Assembly (NCBI GenBank): GCA_949152475.1 | Contig: OX424568.1 | Coordinates: forward strand, 3,261,667 to 3,325,666 | Length of the DNA: 64,000 bases | Direction of reading: 5' to 3' | DNA from: Terebella lapidaria | Taxonomy: Eukaryota; Annelida; Polychaeta; Terebellida; Terebellidae | Shown: positions 1 to 64,000 of the stretch, one piece after another | Layout of the letters: each line of letters starts with the position of its first letter | Position numbering within the stretch: the first letter of the stretch is position 1 | The notes under the pieces: generated by a model | Databases searched by the model: none | What the model saw: only the letters and a program-made list of their open reading frames with translations | Told to the model about the DNA's origin: nothing | Made by a program: the position numbers and the translations under genes

Positions 1-318
1 AAGTTGATGGGGTTAGAGTAAAAAATGGGGTGTAGTTTTTTGGAGGGGATGAACGTCTCATTCACGAAATAAGCAATAAATGACACAAAGCGGGACCTAT
101 ATAAAGACTTTCTATAGTGAGTCGAGTATACAACCAAAGATCATATTCAGTTGAATATGATCTTTCATACAACTAGCATCCCTTAATTCATTCAGTCACT
201 CTTCAAACTAAAGAGGGCGACGAAGTTGATGGGGTTACAGTGAAAAAATGGGGACTAGTTTTTTTTTAAGCAATAAATCCCACAAAGCGGGACCTATATA
301 ACGACTATCTATAGTGAG
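1..318. repeat. Direct duplication of about 100 bp
   Basis: Positions 1-122 and 223-318 are diverged direct copies. Both start with AAGTTGATGGGGTTA and both carry CACAAAGCGGGACCTATATAA near the end; the first has about 28 extra bases in the middle. No coding frame is associated with either copy. Confidence 0.6.
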
Positions 319-336
319 GCCACTATATAAAGACTA

Positions 337-880
337 CCGTATAATCGCGCATATAAGGACATGTTCTTATATCCGAAATATTGCTTTTTGGGGCTCTCGC
401 CAAAAAACCAAAGTGTCTCGAATATAGGGACATGTTCTTATATTCGAATATAAGGACACCCCCAATAACCCGCATATAAGAACACGGTAAGCTCAATTAA
501 ATAAAAGCCACACTAACCTTCGTGTGCAAGTAGCCTAGACAAGTCATAACCACCACTGATGCCAAATTACATTATATATGTTGGCTTAGGTAGGTATTGG
601 AGGCCTATTTTCAATGTATATATATTACTGACAGTGGTCGTAAGCCCGGCAGCACGTGATAGCACGTGCAATGGGTGTCCTTATATTCGGGAAACCTTTA
701 AGTTTTTGGCGCCAAAACCCAAATGTCTCGAATATAAGGACATGGGTGTCCTTATAAACGAATATTATTTTATGGCGCGAAAAAAGTAAACCTTCTCGAA
801 TATAGGGACATGTTCTTATATTCGAATATAAGGACAGGCTCGAATATAAGGACAGTGTCCTTATATGCGCGATTATACGG
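337..880. mobile_element. Short inverted-repeat DNA element (MITE-like), TA-flanked
   Basis: The ends at 337-361 and 856-880 are perfect inverted repeats beginning CCGTATAATCGCGCATATAA, each bordered by TA. The interior contains many copies of ATATAAGGACA in both orientations, so much of the element can fold on itself. A 76-codon open frame inside (559-789) overlaps these repeats and looks accidental. The size, TA flanks and lack of a transposase fit a non-autonomous DNA transposon; the superfamily is not clear. Confidence 0.65.
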
Positions 881-1163
881 TAAGGGTTAATTCACCGTAA
901 TCACTGCAGGTTCTCATGGATGCCCTAGTGTCCAATAGTGAGCGGGCCAGCAGTCAGTATTGATTTTTACTCATTGCCATAAATTTACATTGCTCATTGG
1001 TAGTTCGTATAAGACCATCCAATACTGCTATGCTGCCTTCTGATATAACTCGCTTTCTACATGAATGACATTTAATCCGTTTCTCACATTTGTAATACAA
1101 CTTCAAAATAAAACGTAGAGCACCATACCCTACTTCGTCACCATTCGTGTATACACAGATATG
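881..1163. other. No gene seen
   Basis: Unique-looking non-coding DNA between two small repeats. The only open frame (minus strand, 70 codons) shows no recognisable domain. Confidence 0.5.
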
Positions 1164-1445
1164 CACACTAAAAAATAATTTTCTTGGACAAGAAATTACA
1201 AGAATATATTTCTAGATAGATGAAGTATTTTCTTATATTTTCTTGTATTTTCTCACCCATGAAAATCATTTTCTTGACAACTTGTATCATTTGAAACATT
1301 TTCTGAAAGTGAGATATTTCTTCTGAGGGTAAGAAATATTGACTTTCAATTCTTAAAAACATCAGTTTAAGAAACAATATTTCTAGATACAAGTTAATAT
1401 TTCTTATATGAAAGAAATATAATTTCTAGGATACAAAAATCGAGT
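1164..1445. mobile_element. Partial CACTA-like short element
   Basis: The left end, CACACTAAAAAATAATTTTC at 1164, matches in inverted orientation the right end of the element at 45602-46172. The interior is rich in TTTCTTG and TTTCTAGA words, as in that copy. The right limit is uncertain. Confidence 0.35.
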
Positions 1446-1871
1446 GGCTCCAGTTATTTTAGCTTACCAGGGTATTTACCATGTTTACTAGATATTGATG
1501 ACTGCATACAAGAATCCTAATTAAGCAAACGCTCCAATAGAAGAACATCAACTTTTCATTGAAAAAAAGAGTTTTTCAGTGGCTCATATAAACCTATAAC
1601 GTCTCTCTCTCTCGGACAATCTCCTCGATCGAGTCGCTTCCAGTGTATATATAATACACCAGAAACTAGAGACAGCACGCGAAGCATAAACAATCCATTG
1701 TTATAGTTTACTGGAACGTAAATTACAATGCGTCGCCGTGGCAACGCCCGCTCGAACCGAGCTTAGGCCAAAACGGAAAAGGCCATACAAATGGGATATG
1801 AGTTTACAATCACCTGCCGTGAACTTAGGGCGAAATCGCCACATTATATTGGCCATTCAACTCAATGTTAA
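1446..1871. other. No gene seen
   Basis: Non-coding DNA with a short CT-rich stretch near 1600. The TTAA at 1868-1871 is the target site of the next element. Confidence 0.4.
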
Positions 1872-2289
1872 CGTAGTCCGCTACAAACAGTGAGGTAACG
1901 GAGAGTCAAAATTTAAAATTCATTTCTTGAATATTATCTCTTCAAAATTACATTATTTTATAGAGTAAATGATCTGCATCCTAATACTGAAAAGAAAAAA
2001 GGGGGTCATCGTGCTCGTTTCTCCTACATATTCGATCAAAATCACACATATTTACCTAAAATGACATAAATTCTAGCATTTTTGCACATTTTTTTTGTCC
2101 ATATTCACATCTTGCATCGTGTTTTCTATGCGAACGGATACGGTGACCCCCTATTTTCTTTTCAGTTTTAGGATGCTGAACAGTTACTCTATAAAATATA
2201 TCATTTTGAAGCTCTAGATTATGTTGATACAGGTATTTATTTTAAAGAACCCTTTGACCCCCTTTCCTCACTGTTTGGAGCGGACTACC
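1872..2289. mobile_element. TTAA-flanked MITE with long inverted arms
   Basis: TTAA at 1868-1871 and 2290-2293 flank ends that pair as GTAGTCCGCTMCAAACAGTG (M = A or C). Longer imperfect arms continue inward, and both carry a block like CTGAAAAGAAAA..GGGGGTCA. TTAA targets are typical of piggyBac and Kolobok DNA transposons. No protein is encoded. Confidence 0.6.
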
Positions 2290-2961
2290 TTAAATGATCT
2301 TACTTTGACGGTCCATAACAGCTTCCTAAAAAAAATCCCAGCCTAACCACTATGCTAGTTTTATCACTCGACGTATTGGGCATCGCGTGGTAAGCATTTA
2401 ATATATTTGACGACACATGGGATTTTTCGCTATTCTGCCTTGAATGGACCCGGGGTGAAAATACCCAAAATTATGGGTACTGATGCCCATGCAAAACCCA
2501 TTTGATTTCCCAGCTCCTGAGAAGAACGCCAACAAGATACTGCCTTGAAAACCGGGTCATTATTTCCCAGCAGTGCGTTCTTTCAGGTGAATATACACTC
2601 GTCCAGAAGTCTGGCCTGAAAAAATATATGAGGCGATGTTTAACAACAGTTTCCCTTTAAATTGCCTAAGTGAGTGAACGCTCGCTGATTGGCTGAGCGA
2701 TTACCAGTAAAATTATCGTAATTTGCCCTCAGATCACGCGGCTCGTCATTTCGTCATTTCTGCGAGAGTTTGAAAACAGATCCACTTTGAAATCAGAACT
2801 TTGAAAACAGATCCAAAAACGCGGAGATGGCAGATGGTTTGTATAGTTTGTACGATTTTTCTTGAACATTACCAGTAATATGTTATTAATCAGAGCATAG
2901 AGACGCAGCGAGTGGAAAAGCAGGTTTCTTGTAGATTTAAACCATACTTGCATTGTTCTCT
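2290..2961. other. No gene seen
   Basis: Non-coding sequence without a recognisable repeat boundary. Confidence 0.4.
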
Positions 2962-3000
2962 CAGGTGTTTAATCAATGCTGTATGTTGGTTAAACACCTG
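2962..3000. repeat. Short inverted repeat
   Basis: CAGGTGTTTAA at 2962 pairs with TTAAACACCTG ending at 3000. It is a possible hairpin of unknown role. Confidence 0.5.
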
Positions 3001-3034
3001 CCGGTCACGGCTGAGTAGTTTTCTGTATGGTTTA

Positions 3035-3094
3035 AAATAGAGAAACCCCTCGAGTATGTTGAATAACCCCCTGTTCCTCGGGGTTTCTCTATTT
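3035..3094. repeat. Inverted repeat with 15-bp perfect arms
   Basis: AAATAGAGAAACCCC (3035-3049) pairs exactly with GGGGTTTCTCTATTT (3080-3094) around a 30-bp spacer. Confidence 0.6.
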
Positions 3095-3124
3095 CATCTT
3101 TACCTGTAATAATTATTATCATTG

Positions 3125-3125
<1 letters not shown>

Positions 3126-3212
<87 letters not shown>
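3126..3212. repeat. (AT)n microsatellite, about 87 bp
   Basis: Uninterrupted AT dinucleotide run. Confidence 0.95.
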
Positions 3213-3214
<2 letters not shown>

Positions 3215-3395
3215 CTGAGTGTATATAGACTGCAATGATACTGGTAGGTCTAGACTGATAATAACGTGGCTTGTGTCGTCAGCGTGTCTCAGGCTTGTAT
3301 ACATACGTCTTTAGAGTAGGGGTTAATTAGCTTGACATGACGGATTGACAAGATGCTCCATGAAAATGCGACACATATGAAAGAAAATGTGAAAT

Positions 3396-5477
3396 TCACG
3401 TCTTCTTTTGAGCTAACCTCAACACTTCTGACCGGTACACTTCTGGAACTACAATTTGCTTCACAACTGACCAATCATCTGAGGCAGGGACATCAGTGGG
3501 TCGCCACTTCCTCATCAAGACCTTGTTCTTGATAAAGTAACCCGTAGGAACCTTATCCAACTCGTCATCTGACAACACTGAATCAAACAAAGGGGCCAAA
3601 CTTGGATCCTCCTTTTGTTCTTCCACAAGACTATGTCTCGACATTGACATGTCTACATCACCAGAATCAGTGACACTAGAGAAATTCGCCATGTTCATGA
3701 ACGTTTGAGACAAATCAACATTAGTGTCATCCACATTTTTGTCATCATCATCAGCCATTTTCTTGGCTTGAGCTCGGGTGACTGCGCAAGAGGGAAACAC
3801 GTCTGGAATCTCCTCTCCAATTTTCTCTACTTCAGGCATTGTCACTGGCTCAGATGACATCCTGGGCTCAGGGATCACTTTTCCCCCGGCCAAATCATTT
3901 CCCAACAAAAAGGATATGCCTGTTGCAGGCAGAGTGGGCAATATCCCCACTACTACACTCCCTGATACTAAGTCTGAAACTAGATTCACATGGTGGAGTG
4001 GAACGTCAACGAATCCACTTTCAACACCACGGACAATAACTAACTCATCAGTGGATGAGTTGGAATCAAAAGGTAAAGTACTGGCTAAGAGCAAGGACTG
4101 TGTCGCTCTTGTATCACGCAAAATCTTTATTGGTACTTTTTCAGATGAATCGTCCTCCAATGACACGAAGCCATCTGAGACAAACGGTTTGTACTCATCT
4201 CTGATATCATTGCTCTTTGCAACAAAATGATCAGTAATCCCACTATGTACTGGACTAGCTAAACCCATGTTGCCATGGCCACTACTGACCAAACCATCAG
4301 TTTTCACTTCAGAAGTTTCTTTACTTTCATTTTTCCTAGCCCAGCAATCAGATATGACGTGTCCAGGCTTCTTACAGTAGTAACATGTCGGACCACCCGA
4401 CCTGGGAGCACCTCTACCCCAACTACTGAACTGACGATAACCACGTCCTTGGGTATGAGAACCTCGTGAACTAGGACTGTGGGAAACTGTGCTAGACTTT
4501 TTGTCTGCACGAGCACCATGATCATCTACAGGAGGAGACTGATCAGCTTGAGCAGCCCCAGGTTTTTTGTCACTTGGACCAGGCTTGTGAGTACTGAATG
4601 ACTTTTGTTTGTGATTGTTACGATGCCTGTGAGTTAGTGCATAATCATCAGCAAAGGTGGCGAATTCATGAAGATCATCAATCTTTTTCTCATCAAGGTA
4701 AGTCTTTAAGTCATCATTAACACATCTCTTAAATTCTTCAATGAGAATTGTTTGTCTTAACTTTTCAAAATCCGAATCAATACCTTTAGAATTGCACCAT
4801 CTTTCAAAGAACACCTCTTTCTGTCGAGCAAATTCAACGTAAGTTTCATTGTCTTGTTTCTTGTATTTTCTGAATTTTTGTCTGTATGCCTCAGGAACCA
4901 ATTCATACGCTTTGAGAATGGCTGCTTTGACACATTGATAATCAGTACAATCGGCCACTGAAAGTGCAGCGTAGGCCTCCTGGGCTCTACCTTTCAACAC
5001 TGTCTGCAACAACATGGGCCACATTCTTACGAGCCAGTTCAAATTTTTGGCAACCTTCTCAAAGTGTGAAAAGTACCTGTCAATTTCAGATTCGTTGAAA
5101 GGGGATACAAGGCACACATGCTTAGTCAACTCGAGCTGGTCCCTTCTGGACTCAGCTTCAGCAAGCTTAATCTCTAATTCTTTTAAACGAGTTCCTGCAT
5201 TTATTTTTTCTTGCTCTGTCTGCGCTTGTAATTCCCTTTCACGAATTTCTGTTTTTGTTTGGAGTTCTCTTTCTTGCATTTGTATTTGTGCATGTATTTC
5301 CATTTGTTTCAGTTTGATCTGTGTTTCCATCTCAAGTTGTGTCTGAGAGATATCAAGGGGATCAGGAAGTAAGTGTTCAAACACATCCTCAGGCAATTCA
5401 TCATTGTCCACCAAGTAGTCAACAACAAGCCGACGTAAATCAGACTTGCGCATAGATTTTTTTCCTTCTATGTTTAA
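3396..5477 (-). CDS. Gag-protease region of a Gmr1-type Ty3/gypsy element, partial
   Basis: A minus-strand open frame of nearly 700 codons forms the main part of a retroelement polyprotein. In order it has an N-terminal KSDLRRLVVDYL motif, a glutamine/glutamate-rich coiled coil, a SCAN-like capsid region (around EAYRQKFRKYKKQDNETYVE), a CCHC zinc knuckle (CYYCKKPGHVISDC), a protease-like segment and the stretch that normally precedes the integrase zinc finger. Protease followed directly by integrase is the gene order of the Gmr1 clade, where integrase precedes reverse transcriptase. The fragment is incomplete at both ends: the rest of pol is absent on the low side, and the gag start lies beyond the 24.9-kb insertion. 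It is an old fossil. Confidence 0.75.
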   Translation of the reverse strand, partial: LNIEGKKSMRKSDLRRLVVDYLVDNDELPEDVFEHLLPDPLDISQTQLEMETQIKLKQMEIHAQIQMQERELQTKTEIRERELQAQTEQEKINAGTRLKELEIKLAEAESRRDQLELTKHVCLVSPFNESEIDRYFSHFEKVAKNLNWLVRMWPMLLQTVLKGRAQEAYAALSVADCTDYQCVKAAILKAYELVPEAYRQKFRKYKKQDNETYVEFARQKEVFFERWCNSKGIDSDFEKLRQTILIEEFKRCVNDDLKTYLDEKKIDDLHEFATFADDYALTHRHRNNHKQKSFSTHKPGPSDKKPGAAQADQSPPVDDHGARADKKSSTVSHSPSSRGSHTQGRGYRQFSSWGRGAPRSGGPTCYYCKKPGHVISDCWARKNESKETSEVKTDGLVSSGHGNMGLASPVHSGITDHFVAKSNDIRDEYKPFVSDGFVSLEDDSSEKVPIKILRDTRATQSLLLASTLPFDSNSSTDELVIVRGVESGFVDVPLHHVNLVSDLVSGSVVVGILPTLPATGISFLLGNDLAGGKVIPEPRMSSEPVTMPEVEKIGEEIPDVFPSCAVTRAQAKKMADDDDKNVDDTNVDLSQTFMNMANFSSVTDSGDVDMSMSRHSLVEEQKEDPSLAPLFDSVLSDDELDKVPTGYFIKNKVLMRKWRPTDVPASDDWSVVKQIVVPEVYRSEVLRLAQKKT

Positions 5478-5495
5478 AGCCCGATACACATTAAG

Positions 5496-5582
5496 CGATA
5501 TTATCGTCGATATGTAGCTGCGATATTGTCGGCGATTAATTTATCGGCGATGTTTCTTATACACATCAGGCGATATTATCGG
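5496..5582. repeat. Palindromic iterons at the left end of the TTAA element
   Basis: Three or more copies of a near-palindrome like GCGATATTATCGTCG or GCGATATTGTCGGCG are clustered within about 100 bp of the left end. They look like subterminal transposase-binding sites. Confidence 0.5.
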
Positions 5583-6278
5583 CTACAAACATGATGACGC
5601 CCCCCAAAATATAATAAAGGAGAAATTTAAAATTCTAAAAGACAAGTTTGTGGGGGACTATCCCATAGTATCAATATACAAAGTCCAAAATTGGGTGTCA
5701 TGTACATGTGCCGTGATGATTATGCAGGTGCATGGGTCTATAAGTGATGAATATGCGTCTATATCGCATTATATTCGCATGCGCCTATAACTGAGAGACT
5801 ATAATTTTCCAACTGAAACTATTATTCACATATAGGCGCACCCTGATATTCCTACATTTTATGATTTGCAACAAGTGTGATACTCGTGTTTACACCTGCT
5901 TTGTCATGTGATCAAATCTTGGCCCCAAAATTACAAAAAAAATACAAAATTCCAGCAGCCTAGGCCTGTTTGTCAGTGTATGCTGCTGTTAGGTTTATCC
6001 CTATATAACTTATAAATAGAGAAAGGAAATGCAATTAAACAATTAAGAAGTAAATAATGACCGGGGGGGGGGGGGGGGGCAAGGAGTGGATATTAGGTGG
6101 ACCATAAGTGATTATTATTCATTGAGTAAATAGTCGCCTCTTACGATGTTATTAAATAAAAGAAGATATTTCACAGGTAATAGAATATTCCCCTCCAAAT
6201 AAAAATGAGTATTTTCCGAATGACGTAAGTCATGCGCCCCGCCAATCAAACACAAGATAGGGAATGCATAATGATAAG
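5583..6278. other. No gene seen; poly-G run
   Basis: AT-rich non-coding DNA. A run of 17 G lies at 6063-6079. Confidence 0.5.
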
Positions 6279-7792
6279 GAAAATATTGTATGATCAAAAG
6301 ATCATATACCCACTCCCCGCAAACTGTTAAAGCGCTGGATATGCATGTGTGAAAACGGACACGACACATGTGTGAAAGATATGATGCATGTGTGAAAAGA
6401 TAGTACATATGTGTGAGTAATTGTCATCCAGCATGGTTCCATTGCCAGAAAATAGTGGTATACCTAAAACAGGACACTGGAACCAGAAAGTAAGAAGTTG
6501 TGTCGTATTATATGTATTATAATATGCTCTGCAGTAATGTAGACCAGTTCTATTGGAACTAAAAACGCATACAAGTGTTACGATGACAGTTTATGTTAAA
6601 TACGTATGAAAACCTGTTGATAATCCCCAATACGTAATTTATGGTACACGTGAATAACTATTGACTGGCCCGATGGTGAAAATTGCTGTTTATTTGCATT
6701 ATTCACGCAGTTTTTTGGTCAAAATAATATCACCATGTCAATACACATGTGTGAGAAGACAGTACATATGTGTGAGGAGATAGTATGCATGTGTGAGAAA
6801 TGATATGATATTTTGCTGCATGTGTGAGGAGTGTCATTCATTCAAATACACATTTTGAATATGTTTTAATATATTCCCGGATCTCCTGTTCCCGGGAAAC
6901 GGGAATAAGAAATGTTCTTTCCCGGGTACTCGGAAAGGGAACCGGGAATGAGAACATTTCCAGCTTGTAACCTTTAAAATATCACATGTAACCTTCAGTT
7001 GCTATCAAACACATCATAGTGATGGTTCTATGTAGAAATTATCATCTTACCAGTTTAGGGTCAATTTGTTTAAATGATTATGCGAGAATATTCATTTCAT
7101 TTATCAAAATAATCATCTCATTTACCAATCAATTACCAACATGAATATTACTTTGAGAGGCGGGTGCTGTCGTGCATAAAATCTATCCTAGTACTTTGGC
7201 GTCCTATCGGTTGTAAGCTGTGAACATATTATAGGGTTATTGCACAATATGGGGTTTTATGTATAAAAGGTAGGCTACTGAACGATCTTGGTGATATTTG
7301 AAAATACACTACGAGTGAGTTTGCCCAAATTATTTAGGGTTGTAGTTGGCAGCTAGGCTCATCGACTAAGTTATGCGGTAATATTGTTTGGCTTTCGACC
7401 ACATCACACGCCGTCAAAGCAGCCACGAAATCTGCGTAAGGTGCATTCAGCATGTTTCAATTGAAAATGCTAGCATGCTTGAAAACCATTACACTATTTG
7501 TGACTAGGTGATTACAGCATGGACCGAGTGTCAGAAGTGATGGTTAAAATTAAATTTTGCATGATGATAAAAGGATATCACGCTTATAGAACAAAGACTG
7601 CTTTGGGGGAATTGATGTACGTTGAGCCCGATGAAAACATCTTATATGATAAATAAATCTTCTTGGTCGTGGTACATGTCCGAGCAAAACTTGTGGCACT
7701 GAACAACTGCTTCTGTTTGTCGCTTTGTGTTTTTATAACATAAACTATAAAATACCCTACTAAAAATTGGATGGTATGTACGAATGATATAC

Positions 7793-7945
7793 CTTGACTC
7801 TTGTTATCTTGTGGCCTATAATATTTAACTGTCAGCTGTTTCAGCTCCATTGTCTCTGCACCTCTAGGGTCTTTCAGGTCACCTAACTTATCTAATCTCT
7901 CGATTTGCTGGCACACTTTTGTAAGTGATTCTACACTTACATGTA
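7793..7945 (-). CDS. Weak exon candidate
   Basis: On the minus strand an open stretch reads ESLTKVCQQIERLDKLGDLK and onward, ending at a donor-like AAG/GTATAT at 7793. The acceptor side is poor because no pyrimidine tract is visible. It could be a downstream exon of the DUF4806-like gene or chance. No domain recognised. Confidence 0.2.
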
Positions 7946-8519
7946 CATCATTCAATATACTGACATGTCGGTGTATTACTAGAATACAACAGGATCCTCG
8001 GTCAATTTATTTATATGCTTTTATTGTAGTTTCCTTTATAAAGATGATAATTATTTTGCAGTAAATTTATGTGGTGTATATATATGTACTTACTATTACC
8101 ACAAATTATGTTCGTCTGCTTATTTGGTTGGACAAATTAATGTACTACAATCATGTCTTTGACACTCCACATTCAAGACTGGCTCTGTATGCTGCAATTT
8201 GCGTACTCTTCACAGCGGCAATAGCATTAATTGTTCAAACGTATTTATTCGATATGGTTCCACTTGATTTAATCCACATTTACTAGCCACACGGCACCGA
8301 AGGCTCTCTATACACTTTAATGATGATAAATTTGTACACATATCTTATTTTCATTATTACTAGCAACAATCAGAGCTTCCCCGTGGGAAAATTTAAATAA
8401 ATCAGTAATACTGTAATAAGTAAATCATCCCATAACGCTCCATTATGGCTTGCTTGGGTCGGTACTTACGGATATTGCAGCTATCATGTATGACTTACAT
8501 GACTTATTTCTGTTTTCAG

Positions 8520-8561
8520 TCGTTTCGCTATGTAACCGTCTGATTTGTAGCAGTCTAATAG
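8520..8561 (+). other. Candidate 42-nt micro-exon
   Basis: A pyrimidine-rich acceptor (TTATTTCTGTTTTCAG) ends at 8519 and a consensus donor GTAAGT starts at 8562. The 42 nt between them are open in one frame (VSLCNRLICSSLI). It is on the strand opposite to the DUF4806-like gene. It could be an exon of an untraced transcript. Confidence 0.3.
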
Positions 8562-9567
8562 GTAAGTGCTCACTGATCATTCCAATACATTTCATCGATG
8601 CATTACTATTGGTGTTTGTATTTATAAATTTCAAATGATTATGTATGCTATTTACACTTTAAAATGGCAGACACAAAACAGTAGGCCTACTGGTGAGCCG
8701 TAAATGGATAGCATACATTACATACATAGGCCTACATCATGTAGGGCCCATACGCAGCCTATTAAAATTGTATGTGTAGATTCTACGCCGATCGCTTCGG
8801 CTTACTGTCTGGAAATTACGATGCAGAGTGGGACATATGCCGGATGCAAATCTTGGTGATCATGTTATCTATATGACCCATTGTGGGAAACAATCCTGTA
8901 TTACTGTATCGGCAATATTCCCAGTCTATTCAACCCACCTCTGGGTACCTGTCATGCTCGAGCCTCGGAAATATCTGTATCCTAATCATAATAACAGGCT
9001 GCAGGTTACGCTATTAGGTTTAGCACACACATACCATAATTTCTTGGTTTCTTTCTTGTGTTATGTGATCACACATGTGTACTATCCTCTCACACATGTG
9101 TACTATCCTCTCACACATGCATCATATCATAGCGAATGTTCCTCACACATGCATTGTATCATTTCGCACTAATATCATCAAATAACGTTAAATTTTAGAC
9201 GTAATGGTGACGCTACATGTGTGATTTGCTTTTCAATGGTATTTCTGTGTACACTTTTGCCACCAGAACCGCGAACTTCTGCAATATATAGCAGTTTACA
9301 ACCAAAACAAGCGCAACATGTGTGACTTACTGCACTAAATTAATTTGTGCATACCATTTCCGCTGCTTGGTTTTAAACGATCGATATTGTTCCCATATAT
9401 AATTGTAGGCTGTTGGTTCTGTGCTAATTCGTCTTAACCACACAATAATGATATAATTGTGTTCGGGCCTGATTTACTCACACATATGTACTATCTTTTC
9501 ACACATGCATCATATCTCTCACACATGTGTCGTGTCCGTTTTCACACATGCATATCCAGCGCTTTAA

Positions 9568-10634
9568 AGGGTATATATCACGAAAATTGGATATTGGTTT
9601 TTGTTATGTATGTGAAAGCACTATTTGAACTGAACAAAATGGTCTTCACAGCATATTGATATCATGATTCATTCCAAAGTTATGGCACTTTAAACATGTA
9701 TATATTTGCAGAATCCGGCAACAGAATCTGACAGCTAATTAATATGCAAATGAGATGTGTGACGTCATTGACAGACTACTTTTTAATTAGGCATTTTAAA
9801 ATGGAATATTGATACCGTTTGTATCCATATTTTTCCACCAAAATCCATTTTGTATGATTTTTAGTTGGAATAGTCAGTGTTTACATGAAATTTGTGGTTG
9901 TTATGACAACCAATGGCCTGGCTGGGCCCTTAGCAACCATGGTTGCTAGGGCCAATATCTAATTGAAAACGAGATATACATGAATGAAACCATTTCAGAC
10001 AATAGAGTCATAGCAATATATTGAGGAAAATATCAGCAACATGTCTGAACACAAGCCTTAGCAACCGGTACAGGCATTGGAAACCAGCGATAATAGGACA
10101 CATTAACTTAACATGGCTCTAAACGTCAGTGATTTCTCAGGCCTGTGTCGGTTGCTAAGGAGTGTTTTTGTACATTTTGTTGATCAATTACATAAAATAT
10201 TGTCACTAAATTGGTTTGATACTTATATGTCTTGTTTTAAATTGAATACCAGCCATAGCAACCTGGTTGCTAAGGGCCAAATCAGCCCATTGGTTGCCAT
10301 GGCAACTGAAATTGATATGCATTCACTGACTATTCCTACTGTACAATATACCTGATAAGTTTTAGTGACCTAACATAAGCTTAAATGCCTAAATGTGACT
10401 TATTTAAACACCTCATTAAAAAGCAATCTGTCAATGACGTCACACATATTATTTGCATACTAATTAGCTGACAGATTTTTCAAGACTATTGGGAGAAATT
10501 TGCCAGATTTTCAATATTAAAATAGCTATAACTTTTTAACAAATCGAGATATCAACATTCTGTAAAGACTGTTCTATTCAGCTCAACGAGTGGCTTCAAA
10601 TAAAATTATATCATATTTTCGTGATATATACCCT
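9568..10634. mobile_element. TTAA-flanked MITE, 1067 bp
   Basis: Its ends are perfect 20-bp inverted repeats, AGGGTATATATCACGAAAAT, flanked by TTAA at 9564-9567 and 10635-10638. The interior is a long imperfect palindrome with repeated GGTTGCTA/CCATGG words. The homologous arm at 6320-6335 shows the uninterrupted target with a single TTAA, which proves the insertion. The element at 47545-48438 has a related layout. No protein is encoded; the 80-codon frame at 10113 is not convincing. Confidence 0.8.
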
Positions 10635-10679
10635 TTAACAGTTTGCGGGGAGTGGGTATATGATCTTTTGATCATACAA

Positions 10680-10851
10680 CACATGAATAAACAGTGTAGA
10701 TATATTTGCTGCTATAGAATATAACCAATTCTATCATTATTTTAATTCAACACAAAATGTTTCTCCAGCAAATAACTCAATCCTGAGCAAAATACCGAAA
10801 TGTATATTTTTGCTCCTAGCGAATTATTTGAAGTGCATATTCCCGGTTTGG
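10680..10851. mobile_element. 172-bp insertion with 8-bp target duplication
   Basis: TCATACAA occurs at 10672-10679 and again at 10852-10859, and the flanking arm resumes after the second copy. An 8-bp duplication suggests a hAT-like non-autonomous element, but clear inverted ends were not seen. Confidence 0.45.
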
Positions 10852-10866
10852 TCATACAATATTTTC

Positions 10867-11204
10867 TAAATATCTAAATATTCGGTTCTCGTCATGATGT
10901 GCGATATACTGTGAAACTAACACCCATGAAACAAAATAAATTAACTCAAATAAATAAAATAATAATGTTTTCTTGCAGTGGCGAAAATGTTTTAGCGATG
11001 GTGTGTATTATAGCCAAATGAGCCGAACGAGCCGCATCCATACTGTACGGCAATCTCATTCATTTATTCTCTCAACTGTTTATTTATTTTCGTGGGAAAA
11101 CCCTTGGTTAAACACGAATATCTACAGGATATTACTTTGAAGTGCAAACACAGGGTAGGACACGGAAAGATGATGGATTAGATGCATGTATAGGCATATG
11201 CAGA
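10867..11204. other. No gene seen
   Basis: AT-rich non-coding DNA. Confidence 0.4.
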
Positions 11205-11920
11205 CAGTGGCGGATCCAGTGTGGAGGGGTGGGGAAAAAAATGACCGTAACGAAAATCGATAGGCTACGGCACATACACAAAGATTACCGTGGTGTAATA
11301 TGACATGTTACCTACAGATTACTTTACCGGAATCACGCAAAACAAAAAGACCATTGGAAACCGATTGTCCAGGCCTATATAGGCCTATAAACACTTTGCT
11401 GTGGGACCAACTCTCAGATCTGGAGTTGGTCGGACCCCATAGAAACATAGTACGATCGAATTAATAGAGAGGATGCCCCCCCCCCCCCCCCTACAAAAAG
11501 GGTGGGGATGAAGTTTGTATTACTTTCGTGAGCTCCCCCCCCCCCCCTACAAAAAGGGTGGAGATGAAGTATGTATTACTTTCGTGAGCTTTGAAGCTTG
11601 TAAAAATGCAATGCATCAGATCTAGCAACTTTGCAAATTAAAATGTGAGGTGGATTTTTCAGTTGACCAAAAAATATATTTTCGACTGTACATTCTCGAA
11701 AAATTGTATTCCTATGGAAATGCACATGGACATATGCACACAGAGCCCAAAACGAAAACGTTCTTACTCTTTGAATCCAGAACACTACAGTAGTACTGAA
11801 CCAACCCAAATCCCGGACCGCATGTTTCAGCTCGCTTGTGCCCCTCTTACAAAAATTATGCTACAACGCTGTTCAGTGCCCCCCCCCCCCCCCCCAATGA
11901 AAATCCTGGATCCGCCACTG
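11205..11920. mobile_element. hAT-type MITE, 716 bp
   Basis: The terminal inverted repeat CAGTGGCGGATCCAG (11205-11219) pairs exactly with CTGGATCCGCCACTG (11906-11920). The flanks TATGCAGA and CATGCAGA make an 8-bp target duplication with one mismatch. Both features are hAT hallmarks. The interior has three poly-C runs and a direct duplication of about 58 bp around 11480-11590, and no transposase. Confidence 0.8.
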
Positions 11921-12422
11921 CATGCAGAGCGAGATACATGCACTATATAAACACCGCGCGGGCCTAGCAGCTGATCTCTGCATCAAATGACAAGCCCCTT
12001 TAGGCCTATCTCTACCCAGCAAACAAAATCACGTGGTCACCATGTAGTCACAACGTAACACTGAAGTTGAATGTACGTAATACTGTCACGTAGTTACCAC
12101 GTGAATGTGTGAACACTTTTCCTCGTTGCATTCACGTAATAAAACTACGTTGCATTATCACCTTTTGATCACCAAATATTCACTTGAAATATTGACTGTA
12201 TATTTTCAGCATTTTGTCAGCAATAACAAGCCTTTTTTTAAACAAAAAATCTTTATTCACATGTACGTGTACAATCTTCAGTCCCCATCGCTTTTTTTCT
12301 TCAAAATGTTTTTTTCACGTGTATGTGTACAATTTTCAGTCACCATCGCTAGACACATCATCGCCATCAATGCGTCTCTCATCTGTCTTCTTCTGCTGCA
12401 ATTCAGAGTGAATCCACATTTG
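11921..12422. other. No gene seen; ACGT-rich short-element end
   Basis: TACCCAGCAAACA at 12013 with ACGT-rich sequence after it resembles one end of a MITE. Its mirror image lies at 29921-29933. Two related blocks ending TGTACAATYTTCAGT at about 12270 and 12330 form a short direct repeat. Confidence 0.35.
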
Positions 12423-12990
12423 TACTCGGATTTTTCTAACTCGTTTACACTGTTTTTCGCTAATATTTTTGTGATGCTAAATGCTATTGGTCTATAACTT
12501 GGCATACTTCACATGGGAGTCAAACGGCAATTTTCTACCAAATTTCAGACAGCTATCGCGAAAATTGAAAGAGTTGGCAATCTACCCCAATGTTAAATTT
12601 AGCTTTATTATTTATTTTCTGGGCCCGCACACAATTTTGTGCATTTGCTCGGTTTTGTAGCGGAGCAATGTTTCAAAATCAACATGTTTGTGTAGCATAC
12701 ACCCCAGTGTATCTTCTGGTTCAAATTAACAAGAATATTTCGAATCCTGATGAATGTAAACAGGACCAATTCCTCGACTATGCTCAGATTCTCGAGGTCC
12801 CGTTTTGGGCTGAAATTTAACATTGAGGTAGATTGCCAACTTTTTCAATTTTCGCGTTAGCTGTCTGAAATTTGATAGAAAATTGCCGTTTGACTCCCAG
12901 GTGAAGTATGCCAAGTTATAGAACGATAGCATTTAGCATCACAAAAATATTAGCGAAAAACAGTGTAAACGAGTTAGAAAAATCGGAGTA
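12423..12990. mobile_element. Foldback MITE, copy 1
   Basis: Arms of about 165 bp pair with each other, starting TACTCSGATTTTTCTAACTC. A second copy of the family is at 43224-43768. This copy lies just downstream of exon 13050-13156, probably in an intron. No coding capacity. Confidence 0.7.
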
Positions 12991-13049
12991 TAGAACTACT
13001 GGTAGCCAAAGACAATACTCAGATTAGCCATTCTGTTCCATCCTCTTAC

Positions 13050-13156
13050 CTTGTACTTTGTTCCACCCTTTTGCTTGGGTGTGTGCTTCAGAGTTTCTGA
13101 TATTTGTAGCTCAACTTCTGCCACTTTGGCAGTCGGGAAGTTCGCCATCACTGAAC
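13050..13156 (-). CDS. DUF4806-like gene, exon with the C-terminal half of the domain
   Basis: Minus-strand exon bounded by an acceptor (CAATTACAG before 13156) and a strong donor (AAG/GTAAGA at 13050/13049). It enters in the phase left by exon 13888-13726 and reads SVMANFPTAKVAEVELQISE, then ETLKHTPKQKGGTKYK. This fits the second half of the DUF4806 family, an acidic helix with spaced glutamates followed by a basic, glycine-containing tail. The domain's function is unknown; it occurs in many invertebrate proteins, often in repeat-rich settings. The 3' continuation of the gene was not located. Confidence 0.7.
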
Positions 13157-13725
13157 CTGTAATTGTAATTAGTACATTCACATAAAGATACGAGTATTTA
13201 TTGTATACTGTGCAGTAAAGAACTAGACATATTGTCGCAAAGGTGACTAGGGTGTATCTCCGTACTTTAAACACCCCGACGACAGGAAGTGCAATTGCCA
13301 TAAAATAATTTAAAGATCAAGGTCATTTTTCTTTTATTTAAGTAGGTATTTCAATAGTATATCACAAATGACAATCCAATATCAGAGTTTGAGGCTTTTA
13401 TAACAGAAAATGAGGTTAGAAGTCAGTTTGACCTTGAAAGGTCATCCAAGGTCACCACTTGAAAGGCCATGACTTCCTATAAGCGTTCAATAGTAACATA
13501 GGCTCTATCTGATAACCATGAAAATTTATAGGCATCAAGAACAAACCCCATAAAATGCCCATACCAAATTACAAAGCAATATATGCAAAACTGTGACCTG
13601 TAGTGCGATTACGTCAAAACTCTGCGGACGCGGACGGGGGTGCGGACGACATAGGAACATGGCCAAAACCATAGTATCTCCAATATTCAGAGATACAATG
13701 AATTTTATGGACGAAGAAGACTTAC
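13157..13725 (-). other. Intron of the DUF4806-like gene
   Basis: A 569-bp intron with GTAAGT at the 5' end (13725-13720) and CAG at the 3' end. Open frames reported through it continue past these sites only by chance. Confidence 0.65.
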
Positions 13726-13888
13726 GGACAGCTAATTTGTACAAATTCTTTCGTTCCATGAAGGACTCTTTTTTCCGCCTCCCTTGCAAGCTGAAAGACT
13801 CCCAGACCTGATTCGTCCCGATTTTCCTCAGGATTCTACGGGCAGCACAGCCCACATCTCTTCCTCCAAGCATGGAGAGGAATTTTCT
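13726..13888 (-). CDS. DUF4806-like gene, exon with the N-terminal half of the domain
   Basis: A 163-bp exon. The acceptor is CAAATTCATTTCAG before 13888; the donor is TGTCC/GTAAGT at 13726/13725. It starts in phase 0 as RKFLSMLGGRDVGCAARRIL and goes on to TNQVWESFSLQGRRKKESF and LYKLAV. The LGG-x-x-V..RRIL..TNxV..SFxxxG..KK..F..LYK pattern is what I know of the DUF4806 consensus. One leftover base joins in frame with the next exon. It is the clearest evidence in this window for a spliced gene not encoded by a retrotransposon. Confidence 0.75.
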
Positions 13889-14018
13889 CTGAAATGAATT
13901 TGAGTTGAACAGCTTTCAAATTAAAAAACTGTACATATGGACAAACAAGCCTTCCAGCTTGGCGGTCCATCCAGATTTATTACATATCGTGCATGATATA
14001 TGATACTGTCAAACTAAC

Positions 14019-14038
14019 CATGCGTTCTCTGAAAATAG
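14019..14038 (-). CDS. DUF4806-like gene, 3' piece of the exon split by LTR element copy A
   Basis: The 20 bp left of copy A continue the reading frame of 26615-26432 once one copy of the target duplication (ATAG) is discounted. They end at a donor-like ATG/GTTAGT at 14019/14018. The residues FRERM and then RKFLSMLGG in the next exon match the family pattern in which a short charged segment precedes the LGG motif. The following intron (14018-13889) is 130 bp. Confidence 0.6.
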
Positions 14039-15427
14039 TGTAACGGGTTTGCACCCTTCTGTGACGTCTTGATGAACCGGTTTTCTTGGGAGGTGGGTGA
14101 GTTATTGTTTAACCGGAGCTGAAACGGTAAAACTCCGGGAAACTGCTACTGCTGTACGGTTGAACTCCGGCTAGAAGTCTCTAAGGGTGGTAGCGTGGTC
14201 TGGAATGGACCTCTTAACCGTTGTCCGACTGCTAATCTGCAACTGCACCTGTAAAGTAAGGATCCGGAGGCGTTTCCGTCTCCGGGTACTACAACTGCTC
14301 CATCGGGAAACCGCTTTACTGCAACAGCTCCGTCGTTTTCCGTCTTACTGCAAACTGCGACTGCGCCTGGAATTAAGAATCCGGGAACGTTGCCGTTTCC
14401 GAATACTGCAACCGCTCTGCCAGGTTCCGCCGCACTGCAATCTGCTCCGGTTGGCTCCGCCTCACTGCAACCTGGTACCGCACCTGAAATGGAGTATCTC
14501 GGAAGTGTTCTCACTTCCGGTTACCGCAACCGCTCCGTCAGGCACTGCCTCTGCAACTCCGTCGTCCGGTACCGCCTCTGCAACTGCTTTGTCGTTCCCG
14601 TCTCCGCAACTGCTCCGTCCGATACCGCCTCCGTAGTTGCTCCGTTGAATTCCACCTCCGTCTCCGTCTCCGTCTCCTGCCTCGGTGATCTGGGTTCTTG
14701 GATCACCCTAAGACGTCGTTACAACTTGGTCTTAACCGACTGTAGTCTTATCTCCCTTTACTCCGTATAACTGTCTTTTCCGGGAAACTAACTTTATTAT
14801 AACTTCCAGTTCCCTAACGAACACGGAAAAACAACTCGGTTGAAGTTTTCATGTTTATTTTCCAAGTTCACAGTCGGAAGACTTAACTGCTATCATCTGG
14901 ATGACTCTATCCGGAACAAGGGAGTACTCTGCTATGGGAGAAGGGGTCTGCACAGGTCGACGTCAGGACACCAACTCCGCCGTCCGCTGTGAAGCGGGGG
15001 CTTTTATAGACCTGAGACCCACGTCACGTGACCAACCTATTGTGACGTCATAGTCCGCCAAAACACTGATATTTTCCGGATTTCTAAAAACACTCTAGAA
15101 CCAATCAGTGGCTGACACGTCACCTTTTAAACCGAAAACGAGGCTGATCACATGACCTTCCGGAAATAACGTCATTACGTTTTTGTACTCCATTGTTCCG
15201 GCTCCGTGTCCGGTTCCGTCTCCGTCTCCGGATCCGTCTCCGGCTTTTACCAACATCATAAATTACTAAGTTCCGAGACGGAAAACCTTTAAAACATTAA
15301 CAATACGGAACCGTATGAACCTTTAAACACATATACACCCTAATAAACGGTTATTTAACCATAATATGACAAAACACTAACATAATTACCTAGGGGAAAC
15401 CTTTGGGTACGCCCCAAAACCGTTACA
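14039..15427 (-). repeat. 3' LTR of copy A
   Basis: 1389 bp. On the element strand it begins TGTAACGGTTTTGGGGCG and ends GGGTGCAAACCCGTTACA. AATAAA-type signals at 14859-14854 and 14798-14793 would serve 3' processing. The right half carries the TATA box (15008-15002). The low-coordinate half is CT-rich with TCCGTC repeats that create long accidental frames. Confidence 0.95.
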
Positions 15428-15440
15428 CTCCCCCTTCCTT
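15428..15440 (-). other. Polypurine tract of copy A
   Basis: On the element strand AAGGAAGGGGGAG abuts the 3' LTR, in the usual place for the plus-strand primer. Confidence 0.85.
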
Positions 15441-15704
15441 AGACTCTGTTCGTCCCGAACAGAACAATATCACATATATACAAATTGTCAACCGTTAAAC
15501 TGTCCGTAAAATCAAACACAACTTGTCTCCGTGATCCGGGTACTGGTATCTCTTAACTAGTTTACCGTCACTGTACCCGGATATTTTGCTTGTTCCGTTT
15601 CCCACTTTTTTTAACTCTTAATTATACTAGAATCCGGGAAACGGTTCTTCTTTCTTCTCCTTGCGCCGACTTGACTTGCGACGACTTGCGACGACTTGCG
15701 ACGA

Positions 15705-17552
15705 CTACTGCCCACCAGTATCACGGCGCGAACTGCTCCCCGACGGCGGACGCGGTGGAAAGGTCTGTGGTACCAACGGTCGTCCGAAGCTTGTTCCTCT
15801 GGCATCAACCGGGAGAAGATCCGGATCATGGAGGCTCCACTGGGGCGGGACGTAGAATCCATTCCTGAGGCGTTCGTCCCGGATGGACCAATCTGGAATC
15901 CGGACGATCTGACGGGTCGGGACGAGACCAAACGGTGACTCTCTCTGCTCCATGATCTCCACGTAGACGCCGGAGTCTCTCATCTCGGCTGGCCCCCACT
16001 GCTCCGGTCCCCAACGTACTGCATAGTATCTGGCGTGCTCCGGGACTGCGGGTGCAAAGACGGAAGCGCTCCGTCCCCCAATATTCACCGGGAAACAATG
16101 TGACGGACACGGTTGAGTTGAAGGACCGCCAAACGGGTAGAATGTGTAGGGTGGACTCTGGGTTGGCGCTCGGACTTGGCTCCTTCCGGACCGCTCACTG
16201 GAAGACTGTCGAGGCCGGGTCTCCACCGGAGACAGGATTCCGGGTGTAGCTCTGGCTTGGTCTACCAGGATACTCCTCCGGGCTCTCTGCACGTCCGCAT
16301 GGCTTCGTTCAGACGCGGAAGACTCCATTCCGTCATCTCTAGCCGCTGAACTGGTTCTGCTTCCGGCTACTGCTTGAATGGTTGCCGGCAAAGTTCGCTC
16401 CGTGGATCCTCGGGTCTCCGTCTCACTGCCAGCTCTGCTCCGGTTTCCGCCTTCCGTTTTGGTCTCCGGTCTGCCTCCTGATCTGCCAATGGGTCTGCTG
16501 TCCGCTCGGCTATCTGCTCTGCTATCTGCTCTATCTGCTCTGCTATCGGCTCGGCTATCTGCTCGGCCGCTGGATCTGATTTCTGCTCCGCCTCCGGGCC
16601 GGACAATCACACTGCTCACTGCTCTGCCACTGCTAGTTGTTCTCGGAGGTGGACTCCGGAAAAGGTCTTCCTCATCGTCTCGGCTCTGCATTTCCGCAAT
16701 GTCCGCCACTCCCACTTCTGCCGTTGCTCCGCTGGAACCTTCCTCCAACAGCCGGAACTTGTAGTCATACACCCCCTTGCCTTTTCCCTTGACGCTGCCT
16801 CCGGAAGACTTGGGTGGGGTGTGTCGTTTCTCCTCTCGACCACGTTCTCCGCCTCGGTCCTTGGCTCGCTCCGGGCTCTCCTTCCTATATTCTCGGCGTT
16901 GATGGCGTCCGGATTTATCCGGCGAACGGCTGCGACTCCGCTTCTTTCCGCGGTCTCGATCTGCTCCGGTACCTCGAGATGGGTCAGGGCTGTTTTTCCG
17001 GGAGGTGTTCCGGGAAGAACTCCGGGTCACAGGCGGCTTAACCGGCTTCGGGTCTCCTGGTTCTTGCAACTCGTCTTCACTTGCCATGATTTTCAGCTCC
17101 GCTTCCTCTTCCGAACTGCTCTCCGCCTCCGTGGACGAAACGTCGGCTGCTAGTGTGGCCACCGACTGGGTACCGGAACGGTACCGGGTCCGGGACGAAA
17201 CCGAACCTCCCGACTCCGACTCCGTATCCGACAACTGGTCAAGCCGTGTTACCGGCTTCTTGCTTTTCCGTGGGGTCATCTTGGACCGGAGGCTTTTCTC
17301 CTCAAACTGCTCTCTGCCCACCCTCAGTCGAATCGGGTTTGCGTCCATTGCGTGCCGGGACTGCAGATGCTTCTGTGTTCCCTCTTTCCGTCTGCTCCAA
17401 TGGTCACACTGCGGACAGGCGAAGACGGTGACTTCACTTGTGTGCTGCTCCGTGACATGCCGGAGCAACGTGTGCTTGCTCTTGAACTCTAGGTTGCAGT
17501 CTCCACACCGGTGAGGGCGGGGCTTGCGGGGTGTTGTCTTTACTTTCGGCAT
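15705..17552 (-). CDS. ORF4 of copy A: zinc-finger and SR-rich accessory protein
   Basis: 615 codons. The first 70 residues hold two C2H2 fingers (C16-C19-H32-H37 and C46-C49-H62-H67). A serine/acidic segment follows, then an arginine/serine-rich basic region (about 190-250), a run of RADS repeats (about 335-355) and a C-terminal 150-residue region with many W, P and aromatic residues that I do not recognise. The make-up suggests a nuclear nucleic-acid-binding regulator. No such gene is standard in Ty3/gypsy elements. It lies between ORF3 and the 3' LTR and has its own TATA-type promoter about 80 bp upstream of the ATG. Copy B has a 619-codon version that differs mainly in RADS repeat number. 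Confidence 0.85.
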   Translation of the reverse strand: MPKVKTTPRKPRPHRCGDCNLEFKSKHTLLRHVTEQHTSEVTVFACPQCDHWSRRKEGTQKHLQSRHAMDANPIRLRVGREQFEEKSLRSKMTPRKSKKPVTRLDQLSDTESESGGSVSSRTRYRSGTQSVATLAADVSSTEAESSSEEEAELKIMASEDELQEPGDPKPVKPPVTRSSSRNTSRKNSPDPSRGTGADRDRGKKRSRSRSPDKSGRHQRREYRKESPERAKDRGGERGREEKRHTPPKSSGGSVKGKGKGVYDYKFRLLEEGSSGATAEVGVADIAEMQSRDDEEDLFRSPPPRTTSSGRAVSSVIVRPGGGAEIRSSGRADSRADSRADRADSRADSRADSRPIGRSGGRPETKTEGGNRSRAGSETETRGSTERTLPATIQAVAGSRTSSAARDDGMESSASERSHADVQRARRSILVDQARATPGILSPVETRPRQSSSERSGRSQVRAPTQSPPYTFYPFGGPSTQPCPSHCFPVNIGGRSASVFAPAVPEHARYYAVRWGPEQWGPAEMRDSGVYVEIMEQRESPFGLVPTRQIVRIPDWSIRDERLRNGFYVPPQWSLHDPDLLPVDARGTSFGRPLVPQTFPPRPPSGSSSRRDTGGQ

Positions 17553-17630
17553 TCTGATTCTCTGCTTTGTGTCGATGTTGACTCAGCTACAGCAAACTGC
17601 CTTCTGCATCCGGTAACAGCTAACTGCCCC

Positions 17631-17680
17631 TTTTATAGTCTCGGGAAGTCACGTGACTGGCTTATCTGCTTGATGATTGG
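17631..17680 (-). promoter_or_regulatory. Predicted internal promoter for ORF4, copy A
   Basis: Read on the minus strand: CCAAT (17680-17676), GATAA, GTCACGTGAC (17657-17648) and TATAAAA (17637-17631), with the ORF4 ATG at 17552. The spacing between E-box and TATA is 11 bp, close to that in the LTR and the ORF3 promoter. Confidence 0.65.
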
Positions 17681-17727
17681 CTGCTCAGCAAACTGCAACT
17701 CCTCCTGGTGGTCTTCTTGGATAAATA

Positions 17728-17730
<3 letters not shown>

Positions 17731-17762
<32 letters not shown>
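17731..17762 (-). repeat. Internal poly(A) tract after ORF3, copy A
   Basis: 32 A on the element strand, about 100 bp after the ORF3 stop. The same tract is 40 A long in copy B. Confidence 0.9.
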
Positions 17763-17859
17763 CGTGTTGTTGCTGCTAACTGCCACCGCTTCTTCCGTCT
17801 CCGCCAAACTGCCAACCGCCTCCGTCAACCGCTATACTGCCAACCGCCTCCGTCTACTT

Positions 17860-18624
17860 TCACACTGCCTTCGCTTCCGTCCAGGAGTCCTCATCTGCCG
17901 TCTCATACTCCGACTCATCCGTCTCCGGCTCCGAAGTGGGAGAAGGTGGTCTATATTCCCACACCCGGATCTCTGCCTCCCAGTCTTCCACCGGCTGATC
18001 TTCTTCTTCGGGTTTCTCCCAATCGTCTGCTTGATCCGGCATAACTGCTCTGACCGCCTCTGCAATTAGCTCCATCTCCTGATCCCAGCTTTCCGGAGGA
18101 GCGTCGTCGGCGGCCCGGAGACAGCCCTGTGGATCCGGAACCCATTCCGGGAGATCTAACTGCTCCGGTTGTCCGATGGGGGCGGCTGCTCCGGCATCCC
18201 AGTCAGGGCCAAACGGAAGCTGGTCCGCATAAGTTCCCGGAACTGTATTCTCCCTTGGTGACCGGGTGCAGAATCGCCGGAAGCGCCTATGCCGGGACTG
18301 CGTTGCTGTTCCCCGCCAGGCCGAATCAAAGGTTCCCACATGGTTGAGGGTGGCCTCGTCCTGAGGAGGACGGTTCCCGGAAGGGTACTTCCACCCGTGC
18401 ATCTCCCGGAGATGCCTCCTAAGGTCGTTCGCCCGGTTGCCATAGAAGGCACACAAACAGCAATGAAATCTCTGGGCTGGGCACACATGCCGTCTCCGGT
18501 CCCTCGCACTCTCAAACATCCGGTCACACCGCTTACACAGCCGGCTATAATCCAGTGGCTGCGGGGTTGCCCAATCTCTGCTCCGGCCGCGATCTTGTCT
18601 ATCAAGGAACGCCGAGTAGGCCAT
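17860..18624 (-). CDS. ORF3 of copy A: zinc-finger protein with acidic tail
   Basis: 254 codons. N-terminal zinc-finger pair: an atypical first finger (C30-C33...H46, possibly C48) and a canonical C2H2 (C55-C58-H71-H76) ending LRRHLREMHGW. The C-terminal 90 residues are strongly acidic with W, E and D (for example EEEDQPVEDWEAE). A DNA-binding head with an acidic tail is the usual build of a transcription activator, so it may act on the shared promoters of the element; this is inference. It is preceded by its own promoter-like block and followed by the poly(A) tract. Copy B encodes 261 residues because a 7-residue segment before the fingers is duplicated. Confidence 0.85.
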   Translation of the reverse strand: MAYSAFLDRQDRGRSRDWATPQPLDYSRLCKRCDRMFESARDRRRHVCPAQRFHCCLCAFYGNRANDLRRHLREMHGWKYPSGNRPPQDEATLNHVGTFDSAWRGTATQSRHRRFRRFCTRSPRENTVPGTYADQLPFGPDWDAGAAAPIGQPEQLDLPEWVPDPQGCLRAADDAPPESWDQEMELIAEAVRAVMPDQADDWEKPEEEDQPVEDWEAEIRVWEYRPPSPTSEPETDESEYETADEDSWTEAKAV

Positions 18625-19676
18625 TCCGGAAGGCCGGGAAACTGAAATTGTCGATCTACTGCACCGCTTTTACTGCACCGCTTCTGCGCCGCCTCTCCGG
18701 ACTGGTGGTCTTCCGGGAAACACTTAGTCGTTTTTCACTGCAAAATCTGTTGCTGCCGGAAAATGCTGGACTTGATTCGATTCCGCCAAACTTTGTCTGC
18801 GATGTGCACAGCTCGAGGTCTGCTCTCCAACTGCTGTCAGAGCCCGATTTCAAGGCCCTTATATACCCTTTCTGCTCACGTGATTTGAAAAGCTCCATGC
18901 TGATTGGCTGCCTCAGGAGTGACGTCACAATTATGCAAAAACTCAACCGTTAACCGAGAGGTGTCCGTCTCCGGCTCAACCGGCTTCTCCGGGTTTTTCC
19001 GGCTCCCTTTCAACTGCTTCTCCGAGCGAAGTATCTGCAATTTTGAAGTATCTCTGCCATCGGGAGGGTTGAAAAGAGTCTCAGCCAGTTGAATCTGCCT
19101 CTCAGGCGAACATCTAGACTGCAAGTTGGGCGTTTCCGCCATCTGTACTGCTTCGTCAACTGCATATCTGCTCACTGGTATTACTGCTTGTCGACACTGG
19201 AAACTGCATACATTCTTGTCCAGAAGGAGGGCCCTTCCTATCTGGAATGATGTTTCACCGCTTCTGTCGATCTGCAGCCGGTTTGCTGTCTCTGCTAAGT
19301 GGAAACTCCGGTTGGATGTCTACAGCCGGAAAATTTTTCCGTCTTAATTCTCTGAATACGGAAGACGTGTAGCTGCTTCTCTGGAGATACTAGACCGCTA
19401 ACCCAGGTTCTTCTGGACCCCTGGCCGCTACCCTGGACTGGTTGACTATGCGCTCAAACCAGTCAGAACCTCTAGGATGTCTCTATCCGGTCTCTGCACC
19501 GCTTTCCGCTCTGCTTCCTTTCTCCGCCCTGTTTCCGGAACCAGCACTTGCTCACTGCTCCGACTTCTTGCGGTCGCTCTCTGCCGGAACTCAACGTTTT
19601 ACCAGGGTCTCAGCTATCTCCTTCTCCTGCTCTACAGCTCACTCCGTCTTCTCATAATTCTGCGTCCTCTGCGGCT
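18625..19676 (-). other. pol-ORF3 spacer of copy A
   Basis: About 1.05 kb without a coding frame on the element strand. It contains the ORF3 promoter and would form the ORF3 5' leader of about 200 nt. Confidence 0.6.
18859..18927 (-). promoter_or_regulatory. Predicted internal promoter for ORF3, copy A
   Basis: Read on the minus strand: CRE TGACGTCA (18927-18920), CCAAT (18907-18903), CACGTG (18882-18877) and TATATAA (18865-18859). The ORF3 ATG is about 235 bp downstream. This is the same set of boxes as in the LTR. Confidence 0.7.
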
Positions 19677-22600
19677 TTACTCCGAGTCCGTATCCGACTC
19701 AGAGACCGTCTGTTCCGTCTCCGGAACACTACTCTGCTTCGGCGGCTCCGTCTGCCTCCAGGAATCCGCCATCCTCCGCTTCATCCATCTCGGATGCTTG
19801 ATACCATTATACGGTTTCAGCAAATCGAAGTGAACCACCTTCTGTCGAGTTTCACTCTCTGCAATCTCGTAGGTCACGTCGGTAAATCTGCTCAGCACTA
19901 GCTTTGGACCGCTCCACTTCCTCTGCAACTTGGGAGCTTTGCCCTTCTTCCGTGTTTTGACCGCCATCCACACTCGGTCTCCTGGCTGGAACTGATTGTC
20001 GACCTTCCTCCGGTCGTACAGCTTCTTCTGCCGTTCCATTTCTCTGCCAGATTTCGCTTGAACCGCCTTGTATACCGCTTCTAGTCGCTCCCGGAGCTGA
20101 CTGCCATACTCTGTTACTTCTGCCGTTGATTCTCCCGGCGGTCTGCCAATCAGTAACTCAACCGGAGTGTTGACTTCTCTGCCCAGCATCAGCAAGTTGG
20201 GACTCTGCCCGGTTGTCTCCTGCGGGGTACTCCGGTAAGCTGCCATCGCCAACGGTACCAGCTGATCCCAGTTGGTCTGCCGCTCGCTTACGTACAGGCT
20301 CAAGATCTGCTGCAGCGTCCGGTTGAATCGCTCGATGAAACCGTCCGACTGAGGTCGGAAAGCGGTTGTCCGTGTCTTGTGAATCCCCAGGATTCTGCAA
20401 ACATTTCTCAGCAAGTCGGACTCGAAATTTCTGCCTTGGTCGGTGTGTATCTCCATCGGGATACCGTACCGCGCTGCAAACTGGTTGACGAATATGTCCG
20501 CAACCGTCACCGCTTCCTGATTCGGCATCGGGTAAGCCTCTACCCACTTGGTGAAGTAATCACCGATTACTAAGATGTACCGGTTCCCCCGGGTGGATTT
20601 AGGCAACGGACCCATCACGTCCATTGCCACCCTCTCCATGGGCGCTCCAACCCGGTATTTCTGCATCGGAGATCGTTTCAGGTTCTGCATACTTCTTGAC
20701 GCACATTCGTCACAGCTCAGCACCCACTGCTTTATGTCCCGCATCATAGCCGGCCAGAAATACCGCCTCCGAATGCTAGCCGCCATCCTTCTGCTTCCGA
20801 GGTGTCCTCCCGTCCGGCTCTGGTGGGCCAGACGGAAAATCTCCTGTCTCAGCTCCTTCGGGGTTATTAACTGCATTCGGCTGGTTCCTTCTGCCGTTTT
20901 CCATTTCCGGTAGACTACTCCGTCGACTTTCAGCAAGGTCTTCCGCATCCCGTACAGCACTTTCTCCTCGCTGCTCATGCTGGAAAAGTCTGCACTGCCA
21001 GCTGTACCGCTCCCGTCGATCAGCGACGTCACCAGTGAGTACCATGGTTCTGCTTGCTGCATTCTCCGCAAATCATCTGGTCGATATTTCTGCCCCAGCA
21101 CAGTATCCTGGTCCGCATTCTCCGCCAGCCTAATCTGCTCTGCAACCGCATCCGCTTTTCCTGGAACTGCCTTCTCCGTCACCGCAACCGCAACCGGCTT
21201 CCGGGACACTGCTTTTTCCGTCACCGCAACCGCAACCGGCTTCCGGGACGCTGCTTTCTCCGTCACCGCAACCGGCTTCCGGGACGCTGCTTTCTCCGTC
21301 ACCGCAACCGCCTTCCTTGGGACTGCTTCCTCCGTCAGTTCTGCTCCTCCGCCCGATCTCCTTGACCGCTTCCGGCGTCCCCCCTTCCTTGGCTTGGGCT
21401 GAGGAGTTTCTTCACTTCGTGTCTGCCGGATTCTTTCTCCGTAGTTCCAGGCGTCTATCTTGGCTTGTTTCCAGTCGATTTTTCCGCATTGGCTGCATGG
21501 GGATCTGGACAAGGCATCCGCATTATTATGAATTCGCCCCGGACGATGTTCGATGTCGAAATGAAACTCACTCAGGAGCTCAATCCACCGGGCTACCTGC
21601 CCCTGGGGCTCCTTGAAATTCATAAGCCAGGTAAGACTGCCATGATCCGTGCGAAGAAGGAAGTGTCGTCCCAGCAAGTACTGCTTATTCTTCTGTACCG
21701 CAAACACAACCGCCAGGAGCTCCTTCCGGGTGACACAGTATCTCCGTTCTTCTTTGGTTAGGCTGCGGCTCAAGTAGGTTATCACCCGCTCCTGGTTGCC
21801 CTGCTTCTGTGACAGTACTGCTCCCAGCCCGGTGTCACTGGCGTCCGTGTCCAGGATATATCGGCCTTGCTCCCTAGGGTACCCGAGTATCGGTGCCGAT
21901 ACTAGGCGGTTCTTCAGCTCTGCAAATGCCTGTTCTTGCTCCGTCTGCCACCGGAACGGCACCCCTTTTTCCGTCAAGTGATTCAGCGGCGCTGCAATCT
22001 CGGAGAACTTCGGCACGAACTTCCGGTAATAGGAGCAAAGTCCCAGAAAACTGCGCAGCTCCGTCAGGTTGGTGGGTGTCCGCCACTTCCGTACTGCCTC
22101 CGTTTTTGCCGGGTCGGTGCGGATACCGTCTCTGCCAACTATGTGACCTAGGAAAGACACCTCCGGCTGGAAGAACGTGCATTTTGACGGTTTGACTTTT
22201 AGGTCTGCCTCTCTCAGCTTGCTGAACACCTCCTGAAGATCACGGATGTGATCCTCCAGGGTCTTGCTGTAGACTATGATGTCGTCCAGATATATGAGGC
22301 AGGTCTTCCAGGACAAACCGCCTAGCACCTTCTCCATCAACCGCTCGAACGTACCCGGAGCATTGCACAAGCCGAAACTCATCACTTTGAACTGGTAAAG
22401 GCCGCCAGGAACACAGAAGGCCGACTTTTTCCGGGCGTCTTCATCCATCCCGACCTGCCAGTAGCCACTGGTCAGGTCGAGAGTGGAGAACCATTTAGCG
22501 TCTGCACAGGCTGCTATGGTGTCGTCTATTCTCGGCAACGGATAAGCATCTTTCTCCGTGACTGCATTTAACCGCCGGTAATCGACGCAGAACCGGGTGG

Positions 22601-23665
22601 TTCCATCCTTTTTCTTCACGAGGACAATCGGTGAAGCCCACGGACTGCTACTTTCTTCAATGACGTTCTTGTCTTTCATCTCCTGAATCAGACTGCTCAC
22701 CAGCTCCCTCTTGTCTGGCGGAATTCGTCTGGTTGGCTGCTTAATCGGCCGGTGACTGCCCGTGTTTATCTGATGTTGTACCTCGTTGGTCTGCCCCAGT
22801 TCTCCGGCATCATTACTGAAGGTCGGCTTATTCCGAAATAGGAGGTCGGTTACTCTCTCGCGGAAATGACTCGGCACTGCATCCTGGGTCTGCTCTGCTA
22901 ACTGCCGCAGCTTCTCGTACCCGCTCCAATTCCGCCCGGCCTCCGACTCCGTGGAAATCTGCACCTTCCGGCTCCGCTCCGCCAACGGCACAACACTGCA
23001 ACCGGCTGCTAAGGTGGTCATCGTCGCCAACTGCGCTCCTTTCTTGATGATTACCGGCTCTGCCATCACGTTGATCACTCGAACCGGGACTGTTCCTTGC
23101 TTTAACCGGGATAAAGTTCTCCCGATCAGCCAAGGTCTTTTCTCCGTAGGCTCCTGCGGCATTTCTAGTACTCCTTCTGCTTCACGGACACTCTCTGCTT
23201 GTCCTATAATCAGCTGTTCCGTTTCCGGCGGAATTTGGTAATCTGCTACAGCGTTGATCGGAAACGGCTCCCTGGTCTGCTCGAACATGGTGAGGAACAC
23301 CTCCTGGCTGCCCATCTGCATGGTCATCCGGTCGAAGTTTATGCCGGATACTCGGGAACGGATGAAATCCATCCCCAGTATTCCTTCGTCTTCACAGTCT
23401 GCAATCTCGAACGTCACGGTCTCAGCTACTCCTGCGATGTTGAGTGGGAGTTCTTTCCGGCCATGTGTCCGTATGTTACTTCCGTCAACCATTGAATCGG
23501 CGACCGCTTCAGCTTCATTCCGGGTTTCCGGATCCGTTCCCAGGTTTGTAGGTTGAGCATTGTGACAGTGCTGCCGGTGTCGATTATCAGCGTTACTGGC
23601 TCTCCGCATACTCTGGCTGTCACACACATGCCCACCTCGCCCCTGGGACCGGGTCCGTGAACCAC
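19677..23665 (-). CDS. pol of copy A (protease, RT, RNase H, integrase)
   Basis: Polyprotein of a Ty3/gypsy element. In order: aspartic protease (IIDTGSTV), reverse transcriptase (LDLTSGYWQV; YLDDIIVYS), RNase H (DTDASDTGLGAVLS), a lysine/alanine-rich repeat tether, integrase zinc finger (HQSRTGGHLG...CDEC), DDE core (MDVMGP, HTDQGRN, ERFNR) and the GDRVW...W.GP C-terminal region. No chromodomain seen. Pol lies in the -1 frame relative to gag with overlapping frames, the arrangement for which the family uses ribosomal frameshifting. This copy appears broken, about one break. Confidence 0.9.
21165..21330 (-). repeat. Repeat tether inside pol, copy A
   Basis: Tandem copies encoding variants of AVTEKAASRKPV between RNase H and integrase. 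The unit is about 36-54 bp, and copy B has a slightly different unit composition. Confidence 0.8.
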
Positions 23666-23727
23666 CTGCCGGTTATGGGGGTGTCCTCTCTTCCGGGTCC
23701 CGGATTTCCCCTTTTCCGCGACCCGCT

Positions 23728-25008
23728 CTAGTTTTCCGGCTGCTGCTGCTGCTGTCGTGGCTGCTGCAATTGTTGCTGCTGCTGCGGCTGCTGCTGCTGC
23801 TGCTGTTGTCGCGGCGACTGCTGCTGTTGTGGTTGACGCCGCTGCTGCTGCTGCTTCGGCTGCCTACAGTCTCGGGCAAAATGCCCTTTCCGGCCACAGT
23901 TGAAACATTCCAAATCCGCTCGGGAACTGCGCTGCTGCTGCTGCCGGCTAACCGCTTCCTTGACCTGAGTCATCAGATCCGCCATCTGCTGCTGAGTCTG
24001 CTCGGCTTGCTTCCGCAATTCGTTCACCTGCTGGCTCCACTCCGGCTCCGTGTTCAGCTGCCTCGTCCGGTGTCGCTCCGCTGGTCTGCTGTTGTCCGTT
24101 TTCATGATACTCTCATACTCGGTAGCGAAAGCCAGGGCCTGCGACAGCGTTTCCGGGTGGCTTTTCAATACCGACAACCGCATATCTCGGTTAGTCAGGC
24201 TGTTGCAGAAATGCATCTTCATGAGCACTTCTGTTGTTGCCGGATCTGCTTTTGGGTAAGCTAGCCGCGTCTTGCTCCGTATGTCTCTGGCCAGCTCGGA
24301 CAGCTCCTCCTCCGGCTGCAATTTCCGTGTCTGCAATTCTGCCTGGAAAACAAATGTTTTCTCCCCCGGACAAAACTGCTGTTTTAATGCCGCCACAACC
24401 GTATCAAAGCTGCGTCTCTGCTCCGCGGACAGATCCAGTAGTATGCTGCGGGCGTTACCCCTCAAACTGACACATAAGTTCAGCGCCTTTTCCTCTGCTG
24501 TCCAACGGTAGTACCGAGCGTATTCAAGGAGGTGAGCCTCATATTCCGGCCACGGATCAGTTCCGTCGTATGTCATTAATCTGGCTACTCCTGCCCTTGG
24601 TGCTGGCTGTTGTACTGCTTCTGCCTGCTGCTGCTTTCCGGTTACTGCCAGGTGCTGCTGAAACACCTCCATTTGGGTCGCCAATAATCTGGTCAGGTTG
24701 TCGACTAAGTTCTCTCCGCCTTCCGGGTCCGCATCCGGTTCCCGATCGCCAGCCTGGTCCGGAAAGTTAATTTCCGCCTCTGCTAACTGCTCTGCAGGCT
24801 GTTCTCCTTGAGGAACCCGGAGGGGCTCGTCTGCAACTGCTTTCTGCATTTCCGGCTGCAACAGCTTCCGCTCGGCAGGACGAACCGCTTCCTTTTCCGC
24901 AACCGGCATCTGCAACGGCTCAGCTCCTACTGCTCCTACAGGCTGCTCCGTGTCCGACACGGCTGCCTTCAGCTGCTGTTCCGCCAATTTGCCCCGTCTA
25001 GTAGTCAT
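23728..25008 (-). CDS. gag of copy A
   Basis: 426 codons starting MTTRRGKLAEQQLK. The N-terminal third is E/Q-rich. A capsid-like region (about 145-290) has the Ty3-type signature around YARYYRWTAEEKALNLCVSL. A glutamine-rich coil follows, then one CCHC knuckle (CFNCGRKGHFARDC, about 368-381) and a C-terminal poly-glutamine tail encoded by CAG runs. It forms the particle and packages RNA. The ATG lies about 10 bp after the primer-binding site. Copy B differs at few positions and by two glutamines. Confidence 0.92.
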   Translation of the reverse strand: MTTRRGKLAEQQLKAAVSDTEQPVGAVGAEPLQMPVAEKEAVRPAERKLLQPEMQKAVADEPLRVPQGEQPAEQLAEAEINFPDQAGDREPDADPEGGENLVDNLTRLLATQMEVFQQHLAVTGKQQQAEAVQQPAPRAGVARLMTYDGTDPWPEYEAHLLEYARYYRWTAEEKALNLCVSLRGNARSILLDLSAEQRRSFDTVVAALKQQFCPGEKTFVFQAELQTRKLQPEEELSELARDIRSKTRLAYPKADPATTEVLMKMHFCNSLTNRDMRLSVLKSHPETLSQALAFATEYESIMKTDNSRPAERHRTRQLNTEPEWSQQVNELRKQAEQTQQQMADLMTQVKEAVSRQQQQRSSRADLECFNCGRKGHFARDCRQPKQQQQRRQPQQQQSPRQQQQQQQPQQQQQLQQPRQQQQQPEN

Positions 25009-25018
25009 ACTGCAGATG

Positions 25019-25036
25019 ATCCCACCGCTGCCACCA
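25019..25036 (-). other. Primer-binding site, tRNA-Leu, copy A
   Basis: The plus-strand sequence ATCCCACCGCTGCCACCA equals the 3' end (with CCA) of a common animal tRNA-Leu, so the element strand is complementary over 18 nt. It lies 6 nt inside the 5' LTR, as expected. Confidence 0.85.
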
Positions 25037-25042
25037 AAAAGT

Positions 25043-26431
25043 TGTAACGGGTTTGCACCCTTCTGTGACGTCTTGATGAACCGGTTTTCTTGGGAGGTGG
25101 GTGAGTTATTGTTTAACCGGAGCTGAAACGGTAAAACTCCGGGAAACTGCTACTGCTGTACGGTTGAACTCCGGCTAGAAGTCTCTAAGGGTGGTAGCGT
25201 GGTCTGGAATGGACCTCTTAACCGTTGTCCGACTGCTAATCTGCAACTGCACCTGTAAAGTAAGGATCCGGAGGCGTTTCCGTCTCCGGGTACTACAACT
25301 GCTCCGTCGGGAAACCGCTTTACTGCAACAGCTCCGTCGTTTTCCGTCTTACTGCAAACTGCGACTGCGCCTGGAATTAAGAATCCGGGAACGTTGCCGT
25401 TTCCGAATACTGCAACCGCTCTGCCAGGTTCCGCCGCACTGCAATCTGCTCCGGTTGGCTCCGCCTCACTGCAACCTGGTACCGCACCTGAAATGGAGTA
25501 TCTCGGAAGTGTTCTCACTTCCGGTTACCGCAACCGCTCCGTCAGGCACTGCCTCTGCAACTCCGTCGTCCGGTACCGCCTCTGCAACTGCTTTGTCGTT
25601 CCCGTCTCCGCAACTGCTTCGTCCGATACCGCCTCCGTAGTTGCTCCGTTGAATTCCACCTCCGTCTCCGTCTCCGTCTCCTGCCTCGGTGATCTGGGTT
25701 CTTGGATCACCCTAAGACGTCGTTACAACTTGGTCTTAACCGACTGTAGTCTTATCTCCCTTTACTCCGTATAACTGTCTTTTCCGGGAAACTAACTTTA
25801 TTATAACTTCCAGTTCCCTAACGAACACGGAAAAACAACTCGGTTGAAGTTTTCATGTTTATTTTCCAAGTTCACAGTCGGAAGACTTAACTGCTATCAT
25901 CTGGATGACTCTATCCGGAACAAGGGAGTACTCTGCTATGGGAGAAGGGGTCTGCACAGGTCGACGTCAGGACACCAACTCCGCCGTCCGCTGTGAAGCG
26001 GGGGCTTTTATAGACCTGAGACCCACGTCACGTGACCAACCTATTGTGACGTCATAGTCCGCCAAAACACTGATATTTTCCGGATTTCTAAAAACACTCT
26101 AGAACCAATCAGTGGCTGACACGTCACCTTTTAAACCGAAAACGAGGCTGATCACATGACCTTCCGGAAATAACGTCATTACGTTTTTGTACTCCATTGT
26201 TCCGGCTCCGTGTCCGGTTCCGTCTCCGTCTCCGGATCCGTCTCCGGCTTTTACCAACATCATAAATTACTAAGTTCCGAGACGGAAAACCTTTAAAACA
26301 TTAACAATACGGAACCGTATGAACCTTTAAACACATATACACCCTAATAAACGGTTATTTAACCATAATATGACAAAACACTAACATAATTACCTAGGGG
26401 AAACCTTTGGGTACGCCCCAAAACCGTTACA
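25043..26431 (-). repeat. 5' LTR of copy A
   Basis: 1389 bp, nearly identical to 14039-15427. The promoter is at 26054-26006, AATAAA-type signals at 25863-25858 and 25802-25797. Transcription would start near 25980, giving a long U5 of about 0.75 kb. Confidence 0.95.
26006..26054 (-). promoter_or_regulatory. LTR promoter, copy A
   Basis: Read on the minus strand: CRE TGACGTCA (26054-26047), GTCACGTGAC (26036-26027) and TATAAAA (26012-26006). A CCAAT in the opposite orientation lies farther out near 26105. Confidence 0.75.
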
Positions 26432-26615
26432 ATAGCATCATCTAGCCGTTCCATCCAGGCATCGAGCTCTTGTCTTGTACAGGCTGGCTCGAGCAAGATC
26501 TCGTCCAGTGTGTCTTGATTCGGCTGGCTCTGGGAGAAAACCTGCAGCATCTGCAAAATCTGTCTCTGGTTTCCTTCGATCACCTTCAGTCTTGCAATGA
26601 CCTGGGACTGGAATT
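26432..26615 (-). CDS. DUF4806-like gene, 5' piece of the exon split by copy A
   Basis: The acceptor ATATATTTTCAG lies just before 26615. The frame reads FQSQVIARLKVIEGNQRQIL, a Q-rich coil, then ACTRQELDAWMERLDDAI up to the insertion point. A coiled segment ending in a charged helix before the LGG motif is the layout I expect upstream of DUF4806. Discounting one target duplication, the frame continues into 14038-14019 and on into 13888. The gene is therefore interrupted by a 12.4-kb element in the same orientation; it could survive only if the element were spliced out or if another allele lacks it. Upstream exons were not firmly traced. Confidence 0.65.
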
Positions 26616-26689
26616 CTGAAAATATATTCAAGTTCAATTTCATGTTCAGGTTAAGTTATAAAAACCCTACCAAATTCCATGGATATGTA

Positions 26690-27690
26690 CAAGGTACCGG
26701 CTTTTGGGCGACCTATTGACACACTTCTGTCGTCCCGGGCTGGTACTTTATCACGAACGTCTGACTGTGGGCTCCTCAAATCCCAAGAAGTCGACTCTTC
26801 AAAAAATACAATAATTGTTAGACTATCTAGACATTTACCCAACAAACTTAAATTCAAAATCCCGATCATTCATGAGAAACTGGGAAAATTACCGGCTTGT
26901 GGGCGACCTATTGACACACCTCTGTTGCCCCGGGCACCTTTTACTTTCTCGCGAACGTCTGGCTGTTTGCTACTCAAATCCTGTGGGCTACTCAAACCCT
27001 GAGAAGTCGACTCTACAAAAAAGTACAATTAGACTACCTAGACATTTAACCAACAAACTCCAATCCGAAAATCCCGATCATTCATGAGAAAATGGGAAGA
27101 TTACCGGCTTGTGGGCGACCTATCAACACACTTCTGTCGTCCCGCTTCTCGCGAACGTCTGGCTGTGGGCTACTCAAACCCTGAGGAGTCGACTCTACAA
27201 AAAAGAACAATCAGACTATCCAGACATTCACCCAACAAACTCAAATCCGAAAATCCCGATCATTCATGAGAAAATGGGAAGATTACCGGCTTGTGGGCGA
27301 CTTATCAACACACTTCTGTCGCTCCGTTTACGAAACGTCTGGCTGTGAGCTACGCAAACCCTGTGGGCTCCTCAAACCCCAAGAAGTCGACTCTACAAAA
27401 AAAAAAACAATCAGACTATCTAGACATTTACCCAACAAACTCGAATCCGAAAATCCCGATCATTCATGAGAAAATGGGAAGATTACCGGCTTGTGGGCGA
27501 CTTATCAACACACTTCTGTCGTCCCGTTTCTCACGAACGTCTGGGTGTGGGCTACTCGAACCCTGTGGGCTACTCAAACCTCAAGAAGTCGACTCTACAA
27601 AAAAGTACAATTAGACTATCTGGACATTTACACAACAAACTCAAATTCAAAAGCCCTATCACTATATGGAGAGGTATAATTTAAGTTTGT
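26690..27690. repeat. Five-unit tandem array with exon-like content
   Basis: Units start with ACCGGCTTGTGGGCGAC-like sequence at about 26695, 26891, 27103, 27285 and 27485, spacing 182-212 bp. On the minus strand each unit contains a T-rich tract plus TAG acceptor-like site before AGTCGACTTCT..., resembling degraded copies of one exon with its intron edges. Frames contain stops, so the units look non-coding now. Confidence 0.65.
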
Positions 27691-27911
27691 GGCTCAAACA
27701 TCCCAATTCTGCTTTGGATATCGGGAATGTCCGTGTCATCCACGTGATCCACATAAGACTGCCGAATGTTGACCTTCTAAGAAGTCGGATCTGCGAAAAA
27801 ACAGAACAATTAGAGCATCAAGCCAATAATTGAATACAATTGGACTCGGAACCGAGACCCACATGTAGTTCAGTAAGTTTATGGCTTGTGCATGTTGCCA
27901 TAATAACTCAC

Positions 27912-27950
27912 ATAATAGCTGCTGATCGTGGACCTCCTCAGAAGTCAGAT
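27912..27950 (-). other. 39-nt exon candidate
   Basis: The minus-strand acceptor TTTATTGCAG and donor GTGAGT bracket 39 nt open in one frame (LTSEEVHDQQLL). A related site with ACTTCT lies at about 27790, and the five tandem units carry similar acceptor edges. Joining it directly to 26615 would create a stop, so its place in the gene is unclear. Confidence 0.3.
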
Positions 27951-28163
27951 CTGCAATAAATCACAAGTCAGTGGGTACGAAAAATTCAGGAAAATGTTCT
28001 AAATGTAGCATAGGCTAACGTCAATATTGTTGAGCTGTTGAAAAGCTTACGGTCCTGTGGCATGAGCTCAGTGACATTCTATCTTCGCTCTGCTCATGTC
28101 TTCGCTTCGCCGTCAAACAGACAAAGCCCAATAAAGTTAAAAATTAGGCCAAGGACCAAAGAT

Positions 28164-29411
28164 AGGTTACCGGACAATGTTTAATATTTTAGATGTTAGC
28201 CCGGTCAATGGTTAAATTCAAGGTCAAAAGAATATTCAGCATATATAATATTAAGCATATATCATGTCCACAGTTGATTGCTAAGCTGTAAATTCAATAA
28301 TCAGAGAGATATTAGCAATTTTGTGCTGTGGCCTTGAAAATGAAGGCAAAGGTCAAATTCAAGGTCATCAAAATATTCAGTGCATATCATTTTCTATATA
28401 TCCACAATTGATTCCCAAGCCATACAGTCAATAGAGGAGCAAGATATGAGCCATTTTGTCCTGTGACCTTGAAAATGAGGTCAGAGGTCAAGTTCAAGGT
28501 CATGAGACTATTTTGCATATATCATTTCCTATATATCCACAATTGATTCCTGAGCTGTAAAATTGATAATAAGTGAGATATTAGCCATTTTGTCCTGTGA
28601 CCTTGAAAATGAGGTCTAAGGTCAAATTCAAGGTCATGACAATAATCTGCATATATCATTTCCTATATGTTCATAACTGATTCCTAAGCTGTGAAGTCGA
28701 TAACAAGCAAGATATTAGCCATTTTGTCCTATGACCTTGAAAATGGGGGTCGAAGGTCAAATTCAAGGTCATCAGAATATTCAGCGTATATCATTTCCTA
28801 TATGTCCACAATTAATTCCTAAGCTGTAGAGTCGATAATAAGCGAGATATAAGCCATTTTGTGCTCTGATCTTGAAACTGAGGTCAGGGGTCAAATTCAA
28901 GGTCACGAGAATATTCAGCATATATCATTTCCTATATGTCCACAATTGATTCCTAGTCTTTGATCTCAATAATAAGTGAGATATTAGGCATAATATGTAC
29001 CATTATAAAGCTTGGGAGAATTTAACATGGGAAAGTCCTATTTGGGCCGAGTTTGGGCCAAAATGGCCCACTTCGAGCGATTCAAGCGCACCGAAATTTA
29101 TAGACATCATAGGAGTACATATGAGGAGTGTTATGTATCAAAAAGTTACTGAACAGATTTTGAGAAAATGGCCGCCAAAGTCCAAAATCAGGCATTTTTT
29201 GTCGAAAACGGCCGCCATTTCGAAAAAAATACGAAAATCAAAGAACTAAAAAATACCTCCTTCTTGAATTATTTTAAAGTATTTTTGTGCAAAATTTCTG
29301 AAAAATTCGCCCCTAAAGTCACATAAAAAATGTGGACGACGACGACGGACGACGACGGACGACGGACGCAACGCCATGCCAATAGGTTATCGGACCATAG
29401 GTCCGGTAACC
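28164..29411. mobile_element. 134-bp tandem-repeat element, copy 1
   Basis: The left end AGGTTACCGGAC (28164) pairs with GTCCGGTAACCT (29400-29411). The core holds six tandem units of 134-135 bp containing TGACCTTGAAAATGAGGTC and a CCACAATTGATTCCTA block. One end has its own hairpin, AGGTTATCGGACC/GGTCCGGTAACCT, next to a GACGAC-rich stretch. This resembles tandem-repeat-bearing non-autonomous elements such as the pearl/HINE type; that is inference. Confidence 0.7.
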
Positions 29412-29979
29412 TAAAAACGGACTGGATCTAGAACAGGAAGAGGCTGAGTGTAGGCCTACCGTAGGCGTGGACCTACAAATAATTTCGTTATCGGGATCCA
29501 GTCACTGGCCGTCGGGCGATAATCAAGGCAAAGAGCTGCCTTCGCGCAAAAGAAAAGTAGGTATCTCGCCCATGGAACGGTTCCTCGTACTTTCACAAAA
29601 CATACTTGGTAATTAAAAAATAAAAATGTCACTAATTACAGCCGATGTAACCGGATTGAAATACTCACAACACAATTGTACAAACGTTTTGTCCCGGAGA
29701 CTGCTCAGCAGACGATCAAGATCTTTCTATCCGGCGCAGTGCATCCTGGGTTTGCCAGTTTCCGGCAGCATGGCCCACAACGTGCAATTTACGTGCACAC
29801 GACGTGATGCAAATTACGTGAATTTACGTACGTGCAAACAACGGGGTATTCTCGTAACCGAAAGTACGTTGTACTGACTACCTATAGTCAACCCATTTAC
29901 AACGTTGTAGTTACGTAGTGTGTTTGCTGGGTACACATTCCACACACTTGGATGTAGGCGGATTTTTGGGTTTGGTCAC
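29412..29979. other. No firm gene; weak minus-strand exon candidate
   Basis: A minus-strand 58-nt stretch (29726-29669) before a GTGAGT donor is open as DLDRLLSSLRDKTFVQLC and vaguely resembles the second half of a MADF domain, but its acceptor is poor. The mirror TGTTTGCTGGGTA lies at 29921-29933. Confidence 0.3.
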
Positions 29980-30129
29980 GTCGTTCCAAGGACTTCGGTC
30001 ACTTCCACCCATGCCCTCCTGTTCTTATCTCTATTGTTGTACTCTTTTAGGAACGAATTATATAATACTGGACGATTCTCGTGTACACTCCTGAACTAAC
30101 AGGTCCTCTTTCTGCCTCGTCCACTCCAT
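29980..30129 (-). pseudogene. MADF-like (Myb/SANT-related) exon with one frame disruption
   Basis: From the minus-strand ATG at 30129 the frame reads MEWTRQKEDLLVQECTRE. A one-base offset near 30078 is then needed to continue as NRPVLYNSFLKEYNNRDKNR and RAWVEVTEVLG. W..EKE.LL, RPVLYN, YNNRD and AW..V...LG together match the MADF DNA-binding fold. The offset may be real decay or a base-call error. Two CACGTG boxes and a CCAAT sit just upstream (30140-30205), about 200 bp inside the right end of the TTAA element. It could be the first exon of the DUF4806-like gene or a separate transposon-borne factor. Confidence 0.45.
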
Positions 30130-30224
30130 GTTTACACACGTGGCACGCCGCATTTCAAACTTTGCGCGGATAATATCACGTGACATTTTGAAGGCCCGCA
30201 ATTGGCTGAACTCTAGAATTCTCG

Positions 30225-30375
30225 ACGATAATATCGCAGAATTCAAGACTGTCTAGAACCCTGCGACATGTTCCCAGAGGATCAGCGATAACATCGTAAC
30301 CCGGTTTTCCATCGGCGATCATGCTCGCCGATAATATCGTACCCGCTTATCGCCGATAATATCGCCTAATGTGTT
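30225..30375. repeat. Palindromic iterons at the right end of the TTAA element
   Basis: At least four copies of a palindrome like CGATAATATCG (near 30226, 30282, 30328 and 30352) mirror those at 5496-5582. Confidence 0.55.
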
Positions 30376-30381
30376 TTGGCT

Positions 30382-30475
30382 TTAACGACTTGCAAACTTC
30401 CAATAATTCAACTTTCTTGAATGATAATAAGACCTCAAGGCTTGGTGCCCGTAGAAAAGTTTCTGCTGCTGTCAT
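30382..30475 (-). CDS. Start of a Gmr1-type gag (fragment)
   Basis: The minus-strand frame from ATG 30475 reads MTAAETFLRAPSLEVLLSFK, a typical N-terminus of this gag family, and runs up to the TTAA insertion point. It is one side of the interrupted gag whose bulk is at 3396-5477. Copies of this start exist in units 2 and 3 (about 34207 and 38987). Confidence 0.65.
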
Positions 30476-30627
30476 TGTGATAAAGTTTAACAGACGCCAG
30501 TGTGCTAATTGTTAAATGACCAATAGGCGCGCGTGCAGTCAGAATGCACCCATGACCGAGAAAAAAAAAATCACCAAACAGAATACAACCGACAAACAAG
30601 AAACCAACGACAGATCGATCCCGGACG

Positions 30628-31086
30628 CGAGCCCCCAATTTTCCTGTCACGTATCAGCAACAGGAAAACAAACACATTGTATATTAATGAACTTTAATCA
30701 CACTCAAAACATCAGATACACACACATTCATGCACACAGGTAAACAGTTGAAAAAAAAATTAGTCCGCAATACACAATCAGCCGGTGTGCGGCTCGGCAC
30801 GTAAGCACAGTTCCAGTTTCATACGCACGATTGCGCTCGATACACACACGCGATTCCGCTTGTTACACACGCGCGATTCCGCTTGTTTACAAACGTGTAT
30901 ATGTCCACAAAGAGCACTGAATTCCGTTGACTCGGCAAGATGTTATATCCTCGGTGATTCCGGCGTAAGGTCCATCCAAAAATATGTTATAGTTTCCAAA
31001 TATAATTCATAACAAATGTCCAAATAGCTTCCAGAAGTATATAGCAATCCGATTTAGCAATCCATGACTTGCCGTTCGTGCGGTCG

Positions 31087-31123
<37 letters not shown>

Positions 31124-31347
31124 GGGCAGGGAAGCTTTATCCGCCCAACACGGCGTCCAGCGCCTCACACGCTCAGGCACACCAAAAACATCAAAAGATA
31201 AATACTCGGCCGGGAAAGTTTCCTGGCCGGCTCGCGGGCCAAACACTCACAGCTAACCACATATACATCACATATGTGATACATACTGGTTTTAAATAAA
31301 TTAAAACTTCCTTTTAGTAAGAACCAGTTCACCAGTCAAAAACAACA
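30628..31347 (-). repeat. Putative LTR and primer site of the Gmr1-type element, unit 1
   Basis: On the minus strand an LTR of about 700 bp ends CTGATACGTGACA (30645) with an ATTAAA signal near its end. It is followed by 7 nt and TGGGGGCTCG, the start of a tRNA-Pro-type primer site. The outer edge TGTTGTTTTTGACTGG (31347) is tentative. A CT/GA microsatellite (31089-31121) lies inside. It is an old fossil, repeated in unit 3 (39158-39874) and partly in unit 2. Confidence 0.5.
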
Positions 31348-31415
31348 TCCGATGGTAATCTACGACATGATTAGGGAACTCAGGACCCTGATCACCTCCA
31401 GTTCACGAGTACAAT

Positions 31416-31814
31416 ATGCAACATTTCTCAATTACCCAAGGGGCCCACAAAAACACTCAAGTTATGAAATGGGAAGTTGGTTTGCTTCCCGCACTGGCCC
31501 AACAGGTGATTGATTCAATTCCCAGTACACTAGAATTTGCCCTATCAAACGTGAAATCCATGGCCAGTGAGGGGAAGTATTGCTTATTACTCCTGTACAA
31601 GTCTGACAGTGCTGTGTTGTATTCAGTCTCGCAGGCATTCAAGCTGAGGATGGAGCAGCGTCACGAAAAAAGGGCCGCGCTGGAGCGCATCCGACAAGAG
31701 CAGGAGCGCGAAGAAATACGCAGACTCAGACAAGAAACTGTGCACCACGCCAAGTATGTCTCACCGTCTCCATCGCGCCACCACATGATACCAAATGTCA
31801 GACTAGAAATCTAA
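31416..31814 (+). other. Unrecognised open frame in unit 1
   Basis: A 132-codon frame with a hydrophobic stretch (KYCLLLLYKSDSAVLYSVSQ) and a charged coiled coil (ERIRQEQEREEIRRLRQE). Related frames occur in units 2 and 3, but the start codon is not conserved (ATG here, GTG in the others) and the ends differ, so I doubt it is a gene. A second frame (31816-32083) ending AYYLAKSS is also kept in all three units. No family recognised. Confidence 0.25.
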
Positions 31815-32083
31815 GACCAATCTTGCTCTGAACAGAACACCAAGCTAACTGAATGTGAGTTGAAGGCCATCTCTTCTAAGTCTATGGTGTCATGCATACG
31901 TCCTCTTTCTCTGTTCTGTGTGACCCCAAATTCAGCAGCCCGGAACTTATCGAAATTTCATAACATGATCAAATGTCAAGGTTTTCCACTGTCATACCAA
32001 CAATATTGTTATCCGCAGTGTCAGAATATAGTAAACAACATGTATGCTGTTTGTAGGATTGCTTATTACTTGGCGAAATCTTC

Positions 32084-34068
32084 AATCAATCAATCAATCA
32101 ATTTATTTAGAACTGTATGGGAAATATACACTACGACACTTTTATACAAGTCAGTCAGATACAGCCCAAAGCAATGAAATGAGTCATTTGACTGTACCCT
32201 CGCGTGACATTTGATGATTATTTAACACAATAATTTAATTATTACGAGGTATTTCAATGCTTCGATAAACAGAAAAAATTATATACATAGATATACAGGT
32301 CCGAAACATATTAAAAAATTCCCAATCAAATATAGTTTCATTACTGACCTAATATTAGCATTAGCATACGAACAAATTAGAATAAACCTGACATATTAAT
32401 TGTATATTCATTGTATATTCATGGTCTGGTCCATCTCGTGTGCGGTCCCCACAGAGTCGTGCCCATAGCCCGCCCGCCCTGCCCGTTCCAAAAAGCCTAG
32501 CGGTCCACTTACTGGTCGCCATATCCCCGCAACGCGGCGCGCCTGAAGCGCGAGGAGAAACAGGACTTTGATACTAGTGTCTGATGAGATGTTAAATATA
32601 TAATTTCAGGGGTTGCGTTCCAAATGTCGGGACCCATTTTAATGATGTTCTGTGAAGTTATAGAAATACGTGCTTTTCTGGGTTTTAATTTAAAGTTTGT
32701 ACTGTGACGTGTATTATAATCATGTAATGTATTTGATAGTGTAAATAGGTTGTTCAATGTACCGGGCAGAGAATGGTCTAAAAATGACAGGACATATTTA
32801 CAGACATACAATTTATATATATCAATGAATTTTAGAAGTTTTAATTTTATGAATAACGGACTGGTGTGTGTATTGTAAGATGTATTCGAAATGACTCTTA
32901 TAATTTTTTTCTGCATGGTTATTAGTTTTTGGATATGCGTATTGTAGGCTGCCCCCCATAAAGTTATGCCGTAAGTTAAGTATGGATATACAAGTGTATA
33001 ATATAGAGCAACTAGATTTGTTTGACTTAATGTTTTTTTAACCTTATTTATTACAAATAATGCGCTAGCTAGTTTCTTTTTAACTTTGTTAATATGTTCA
33101 TCCCACTTTAATTTATCGTCGATTGTTACGCCTAAAAACTTCACATTACTACATCGTGATATTACTGTGTCAGCCAGCTTAATGTTGTTAGTGGTAACTC
33201 GTAAGTTGACGTGTGTGAAGAGCATGTAATTTGTTTTCGATATGTTCAATGATAACTTATTAGCTCTGAACCAGTCTGAGAGTTTTTCTAGTTCTTCATT
33301 CATAATTGCATATAAATCAGTAATATTTGTACATGAGTGATACACTGTTGTGTCGTCCGCGAAAAGAATAGTCTTAGCCATGTTTAGTATATTGGGGAGA
33401 TCGTTTGTATATATAATAAAAAGTAAGGGGCCCAAGACTGAGCCTTGAGGTACACCACATTTAATTGTACGATAATCTGATTTAACACCTTTATAACACA
33501 CAAATTGTTTACGACTGGATAAGTAGCTCTCGAACCATTTTAATGCTAACCCTCGGATACCATAATATTCAAGTTTATTGAGTAATATTTTGTGATCGAT
33601 TGTGTCAAATGCTTTTGACAAGTCCAGGAATAGTGCTAGAGTTGATTTTTTCTCATCTAGATCGTTAACCGTATTTTCAAGAAATTTAGTTATAAGATCT
33701 ATGGTACTGTGCTTTGAGCGAAATCCAAATTGCTTGTTGTATAGAATATTGTTATTTTCAAGAAAAGAAGAAACACGTTTGTGGACCAGTTTTTCCATAA
33801 CTTTCGATATTGAGGGCAAAATGGATATGGGCCTATAATTTGTGAGATTGTTTTTTTCTTTTGCTTTATATATTGGGATAATTTTACCCATTTTTAGTGT
33901 TTCTGGTACAACTCCTACAGTCAGGGATTTATTCATTATTATAGACAGAGGATATGCTATTGATTGGCCAATGGCTTTGAGAAATTTCGTACTGATCCCT
34001 TCATGCCCAGAACTGTTTTTCGGCTTTAGTTTGTTGATGATATTAAGAATTTCGTTGGGATTTGTTGG
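32084..34068 (-). mobile_element. CR1-group LINE, 5'-truncated, inserted in unit 1
   Basis: The element strand ends in a (TTGA)n tail (32084-32103 on the plus strand as AATC repeats). Units 2 and 3 show the empty site AAATCTTCGATGACGTCACG at 38845 and 40705, so both limits are defined within a base or two. No clear target duplication is seen and a base or two of target appear lost. About 425 bp of 3' UTR follow the stop. Confidence 0.85.
32509..34066 (-). CDS. LINE reverse transcriptase (C-terminal part of ORF2)
   Basis: About 518 codons within the LINE. The open frame extends some 20 codons further into flanking DNA to an ATG at 34128, which is not part of the element. RT motifs in order: NYRPISILPSISKVMEKLV, FGFRSKHST, LFLDLSKAFDTIDH (motif A aspartate), GVPQGSVLGPLLF, LFADDTTVY (catalytic DD) and the C-terminal YNTRHS...P.IWN region common in CR1/jockey-group elements. 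The apurinic endonuclease half is missing through 5' truncation. The frame has no stop, so the insertion is probably young. Confidence 0.85.
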
Positions 34069-34256
34069 TGACGTCACGACGTGAAACGTCATTTTTAGGT
34101 TACCGGACCTATGTTTAACGACTTGCAAACTTCCAATAATTCAACTTTCTTGAATGATAATAAGACCTCAAGGCTTGGTGCCCGTAGAAAAGTTTCTGCT
34201 GCTGTCATTGTGATAAAGTTTAACAGACGCCAGTGTGCTAATTGTTAAATGACCAA

Positions 34257-37200
34257 TGTTTCTATTAGTGCAGGTTCTTAGCTCATAATTTTTGGAGGAA
34301 TTGTTCACATTGTGATAAAAGCATGAAACTTTGCAGAGGGGTAGAGTATCACTCACTGATCAATTTAAGCTAGGGAGCCATTTTCAATATGGCCTGTGGC
34401 GGATATGGCGGCCATTTTTCTTTTTGCAGTAAATCGACCTAAAACGGCCGGTTTGGGGAATTGGTTATTTCTACCTGTGCATGTCAAATATTGCCCAATA
34501 TCAACAAAATTGGTATCAAACTAACCGGAATAACAAGACCAACCCACTCATAACAAAAAAAGATAATTATATCGAACACTCTACGGCTATATATGTCCAA
34601 AAAAACAGTTTGTTTGGCTTGAATTTTTACAAGTTATCTATGGGACATGTACAACAGGTGTGCCTGCACCCCCTGACCGCATGATCATCTGAAATCAATT
34701 TTTTTATTTATATTTCATCCTATTATTGATTATTAGGGAGATTCCAGAGACCCACCACTGGCGAAAATGGTTGTTTTGGGCCTTTTTCAAAATGGCCACC
34801 ATCGAAAATGCCGAAATCATGCTTTGGGCCATAACTCAGCTTCTATTGCAGGTAGAGACATGGTTTTTGGTGTCTTTACCCATGTTTTTGATACTGAAGA
34901 ATCCAATTCTGTCATTGCTGAGTACCTGTGTCTGTTGGTTGCTTCAGAATTAAAAATGTCTGACAAGGTGCGAATGATATTGTGTAGAAACCCTGAGGGG
35001 ACCAAAATGATAGTGAAAGCAGTTCCATTCCCACATAACGAGCTCAGAAGAAAAGAATCAATTTACAGAAATATTGCCAAGGTGAATTCTTTTGAATTCC
35101 TGGACACATGATTTGATGAGGAATGCGACGCTCGCTTGTAGTCATTAAAAAAGAGTGCAGTTTTCTGTCATTTGACCTGGAAAGAAAGTCAAAAATGCAC
35201 ATGAACCAGTATTTGGGGTCAGCAGAAGCCATCTTTAATAGTTGTGCATGTGATGCAACACCTTTTCACTTCACGGAAAACAAGGGAAATCCAAGATGGC
35301 TACCAAAACCAACAGATAATTTTTGAATATAAGCAATGTCTCTGCATAAGAATTATCAGTATTGGAACGTAACAATCCAATAATGGACTAATACAAATCC
35401 TGTAAATTCCATTTTATTGCATTGTAATCATGGTACAATGAAATGCCAGTAAAGATCCCTATCATTCTTTGATCGTTTTGATCAGCGGTCATGAACATGG
35501 GAAGGGTCCCTGCCTCAACACCCACCAGTTTCGTTCTGCCTGGCAAATGAAGCATGGTCATTGTTGTGAAGCTTTCCTGTTGACACAGTAGCATAATTGT
35601 GCTGAAAATGTGTTTAAAAATGATTACCATGCTTCATTTGCCAGGCAGAACGAAACTGTAAAAATGATTACCCCTTATGTAGGGCACAGAAATATGTGTA
35701 ATTTTTGTGCAGCACGGTATGACAGTGAACTGAGAACAATGCAGTAGCTCCCGACAAATTCTATGCCAATCCCAGCTTGACCTCTAGTCTCAAGAACGAT
35801 TACACAGCAAAAAAGCAATTGCATATACATGTTCATTCTTTGCTCAACATGTTCAACTTCTTCTGGATCTTCTGGATTCGCAAGGTGAACTATATTTTGT
35901 GCAGTGGCATTTGACACAAAGGTCAAAGACATCCTTGACAAAAGGCATTATGGTCTAGATGGGAACCATCTTTGTTGTCTGTTTCAGTCCATCCATGGTC
36001 TGTGGTGTTATGAACAGCCCCTACTGGTTAATGGTCTCTAGTTCATGTCCTTAATTGGAGGTATTCTGATATGTTGTTCTAGCACATCACTTGTTTCAGG
36101 AATTCATTATATATGACTGATCTTGTGAAAGAGAACCTTCATCCCGACGAAGTCAACGTTGATGTCACCAGTGATAAATTCATGATCCTATTTCATGCAT
36201 TCACTGGATCTGACAGCGCGTTCTCCTTTATATGTTAGTATCATCTGAGCTGAGACGATGCAATTGGTCTGTGATGATGCAATTGGTCAGTGAATCTATT
36301 TTTTATGATATCAACATTGACCTCGTAAGCACAGGGACTAGAGCCCATTAACCACTAGGGGTTGTTCAATACCCTACAGGGCATGGATGGAATGACACAG
36401 ACGGCAAGAAATTTCCCATGTCAACCACAATATCTTGTGTCAGGGATGTCTTTGTTCTTGATGTCAAATGTCATTGCACAAACCCTTTGCGAATACAAAA
36501 AGGTCTAACTTGAAATGTATACATGTAAATGCCATGTAAATGCAACTTGTCGTGTAATTATTCTTGAGACTAGAGGTCAGAGCTATCTTTGGCAAAGAAC
36601 ATTTATCTTGAGTTACTGCATCGTTTTCAGGTTACTGTCATATCGTTCTGGACAAACAAATCATATGTCATGACTGTATCACACACATAAGGGGCAACTC
36701 CTATGTCAACCGGAAACCAATCAACAATGAACATGCTCCATTTGCCACCCAGAACAAAACTGGTGCATGGATGTTGAGGCAGAGATATTTCCCATATTAA
36801 TGGCAGCTGATCTTTTTTTACTGGCATTCTTGGTGCATTGATTCCAATGCAATAGAAGGGAAATTTCAGGATCCATACTGGTATATCATTGGATTGTTTA
36901 GTTTTATCATTACTGGTAATTTTTATGCAGAGGCCTTGCTTAAATTCAGAAATTATCTGTTGGCCATGAGGGCCATCTTGGATTTGATTTCTGTGGAGTA
37001 AAAAGTGTTGCATTCCATGCACAACTGATAATGATGGTTTATGCAGACCCTAAATACTAGTTCCTTTGTATTTTTCACCATCTTACTAGGTAAATGCCAG
37101 GAAAATGCAATATATTCCAGAGACCACAAACGAACATCGCATTCATCATCGAGTCATGTATCCAGGAATTCAAAAGAATCAACCTTGGCACCAAATCTGT

Positions 37201-37694
37201 AAATTGATTTTTACCTTTGAGCTTGATATGTGGGAATGAAACTGCTTTTACTATCAATCTGGCCTATTTTAGGATTTCTATTCATATCAGTCGCACCATG
37301 GTTGGAAATGTGCTTTTCGCCAGTTTCATTGTCAGCCATTCGTAATTCTGAAGTTATCAACAGTCACAGGTACTCAGCATTGATAAAATCGGATTCCCCA
37401 ATATCAAAAACATAGGTATAGACACCAAAACCATGTCTACCTGCAACTGAAGCTGAGATATAGCCCAAAACATGATTTCAGAGTATTCAACGGCGGCAAT
37501 TTTGAAAACGGCCCAGAAAACCATATTTGCCACCGATGGATCTCTAGAAACAGTATTAATAATCACTAATATGTTTGAAATTAACTAAAGAAATTAATTT
37601 CAGAAAATCATCCGGGGAGGGGGAGGAGAGGATGCAGGCACACCTATTATACATGCCCGACTATGAGATCCATGAATAATTCGCAAAATTCAAG
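34257..37694. mobile_element. Large palindromic (foldback) insertion
   Basis: Diverged inverted arms lie at about 34617-35120 and 37085-37695. They share blocks such as GCCATAACTCAGCTTC/GAAGCTGAGATATAGC and GGTGTGCCTGCA/TGCAGGCACACC. The 2-kb centre holds a second palindrome (35535-35657) with GCTTCATTTGCCAGGCAGAA and related diverged copies near 36720. No protein-coding frame is convincing. Confidence 0.6.
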
Positions 37695-37983
37695 CAGGGA
37701 AGCTTTATCCGCCCAACACGGCGTCCAGCGCCTCACACGCTCAGGCACACCAAAAACATCAAAAGATAAATACTCGGCCGGGAAAGTTTCCTGGCCGGCT
37801 CGCGGGCCAAACACTCGCAGCTAACCACATATACATCACATATGTGATACATACTGGTTTTAAATAAATTAAAACTTCCTTTTAGTAAGAACCAGTTCAC
37901 CAGTCAAAAACAACATCCGATGGTAATCTACGACATGATTAGGGAACTCAGGACCCTGATCACCTCCAGTTCACGAGTACAAT

Positions 37984-38358
37984 GTGCAACATTTCTCAAT
38001 TCCCCAAGGGGCCCACAAAAACACTCAAGATATGAAATGGGAAGTTGGTTTGCTTCCCGCACTGGCCCAACAGGTGATTGATTCAATTCCCAGTACACTT
38101 GAATTTGCGCTATCAAACGTGAAATCCATGGCCAGTGAGGGGAAGTATTGCTTATTACTCCTGTACAAGTCTGACAGTGCTGTGTTGTATTCAGTCTCGC
38201 AGGCATTCAAGCTGAGGATGGAGCAGCGTCACGAAAAAAGGGCCGCGCTGGAGCGCATCAGACAAGAGCAGGAGCGCGAAGAAGAAGAAGAAGAAGAAAT
38301 AAAGCTTAACGGCACTTTGGGCTCAAGAAGGCCATTTCAGTGCCAAACAAGGATATAA
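37984..38358 (+). other. Unrecognised open frame in unit 2
   Basis: Counterpart of 31416-31814, starting with GTG. Its end is altered by a small insertion at 38282. Probably not a gene. Confidence 0.2.
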
Positions 38359-38362
38359 AAGT
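38282..38362 (-). mobile_element. 81-bp SINE/LINE-tail insertion with 15-bp target duplication
   Basis: AGCAGGAGCGCGAAG occurs at 38267-38281 and 38363-38377; units 1 and 3 have it once. The insert has a (GAA)n edge and a core with CACTTTGGGCTCA. A related core occurs at 50886-50945 next to GAATGAATG. On the minus strand both look like 3' ends of a retrotransposed element with a simple-repeat tail. Confidence 0.75.
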
Positions 38363-38893
38363 AGCAGGAGCGCGAAGAAATACGCAGACTCCGACAAGAA
38401 ACTGTGCACCACGCCAAGTATGTCTCACCGTCTCCATCGCGCCACCACATGATACCAGTCAATTTAGACATATAGGGTTATGCATTGTAAATTCTTGACG
38501 ATCTCCCACTGTGTCGGTAACAATAATTGCCGCATTTTGGTAATTCACTTCCTTTAAATGTCAGACTAGAAATCTAAGGCCAATCTTGCTCTGAACAGAA
38601 CACCAAGCTAACTGAATGTGAGTTGAAGGCCATCTCTTCTAAGTCTATGGTGTCATGCATACGTCCTCTTTCTCTGTTCTGTGTGACCCCAAATTCAGCA
38701 GCCCGGAACTTATCGAAATATCATAACATGATCAAATGTCAAGGTTTTCCACTGTCATACCAACAATATTGTTATCCGCAGTGTCAGAATATAGTAAACA
38801 ACATGTATGCTGTTTGTAGGATTGCTTATTACTTGGCGAAATCTTCGATGACGTCACGACGTGAAACGTCATTTTTAGGTTACCGGACCTATG

Positions 38894-39615
38894 TTTAACG
38901 ACTTGCAAACTTCCAATAATTCAACTTTCTTGAATGATAATAAGACCTCAAGGCTTGGTGCCCGTAGAAAAGTTTCTGCTGCTGTCATTGTGATAAAGTT
39001 TAACAGACGCCAGTGTGCTAATTGTTAAATGACCAATAAGATTGCGACACCCGTAGGCGCGCGTGCAGTCAGAATGCACCCATGACCAAGAAAAAAAAAA
39101 TCACCAAACAGAATACAACCGACAAACAAGAAACCAACGACAGATCGATCCCGGACGCGAGCCCCCAATTTTCCTGTCACGTATCAGCAACAGGAAAACA
39201 AACACATTGTATATTAATGAACTTTAATCACACTTAAAACATCAGATACACACACATTCATGCACACAGGTAAACAGTTGAAAAAAAATTAGTCCGCAAT
39301 ACACAATCAGCCGGCGTGCGGCTCGGCACGTAAGCACAGTTCCAGTTTCATACGCACGATTGCGCTCGATACACACACGCGAATCCGCTTGTTACACACG
39401 CGCGATTCCGCTTGTTTACAAACGTGTATATGTCCACAAAGAGCACGGAATTCCGTTGATTCGGCAAGATGTTACATCCTCGGTGATTCCGGCGTAAGGT
39501 CCATCCAAAAATATGTTATAGTTTCCAAATATAATTCATAACAAATGTCCAAATAGCTTCCAGAAGTATATAGCAATCCGATTTAGCAATCCATGACTTG
39601 CCGTCCGTGCGGTCG

Positions 39616-39648
<33 letters not shown>

Positions 39649-40756
39649 GCGGGCAGGGAAGCTTTATCCGCCCAACACGGCGTCAAGCGCCTCACACGCT
39701 CAGGCACACCAAAAACATCAAAAGATAAATACTCGGCCGGGAAAGTTTCCTGGCCGGCTCGCGGGCCAAACACTCGCAGCTAACCACATATACATCACAT
39801 ATGTGATACATACTGGTTTTAAATAAATTAAAACTTCCTTTTAGTAAGAACCAGTTCACCAGTCAAAAACAACATCCGATGGTAATCTAGGACATGATTA
39901 GGGAACTCAGGACCCTGATCACCTCCAGTTCACGAGTACAATGTGCAACATTTCTCAATTCCCCAAGGGGCCCACAAAAACACTCAAGTTATGAAATGGG
40001 AAGTTGGTTTGCTTCCCGCACTGGCCCAACAGGTGATTGATTCAATTCCCAGTACACTAGAATTTGCCCTATCAAACGTGAAATCCATGGCCAGTGAGGG
40101 GAAGTATTGCTTATTACTCCTGTACAAGTCTGACAGTGCTGTGTTGTATTCAGTCTCGCAGGCATTCAAGCTGAGGATGGAGCAGCAGTGGGAACAAAGG
40201 GCCGCGCTGAAGCGCGACCAACAAAAGCAGGAGCGCGAAGAAATACGCAGACTCCGACAAGAAACTGTGCACCACGCCAAGTATGTCTCACCGTCTCCAT
40301 CGCGCCACCACATGATACCAGTCAATTTAGACATATAGGGTTATGCATTGTAAATTCTTGACGATCTCCCACTGTGTCGGTAACAATAATTGCCGCATTT
40401 TGGTAATTCACTTCCTTTAAATGTCAGACTAGAAATCTAAGGCCAATCTTGCTCTGAACAGAACACCAAGCTAACTGAATGTGAGTTGAAGGCCATCTCT
40501 TCTAAGTCTATGGTGTCATGCATACGTCCTCTTTCTCTGTTCTGTGTGACCCCAAATTCAGCAGCCCGGAACTTATCGAAATTTCATAACATGATCAAAA
40601 GTCAAGGTTTTCCACTGTCATACCAACAATATTGTTATCCGCAGTGTCAGAATATAGTAAACAACATGTATGCTGTTTGTAGGATTGCTTATTACTTGGC
40701 GAAATCTTCGATGACGTCACGACGTGAAACGTCATTTTTAGGTTACCGAACCTATG
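38894..40756. repeat. Tandem triplication, unit 3 (plain)
   Basis: The uninterrupted unit of about 1.86 kb: gag start, leader with primer site, LTR (39175-39874), then the flank with the open frames, ending at the terminus of the 134-bp element. It carries a CT microsatellite at 39618-39646. Confidence 0.75.
39943..40338 (+). other. Unrecognised open frame in unit 3
   Basis: Counterpart of 31416-31814, 131 codons from a GTG, with a changed coiled-coil region (EQQWEQRAALKRDQQKQERE). Substitutions and differing ends give little sign of constraint. Confidence 0.2.
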
Positions 40757-43209
40757 GTCCGATAACCTATTGGCATGGCGTTGCGTCCGGCGTCCGGTGT
40801 CGGCGTCGGCGTTCATATTTTTATCTTTTTTGTTTACGGACCAATCTTTCCGAAATTTTGCACAAAAATGCACAAAAATAATTCAAGAAGGAGGTATTTT
40901 TTAGTTTTTTGATTTTCACAATATTTTCAAAATGGCGGCCGTTTTCGTCGAAAATCGGCCAATTTTGGACTTTGGCGGCCATTTCAGTAACTTTTTTTCT
41001 TTTTTTGCCCAAGGATGCCTTATTATGTCCTTCATAATGTGTATAAGTTTCGTTGCCCTTGATTCGCTGGTCTGCGTGTGGCGGCCATTTTGAATTTGTC
41101 GTTTTCGCCGAAAATCGGTCAATTTTGGGCTTTGGCGGCCATTTTCTCAAAATCTGTTCAGTAAATTTTTTTTATTTTTTTTTTTATTCATGCATAACAC
41201 TCCTCATGTGTACCCCTGTGACATGTGTAAATTTCTTTGCCCTTGAATCGCTCGAAGTGGGCCATTTTTGGCCCAAACTCGGCCCAAATGGGACTTTCCC
41301 ATGTTAAATTCTCCTATGCTTTATAATGGGACACATTAAAGCCTAATATCTCACTTAATATTGAGATTAGAGACTAGGAATCAATTGTGGACATATAGGA
41401 AATGATATATGCTGAATATTGTCGTGACCTTGAATTTGACCTCTGACCTTGGTTTCAAGGTCAGAGCGGCCGTTTCCGTCGAAAAATGGCCAATTTTGGA
41501 CTTTGACGGTCGTTTTCTCAAAATCTGTTCAGTAACTTTTTTTTCTTATTGATGGAAAACACTCCTCATATGTACCCCTGTGACATGTATACATTTCGTT
41601 GCCCTTGAATCGCTTGAAGTGGGCCATTTTGGGCCCAAACTTGGCCCAAATGTGACTTTCCCATGTTAAAATTTCCTATGCTTTATAATGGGACACATTA
41701 AGCCTAATATCTCACTTAATATTGAGATTAGAGACTAAGAATGAATTGTGGACATATAGGAAATGATATATGCTGAATATTCCCGTGACCTTGAATTTGT
41801 CCTTTAACCAAATTTTCAAGGTCACAGGACAAAATGGCTAATATCTCGCTTATTATCGACTTTACAGCTTAGGAATCAATTGTGAACATATAGGAAATGA
41901 TATATGCTGAATATTCTCGTGACCTTGAATTTGACCTTTGACCTCATTTTCAAGGTCATATGACAAATTGGCTAATATCTCGCTTATTATCGACTTTACA
42001 GTTTAGGAATCAATTGTGAACATATAGGAAATGATATATGCTGAATATTTGCGTGACCTTGAATTTGACATTTGACCTCATTTCCAAGGTCACAGGACAA
42101 AATTGCTAATATCTCGCTTATTATCGGCTTTACAGCTTAGCAATCAATTGTGAACATATAGGAAATGATATATGCTGAAAATTCTCGTGACCTTGAATTT
42201 GACCTTTGACCTCATTTTCAAGGTCACAGGACAAAATGGCCAATATCTTGCTTATTAGCAACTTTACAGCTTAGGAATCAATTGTGAACATATAGGAAAT
42301 GATATATGCTGAAAATTCTCGTGACCTTGAATTTGACCTTTGACCGCATTTTTAAGGTCACAGGACAAAATGGCCAATATCTTGCTTATTAGCGACTTTA
42401 CAGCTTAGGAATCAATTGTGAACATATAGGAAATGATATATGCTGAAAATTCTCATGACCTTGAATTTGACCTTTGACCTCATTTTCAAGGTCACATGAC
42501 AAAATGGCTAATATCTCGCTTATTATCGACTTTACAGCTTAGGAATCAATTGTGAACATATAGGAAATGATATATGCTGAATATTCTTGTGACCTTGAAT
42601 TTGACCTTTGACCTCATTTTCAAGGTCACAGCACAAAATGGCCAATATCTTGCTTATTAGCGACTTTACAGCTTAGGAATCAATTGTGAACATATCGGAA
42701 ATGATATATGCTGAAAATTCTCGTGACCTTGAATTTGACCTTTGACTTCATTTTCAAGGTCACAGGACAAAATGGCCAATATCTTGCTTATTGGCGACTT
42801 TACAGCTTAGGAATCAATTGTGAACATATAGGAAATGATAAATGCTGAAAATTCTCATGACCTTGAATTTGACCTTTGACCTCATTTTCAAGGTCACATG
42901 ACAAAATGGCTAATATCTTGCTTATTATCGACTTTACAGCTTAGGAATCAATTGTGGACATATAGGAAATGATATATGCAGAATATTCTTGTGACCTTGG
43001 AGTTGACCCCTGACCTCGGTTTCAAGGTTAAAGCACAAAATGGCTAATATCTCGCTTATTATCGACTTTACAGCTTAGGAATCAATTGTGGACATATAGG
43101 AAATGATATATGCCGAATATTCTGATGACCTTGAATTTGACCTTTGACCTCATTTTCAAGGTCACAGGACAAAATACTAATATCTAAAATATATATTGTC
43201 CGGTAACCT
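40740..43209. mobile_element. 134-bp tandem-repeat element, copy 2
   Basis: The ends AGGTTACCGAAC (40740) and GTCCGGTAACCT (43209) are inverted, in the opposite orientation to copy 1. A hairpin (AGGTTACCGAACCTATGGTC and beyond) sits at the left end. The array has twelve units. The TGTGRACATATAGGAAATG anchor occurs at 41386 and then at 41747, 41881, 42015, 42149, 42283, 42417, 42551, 42685, 42819, 42953 and 43087, exactly 134 bp apart for eleven anchors in a row. AAAATGGC-rich sequence fills 40920-41330. Confidence 0.8.
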
Positions 43210-43223
43210 TTCTTAGCCCTTGG

Positions 43224-43768
43224 GCTAATTTTTCTAACTCGTTTACACTGTTTTTCGCTGATATTTTTGCGATGCTGAATGGTATCGTACTATAACTTGG
43301 CATACTTCACCTGGGAGTCAAACGGCAATCTTATATCAAATTTCAGACTTTTATTGCGAAAATTGAGAAAGTTAGCAAACTACCCCAATGTTAAATTTAG
43401 TACCGTCATTCAATTTCTGGGTTCGCACACAGTTTTGTAGATTTACTCGGTTTTGTAGCTGTGCAATCTTTCGAAATCAATATGTTTGTTTAAAATACAC
43501 CCCATTGTGTCTTCTTGTCCAAAATTACAATTAAACTTCAAATCCCGATTAATGTAAACAAGACCAAATTCTCTATTATGCTCAGATTCTCGAAATCCCG
43601 ATCTGGGCTAACATTCAACATTGGGTTAGATTGCCAACTTCTTCAATTTGGTAGCAAATTGCCGTTTGACTTCCAGGTGAAGTATGCCAAGTTATGGAAC
43701 GATAGCATTTAGCATCGCAACAATATCGCCAAAAACCAGTGTAAACAACTTAGAAAATTCAGAGTATA
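43224..43768. mobile_element. Foldback MITE, copy 2
   Basis: Same family as 12423-12990, with terminal arms TTTTTCTAACTCGTTTACAC and its inverse. It lies 14 bp from the end of the 134-bp element. Confidence 0.65.
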
Positions 43769-45601
43769 GGGAAGAACTTTGACCTTGACTTGGAATGTTT
43801 TTGCTGTATCAGTATTTTTGTCAATATCTCGGAAACAATGCTTTTGTGGAGCAAAATGGAGGTTAGTTCCAAGATCAGGGTTGGATTATGACCTTGAACT
43901 AATTACATTTTGCTGAATCAATGTTTATGTTTGTCAAGACCTCGGAAAAGATACGTTGTGGGGAGAAACAAACTTTATTTTCGTACTAGTCTCCTAGACA
44001 AACATGTCTCAGCGGGAAGGTTGGGTACTTGTTTGATCCCGCCCTACCGGGGACAGTGAAAGTTGGGTACACTTCATCCTCGACCTAAATTGTGGTATTT
44101 GGTCTTGGGCTGTCTTTGCCCTGGAAACAACTTTTTTGTTGAATCAGCTTGTTATAATTCAGTCTTATAGTATAACGAAAGGTGTAAATTTCGGTGCAAA
44201 TTAGTACACTGAAACGCCTCCAAGGCATCTTCTGTCCTTGATATTTAGTTGTTCAATAGTTCACAACAAAATGTAGTACGATTCAAATATTTAATGGCAA
44301 AAAACCCATGCCTCAATACTAGTCGAGAACCTGTTGTCAATTCCTTAGTACACATAGTATTGGTTTGTGATTCACATTTACCAAGCATGCATTTCAACCA
44401 CTTTCAAGGAATCATGACTCAAAACAGTTCCTGATTACTATACTTTGACACTTGGTGATTGTATACAAGTACATGAATTCATATGCTCAACTGTTTGTGC
44501 ATTTTGGGCCTCAAAAGAATATTCAAGAACTGCAGTGTTGAAAATTGGTCACCAGTTTTGTATTGAGTTTTGAAACTCTTTTCCAACTGATGCATTTCTT
44601 GTATACATGTGTTTCTTTTTGTCTTCGTGAAGACATAAGTTTCGATATTTTGTTGTGAATTATCATTGTGTTAGTCGGACAATGCCTATGAAGCTTTGGA
44701 ATTCATGTCTTCGTAACGACATATGAATTAATATTGTGTTGGAGTATGAAGTACACAGACATGCAATGCAATACTAAAATTCTTGTCAATGCTTATGATA
44801 GATATTTTTCACCGATATATTTGTGACACATGTTTGGACTGGTAATTTTGATACTTGGTGCATGTAAAGCTCGCACATTTATTTATGTACTGTAACTGAT
44901 TGTGAATCGGTATTTTATCGGTACATGACACAAAATTGATATCCGGGCTGATAGTGGCTCTCACATTTGTGCACTTATTTCCATGTAACTGTTTGTGAAA
45001 TAACATGTATGAATTGTGTTGTATAAATCAGTGTATGTAGTTATTGGGTATGTAGTACAATACTTAGGATTCTTAGGATAAGGTTTGTGTAGCAATAAAG
45101 TTGTGCATTTGTATGATATTTGAGCTGGTTCTGATAGTGATTTACATTTTGGAATAACTACATTACAACAATATGAATACTAGTAGTTGAATCTGGGTTG
45201 TGCATATTTCAGATGTAGAACAGTTATAGTGTATAGTATGTTTATCCTCGTCTTATCCTTCACCAGCCAAATTAGGTTGCATTAATGTTGCTTCTCAGAG
45301 TTGCTATGTTCATGTTTATCATGAAACAACATGTTGATCATGTCAGTTTGTGCTCCCTGTCCCAGTGACAGGTGTGCAATGTAAAGTTGCCAAAATATTA
45401 AAATAGAATGTCAACCGGGCCAGGGGGCACAAGCTATCATGATCCATAACCATTTATCACACTTTTATATCAATAAATTGTGAGGTGATTCCACTCTTGT
45501 ATTGTCTACTCCAAGTGACTTACAATGCATGCATATTGAATGATCCCAGGATTTTTCACCTCACATAGAAATTTTCTACCTGCAAGGACCGGAGATACAG
45601 T
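43769..45601. other. No gene seen
   Basis: 1.8 kb of AT-rich DNA without a coding frame above 65 codons. An AATAAAG at about 45094 could be a poly(A) signal of an unseen plus-strand transcript. Confidence 0.4.
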
Positions 45602-46172
45602 CACACTAACAAAAGTTTTCTTCCGCAGAGAAAAAAAGTTCTGCAAACAAGATGTTTGCAGCAACAAATATCAAGAAAAAAACCGCAATATTCAAAAATA
45701 AGTTCTAGAATTGAGTTATTTGCAACAACAATTATCAAGAAAAAAACTGGAATATTCAGAAACAATTTCTAGAATCAAGATGTCTGTAAGAATAAAAATT
45801 AAGATATTAAATCTAAAAGTTAGAAACAAGTTCTAGAATCAAGATGATCTATGATAACATTATCAAGAAAATAAAACTGATATTAAGAAAGAAAAGTTCT
45901 GGATTCAAGATATCCATAAGAACATTTATCTAGGAAATAAACCTGATATTCAAAAAAAATTTCTAAGCCTCAGAAATTATTTCTTATTTCAGAACATCAC
46001 AATTTCTTAAAGCAAGAAAAATTTTCTCAAGTTTCTTTGTTTATACCGAATGAGTTTCAGAAAAAAAATCTCCTTCCAAGAAAAATATTCTTGACTTCAC
46101 TGTCTAGAAAAATTTTCTTCACACACTCCCTAGAAATTTGTGCTTACTTCAAGAAAATTATTTTTTAGTGTG
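45602..46172. mobile_element. CACTA-like short element
   Basis: The ends CACACTAACAAAAGTTTTCTT and (inverted) CACACTAAAAAATAATTTTC are imperfect inverted repeats with the CACTA...TAGTG signature. The interior is made of degenerate repeats such as CAAGAAAAAAAC and TTCTAGAATCAAGAT. No target duplication was confirmed. Confidence 0.45.
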
Positions 46173-46629
46173 TGGTAATTTTAAAGTGTAACTCATTCGA
46201 AATACACAACCTATCAACTATATAAAGGGGAGATACTGTAATGTTAACTGTACGTATACATGGTCATGGCAGATAACAACCGAAATCGGCAAATTTATTT
46301 ATTGTGGACACATATCCAAGATATAATTGGAGAAGCCCATAAGTGGCCGCGCAAAATTCGGGCTAGTTTTTTTAATGTTCCTATGACGGCCTGAATCCTC
46401 TGGTGTCTCTGGAGCGGGCCGTATTAAAAGGAGTATGCCACACAGGGGACGACCGTTATAGGCATTTCTCGTATTTGTTGGAGCGCATGGAGGCGGGAGC
46501 GCAGTATAGGTTGTAAGCCTATAATGTGGCTCAAAACTGTTATCAATATCTCAATGGGGGCAAACATTATTATAACAAGGCGAGAAAATAAGGTGTGTGT
46601 TGTTCAAGTACATATAAAAGGTGAGTTAA
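46173..46629. other. Leader of the Merlin-type gene; no other gene
   Basis: A TATATAAAGGGG-like box at about 46219 lies 450 bp upstream of the transposase ATG. Inverted ends of the transposon were not identified. Confidence 0.35.
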
Positions 46630-46673
46630 TTGTCATATATGTTTGCATTTAGACACACCGTCCTCGGAGACAG

Positions 46674-48920
46674 CATGGCGAGAAAACCCGGCAGCTTTGG
46701 TGAAAGGAAATCTGAACTGAATGAGATCACTTTCACTGATTTGTCCAACCCATGGACATTCCATGGTTTGTTTTTGAAGGAGCCGTTCAGTTGGATTTCA
46801 TGGCTGCAATCCCACCGGCTCCTGCGCGAAGATGTCTGGTGTGATGTGTGTAATAAAGCTGCCACTTTATGCAAGCGTGCATCCAAGATAGATGGGTATT
46901 GCTTTAGATGCGGCAACAGGCGCCACCAGTTTAGCCTGCGGGCGAACTCTTTCCCATTTTCCAACTTTTGATAATTATGGAATTTCTGCTGGCCTTTGCT
47001 GAGGAAAATTCTTTGCAAAGGTGTTCCATCCGATCAGGGATGGACTACAAGAAAACTTCTGTGGACTGGGCGAATTTCGTCCGCGATTTATTCAAAAAAT
47101 ACGTCCATGATTTCCTTGCGGAGCAACAGTTGTCGCGCACGATCAAAATAGATGAAAGTCTGTTTGGCCGGGCTTGTAAGCATCACCGGGGAAACCCACG
47201 TCGAGGAAGGCGTACGTGGATTTTGGGGATGGTGGAGAGGGAAACGGGGAGGTTGCTTGTTTTCCCGGTACAGAAGCGTGACGCCGACACCCTCTTACCC
47301 ATAATCACTAAATTTGTTAGGCCTGGTAGCACCATATATTCTGACGGTTGGGCAGCGTATGCCACTTTGAATGACCTTGGCTACAAGCATTTTACCGTTG
47401 TCCATAAGAAAACGTTTTTGCAGCGATACAAGAACTTAACACCGGTGAGGTTATCGAAGTACATACCAACACGATTGAAGGGGCGTGGAAGCACGCCAAA
47501 GGACACTTCCGGCGTATCAACGGCACGTCTGCCGGTAACTTTAAAGTACTAGTAAAGTGTAAATATGATGTTTTGTTATATGAAAGATCTCATTGATCTG
47601 AGCAAAATGGTCTTTACGGTATATAAATATCTCCATCCGTTCAAAAGTTACAGCCAATTGAAACTGCCATTCCGGCACTACATTACAGAAGCCACTTGAA
47701 AAGTTCTAGCAACACATTAATATGCAAATTAGATGCTAATGAGAATTCATGACGTCACGAGGGGAACAAATTTTAATTAGGATATTTCAAGCCATGATAT
47801 AATGATTCTTATTGAAGGTTCTGACGATCTGACTAGTGCATATTATTATGTACCATACATAGTCAATATCCACACAAACTGTACTGTTGCTATGGTTACC
47901 AGTTGTTCCCTATAGCCATAGTTACCCATGGTTGCCATGGCCATCAACTGCTTAGTCAGTCTATCCACAGACTTTCTTTCGATTATTTATGAAATAAATT
48001 ATTATAGATCTCAAGTTGGCACCATTTTTATTTGTGCATACCCTGTTCTAAGTGGGTTTCTGGCCCTAGCAACCATGGTTGCTATGGGCCATACCAGGTC
48101 AATGGTTACCTTGGCAACAACAGAAAAAGTGAAAACACTGATTATTCATATTAAAATCTGTATAGAATAATTTTCGATGAATAATCATAACATTAAATGA
48201 ATGAAAAATACATATCAAAGTACCTAATTAAAACAACTTACCCCGACGACGTCATGAATATCTCATTTGCATACTAATTAGCTAAATTGTTTTGAAAAAG
48301 CAAATTTGCCAATTTCAGTCTTTAAAGTGCTATAACTTTTGAACAGATTGTGATATTTACATGCCGTAAAAACCATTTTGCTCAGATCAATGAGATCTTT
48401 CACATAAACTCACATCATATTTTCACTATACTAGTACTTTAAGGCTCACCTGGCTGAAGTAATTTGGAGATCCCATACGCGGACGAACCATTTGGCAGGG
48501 ATCCTTCAGCTTATCCACACGTTCTATCCACTTGACGATCGTCCACGTCTGGATTTTCCCAATCCCCTCTTCCCCACCTGGAATCGGGCCATGCGCGACG
48601 ATACAAACGCCAGTTCTACTCATAGAGCAGATTCCGACCATCCCTATAGCCAGTCAGAATCAGATGACACCAGTGATGCAGGAATTCCCGGTGATGCACA
48701 GTTTGACCCTCCTTTGGCTTCAACCCCAATGGCTGTTGCGCCTGCTATTGTAATTACCTCCGAGTCCGAGGACGAGCCCGTACCTGGCCCATCGAGGCCA
48801 ATGGCACCTAACCGAGGGCACCTAAAGGTTAAGGGGGGGCGGGACTTAAGATGGCCAAAACCGCCGAGAAATCCCGCTGTCCTGGCAGTTACGTCAAATG
48901 TGAAATCACTGAACGCATAG
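46674..48920 (+). pseudogene. Merlin/IS1016-type (ISXO2-like) transposase, disrupted
   Basis: The N-terminus MARKPGSFGERKSELNEITF leads to a zinc-ribbon (CDVCNKAATLC...CFRCGNRRHQF). The catalytic core shows the first D (KIDESLFGR), the second D (IYSDGWAAY) and the final E in HTNTIEGAWKHAKGHFRR. The frame shifts once near 46945 and again near 47435. A TTAA element (47545-48438) then interrupts the codons for NFKAHLAEVIWR. The C-terminal region (48443-48920) continues in frame with an acidic, serine-rich tail. It would cut and paste the element by DDE chemistry; this copy cannot encode a whole protein. Confidence 0.8.
47545..48438. mobile_element. TTAA-flanked MITE inside the transposase gene
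   Basis: Ends AGTACTAGTAWAGTGWAAAT are inverted (24 of 26 bp match) and flanked by TTAA at 47541-47544 and 48439-48442. The palindromic interior with GGTTGCTATGG and CCATGG words resembles the 9568-10634 element, so both probably use one transposase. Removing one TTAA and the insert restores the flanking host frame locally. Confidence 0.8.
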
Positions 48921-49100
48921 GCACACAGTATTGGGAGCATACAAAGCCTGTATCATCAGATTCAGATTTTGCTTTAATCACCAAAGTGACCTAGTTATGT
49001 ATATAGTCGTTGGTGGTAAGTTACTGCAATATTTTTGAGGGCATAGGTAGGCGTATATACGGAAGGCCGTTGAGGCCAGATAATGAAAGGTGTGAAAATA
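48921..49100. other. No gene seen
   Basis: Short non-coding segment after the transposase frame; the Merlin right end may lie here. Confidence 0.3.
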
Positions 49101-49178
49101 TAATTATCTGGCGGCCGCCACCTAATTATCTGGCGGCCGCCACTTAATTATCTGGCGGCCGCCACTTAATTATCTGCG
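49101..49178. repeat. 22-bp tandem repeat with GCGGCCGC core
   Basis: Three full units TAATTATCTGGCGGCCGCCA plus two bases, at 49101, 49123 and 49145, and a partial fourth. Each contains a palindrome TGGCGGCCGCCA. Confidence 0.9.
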
Positions 49179-49674
49179 CCTTCTTCTATATTCAATAAGG
49201 ATTAAAAAGGTGACAGACGAATCAAATGGCATTCATTTAGTGGACAAGAAGTATTAAGGCGCAGTGTATGATACTTGGGCCAGTGATGTTATTTTAGGGG
49301 TCTCAAGTGCACAGCCTTTGTTTCTAATGAACAGTACCATTTGAGTTGTTTAGAACCACTACGCGAATTAACTCATCGATGCACTTGACTGAACACGATT
49401 TTGTGTGTAGATAATCTAAGTAGGGTATAGTGCGCTATGGTATACTAAGTAGGGTATACTGCGCTCTGATAGTACTCGTCCAATAAACGAATGGTATTTA
49501 ATCCGTCTGCAGCCTTTTTAATCTTATTGAAAATAGAAGAAAGCGCAGCATACACATGTACCCGTGCCGGCCCAAGTATCATACACTGCGCCTTAATACT
49601 ACTCGTCCACTAAACGAATGCCATTTAATCCGTCTGTCACCTTTTTATCCTTATTGAATATAGAGGAGGGCGCA
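49177..49674. repeat. Inverted repeat with about 105-bp arms
   Basis: 49177-49281 and 49569-49674 are near-exact inverses sharing GGCGCAGTGTATGATACTTG. A third, diverged arm is at about 49462-49550. It looks like a foldback element. Confidence 0.7.
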
Positions 49675-50878
49675 GGATATGATACTTGGGCCCATGACTC
49701 TTGTTCCGCAGATGTCTCTAGTTACTGACTCTTGTTCCGCAGATGTCGATAGCAAAGTTATCAACCTGTGGGAGGTTGATAATGATATTATCGACGCTGC
49801 ATAAATCAGTGGAGCGTGGTGCGCTGACGAACCAATACACCCATTGCACTATCATACAAATATTGGATGTTGAGGAGTTTACGGGATGAAGAAATGTCAT
49901 ATTGGCCGAGGCGTCAGCCTACCAGTGCCTACCAGTATTATCCCAAATTAGTGCATGGTTGGGGCCGTTTCCTTTGTTGTTGACAGGTTGCAGTTTCGGG
50001 CACTCTGTCACTATTGGCGAGAGACCCTCGTCCTTCTTCATTATCCTATACTTATTTGTACATGTTTATTCGGTTGTTAGTGTCACTGTACTTGCGTTGT
50101 AGATTTGTTCAAAACAAATGAATGTTCAAATAAATATACATTTTTCCTTTCTTTCAGGTCACTGAGAGCAAAAAAAGTATCACGTATGCCATACAGGGAT
50201 TTCGGTGGCACGCACCATTCGAATTCCACAACACATGACATTGGCACCAGTTAAACGTCATCGCTCTCCAGAACTTGGTTGCCACTTAAAATCCGAAAGG
50301 ACATCGCTAAAACACACATGAAGCTGCTGACCCAAATGCTGGGGCGCTAGCAGCTCCTCACGACCACGTTGAATTCCCAAATTAACCAACTCTTGGACAA
50401 GTTCTATAGATACATGTATTTGGTTACCACTCCGGAAAGTTGCTAGTCATCAGATGGGCTCTCTTCACAGTCCAAAAATTCTTCAAACATCACCTAATAA
50501 TAACATACAGAAACTAAACGATCAAATCACGGATTACATGCGTCCCCAAAAGGCATAGCTAGTAAAGAACTCGATGAAATGAGTTTCACCACGCACATCT
50601 CAATCCACTCAAAACGAATATGATAACTACATCACACCTAAACGGACCACAAACACTGAGGAGAGACCGATCAAGCTGCAAAACAAATTCCCCTGTCGTC
50701 CCTCCCTCAACCGCAGCCGCGAAGCCAAAACCAGAAGGGTCCAGGGCCAAACCTAAAACCTACACCACACAAATCAACAAACCCAACACAAAAACCCACG
50801 GCTTCAGGTGTGAACTTATGTTTCCATTATAGAGGTAATCGAGTAATACCCATATTGAATACAAGTACAAAACAATTG
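49675..50878. other. No gene recognised
   Basis: Contains a direct repeat of GACTCTTGTTCCGCAGATGT (about 49697 and 49728) and an AATAAATATA at about 50130. The plus-strand frame at 50620-50832 is proline/lysine rich and unrecognised. Confidence 0.35.
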
Positions 50879-50960
50879 AAAAAAAATGAATGAATGGAGT
50901 TTAACTGCACTTTGGGCTCAGAAAAGGCCACCTGAGTGCCAAACCATGAAAATGTAATGA
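50879..50960 (-). mobile_element. SINE/LINE-tail fragment
   Basis: The core CTGCACTTTGGGCTCAGAAA next to GAATGAATG matches the insert at 38282-38362. On the minus strand the simple repeat is the 3' tail. Confidence 0.5.
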
Positions 50961-51759
50961 ATAATGGTAAAACCTTATTTCTTTTACTAATCTAAGTATT
51001 GAGATTGTTTGATGGAAGGTAAAACTTATGGGATCACTCGAGGAATTATTGAATGGTTATGGAAACACTAGATGACTAGCATATTAGAACACAGGTTATG
51101 GAAAATTTATGTGTCGAACGAAACGTAGAGCGAAAACATCTTGAACGGAATGGTCATCCGAAGCCGTCATAATATAAATTTTCATCAATTACATATATGT
51201 ATATATAGGCCTACGCAACGGATTAGGTCGAGTAAACATACGGAAAAAGTGCGAATCACCTACCGTCGGAATCGAAATCCGATTCACTCATTGGACCTGT
51301 ATCCTGTCATGTTCAAAGAAGAAAGTGTCTGCGGCGGCGGCGGCGAGACGATCGCAAATCCATAATATACGCCGACCTTCGTTCGGGGGGATACAATAAT
51401 ATGGGGAACATGTCAAGTGACATTATGGCGTGATGCTGATGAGGAACACATAAACCTATCGTTTCGTATGAATGTTGTCAGATATATGTACAACTCAAAC
51501 ATGAAAACTGCCGAGTCAATAAACTCGAAATCATACAACCAGATTTTGATGATGACAATAACAAACCTAAAACACAAGATTTTGGAACAGACACAGGCCG
51601 ACCAAATAGTTCATCCAAACACACGCTGTGCAAGTGTTCTCATACATATTTTGGAATTAATGTCTTGTGAAAAGTGACATCATCTGAACAACAAAATCAA
51701 ATGAGTGTCATACATTTCGGTTTCATATCATAAGGCAACCCCCTAAAAAAGCACAATAT
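50961..51759. other. No gene seen
   Basis: AT-rich flank of copy B. The bases before the LTR are AATAT, comparable to AATAG at copy A. Confidence 0.4.
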
Positions 51760-53147
51760 TGTAACGGGTTTGAACCCTTCTGTGACGTCTTGATGAACCG
51801 ATTTTCTAGGGAGGTGGGTGAGTTGTTGTTTAACCGGAGCTGAAACGGTAAAACTCCGGGAAACTGCTACTGTTGTACGGTTGAACTCCGGCTAGAAGTC
51901 TCTAAGGTTGGTAGCGTGGTCTGGAATGGACCTCTTAACCGTTGCCCGACTGCTAATCTGCAACTGCACCTGTAAAGTAAGGATCCGGAGGCGTTTCCGT
52001 CTCCGGGTACTGCAACTGCTCCGTCAGGAAACCGCTTTACTGCAACAGCTCCGTCGTTTTCCGTCTTACTGCAAACTGCGACTGCGCCTGGAATAAAGAA
52101 TCCGGGAACGTTGCCGTTTCCGAATACTGCAACCGCTCTGCCAGGTTCCGCCGCACTGCAATCTGCTCCGGTTGGCTCCGCCTCACCGCAACCTGCGACT
52201 GCACCTGAAATGGAGTATCTCGGAAGTGTTCCTACTTCCGGTTACCGCAACCGCTCCGTCAGGTACTGCCTCTGCAACTCCGTCGTCCGGTACCGCCTCT
52301 GCAACTGCTTCGTCGTTCCCGTCTCTGCAACTGCTCCGTCCGATACCGCCTCCGTAGTTGCTCCGTTGATTTCCACCTCCGTCTCCGTCTCCGACTCCTT
52401 CCTCGGTGATCTGGGTTCTTAGATCACCCTAAGACGTCGTTACAACTTGGTCTTAACCGACTGTAGTCTTATCTCCCTTTACTCCGTATAACTGTCTTTT
52501 CCGGGAAACTAACTTTATTATAACTTCCAGTTCCCTAACGAACACGGAAAAACAACTCGGTTGAAGTTTTCATGTTTATTTTCCAAGTTCACAGTCGGAA
52601 GACTTAACTGCTATCATCTGGATGACTCTATCCGGAACAAGGGAGTACTCTGCTATGGGAGAAGGGGTCTGCACAGGTCGACGTCAGGACACCAACTCCG
52701 CCGTCCGCTGTGAAGCGGGGGCTTTTATAGACCTGAGACCCACGTCACGTGACCAACCTATTGTGACGTCATAGTCCGCCAAAACACTGATATTTTCCGG
52801 ATTTCTAAAAACACTCTAGAACCAATCAGTGGCTGACACGTCACCTTTTAAACCGAAAACGAGGCTGATCACATGACCTTCCGGAAATAACGTCATTACG
52901 TTTTTGTACTCCATTGTTCCGGCTCCGTGTCCGGTTCCGTCTCCGTCTCCGGATCCGTCTCCGGCTTTACCGACATCATAAATTACTAAGTTCCGAGACG
53001 GAATACCTTTAAAACATTAACAATACGGAACCGTATGAACCTTTAAACACATATACACCCTAATAAACGGTTATTTAACCATAATATCACAAAACACTAA
53101 CATAAATACCTAGGGGAAACCTTTGGGTACGCCCCAAAACCGTTACA
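51760..53147 (-). repeat. 3' LTR of copy B
   Basis: 1388 bp with TG...CA ends; TATA box at 52739-52733. Confidence 0.95.
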
Positions 53148-53160
53148 CTCCCCCTTCCTT
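53148..53160 (-). other. Polypurine tract of copy B
   Basis: AAGGAAGGGGGAG on the element strand, next to the LTR. Confidence 0.85.
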
Positions 53161-53412
53161 AGACTCTGTTCGTCCCGAACAGAACAATATCACATATATA
53201 CAAATTGTGAACCGTTAAACTGTCCGTAAAATCAAACACAACTTGTCTCCGTGATCCGGGTACTGGTATCTCTTAACTAGTTTACCGTCACTGTACCCGG
53301 ATATCTTGCTTGTTCCGTTTCCCACTTTTTAACTCTTAATTATACTAGAATCCGGGAAACGGTTCTTCTTTCTTCTCCTTGCGCCGACTTGACTTGCGAC
53401 GACTTGCGACGA

Positions 53413-55272
53413 CTACTGCCCACCAGTATCACGGCGCGAACTGCTCCCCGACGGCGGACGCGGTGGAAAGGTCTGTGGTACCAATGGTCGTCCGAAGCTT
53501 GTCCCTCTGGCATCAACCGGGAGAAGATCCGGATCATGGAGGCTCCACTGGGGCGGGACGTAGAACCCATTCCTGAGGCGTTCGTCTCGGATGGACCAAT
53601 CTGGAATCCGGACGATCTGACGGGTCGGGACGAGACCAAACGGTGACTCTCTCTGCTCCATGATCTCTACGTAGACGCCGGAGTCTCTCATCTCGGCTGG
53701 CCCCCACTGCTCCGGTCCCCAACGTACTGCATAGTATCTAGCGTGCTCCGGGACTGCGGGCGCAAAGACGGAAGCGCTCCGTCCCCCAATATTCACCGGG
53801 AAACAATGTGACGGACACGGTTGAGTTGAAGGACCGCCAAACGGGTAGAATGTGTAGGGTGGACTCTGGGTTGGTGCTCGGACTTGGCTCCTTCCGGACC
53901 GCTCACTGGAAGACTGTCGAGGTCGGGTTTCCACCGGAGACAGGATTCCGGGTGTAGCTCTGGCTTGATCTACCAGGATACTCCTCCGGGCTCTCTGCAC
54001 GTCCGCATGGCTTCGTTCAGACGCGGAAGACTCTATTCCGTCATCCCTAGCCGCTGAACTGGTTCTGCTTCCGGCTACTGCTTGAATGGTTGCCGGCAAA
54101 GTTCGCTCCGTGGATCCTCGGGTCTCCGTCTCACTGCCAGCTCTGCTCCGGTTTCCGCCTTCCGTTTTGGTCTCCGGTCTGCCTCCCGATCTGCCAATGG
54201 GTCTGCTGTCCGCTCGGCTATCTGCTCTGCTATCTGCTCTATCTGCTCTGCTATCGACTCGGCTATCTGCTCTGCTATCGGCTCGGCCGCTGGATCTGAT
54301 TTCTGCTCCGCCTCCGGGCCGGACAATCACACTGCTCACTGCTCTGCCACTGCTAGTTGTTCTCGGAGGTGGACTCCGGAAAAGGTCTTCCTCATCGTCT
54401 CGGCTCTGCATTTCCGCAATGTCTGCCACTCCCACTTCTGCCGTTGCTCCGCCGGAACCTTCCTCCAACAGCCGGAACTTGTAGTCATACACCCCCTTGC
54501 CTTTTCCTTTGACGCTGCCTCCGGAAGACTTGGGTGGGGTGTGTCGTTTCTCCTCTCGACCACGTTCTCCGCCTCGGTCCTTGGCTCGCTCCGGGCTCTC
54601 CTTCCTATATTCTCGGCGTTGATGGCGTCCGGATTTATCCGGCGAACGGCTGCGACTCCGCTTCTTTCCGCGGTCTCGATCTGCTCCGGTACCTCGAGAT
54701 GGTTCAGGGCTGTTTTTCCGGGAGGTGTTCCGGGAAGAACTCCGGGTCACAGGCGGCTTAACCGGCTTCGGGTCTCCTGGTTCCTGCAACTCGTCTTCAC
54801 TTGCCATGATTTTCAGCTCCGCTTCCTCTTCCGAACTGCTGTCCGCCTCCGTGGACGAAACGTCGGCTGCTAGTGTGGCCACCGACTGGGTACCGGAACG
54901 GTACCGGGTCCGGGACGAAACCGAACCTCCCGACTCCGACTCCGTATCCGACAACTGGTCAAGCCGTGTTACCGGCTTCTTGCTTTTCCGTGGGGTCATC
55001 TTGGACCGGAGGCTTTTCTCCTCAAACTGCTCTCTGCCCACCCTCAGTCGAATCGGGTTTGCGTCCATTGCGTGCCGGGACTGCAGATGCTTCTGTGTTC
55101 CCTCTTTCCGTCTGCTCCAATGGTCACACTGCGGACAGGCGAAGACGGTGACTTCACTTGTGTGCTGCTCCGTGACATGCCGGAGCAACGTGTGCTTGCT
55201 CTTGAACTCTAGGTTGCAGTCTCCACACCGGTGAGGGCGGGGCTTGCGGGGTGTTGTCTTTACTTTCGGCAT
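53413..55272 (-). CDS. ORF4 of copy B: zinc-finger and SR-rich accessory protein
   Basis: 619 codons with the same two C2H2 fingers at residues 16-67, RS-rich middle and unrecognised W/P-rich C-terminus as copy A. The RADS repeat block is longer, with an extra RVDS-type unit, while the 11-bp ACTTGCGACG repeat after the stop is shorter. The rest is nearly identical, which suggests the protein is under selection or has diverged only recently. Confidence 0.85.
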   Translation of the reverse strand: MPKVKTTPRKPRPHRCGDCNLEFKSKHTLLRHVTEQHTSEVTVFACPQCDHWSRRKEGTQKHLQSRHAMDANPIRLRVGREQFEEKSLRSKMTPRKSKKPVTRLDQLSDTESESGGSVSSRTRYRSGTQSVATLAADVSSTEADSSSEEEAELKIMASEDELQEPGDPKPVKPPVTRSSSRNTSRKNSPEPSRGTGADRDRGKKRSRSRSPDKSGRHQRREYRKESPERAKDRGGERGREEKRHTPPKSSGGSVKGKGKGVYDYKFRLLEEGSGGATAEVGVADIAEMQSRDDEEDLFRSPPPRTTSSGRAVSSVIVRPGGGAEIRSSGRADSRADSRVDSRADRADSRADSRADSRPIGRSGGRPETKTEGGNRSRAGSETETRGSTERTLPATIQAVAGSRTSSAARDDGIESSASERSHADVQRARRSILVDQARATPGILSPVETRPRQSSSERSGRSQVRAPTQSPPYTFYPFGGPSTQPCPSHCFPVNIGGRSASVFAPAVPEHARYYAVRWGPEQWGPAEMRDSGVYVEIMEQRESPFGLVPTRQIVRIPDWSIRDERLRNGFYVPPQWSLHDPDLLPVDARGTSFGRPLVPQTFPPRPPSGSSSRRDTGGQ

Positions 55273-55350
55273 TCTGATTCTCTGCTTTGTATCGATGTTG
55301 ACTCAGCTACAGCAAACTGCCTTCTGCATCCGGTAACAGCTAACTGCCCC

Positions 55351-55400
55351 TTTTATAGTCTCTGGAAGTCACGTGACTGGCTTATCTGCTTGATGATTGG
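55351..55400 (-). promoter_or_regulatory. Predicted internal promoter for ORF4, copy B
   Basis: CCAAT (55400-55396), GTCACGTGAC (55377-55368) and TATAAAA (55357-55351), conserved with copy A. Confidence 0.65.
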
Positions 55401-55447
55401 CTGCTCAGCAAACTGCAACTCCTCCTGGTGGTCTTCTTGGATAAATA

Positions 55448-55450
<3 letters not shown>

Positions 55451-55490
<40 letters not shown>
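55451..55490 (-). repeat. Internal poly(A) tract after ORF3, copy B
   Basis: 40 A on the element strand, against 32 in copy A, at the same position. Confidence 0.9.
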
Positions 55491-55587
55491 CGTGTTGTTG
55501 CTGCTAACTGCCACCGCTTCTTCCGTCTCCGCCAAACTGCCAACCGCCTCCGTCAACCGCTATACTGCCAACCGCCTCCGTCTACTT

Positions 55588-56373
55588 TCACACTGCCTTC
55601 GCTTCCGTCCAGGAGTCCTCATTTGCCGTCTCATACTCCGACTCATCCGTCTCCGGCTCCGAAGTGGGAGAAGGTGGTCTATATTCCCACACCCGGATCT
55701 CTGCCTCCCAGTCTTCCACCGGCTGATCTTCCTCTTCGGGTTTCTCCCAATCGTCTGCTTGATCCGGCATAACTGCTCTGACCGCCTCTGCAATTAGCTC
55801 CACCTCCCGATCCCAGCTTTCCGGAGGAGCGTCGTCGGCGGCCCGGAGACAGCCCTGTGGATCCGGAACCCATTCCGGGAGATCTAACTGCTCCGGTTGT
55901 CCGATGGGGGCGGCTGCTCCGGCATCCCAGTCAGGGCCAAACGGAAGCTGGTCCGCATAAGTTCCCGGAACTGTATTCTCCCTTGGTGACCGGGTGCAGT
56001 ATCGCCGGAAACGCCTATGCCGGGACTGCGTTGCTGTTCCCCGCCAGGCCGAATCAAAGGTTCCCACATGGTGGAGGGTGGCCTCGTCCTGAGGAGGACG
56101 GTTCCCGGAAGGGTACTTCCACCCGTGCATCTCCCGGAGATGCCTCCTAAGGTCGTTCGCCCGGTTGCCATAGAAGGCACACAAACAGCAATGAAATCTC
56201 TGGGCTGGGCACACATGCCGTCTCCGGTCCCTCGCACTCTCAAACATCCGGTCACACCGCTTACACAGCCGGCTATAATCCAGTGGCAGCCGGCTATAAT
56301 CCAGTGGCTGCGGGGTTGCCCAATCTCTGCTCCGGCCGCGATCTTGTCTATCAAGGAACGCCGAGTAGGCCAT
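55588..56373 (-). CDS. ORF3 of copy B: zinc-finger protein with acidic tail
   Basis: 261 codons. The segment PLDYSRL is present twice before the fingers (a 21-bp tandem duplication compared with copy A), so the finger cysteines start at C37. The canonical finger and the acidic C-terminal tail are conserved. Confidence 0.85.
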   Translation of the reverse strand: MAYSAFLDRQDRGRSRDWATPQPLDYSRLPLDYSRLCKRCDRMFESARDRRRHVCPAQRFHCCLCAFYGNRANDLRRHLREMHGWKYPSGNRPPQDEATLHHVGTFDSAWRGTATQSRHRRFRRYCTRSPRENTVPGTYADQLPFGPDWDAGAAAPIGQPEQLDLPEWVPDPQGCLRAADDAPPESWDREVELIAEAVRAVMPDQADDWEKPEEEDQPVEDWEAEIRVWEYRPPSPTSEPETDESEYETANEDSWTEAKAV

Positions 56374-57425
56374 TCCGGAAGGCCGGGAAACTGAAATTGT
56401 CGATCTACTGCACCGCTTTTACTGCACCGCTTCTGCGCCGCCTCTCCGGACTGGTGGTCTTCCGGGAAACACTTAGTCGTTTTTCACTGCAAAATCTGTC
56501 GCTGCCGGAAAATGCTGGACTTGATTCGATTCCGCCAAACTTTGTCTGCGATGTGCACAGCTCGAGGTCTGCTCTCCAACTGCTGTCAGAGCCCGATTTC
56601 AAGGCCCTTTTATACCCTTTCTGCTCACGTGATTTGAAAAGCTCCACGCTGATTGGCTGCCTCAGGAGTGACGTCACAATTATGCAAAAACTCAACCGTT
56701 AACCGAGAGGTGTCCGTCTCCGGCTCAACCGGCTTCTCCGGGTTTTTCCGGCTCCCTTTCAACTGCTTCTCCGAGCGAAGTATCTGCAATTTTGAAGTAT
56801 CTCTGCTATCAGGAGGGTTGAAAAGAGTCTCAGCCAGTTGAATCTGCCTCTCAGACGAACATCTAGACTGCAAGTTGGGCGTTTCCGCCATCTGTACTGC
56901 TTCGTCAACTGCATATCTGCTCATTGGTATTACTGCTTGTCGACACTGGAAACTGCATACATTCTTGTCCAGAAGGAGGGCCCTTCCTATCTGGAATGAT
57001 GTTTCACCGCTTCTGTCGATCTGCAGCCGGTTTGCTGTCTCTGCTAAGTGGAAACTCCGGTTGGATGTCTACAGCCGGAAAACTTTTCCGTCTTAATTCT
57101 CTGAATACGGAAGACGTGTAGCTGCTTCTCTGGAGATACTAGACCGCTAACCCAGGTTCTTCTGGACCCCTGGCCGCTACCCTGGACTGGTTGACTATGC
57201 GCTCAAACCAGTCAGAACCTCAAGGATGTCTCTATCCGGTCTCTGCACCGCTTTCCGCTCTGCTTCCTTTCTCCGCCCTGTTTCCGGAACCGGCACTTGC
57301 TCGCTGCTTCGACTTCTTGCGGTCGCTCTCTGCCGGAACTCAACGTTTTACCAGGGTCTCAGCTATCTCCTTCTCCTGCTCTACAGCTCACTCCGTCTTC
57401 TAATATTTCTGCGTCCTCTGCGGCT
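56374..57425 (-). other. pol-ORF3 spacer of copy B
   Basis: Non-coding on the element strand. It carries the ORF3 promoter, as in copy A. Confidence 0.6.
56608..56676 (-). promoter_or_regulatory. Predicted internal promoter for ORF3, copy B
   Basis: CRE (56676-56669), CCAAT (56656-56652), CACGTG (56631-56626) and TATAAAA (56614-56608). Here the TATA is TATAAAA, as in the LTR, rather than the TATATAA of copy A. Confidence 0.7.
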
Positions 57426-60400
57426 TTACTCCGAGTCCGTATCCGACTCAGAGACCGTCGGTTCCGTCTCCGGAACACTACTCTGCTTCGGCGGCTCCGT
57501 CTGCCTCCAGGAATCCGCCATTCTCCGCTTCATCCATCTCGGATGCTTGACGCCATTATACGGTTTCAGCAAATCGAAGTGAACCACCTTCTGTCGAGTT
57601 TCACTCTCTGCAATCTCGTAGGTCACGTCGGTAAATCTGCTCAGCACTAGCTTTGGACCGCTCCACTTCCTCTGCAACTTGGGAGCTTTGCCCTTCTTCC
57701 GTGTTTTGACCGCCATCCACACTCGGTCTCCTGGCTGGAACTGATTGTTGACCTTCCTCCGGTCGTACAGCTTCTTCTGCCGTTCCATTTCTCGGCCAGA
57801 TTTCGCTCGAACCGCCTTGTATACCGCCTCTAGTCGCTCCCGGAGCTGACTGCCATACTCTGTTACTTCTGCCGTTGATTCTCCCGGCGGTCTGCCAATC
57901 AGTAACTCTACCGGAGTGTTGACTTCTCTGCCCAGCATCAGCAAGTTGGGACTCTGCCCGGTTGTCTCCTGCGGGGTACTCCGGTAAGCTGCCATCGCCA
58001 ACGGAACTAGCTGATCCCAGTTGGTCTGCCGCTCGCTTACGTACAGGCTCAAGATCTGCTGCAGCGTCCGGTTGAATCGCTCGATGAAACCGTCCGACTG
58101 AGGTCGGAAAGCGGTCGTCCGTGTCTTGTGAATCCCCAGGATTCTGCAAACATTTCTCAGCAAGTCGGACTCGAAATTTCTGCCTTGGTCGGTGTGTATC
58201 TCCATCGGGATACCGTACCGCGCTGCAAACTGGTTGACGAATATGTCCGCAACCGTCACCGCTTCCTGATTCGGCATCGGGTAAGCCTCTACCCACTTGG
58301 TGAAGTAATCGCCGATTACTAAGATGTACCGGTTCCCCCGGGTGGATTTAGGTAACGGACCCATCACGTCCATTGCCACCCTCTCCATGGGCGCTCCAAC
58401 CCGGTATTTCTGCATCGGAGATCGTTTCAAGTTCTGCATACTTCTTGACGCACATTCGTCACAGCTCAGCACCCACTGCTTTATGTCCCGCATCATAGCC
58501 GGCCAGAAATACCGCCTCCGAATGCTAGCCGCCATCCTTCTGCTTCCGAGGTGTCCTCCCGTCCGGCTCTGGTGGGCCAGACGGAAAATCTCCTGTCTCA
58601 GCTCCTTCGGGGTTATTAACTGCATTCGGCTGGTTCCTTCTGCCGTTCTCCATTTCCGGTAGACTACTCCGTCGACTTTCAGCAAGGTCTTCCGCATCCC
58701 GTACAGCACTTTCTCCTCGCTGCTCATGCTGGAAAAGTCTGCACTGCCAGCTGTACCGCTCCCGTCGATCAGCGACGTCACCAGTGAGTACCAAGGTTCT
58801 GCTTGCTGCATTCTCCGCAAATCATCTGGTCGATATTTCTGCCCCAGCACAGTATCCTGGTCCGCATTTTCCGCCAGCCTAATCTGCTCTGCAACCGCAT
58901 CCGCTTTTCCTGGAACTGCCTTCTCCGTCACCGCAACCGCAACCGGCTTCCGGGACACTGCTTTCTCCGTCACCGCAACCGCAACCGGCTTCCGGGACGC
59001 TGCTTTCTCCGTCACCGCAACCGCAACCGGCTTCCGGGACGCTGCTTTCTCCGCTACTGCAACCGCCTTCCTTGGGACTGCTTCCTCCGTCAGTTCTGCT
59101 TCTCCGCCCGATCTCCTTGACCGCTTCCGGCGTCCCCCCTTCTTTGGCTTGGGCTGAGGAGTTTCTTCACTTCGTGTCTGCCGGATTCTTTCTCCGTAGT
59201 TCCAGGCATCTATCTTGGCTTGTTTCCAGTCGATTTTTCCGCATTGGCTGCATGGGGATCTGGACAAGGCGTCCGCATTATTATGGATTCGCCCCGGACG
59301 ATGTTCGATGTCGAAATGAAACTCACTCAGGAGCTCAATCCACCGGGCTACCTGCCCCTGGGGCTCCTTGAAATTCATAAGCCAGGTCAGACTGCCATGA
59401 TCCGTGCGAAGAAGGAAGTGTCGTCCCAGCAAGTACTGCTTATTCTTCTGTACCGCAAACACAACCGCCAGGAGCTCCTTCCGGGTGACACAGTATCTCC
59501 GTTCTTCTTTGGTTAGGCTGCGGCTCAAGTAGGTTATCACCCGCTCCTGGTTGCCCTGCTTCTGTGACAGTACTGCTCCCAGCCCGGTGTCACTGGCGTC
59601 CGTGTCCAGGATATATCGGCCTTGCTCCCTTGGGTACCCGAGTATCGGTGCCGATACTAGGCGGTTCTTCAGCTCTGCAAATGCCTGTTCTTGCTCCGTC
59701 TGCCACCGGAACGGCACCCCTTTTTCCGTCAAGTGATTCAGCGGCGCTGCAATCTCGGAGAACTTCGGCACGAACTTCCGGTAATAGGAGCAAAGTCCCA
59801 GAAAACTGCGCAGCTCCGTCAGGTTGGTGGGTGTCCGCCACTTCCGTACTGCCTCCGTTTTTGCCGGGTCGGTGCGGATACCGTCTCTGCCGACTATGTG
59901 ACCTAGGAAAGACACCTCCGGCTGGAAGAACTTGCATTTTGACGGTTTGACTTTTAGGTCTGCCTCTCTCAGCTTGCTGAACACCTCCTGAAGATCACGG
60001 ATGTGATCCTCCAGGGTCTTGCTGTAGACTATGATGTCGTCCAGATATATGAGGCAGGTCTTCCAGGACAAACCGCCTAGCACCTTCTCCATCAACCGCT
60101 CGAACGTACCCGGAGCATTGCACAAGCCGAAACTCATCACTTTGAACTGGTAAAGGCCGCCAGGAACACAGAAGGCCGACTTTTTCCGGGCGTCTTCATC
60201 CATCCCGACCTGCCAGTAGCCACTGGTCAGGTCGAGAGTGGAGAACCATTTAGCGTCTGCACAGGCTGCTATGGTGTCGTCTATTCTCGGCAACGGATAA
60301 GCATCTTTCTCCGTGACTGCATTTAACCGCCGGTAATCGACGCAGAACCGGGTGGTCCCATCCTTTTTCTTCACGAGGACAATCGGTGAAGCCCACGGAC

Positions 60401-61427
60401 TGCTACTTTCTTCAATGACGTTCTTGTCTTTCATCTCCTGAATCAGACTGCTCACCAGCTCTCTCTTGTCTGGCGGAATTCGTCTGGTTGGCTGCTTAAT
60501 CGGCCGGTGACTGCCCGTGTTTATCTGATGTTGTACCTCGTTGGTCTGCCCCAGTTCTCCGGCATCATTACTGAAGGTCGGCTTATTCCGAAATAGGAGG
60601 TCGGTTACTCTCTCGCGGAAATGACTCGGCACTGCATCCTGGGTCTGCTCTGCTAACTGCCGCAGCTTCTCGTACCCGCTCCAATTCCGCCCGGCCTCCG
60701 ACTCCGTGGAAATCTGCACCTTCCGGCTCCGCTCCGCCAACGGCACAACACTGCAACCGGCTGCTAAGGTGGTCATCGTCGCCAACTGCGCTCCTTTCTT
60801 GATGATTACCGGCTCTGCCATCACGTTGATCACTCGAACCGGGACTGTTCCTTGCTTTATCCGGGATAAAGTTCTCCCGATCAGCCAAGGTCTTTTCTCC
60901 GTAGGCTCCTGCGGCATTTCTAGTACTCCTTCTGCTTCACGGACACTCTCTGCTTGTCCTATAATCAGCTGTTCCGTTTCCGGCGGAATTTGGTAATCTG
61001 CTACAGCGTTGATCGGAAACGGCTCCCTGGTCTGCTCGAACATGGTGAGGAACACCTCCTGGCTGCCCATCTGCATGGTCATCCGGTCGAAGTTTATGCC
61101 GGATACTCGGGAACGGATGAAATCCATCCCCAGTATTCCTTCGTCTTCACAGTCTGCAATCTCGAACGTCACGGTCTCAGCTACTCCTGCGATGTTGAGT
61201 GGGAGTTCTTTCCGGCCATGTGTTCGTATGTTACTTCCGTCAACCATTGAAAGACGAATCGGCGACCGCTTCAGCTTCATTCCGGGTTTCCGGATCCGTT
61301 CCCAGGTTTGTAGGTTGAGCATTGTGACAGTGCTGCCGGTGTCGATTATCAGCGTTACTGGCTCTCCGCATACTCTGGCTGTCACACACATGCCCACCTC
61401 GCCCCTGGGACCGGGTCCGTGAACCAC
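57426..61427 (-). CDS. pol of copy B (protease, RT, RNase H, integrase)
   Basis: About 1333 codons, looks whole. Approximate positions: protease DTG at 29-31; RT motif A near 398 and YLDD near 462; RNase H DTDASD near 609; integrase zinc finger about 952-990; DDE aspartates near 1019 and 1079 and glutamate near 1116 (about 36 residues apart, as expected). The frame is open upstream of this GTG and overlaps the gag end in the -1 frame. The repeat tether between RNase H and integrase is at about 58915-59075. No chromodomain. Confidence 0.93.
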   Translation of the reverse strand: MVHGPGPRGEVGMCVTARVCGEPVTLIIDTGSTVTMLNLQTWERIRKPGMKLKRSPIRLSMVDGSNIRTHGRKELPLNIAGVAETVTFEIADCEDEGILGMDFIRSRVSGINFDRMTMQMGSQEVFLTMFEQTREPFPINAVADYQIPPETEQLIIGQAESVREAEGVLEMPQEPTEKRPWLIGRTLSRIKQGTVPVRVINVMAEPVIIKKGAQLATMTTLAAGCSVVPLAERSRKVQISTESEAGRNWSGYEKLRQLAEQTQDAVPSHFRERVTDLLFRNKPTFSNDAGELGQTNEVQHQINTGSHRPIKQPTRRIPPDKRELVSSLIQEMKDKNVIEESSSPWASPIVLVKKKDGTTRFCVDYRRLNAVTEKDAYPLPRIDDTIAACADAKWFSTLDLTSGYWQVGMDEDARKKSAFCVPGGLYQFKVMSFGLCNAPGTFERLMEKVLGGLSWKTCLIYLDDIIVYSKTLEDHIRDLQEVFSKLREADLKVKPSKCKFFQPEVSFLGHIVGRDGIRTDPAKTEAVRKWRTPTNLTELRSFLGLCSYYRKFVPKFSEIAAPLNHLTEKGVPFRWQTEQEQAFAELKNRLVSAPILGYPREQGRYILDTDASDTGLGAVLSQKQGNQERVITYLSRSLTKEERRYCVTRKELLAVVFAVQKNKQYLLGRHFLLRTDHGSLTWLMNFKEPQGQVARWIELLSEFHFDIEHRPGRIHNNADALSRSPCSQCGKIDWKQAKIDAWNYGERIRQTRSEETPQPKPKKGGRRKRSRRSGGEAELTEEAVPRKAVAVAEKAASRKPVAVAVTEKAASRKPVAVAVTEKAVSRKPVAVAVTEKAVPGKADAVAEQIRLAENADQDTVLGQKYRPDDLRRMQQAEPWYSLVTSLIDGSGTAGSADFSSMSSEEKVLYGMRKTLLKVDGVVYRKWRTAEGTSRMQLITPKELRQEIFRLAHQSRTGGHLGSRRMAASIRRRYFWPAMMRDIKQWVLSCDECASRSMQNLKRSPMQKYRVGAPMERVAMDVMGPLPKSTRGNRYILVIGDYFTKWVEAYPMPNQEAVTVADIFVNQFAARYGIPMEIHTDQGRNFESDLLRNVCRILGIHKTRTTAFRPQSDGFIERFNRTLQQILSLYVSERQTNWDQLVPLAMAAYRSTPQETTGQSPNLLMLGREVNTPVELLIGRPPGESTAEVTEYGSQLRERLEAVYKAVRAKSGREMERQKKLYDRRKVNNQFQPGDRVWMAVKTRKKGKAPKLQRKWSGPKLVLSRFTDVTYEIAESETRQKVVHFDLLKPYNGVKHPRWMKRRMADSWRQTEPPKQSSVPETEPTVSESDTDSE

Positions 61428-61489
61428 CTGCCGGTTATGGGGGTGTCCTCTCTTCCGGGTCCCGGATTTCCCCTTTTCCGCGACCCGCT

Positions 61490-62776
61490 CTAGTTTTCCG
61501 GCTGCTGCTGCTGCTGTCGTGGCTGCTGCAATTGTTGCTGCTGCTGCTGCTGCGGCTGCTGCTGCTGCTGCTGTTGTCGCGGCGACTGCTGCTGTTGTGG
61601 TTGACGCCGCTGCTGCTGCTGCTTCGGCTGCCTACAGTCTCGGGCAAAATGCCCTTTCCGGCCACAGTTGAAACATTCTAAATCCGCTCGGGAACTGCGC
61701 TGCTGCTGCTGCCGGCTAACCGCTTCCTTGACCTGAGTCATCAGATCCGCCATCTGCTGCTGAGTCTGCTCGGCTTGCTTCCGCAATTCGTTCACCTGCT
61801 GGCTCCACTCCGGCTCCGTGTTCAGCTGCCTCGTCCGGTGTCGCTCCGCTGGTCTGCTGTTGTCCGTTTTCATGATACTCTCATACTCGGTAGCGAAAGC
61901 CAGGGCCTGCGACAGCGTTTCCGGGTGGCTTTTCAATACCGACAACCGCATATCTCGGTTAGTCAGGCTGTTGCAGAAATGCATCTTCATGAGCACTTCT
62001 GTTGTTGCCGGATCTGCTTTTGGGTAAGCTAGCCGCGTCTTGCTCCGTATGTCTCTGGCCAGCTCGGACAGCTCCTCCTCCGGCTGCAATTTCCGTGTCT
62101 GCAATTCTGCCTGGAAAACAAATGTTTTCTCCCCCGGACAAAACTGCTGTTTTAATGCCGCCACAACCGTATCAAAGCTGCGTCTCTGCTCCGCGGACAG
62201 ATCCAGTAGTATGCTGCGGGCGTTACCCCTCAAACTGACACATAAGTTCAGCGCCTTTTCCTCTGCTGTCCAACGGTAGTACCGAGCGTATTCAAGGAGG
62301 TGAGCCTCATATTCCGGCCACGGATCAGTTCCGTCGTATGTCATTAATCTGGCTACTCCTGCCCTTGGTGCTGGCTGTTGTACTGCTTCTGCCTGCTGCT
62401 GCTTTCCGGTTACTGCCAGGTGCTGCTGAAACACCTCCATTTGGGTCGCCAATAATCTGGTCAGGTTGTCGACTAAGTTCTCTCCGCCTTCCGGGTCCGC
62501 ATCCGGTTCCCGATCGCCAGCCTGGTCCGGAAAGTTAACTTCCGCCTCTGCTAACTGCTCTGCAGGCTGTTCTCCTTGAGGAACCCGGAGGGGCTCGTCT
62601 GCAACTGCTTTCTGCATTTCCGGCTGCAACAGCTTCCGCTCGGCAGGACGAACCGCTTCCTTTTCCGCAACCGGCATCTGCAACGGCTCAGCCCCTACTG
62701 CTCCTACAGGCTGCTCCGTGTCCGACACGGCTGCCTTCAGCTGCTGTTCCGCCAATTTGCCCCGTCTAGTAGTCAT
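61490..62776 (-). CDS. gag of copy B
   Basis: 428 codons, nearly identical to copy A: capsid-like region, one CCHC knuckle, poly-Q tail. The CAG runs differ by two codons. Confidence 0.92.
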   Translation of the reverse strand: MTTRRGKLAEQQLKAAVSDTEQPVGAVGAEPLQMPVAEKEAVRPAERKLLQPEMQKAVADEPLRVPQGEQPAEQLAEAEVNFPDQAGDREPDADPEGGENLVDNLTRLLATQMEVFQQHLAVTGKQQQAEAVQQPAPRAGVARLMTYDGTDPWPEYEAHLLEYARYYRWTAEEKALNLCVSLRGNARSILLDLSAEQRRSFDTVVAALKQQFCPGEKTFVFQAELQTRKLQPEEELSELARDIRSKTRLAYPKADPATTEVLMKMHFCNSLTNRDMRLSVLKSHPETLSQALAFATEYESIMKTDNSRPAERHRTRQLNTEPEWSQQVNELRKQAEQTQQQMADLMTQVKEAVSRQQQQRSSRADLECFNCGRKGHFARDCRQPKQQQQRRQPQQQQSPRQQQQQQQPQQQQQQQLQQPRQQQQQPEN

Positions 62777-62786
62777 ACTGCAGATG

Positions 62787-62804
62787 ATCCCACCGCTGCC
62801 ACCA
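62787..62804 (-). other. Primer-binding site, tRNA-Leu, copy B
   Basis: Identical to that of copy A: ATCCCACCGCTGCCACCA on the plus strand, 6 nt from the 5' LTR. Confidence 0.85.
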
Positions 62805-62810
62805 AAAAGT

Positions 62811-64000
62811 TGTAACGGGTTTGAACCCTTCTGTGACGTCTTGATGAACCGATTTTCTAGGGAGGTGGGTGAGTTGTTGTTTAACCGGAGCTGAAACGGT
62901 AAAACTCCGGGAAACTGCTACTGTTGTACGGTTGAACTCCGGCTAGAAGTCTCTAAGGTTGGTAGCGTGGTCTGGAATGGACCTCTTAACCGTTGCCCGA
63001 CTGCTAATCTGCAACTGCACCTGTAAAGTAAGGATCCGGAGGCGTTTCCGTCTCCGGGTACTGCAACTGCTCCGTCAGGAAACCGCTTTACTGCAACAGC
63101 TCCGTCGTTTTCCGTCTTACTGCAAACTGCGACTGCGCCTGGAATAAAGAATCCGGGAACGTTGCCGTTTCCGAATACTGCAACCGCTCTGCCAGGTTCC
63201 GCCGCACTGCAATCTGCTCCGGTTGGCTCCGCCTCACCGCAACCTGCGACTGCACCTGAAATGGAGTATCTCGGAAGTGTTCCTACTTCCGGTTACCGCA
63301 ACCGCTCCGTCAGGTACTGCCTCTGCAACTCCGTCGTCCGGTACCGCCTCTGCAACTGCTTCGTCGTTCCCGTCTCTGCAACTGCTCCGTCCGATACCGC
63401 CTCCGTAGTTGCTCCGTTGATTTCCACCTCCGTCTCCGTCTCCGACTCCTTCCTCGGTGATCTGGGTTCTTAGATCACCCTAAGACGTCGTTACAACTTG
63501 GTCTTAACCGACTGTAGTCTTATCTCCCTTTACTCCGTATAACTGTCTTTTCCGGGAAACTAACTTTATTATAACTTCCAGTTCCCTAACGAACACGGAA
63601 AAACAACTCGGTTGAAGTTTTCATGTTTATTTTCCAAGTTCACAGTCGGAAGACTTAACTGCTATCATCTGGATGACTCTATCCGGAACAAGGGAGTACT
63701 CTGCTATGGGAGAAGGGGTCTGCACAGGTCGACGTCAGGACACCAACTCCGCCGTCCGCTGTGAAGCGGGGGCTTTTATAGACCTGAGACCCACGTCACG
63801 TGACCAACCTATTGTGACGTCATAGTCCGCCAAAACACTGATATTTTCCGGATTTCTAAAAACACTCTAGAACCAATCAGTGGCTGACACGTCACCTTTT
63901 AAACCGAAAACGAGGCTGATCACATGACCTTCCGGAAATAACGTCATTACGTTTTTGTACTCCATTGTTCCGGCTCCGTGTCCGGTTCCGTCTCCGTCTC
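62811..64000 (-). repeat. 5' LTR of copy B, incomplete at the window edge
   Basis: 1190 bp are visible. On the element strand the promoter is CRE 63822-63815, GTCACGTGAC 63804-63795 and TATAAAA 63780-63774. The outer end and target duplication are outside the window. Confidence 0.95.

What the first reader, a model, noticed from the sequence alone, without database searches (positions are those of the whole stretch)
15705..18624. Ty3/gypsy retrotransposon with two conserved zinc-finger accessory genes
Seen: between pol and the 3' LTR lie two minus-strand genes of 254-261 and 615-619 codons, both with N-terminal C2H2-type finger pairs and both intact in copies A and B. Known: Ty3/gypsy elements normally encode only gag and pol, sometimes env or one small extra frame. 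Inference: ORF3 (fingers plus acidic tail) could be an activator; ORF4 (fingers plus RS-rich region) could bind nucleic acid or guide splicing or integration. A regulator pair like this would be comparable to complex retroviruses.
Basis: partly seen in the sequence, partly recalled or inferred. Interest (0 to 1): 0.88.

Follow-up and report, generated by a model that had tools for sequence, protein, structure and literature searches.

The report
Jumping gene carrying two regulator genes
A retrovirus-like jumping gene in this genome carries, besides its usual genes, two zinc-finger genes kept intact by natural selection, each just behind what looks like its own promoter built like the element's main promoter, so it may bring its own gene-control circuit.

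Summary
The window holds two young copies of a 12.4-kb Ty3/gypsy element with two extra genes between pol and the 3' LTR: ORF3 (254/261 codons) and ORF4 (615/619). Each begins with a zinc-finger pair. Both evolve as real proteins: ORF4 pN/pS is 0.19 in 35 open copies (over all 41 copies 0.43, against 1.40 and 1.55 in the wrong frames); ORF3 shows Ka/Ks 0.10-0.24 against three of four diverged copies, the fourth being too close to tell.

New here: each gene follows its own promoter-like module (CCAAT, CACGTG, TATA). P3 resembles both P4 and the LTR promoter beyond all 2000 shuffles; LTR-P4 is weaker. The ordered pattern occurs only at these four places in 64 kb; both modules are complete in 39 of 41 copies. 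Best reading: a retrotransposon with two internally promoted regulator genes, analogous (not related) to foamy-virus Tas and its internal promoter. Transcription and protein targets are untested.

Against essentiality: 6 of 40 copies chosen by pol lack ORF3, and 5 of those lack the ORF4 fingers too. Both finger pairs match CTCF best among solved structures. Protein searches found one ORF3 fragment (97%) and no ORF4 relative.

The parts
14039..15427 (-). 3' LTR of copy A (1389 bp, TG...CA)
   Evidence: 2 mismatches in 1389 to the 5' LTR; ends and 4-bp flank repeat ATAG
15428..15440 (-). polypurine tract before the 3' LTR
   Evidence: AAGGAAGGGGGAG directly before the LTR
15705..17552 (-). ORF4, 615 codons: two C2H2 fingers (residues 16-67), RS/charged middle, conserved C-terminal 145 residues
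17628..17682 (-). P4: promoter-like module AGCCAATCA / TCACGTGA / TATAAAAGGG upstream of ORF4
17731..17762 (-). poly(A) tract between ORF3 and P4 (32 nt; 40 nt in copy B)
17860..18624 (-). ORF3, 254 codons: finger pair (residues 30-76), acidic W-rich tail (about 195-254)
18856..18927 (-). P3: promoter-like module TGACGTCA / AGCCAATCA / TCACGTGA / TATATAAGGG upstream of ORF3
19677..23477 (-). pol, RT-RNase H-integrase part (the protease region upstream is frame-broken in copy A)
   Evidence: Pfam; Ty3 best solved relative; A-B Ka/Ks 0.12
23728..25008 (-). gag, 426 codons, CCHC zinc knuckle
25020..25036 (-). primer-binding-site-like stretch next to the 5' LTR (tRNA-Leu by recall)
   Evidence: sequence read; the tRNA assignment is recalled, not tested
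25043..26431 (-). 5' LTR of copy A, with TGACGTCA / TCACGTGA / TATAAAAG at 26054-26005
51760..53147 (-). 3' LTR of copy B
53413..55272 (-). ORF4 of copy B, 619 codons
55348..55402 (-). P4 of copy B
55588..56373 (-). ORF3 of copy B, 261 codons (in-frame 7-codon duplication)
56605..56676 (-). P3 of copy B
57426..61391 (-). pol of copy B (open)
61490..62776 (-). gag of copy B
62811..64000 (-). 5' LTR of copy B, cut by the window end

Best explanation
This is a young Ty3/gypsy LTR retrotransposon present in many copies, which carries two accessory genes as separate transcription units. The LTR promoter drives gag-pol. Two internal RNA polymerase II promoters, P3 and P4, drive ORF3 and ORF4. P3 and P4 are built from the same host-factor sites (CCAAT, CACGTG, TATA; P3 also TGACGTCA) as the LTR, so the three units would be switched on together. 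ORF3 most likely works as a DNA-binding activator: finger pair plus an acidic, tryptophan-rich tail. ORF4 is most likely a nuclear DNA- or RNA-binding cofactor: CTCF-like finger pair, RS-rich middle, constrained C-terminus. Together they would set expression of the element, as Tas does from the internal promoter of foamy viruses. Shown: the genes, their constraint, and the promoter modules with their conservation and similarity. Inferred: transcription from P3 and P4, nuclear action, activation, and the element itself as target.
For: ORF4 pN/pS 0.19 (92 synonymous, 48 non-synonymous distinct alleles, 35 open copies, p 9e-22; fingers 7 and 1). Over all 41 copies, broken ones included, ORF4 gives 0.43 in frame against 1.55 and 1.40 in the wrong frames; alleles shared by two or more copies are 37 synonymous/16 non-synonymous in frame, 8/45 and 6/45 out of frame. 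ORF3: three of four comparisons with diverged copies give Ka/Ks 0.10-0.24 over residues 1-165 (p 0.001 to 1.6e-10) and 0.00-0.05 in the fingers. Finger ligands tallied (eight in ORF4, 35 of 35 copies; seven of eight in ORF3, 41 of 41; C58 of ORF3 was not tallied) are invariant. The CCAATCA..CACGTG..TATAWAA(G) pattern occurs at 4 places in 64 kb, all P3 or P4; mean 0 in 400 simulations of copy A against 2 seen. P3-P4 and LTR-P3 alignment scores exceed all 2000 shuffles. Both modules complete in 39 of 41 copies; the first ATG 35 nt or more below the TATA is the gene's own in 41 of 41 (P3) and 39 of 39 (P4). The last 60 residues of ORF3 are acidic and neither protein has a transmembrane-like stretch.
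Against: No RNA data; the promoter motifs are consensus matches picked after seeing them, and a G/A-rich leader also lowers ATG counts (no ATG in the 241-nt ORF3 leader has P 0.017 by base shuffling). LTR-P4 similarity is weaker (4 of 2000 shuffles reach it). 6 of 40 pol-chosen copies lack ORF3, and 5 of those also lack the ORF4 fingers; three (L102-L104) share the main breakpoints and L101 nearly so, so forms without these proteins have multiplied, perhaps helped in trans. ORF3: A against B gave 2 synonymous and 5 non-synonymous, the ORF3-picked sample gave 0.57 against 0.88 and 1.09 in the wrong frames, A against S79 was uninformative (1 and 1), and two of four diverged copies have different, less acidic tail ends. 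Two fingers alone give little DNA specificity (general knowledge). The AlphaFold models were unusable.
Confidence: 0.55

Rival explanations
1. ORF3 and ORF4 are real accessory genes but are expressed from spliced or readthrough LTR transcripts; P3 and P4 are internal enhancers or relics of LTR-like sequence without promoter activity.
For: Complex retroviruses and env-bearing gypsy elements use splicing (recalled). P3 looks related to the LTR promoter region, so it may be a relic. Splice sites were not searched for.
Against: CCAAT/E-box/TATA order and spacing kept in 39 of 41 copies, with only 3 distinct substitutions over the seven listed motifs, although L012 lacks the P4 CACGTG and L023 lacks P4; no ATG in the 241 nt between TATA and ORF3, while the 748 nt above P3 have seven.
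Confidence: 0.2
2. The proteins act after transcription: ORF4 (fingers, RS-rich) packages or escorts element nucleic acid or tethers the integration complex to chromatin, and ORF3 is its partner.
For: ORF4 composition (21 RS/SR dipeptides in residues 151-400, counted in 50-residue blocks) and CTCF-like fingers; constrained C-terminal part of unknown fold (pN/pS 0.14).
Against: Separate promoters would suit a regulator better than a stoichiometric particle protein (inference); deletion derivatives without the fingers still multiplied, which fits action in trans as well.
Confidence: 0.25
3. The proteins counter host silencing, for example by insulating or opening element chromatin in a CTCF-like way.
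For: CTCF chains are the best solved relatives of both finger pairs.
Against: Similarity is that of one finger pair, about 30 bits for ORF4 and 15 bits for ORF3; base-reading helix positions are largely different from CTCF (inspection, helix numbering recalled); the host CTCF could not be compared (genome search did not complete).
Confidence: 0.12
4. Both ORFs are passenger genes or chance open frames.
For: ORF3 A against B alone shows no constraint; some copies lack the genes.
Against: pN/pS 0.19 for ORF4 with wrong-frame controls above 1; ORF3 Ka/Ks 0.10-0.24 in three of four comparisons.
Confidence: 0.03

Closest known systems
Ty3/gypsy (Metaviridae) LTR retrotransposons
   Same: gag and pol with RT-RNase H-integrase order, CCHC knuckle, TG..CA LTRs, 4-bp flank repeat, polypurine tract; Ty3 Gag-Pol is the best solved relative of pol
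   Different: 12.4 kb with 1.4-kb LTRs, two zinc-finger genes after pol, internal promoter-like modules
Foamy virus internal promoter and transactivator Tas (Spumaretrovirinae)
   Same: Regulatory genes downstream of an internal promoter; Tas binds DNA in both LTR and internal promoter (passages of PMC7390438)
   Different: No env found here; no relation of ORF3 or ORF4 to Tas tested or claimed; the two foamy promoters have little sequence relatedness (same passages), whereas here P3 resembles the LTR promoter; two internal modules rather than one
Grande/Retand-type additional ORFs of plant Ty3/gypsy elements
   Same: Extra ORF between pol and 3' LTR; Grande's has its own promoter and its protein is nuclear (passages of PMC7264820; a reference title seen in PMC11963269)
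   Different: Those are antisense; here both genes are in sense orientation, with zinc fingers, each behind its own module
Bdelloid rotifer LTR elements with additional ORF3 (Juno, Vesta)
   Same: LTR elements with family-specific ORF3 downstream of pol (passages of PMC5408684)
   Different: Those ORF3s are DEDDy exonuclease, GDSL esterase or env-like; 'zinc finger' occurs 0 times in that main text
Troyka LTR elements
   Same: Gypsy-like gag-pol
   Different: Troyka has CG..CG ends, 3-bp duplications and LTRs of 100-400 bp (abstract and passages of PMC12440569); this element has TG..CA, 4 bp and 1389 bp

Membership tests
Ty3/gypsy (Metaviridae) | pol order RT-RNase H-integrase | tested here: met
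   Pfam RVT_1, RNase H, Integrase_H2C2, rve in that order
Ty3/gypsy (Metaviridae) | pol closest to Ty3 among solved relatives | tested here: met
   7q5b Ty3 Gag-Pol E 1.6e-120, next a reverse transcriptase/RNase H entry 4ol8 (Ty3 by recall)
Ty3/gypsy (Metaviridae) | LTRs with TG..CA ends and short target duplication | tested here: met
   LTRs 1389 bp with 2 mismatches; ATAG on both sides of copy A
Ty3/gypsy (Metaviridae) | placement in an RT tree with named clades | not tested
   no reference set of clades was at hand
Foamy-virus type internal-promoter circuit | transcription starts at an internal promoter | not testable with these tools
   only sequence modules were tested
Foamy-virus type internal-promoter circuit | encoded protein binds and activates LTR and internal promoter | not testable with these tools
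   needs binding and reporter assays
Foamy viruses (Spumaretrovirinae) | env gene | tested here: not met
   no transmembrane-like stretch in ORF3 or ORF4 (19-residue hydropathy maxima 0.34 and 0.81); on the coding strand the longest stop-to-stop frame lying wholly in the 1.05-kb pol-ORF3 gap is 147 codons; the gap frames were not scanned for domains
CTCF proteins | long array of fingers | tested here: not met
   two fingers only
Troyka | CG..CG ends and 3-bp duplication | tested here: not met
   TG..CA and 4 bp

The most novel reading that the evidence does not exclude
An LTR retrotransposon with a self-encoded two-protein transcription circuit: three co-built promoters (LTR, P3, P4), an activator with a fast-evolving acidic tail (ORF3) and a CTCF-like finger protein (ORF4), with deleted derivatives that live off the proteins in trans. 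This would be a foamy-virus-like early/late switch evolved separately in a Ty3/gypsy element.
Probability: 0.35. Interest if true: 0.85.

Novelty: new variant of a known kind. Interest (0 to 1): 0.66.

Why it matters
LTR retrotransposons are generally taken to rely on host factors for transcription (general knowledge). Regulatory genes behind internal promoters are known from foamy viruses (passages of PMC7390438) and, in antisense form, from the plant element Grande (passages of PMC7264820). A young Ty3/gypsy family with two constrained zinc-finger genes behind matched internal promoters would show that complex-retrovirus logic can arise without env, and its deletion derivatives make trans-dependence testable in one genome.

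Tried and rejected
Chance or decaying frames: rejected for ORF4 and, with diverged copies, for ORF3. Env-like gene: no transmembrane-like segment in ORF3 or ORF4. Troyka: wrong ends. Homologues elsewhere: ORF3 one 177-residue fragment, 97% identical, from an 868-base ENA contig; ORF4 none among the 7988 best-sharing candidates; C-terminal part of ORF4 none among 277. Viral contigs: none for ORF3; for pol four pattern matches that did not confirm. Folds: models of mean pLDDT 36 and 39, not used. Rfam: none. Literature: ten answered searches (one search was a format error); in their listings and in the passages I opened I saw no gypsy element with C2H2 accessory genes behind internal promoters. 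Only open-licence PMC papers are searched, so this does not show absence. ORF3-ORF4 common origin: finger pairs align at E 0.004 with 26% identity, not decisive. Host CTCF comparison: not completed.
Full report
What is there. Two copies of one LTR element lie on the minus strand. Copy A spans 14039-26431; its LTRs are 1389 bp with 2 mismatches, have TG..CA ends and are flanked by ATAG. Copy B starts at 51760 and its 5' LTR is cut by the window end; the comparable 1191 bp of its LTRs are identical. The copies are 98.3% identical over 12.26 kb. On the coding strand the order is 5' LTR, gag with a CCHC knuckle, pol (RT, RNase H, integrase), ORF3, ORF4, polypurine tract, 3' LTR. Among solved proteins pol is closest to Ty3 Gag-Pol. 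Copy B is open in all four genes; copy A carries a frameshifting length difference in its protease region.

The two extra genes. ORF4 has two canonical C2H2 fingers, an RS- and charge-rich middle, and a C-terminal 145-residue part without differences between A and B. ORF3 has a C-X2-C-X12-H-X1-C finger, a canonical C2H2 finger, and a last 60 residues rich in acid and tryptophan. Among solved proteins CTCF chains match both finger pairs best: the ORF4 pair with E down to 1.5e-17 for a whole chain, about 30 bits for the best single pair, which in the full-length chain is CTCF residues 404-461 (fingers 6-7 by recall); the ORF3 pair more weakly (E 3.2e-6 for a whole chain, 15 bits for its best stretch). 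The PDB is a limited library, so this is a lead, not an origin.

Constraint between A and B. gag 2 synonymous and 1 non-synonymous, pol 25 and 10, ORF4 19 and 4 (Ka/Ks 0.07, p 7e-9), ORF3 2 and 5 (no power). Length differences in ORF4, ORF3 and the compared pol part are multiples of three (12, 21, 6, 6); those in the four compared non-coding pieces that have any are 1, 10, 2 and 8. The protease region of A is the exception.

Constraint across copies. One search ranked copies by ORF3 DNA (40 scored of 518 candidates); I fetched the 39 that are not copy A. With A and B that makes 41. ORF3 is open (over 230 codons) in 41 of 41, in a sample chosen by ORF3; ORF4 (over 560 codons) in 35 of 41. Distinct alleles relative to copy A in open genes: ORF4 92 synonymous and 48 non-synonymous, pN/pS 0.19; those shared by at least two copies 34 and 12, 0.13. 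ORF3 19 and 33, 0.57 (p 0.04); shared 8 and 7, 0.29 (p 0.016). Frame controls over all copies, broken ones included: ORF4 0.43 in frame against 1.55 and 1.40; ORF3 0.57 against 0.88 and 1.09; the pol-ORF3 gap read as if coding gives 0.70-0.92. The same measure for pol in 20 copies (19 of 20 fetched plus B; L067 dropped as not alignable) is 0.34, shared 0.18.

Diverged ORF3 copies. Seven of 29 probed copies (below) showed a diverged or missing ORF3 tail; I read four of the seven in full. They have open frames of 233, 261, 225 and 231 codons. Against copy A over residues 1-165 they show 18.5/14.5, 1/1, 12.5/9.5 and 23.5/7.5 synonymous/non-synonymous differences (ratios 0.24, 0.30, 0.23, 0.10; p 2.7e-5, 0.41, 0.001, 1.6e-10); in the fingers 5/1, 0/0, 5/0 and 6/0. 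The second is diverged only in its tail. The tail varies in length and order; in two of the four (S91, S95) it ends differently and is less acidic.

The promoter modules. Upstream of ORF3 lies TGACGTCA - AGCCAATCA - TCACGTGA - TATATAAGGG (TATAAAAGGG in B), upstream of ORF4 AGCCAATCA - TCACGTGA - TATAAAAGGG, and in the LTR TGACGTCA - TCACGTGA - TATAAAAG. The LTR also holds ATTGG, the reverse of CCAAT, further up (by inspection). The ordered CCAAT/CACGTG/TATA pattern occurs four times in 64 kb, always P3 or P4. CACGTG followed within 60 bases by TATAWA occurs ten times, eight of them in the element (four LTRs, two P3, two P4). In 400 simulated sequences of copy A's dinucleotide make-up the ordered pattern averaged 0, against 2 seen. 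Local alignment of 211-base cores: P3-P4 score 50 (best shuffle 40), LTR-P3 38 and 42 for copies A and B (best shuffle 34 and 37), LTR-P4 30 (4 of 2000 shuffles reach it). The motifs were chosen after seeing them, so these numbers describe strength and are not a planned test. Across 41 copies both modules are complete in 39; L012 lacks the P4 CACGTG and L023 lacks P4. The first ATG 35 nt or more below the TATA is the gene's own start in 41 of 41 for ORF3 and 39 of 39 for ORF4; ORF4 also has one ATG 28 nt below the TATA in A and B, about where transcription would start.

Copies without the genes. To avoid choosing by ORF3 I searched with the last kilobase of pol (40 scored of 1056 candidates, listed at 99-100%). 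Eleven were already in hand (A and ten of the 39). For the other 29 I read 601 bases at the expected ORF3-ORF4 junction: 23 of 29 match the start of ORF4 (L095 without the first finger and P4; L091 without the full P4 pattern), 6 do not. Further 601-base reads show all six are internally deleted. L105 lost ORF3 but keeps P4 and the start of ORF4 (its second finger falls in unread bases). L106 lost everything from the P3 TATA to about codon 311 of ORF4. L101-L104 lost most of ORF3, P4 and ORF4 up to about codon 320; L102-L104 share the main breakpoints, and L101 differs at the first. So forms without ORF3 and the ORF4 fingers multiply while keeping a pol 3' end like copy A's. This is the strongest evidence against both proteins being needed in cis; action in trans, as for a regulator, would allow it.

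How it most likely works. Inferred: host NF-Y, E-box and CREB-type factors (motif assignments recalled) start P3 and P4; ORF3 binds DNA through its fingers and activates through the acidic tail; ORF4 binds DNA or RNA. In foamy viruses the internal promoter has basal activity and makes Tas, and Tas activates both promoters (passages of PMC7390438; abstract start of PMC8670036 in the listing). That is the closest working model, not a relative.

Known and new. Extra ORFs after pol are known (passages of PMC5408684, PMC7264820, PMC11963269 and PMC6431247), including an antisense one with its own promoter in Grande, and a foamy-like zebrafish element with three unassigned ORFs (passage of PMC2774666). 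In the searches I saw none with two sense zinc-finger genes behind matched internal promoters. Repbase was not available. I rate it a new variant of a known kind.

Noticed in passing
window 3396-5540 (-): Gag-like frame with a SCAN domain and CCHC knuckle of a different, LTR-type element.
   Followed up: partly
window 32509-34140 (-): Reverse transcriptase frame (RVT_1), by inspection of a non-LTR type element.
   Followed up: partly
window 46935-47552 (+): ISXO2/IS1595-like transposase domain.
   Followed up: no
window 41695-43200 and 28203-28991: Tandem array of a 134-bp unit and a related array in inverted orientation about 13 kb away.
   Followed up: no
window 21100-21337 and 58849-59092: Short repeats inside pol between RNase H and integrase, differing between the copies.
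   Followed up: no
L101-L104 (G000): Internally deleted derivatives lacking most of ORF3 and the ORF4 fingers; three share the main breakpoints, so the deleted form itself multiplied.
   Followed up: partly
L097+L080, L098+L079, L100+L091, L099+L095 (G000): ORF3 variants whose tails differ in length and order while the fingers stay nearly constant.
   Followed up: partly
window 17731-17762 (-): Poly(A) tract just after ORF3 and before P4, 32 nt in A and 40 in B; could be a capture scar or a spacer.
   Followed up: no
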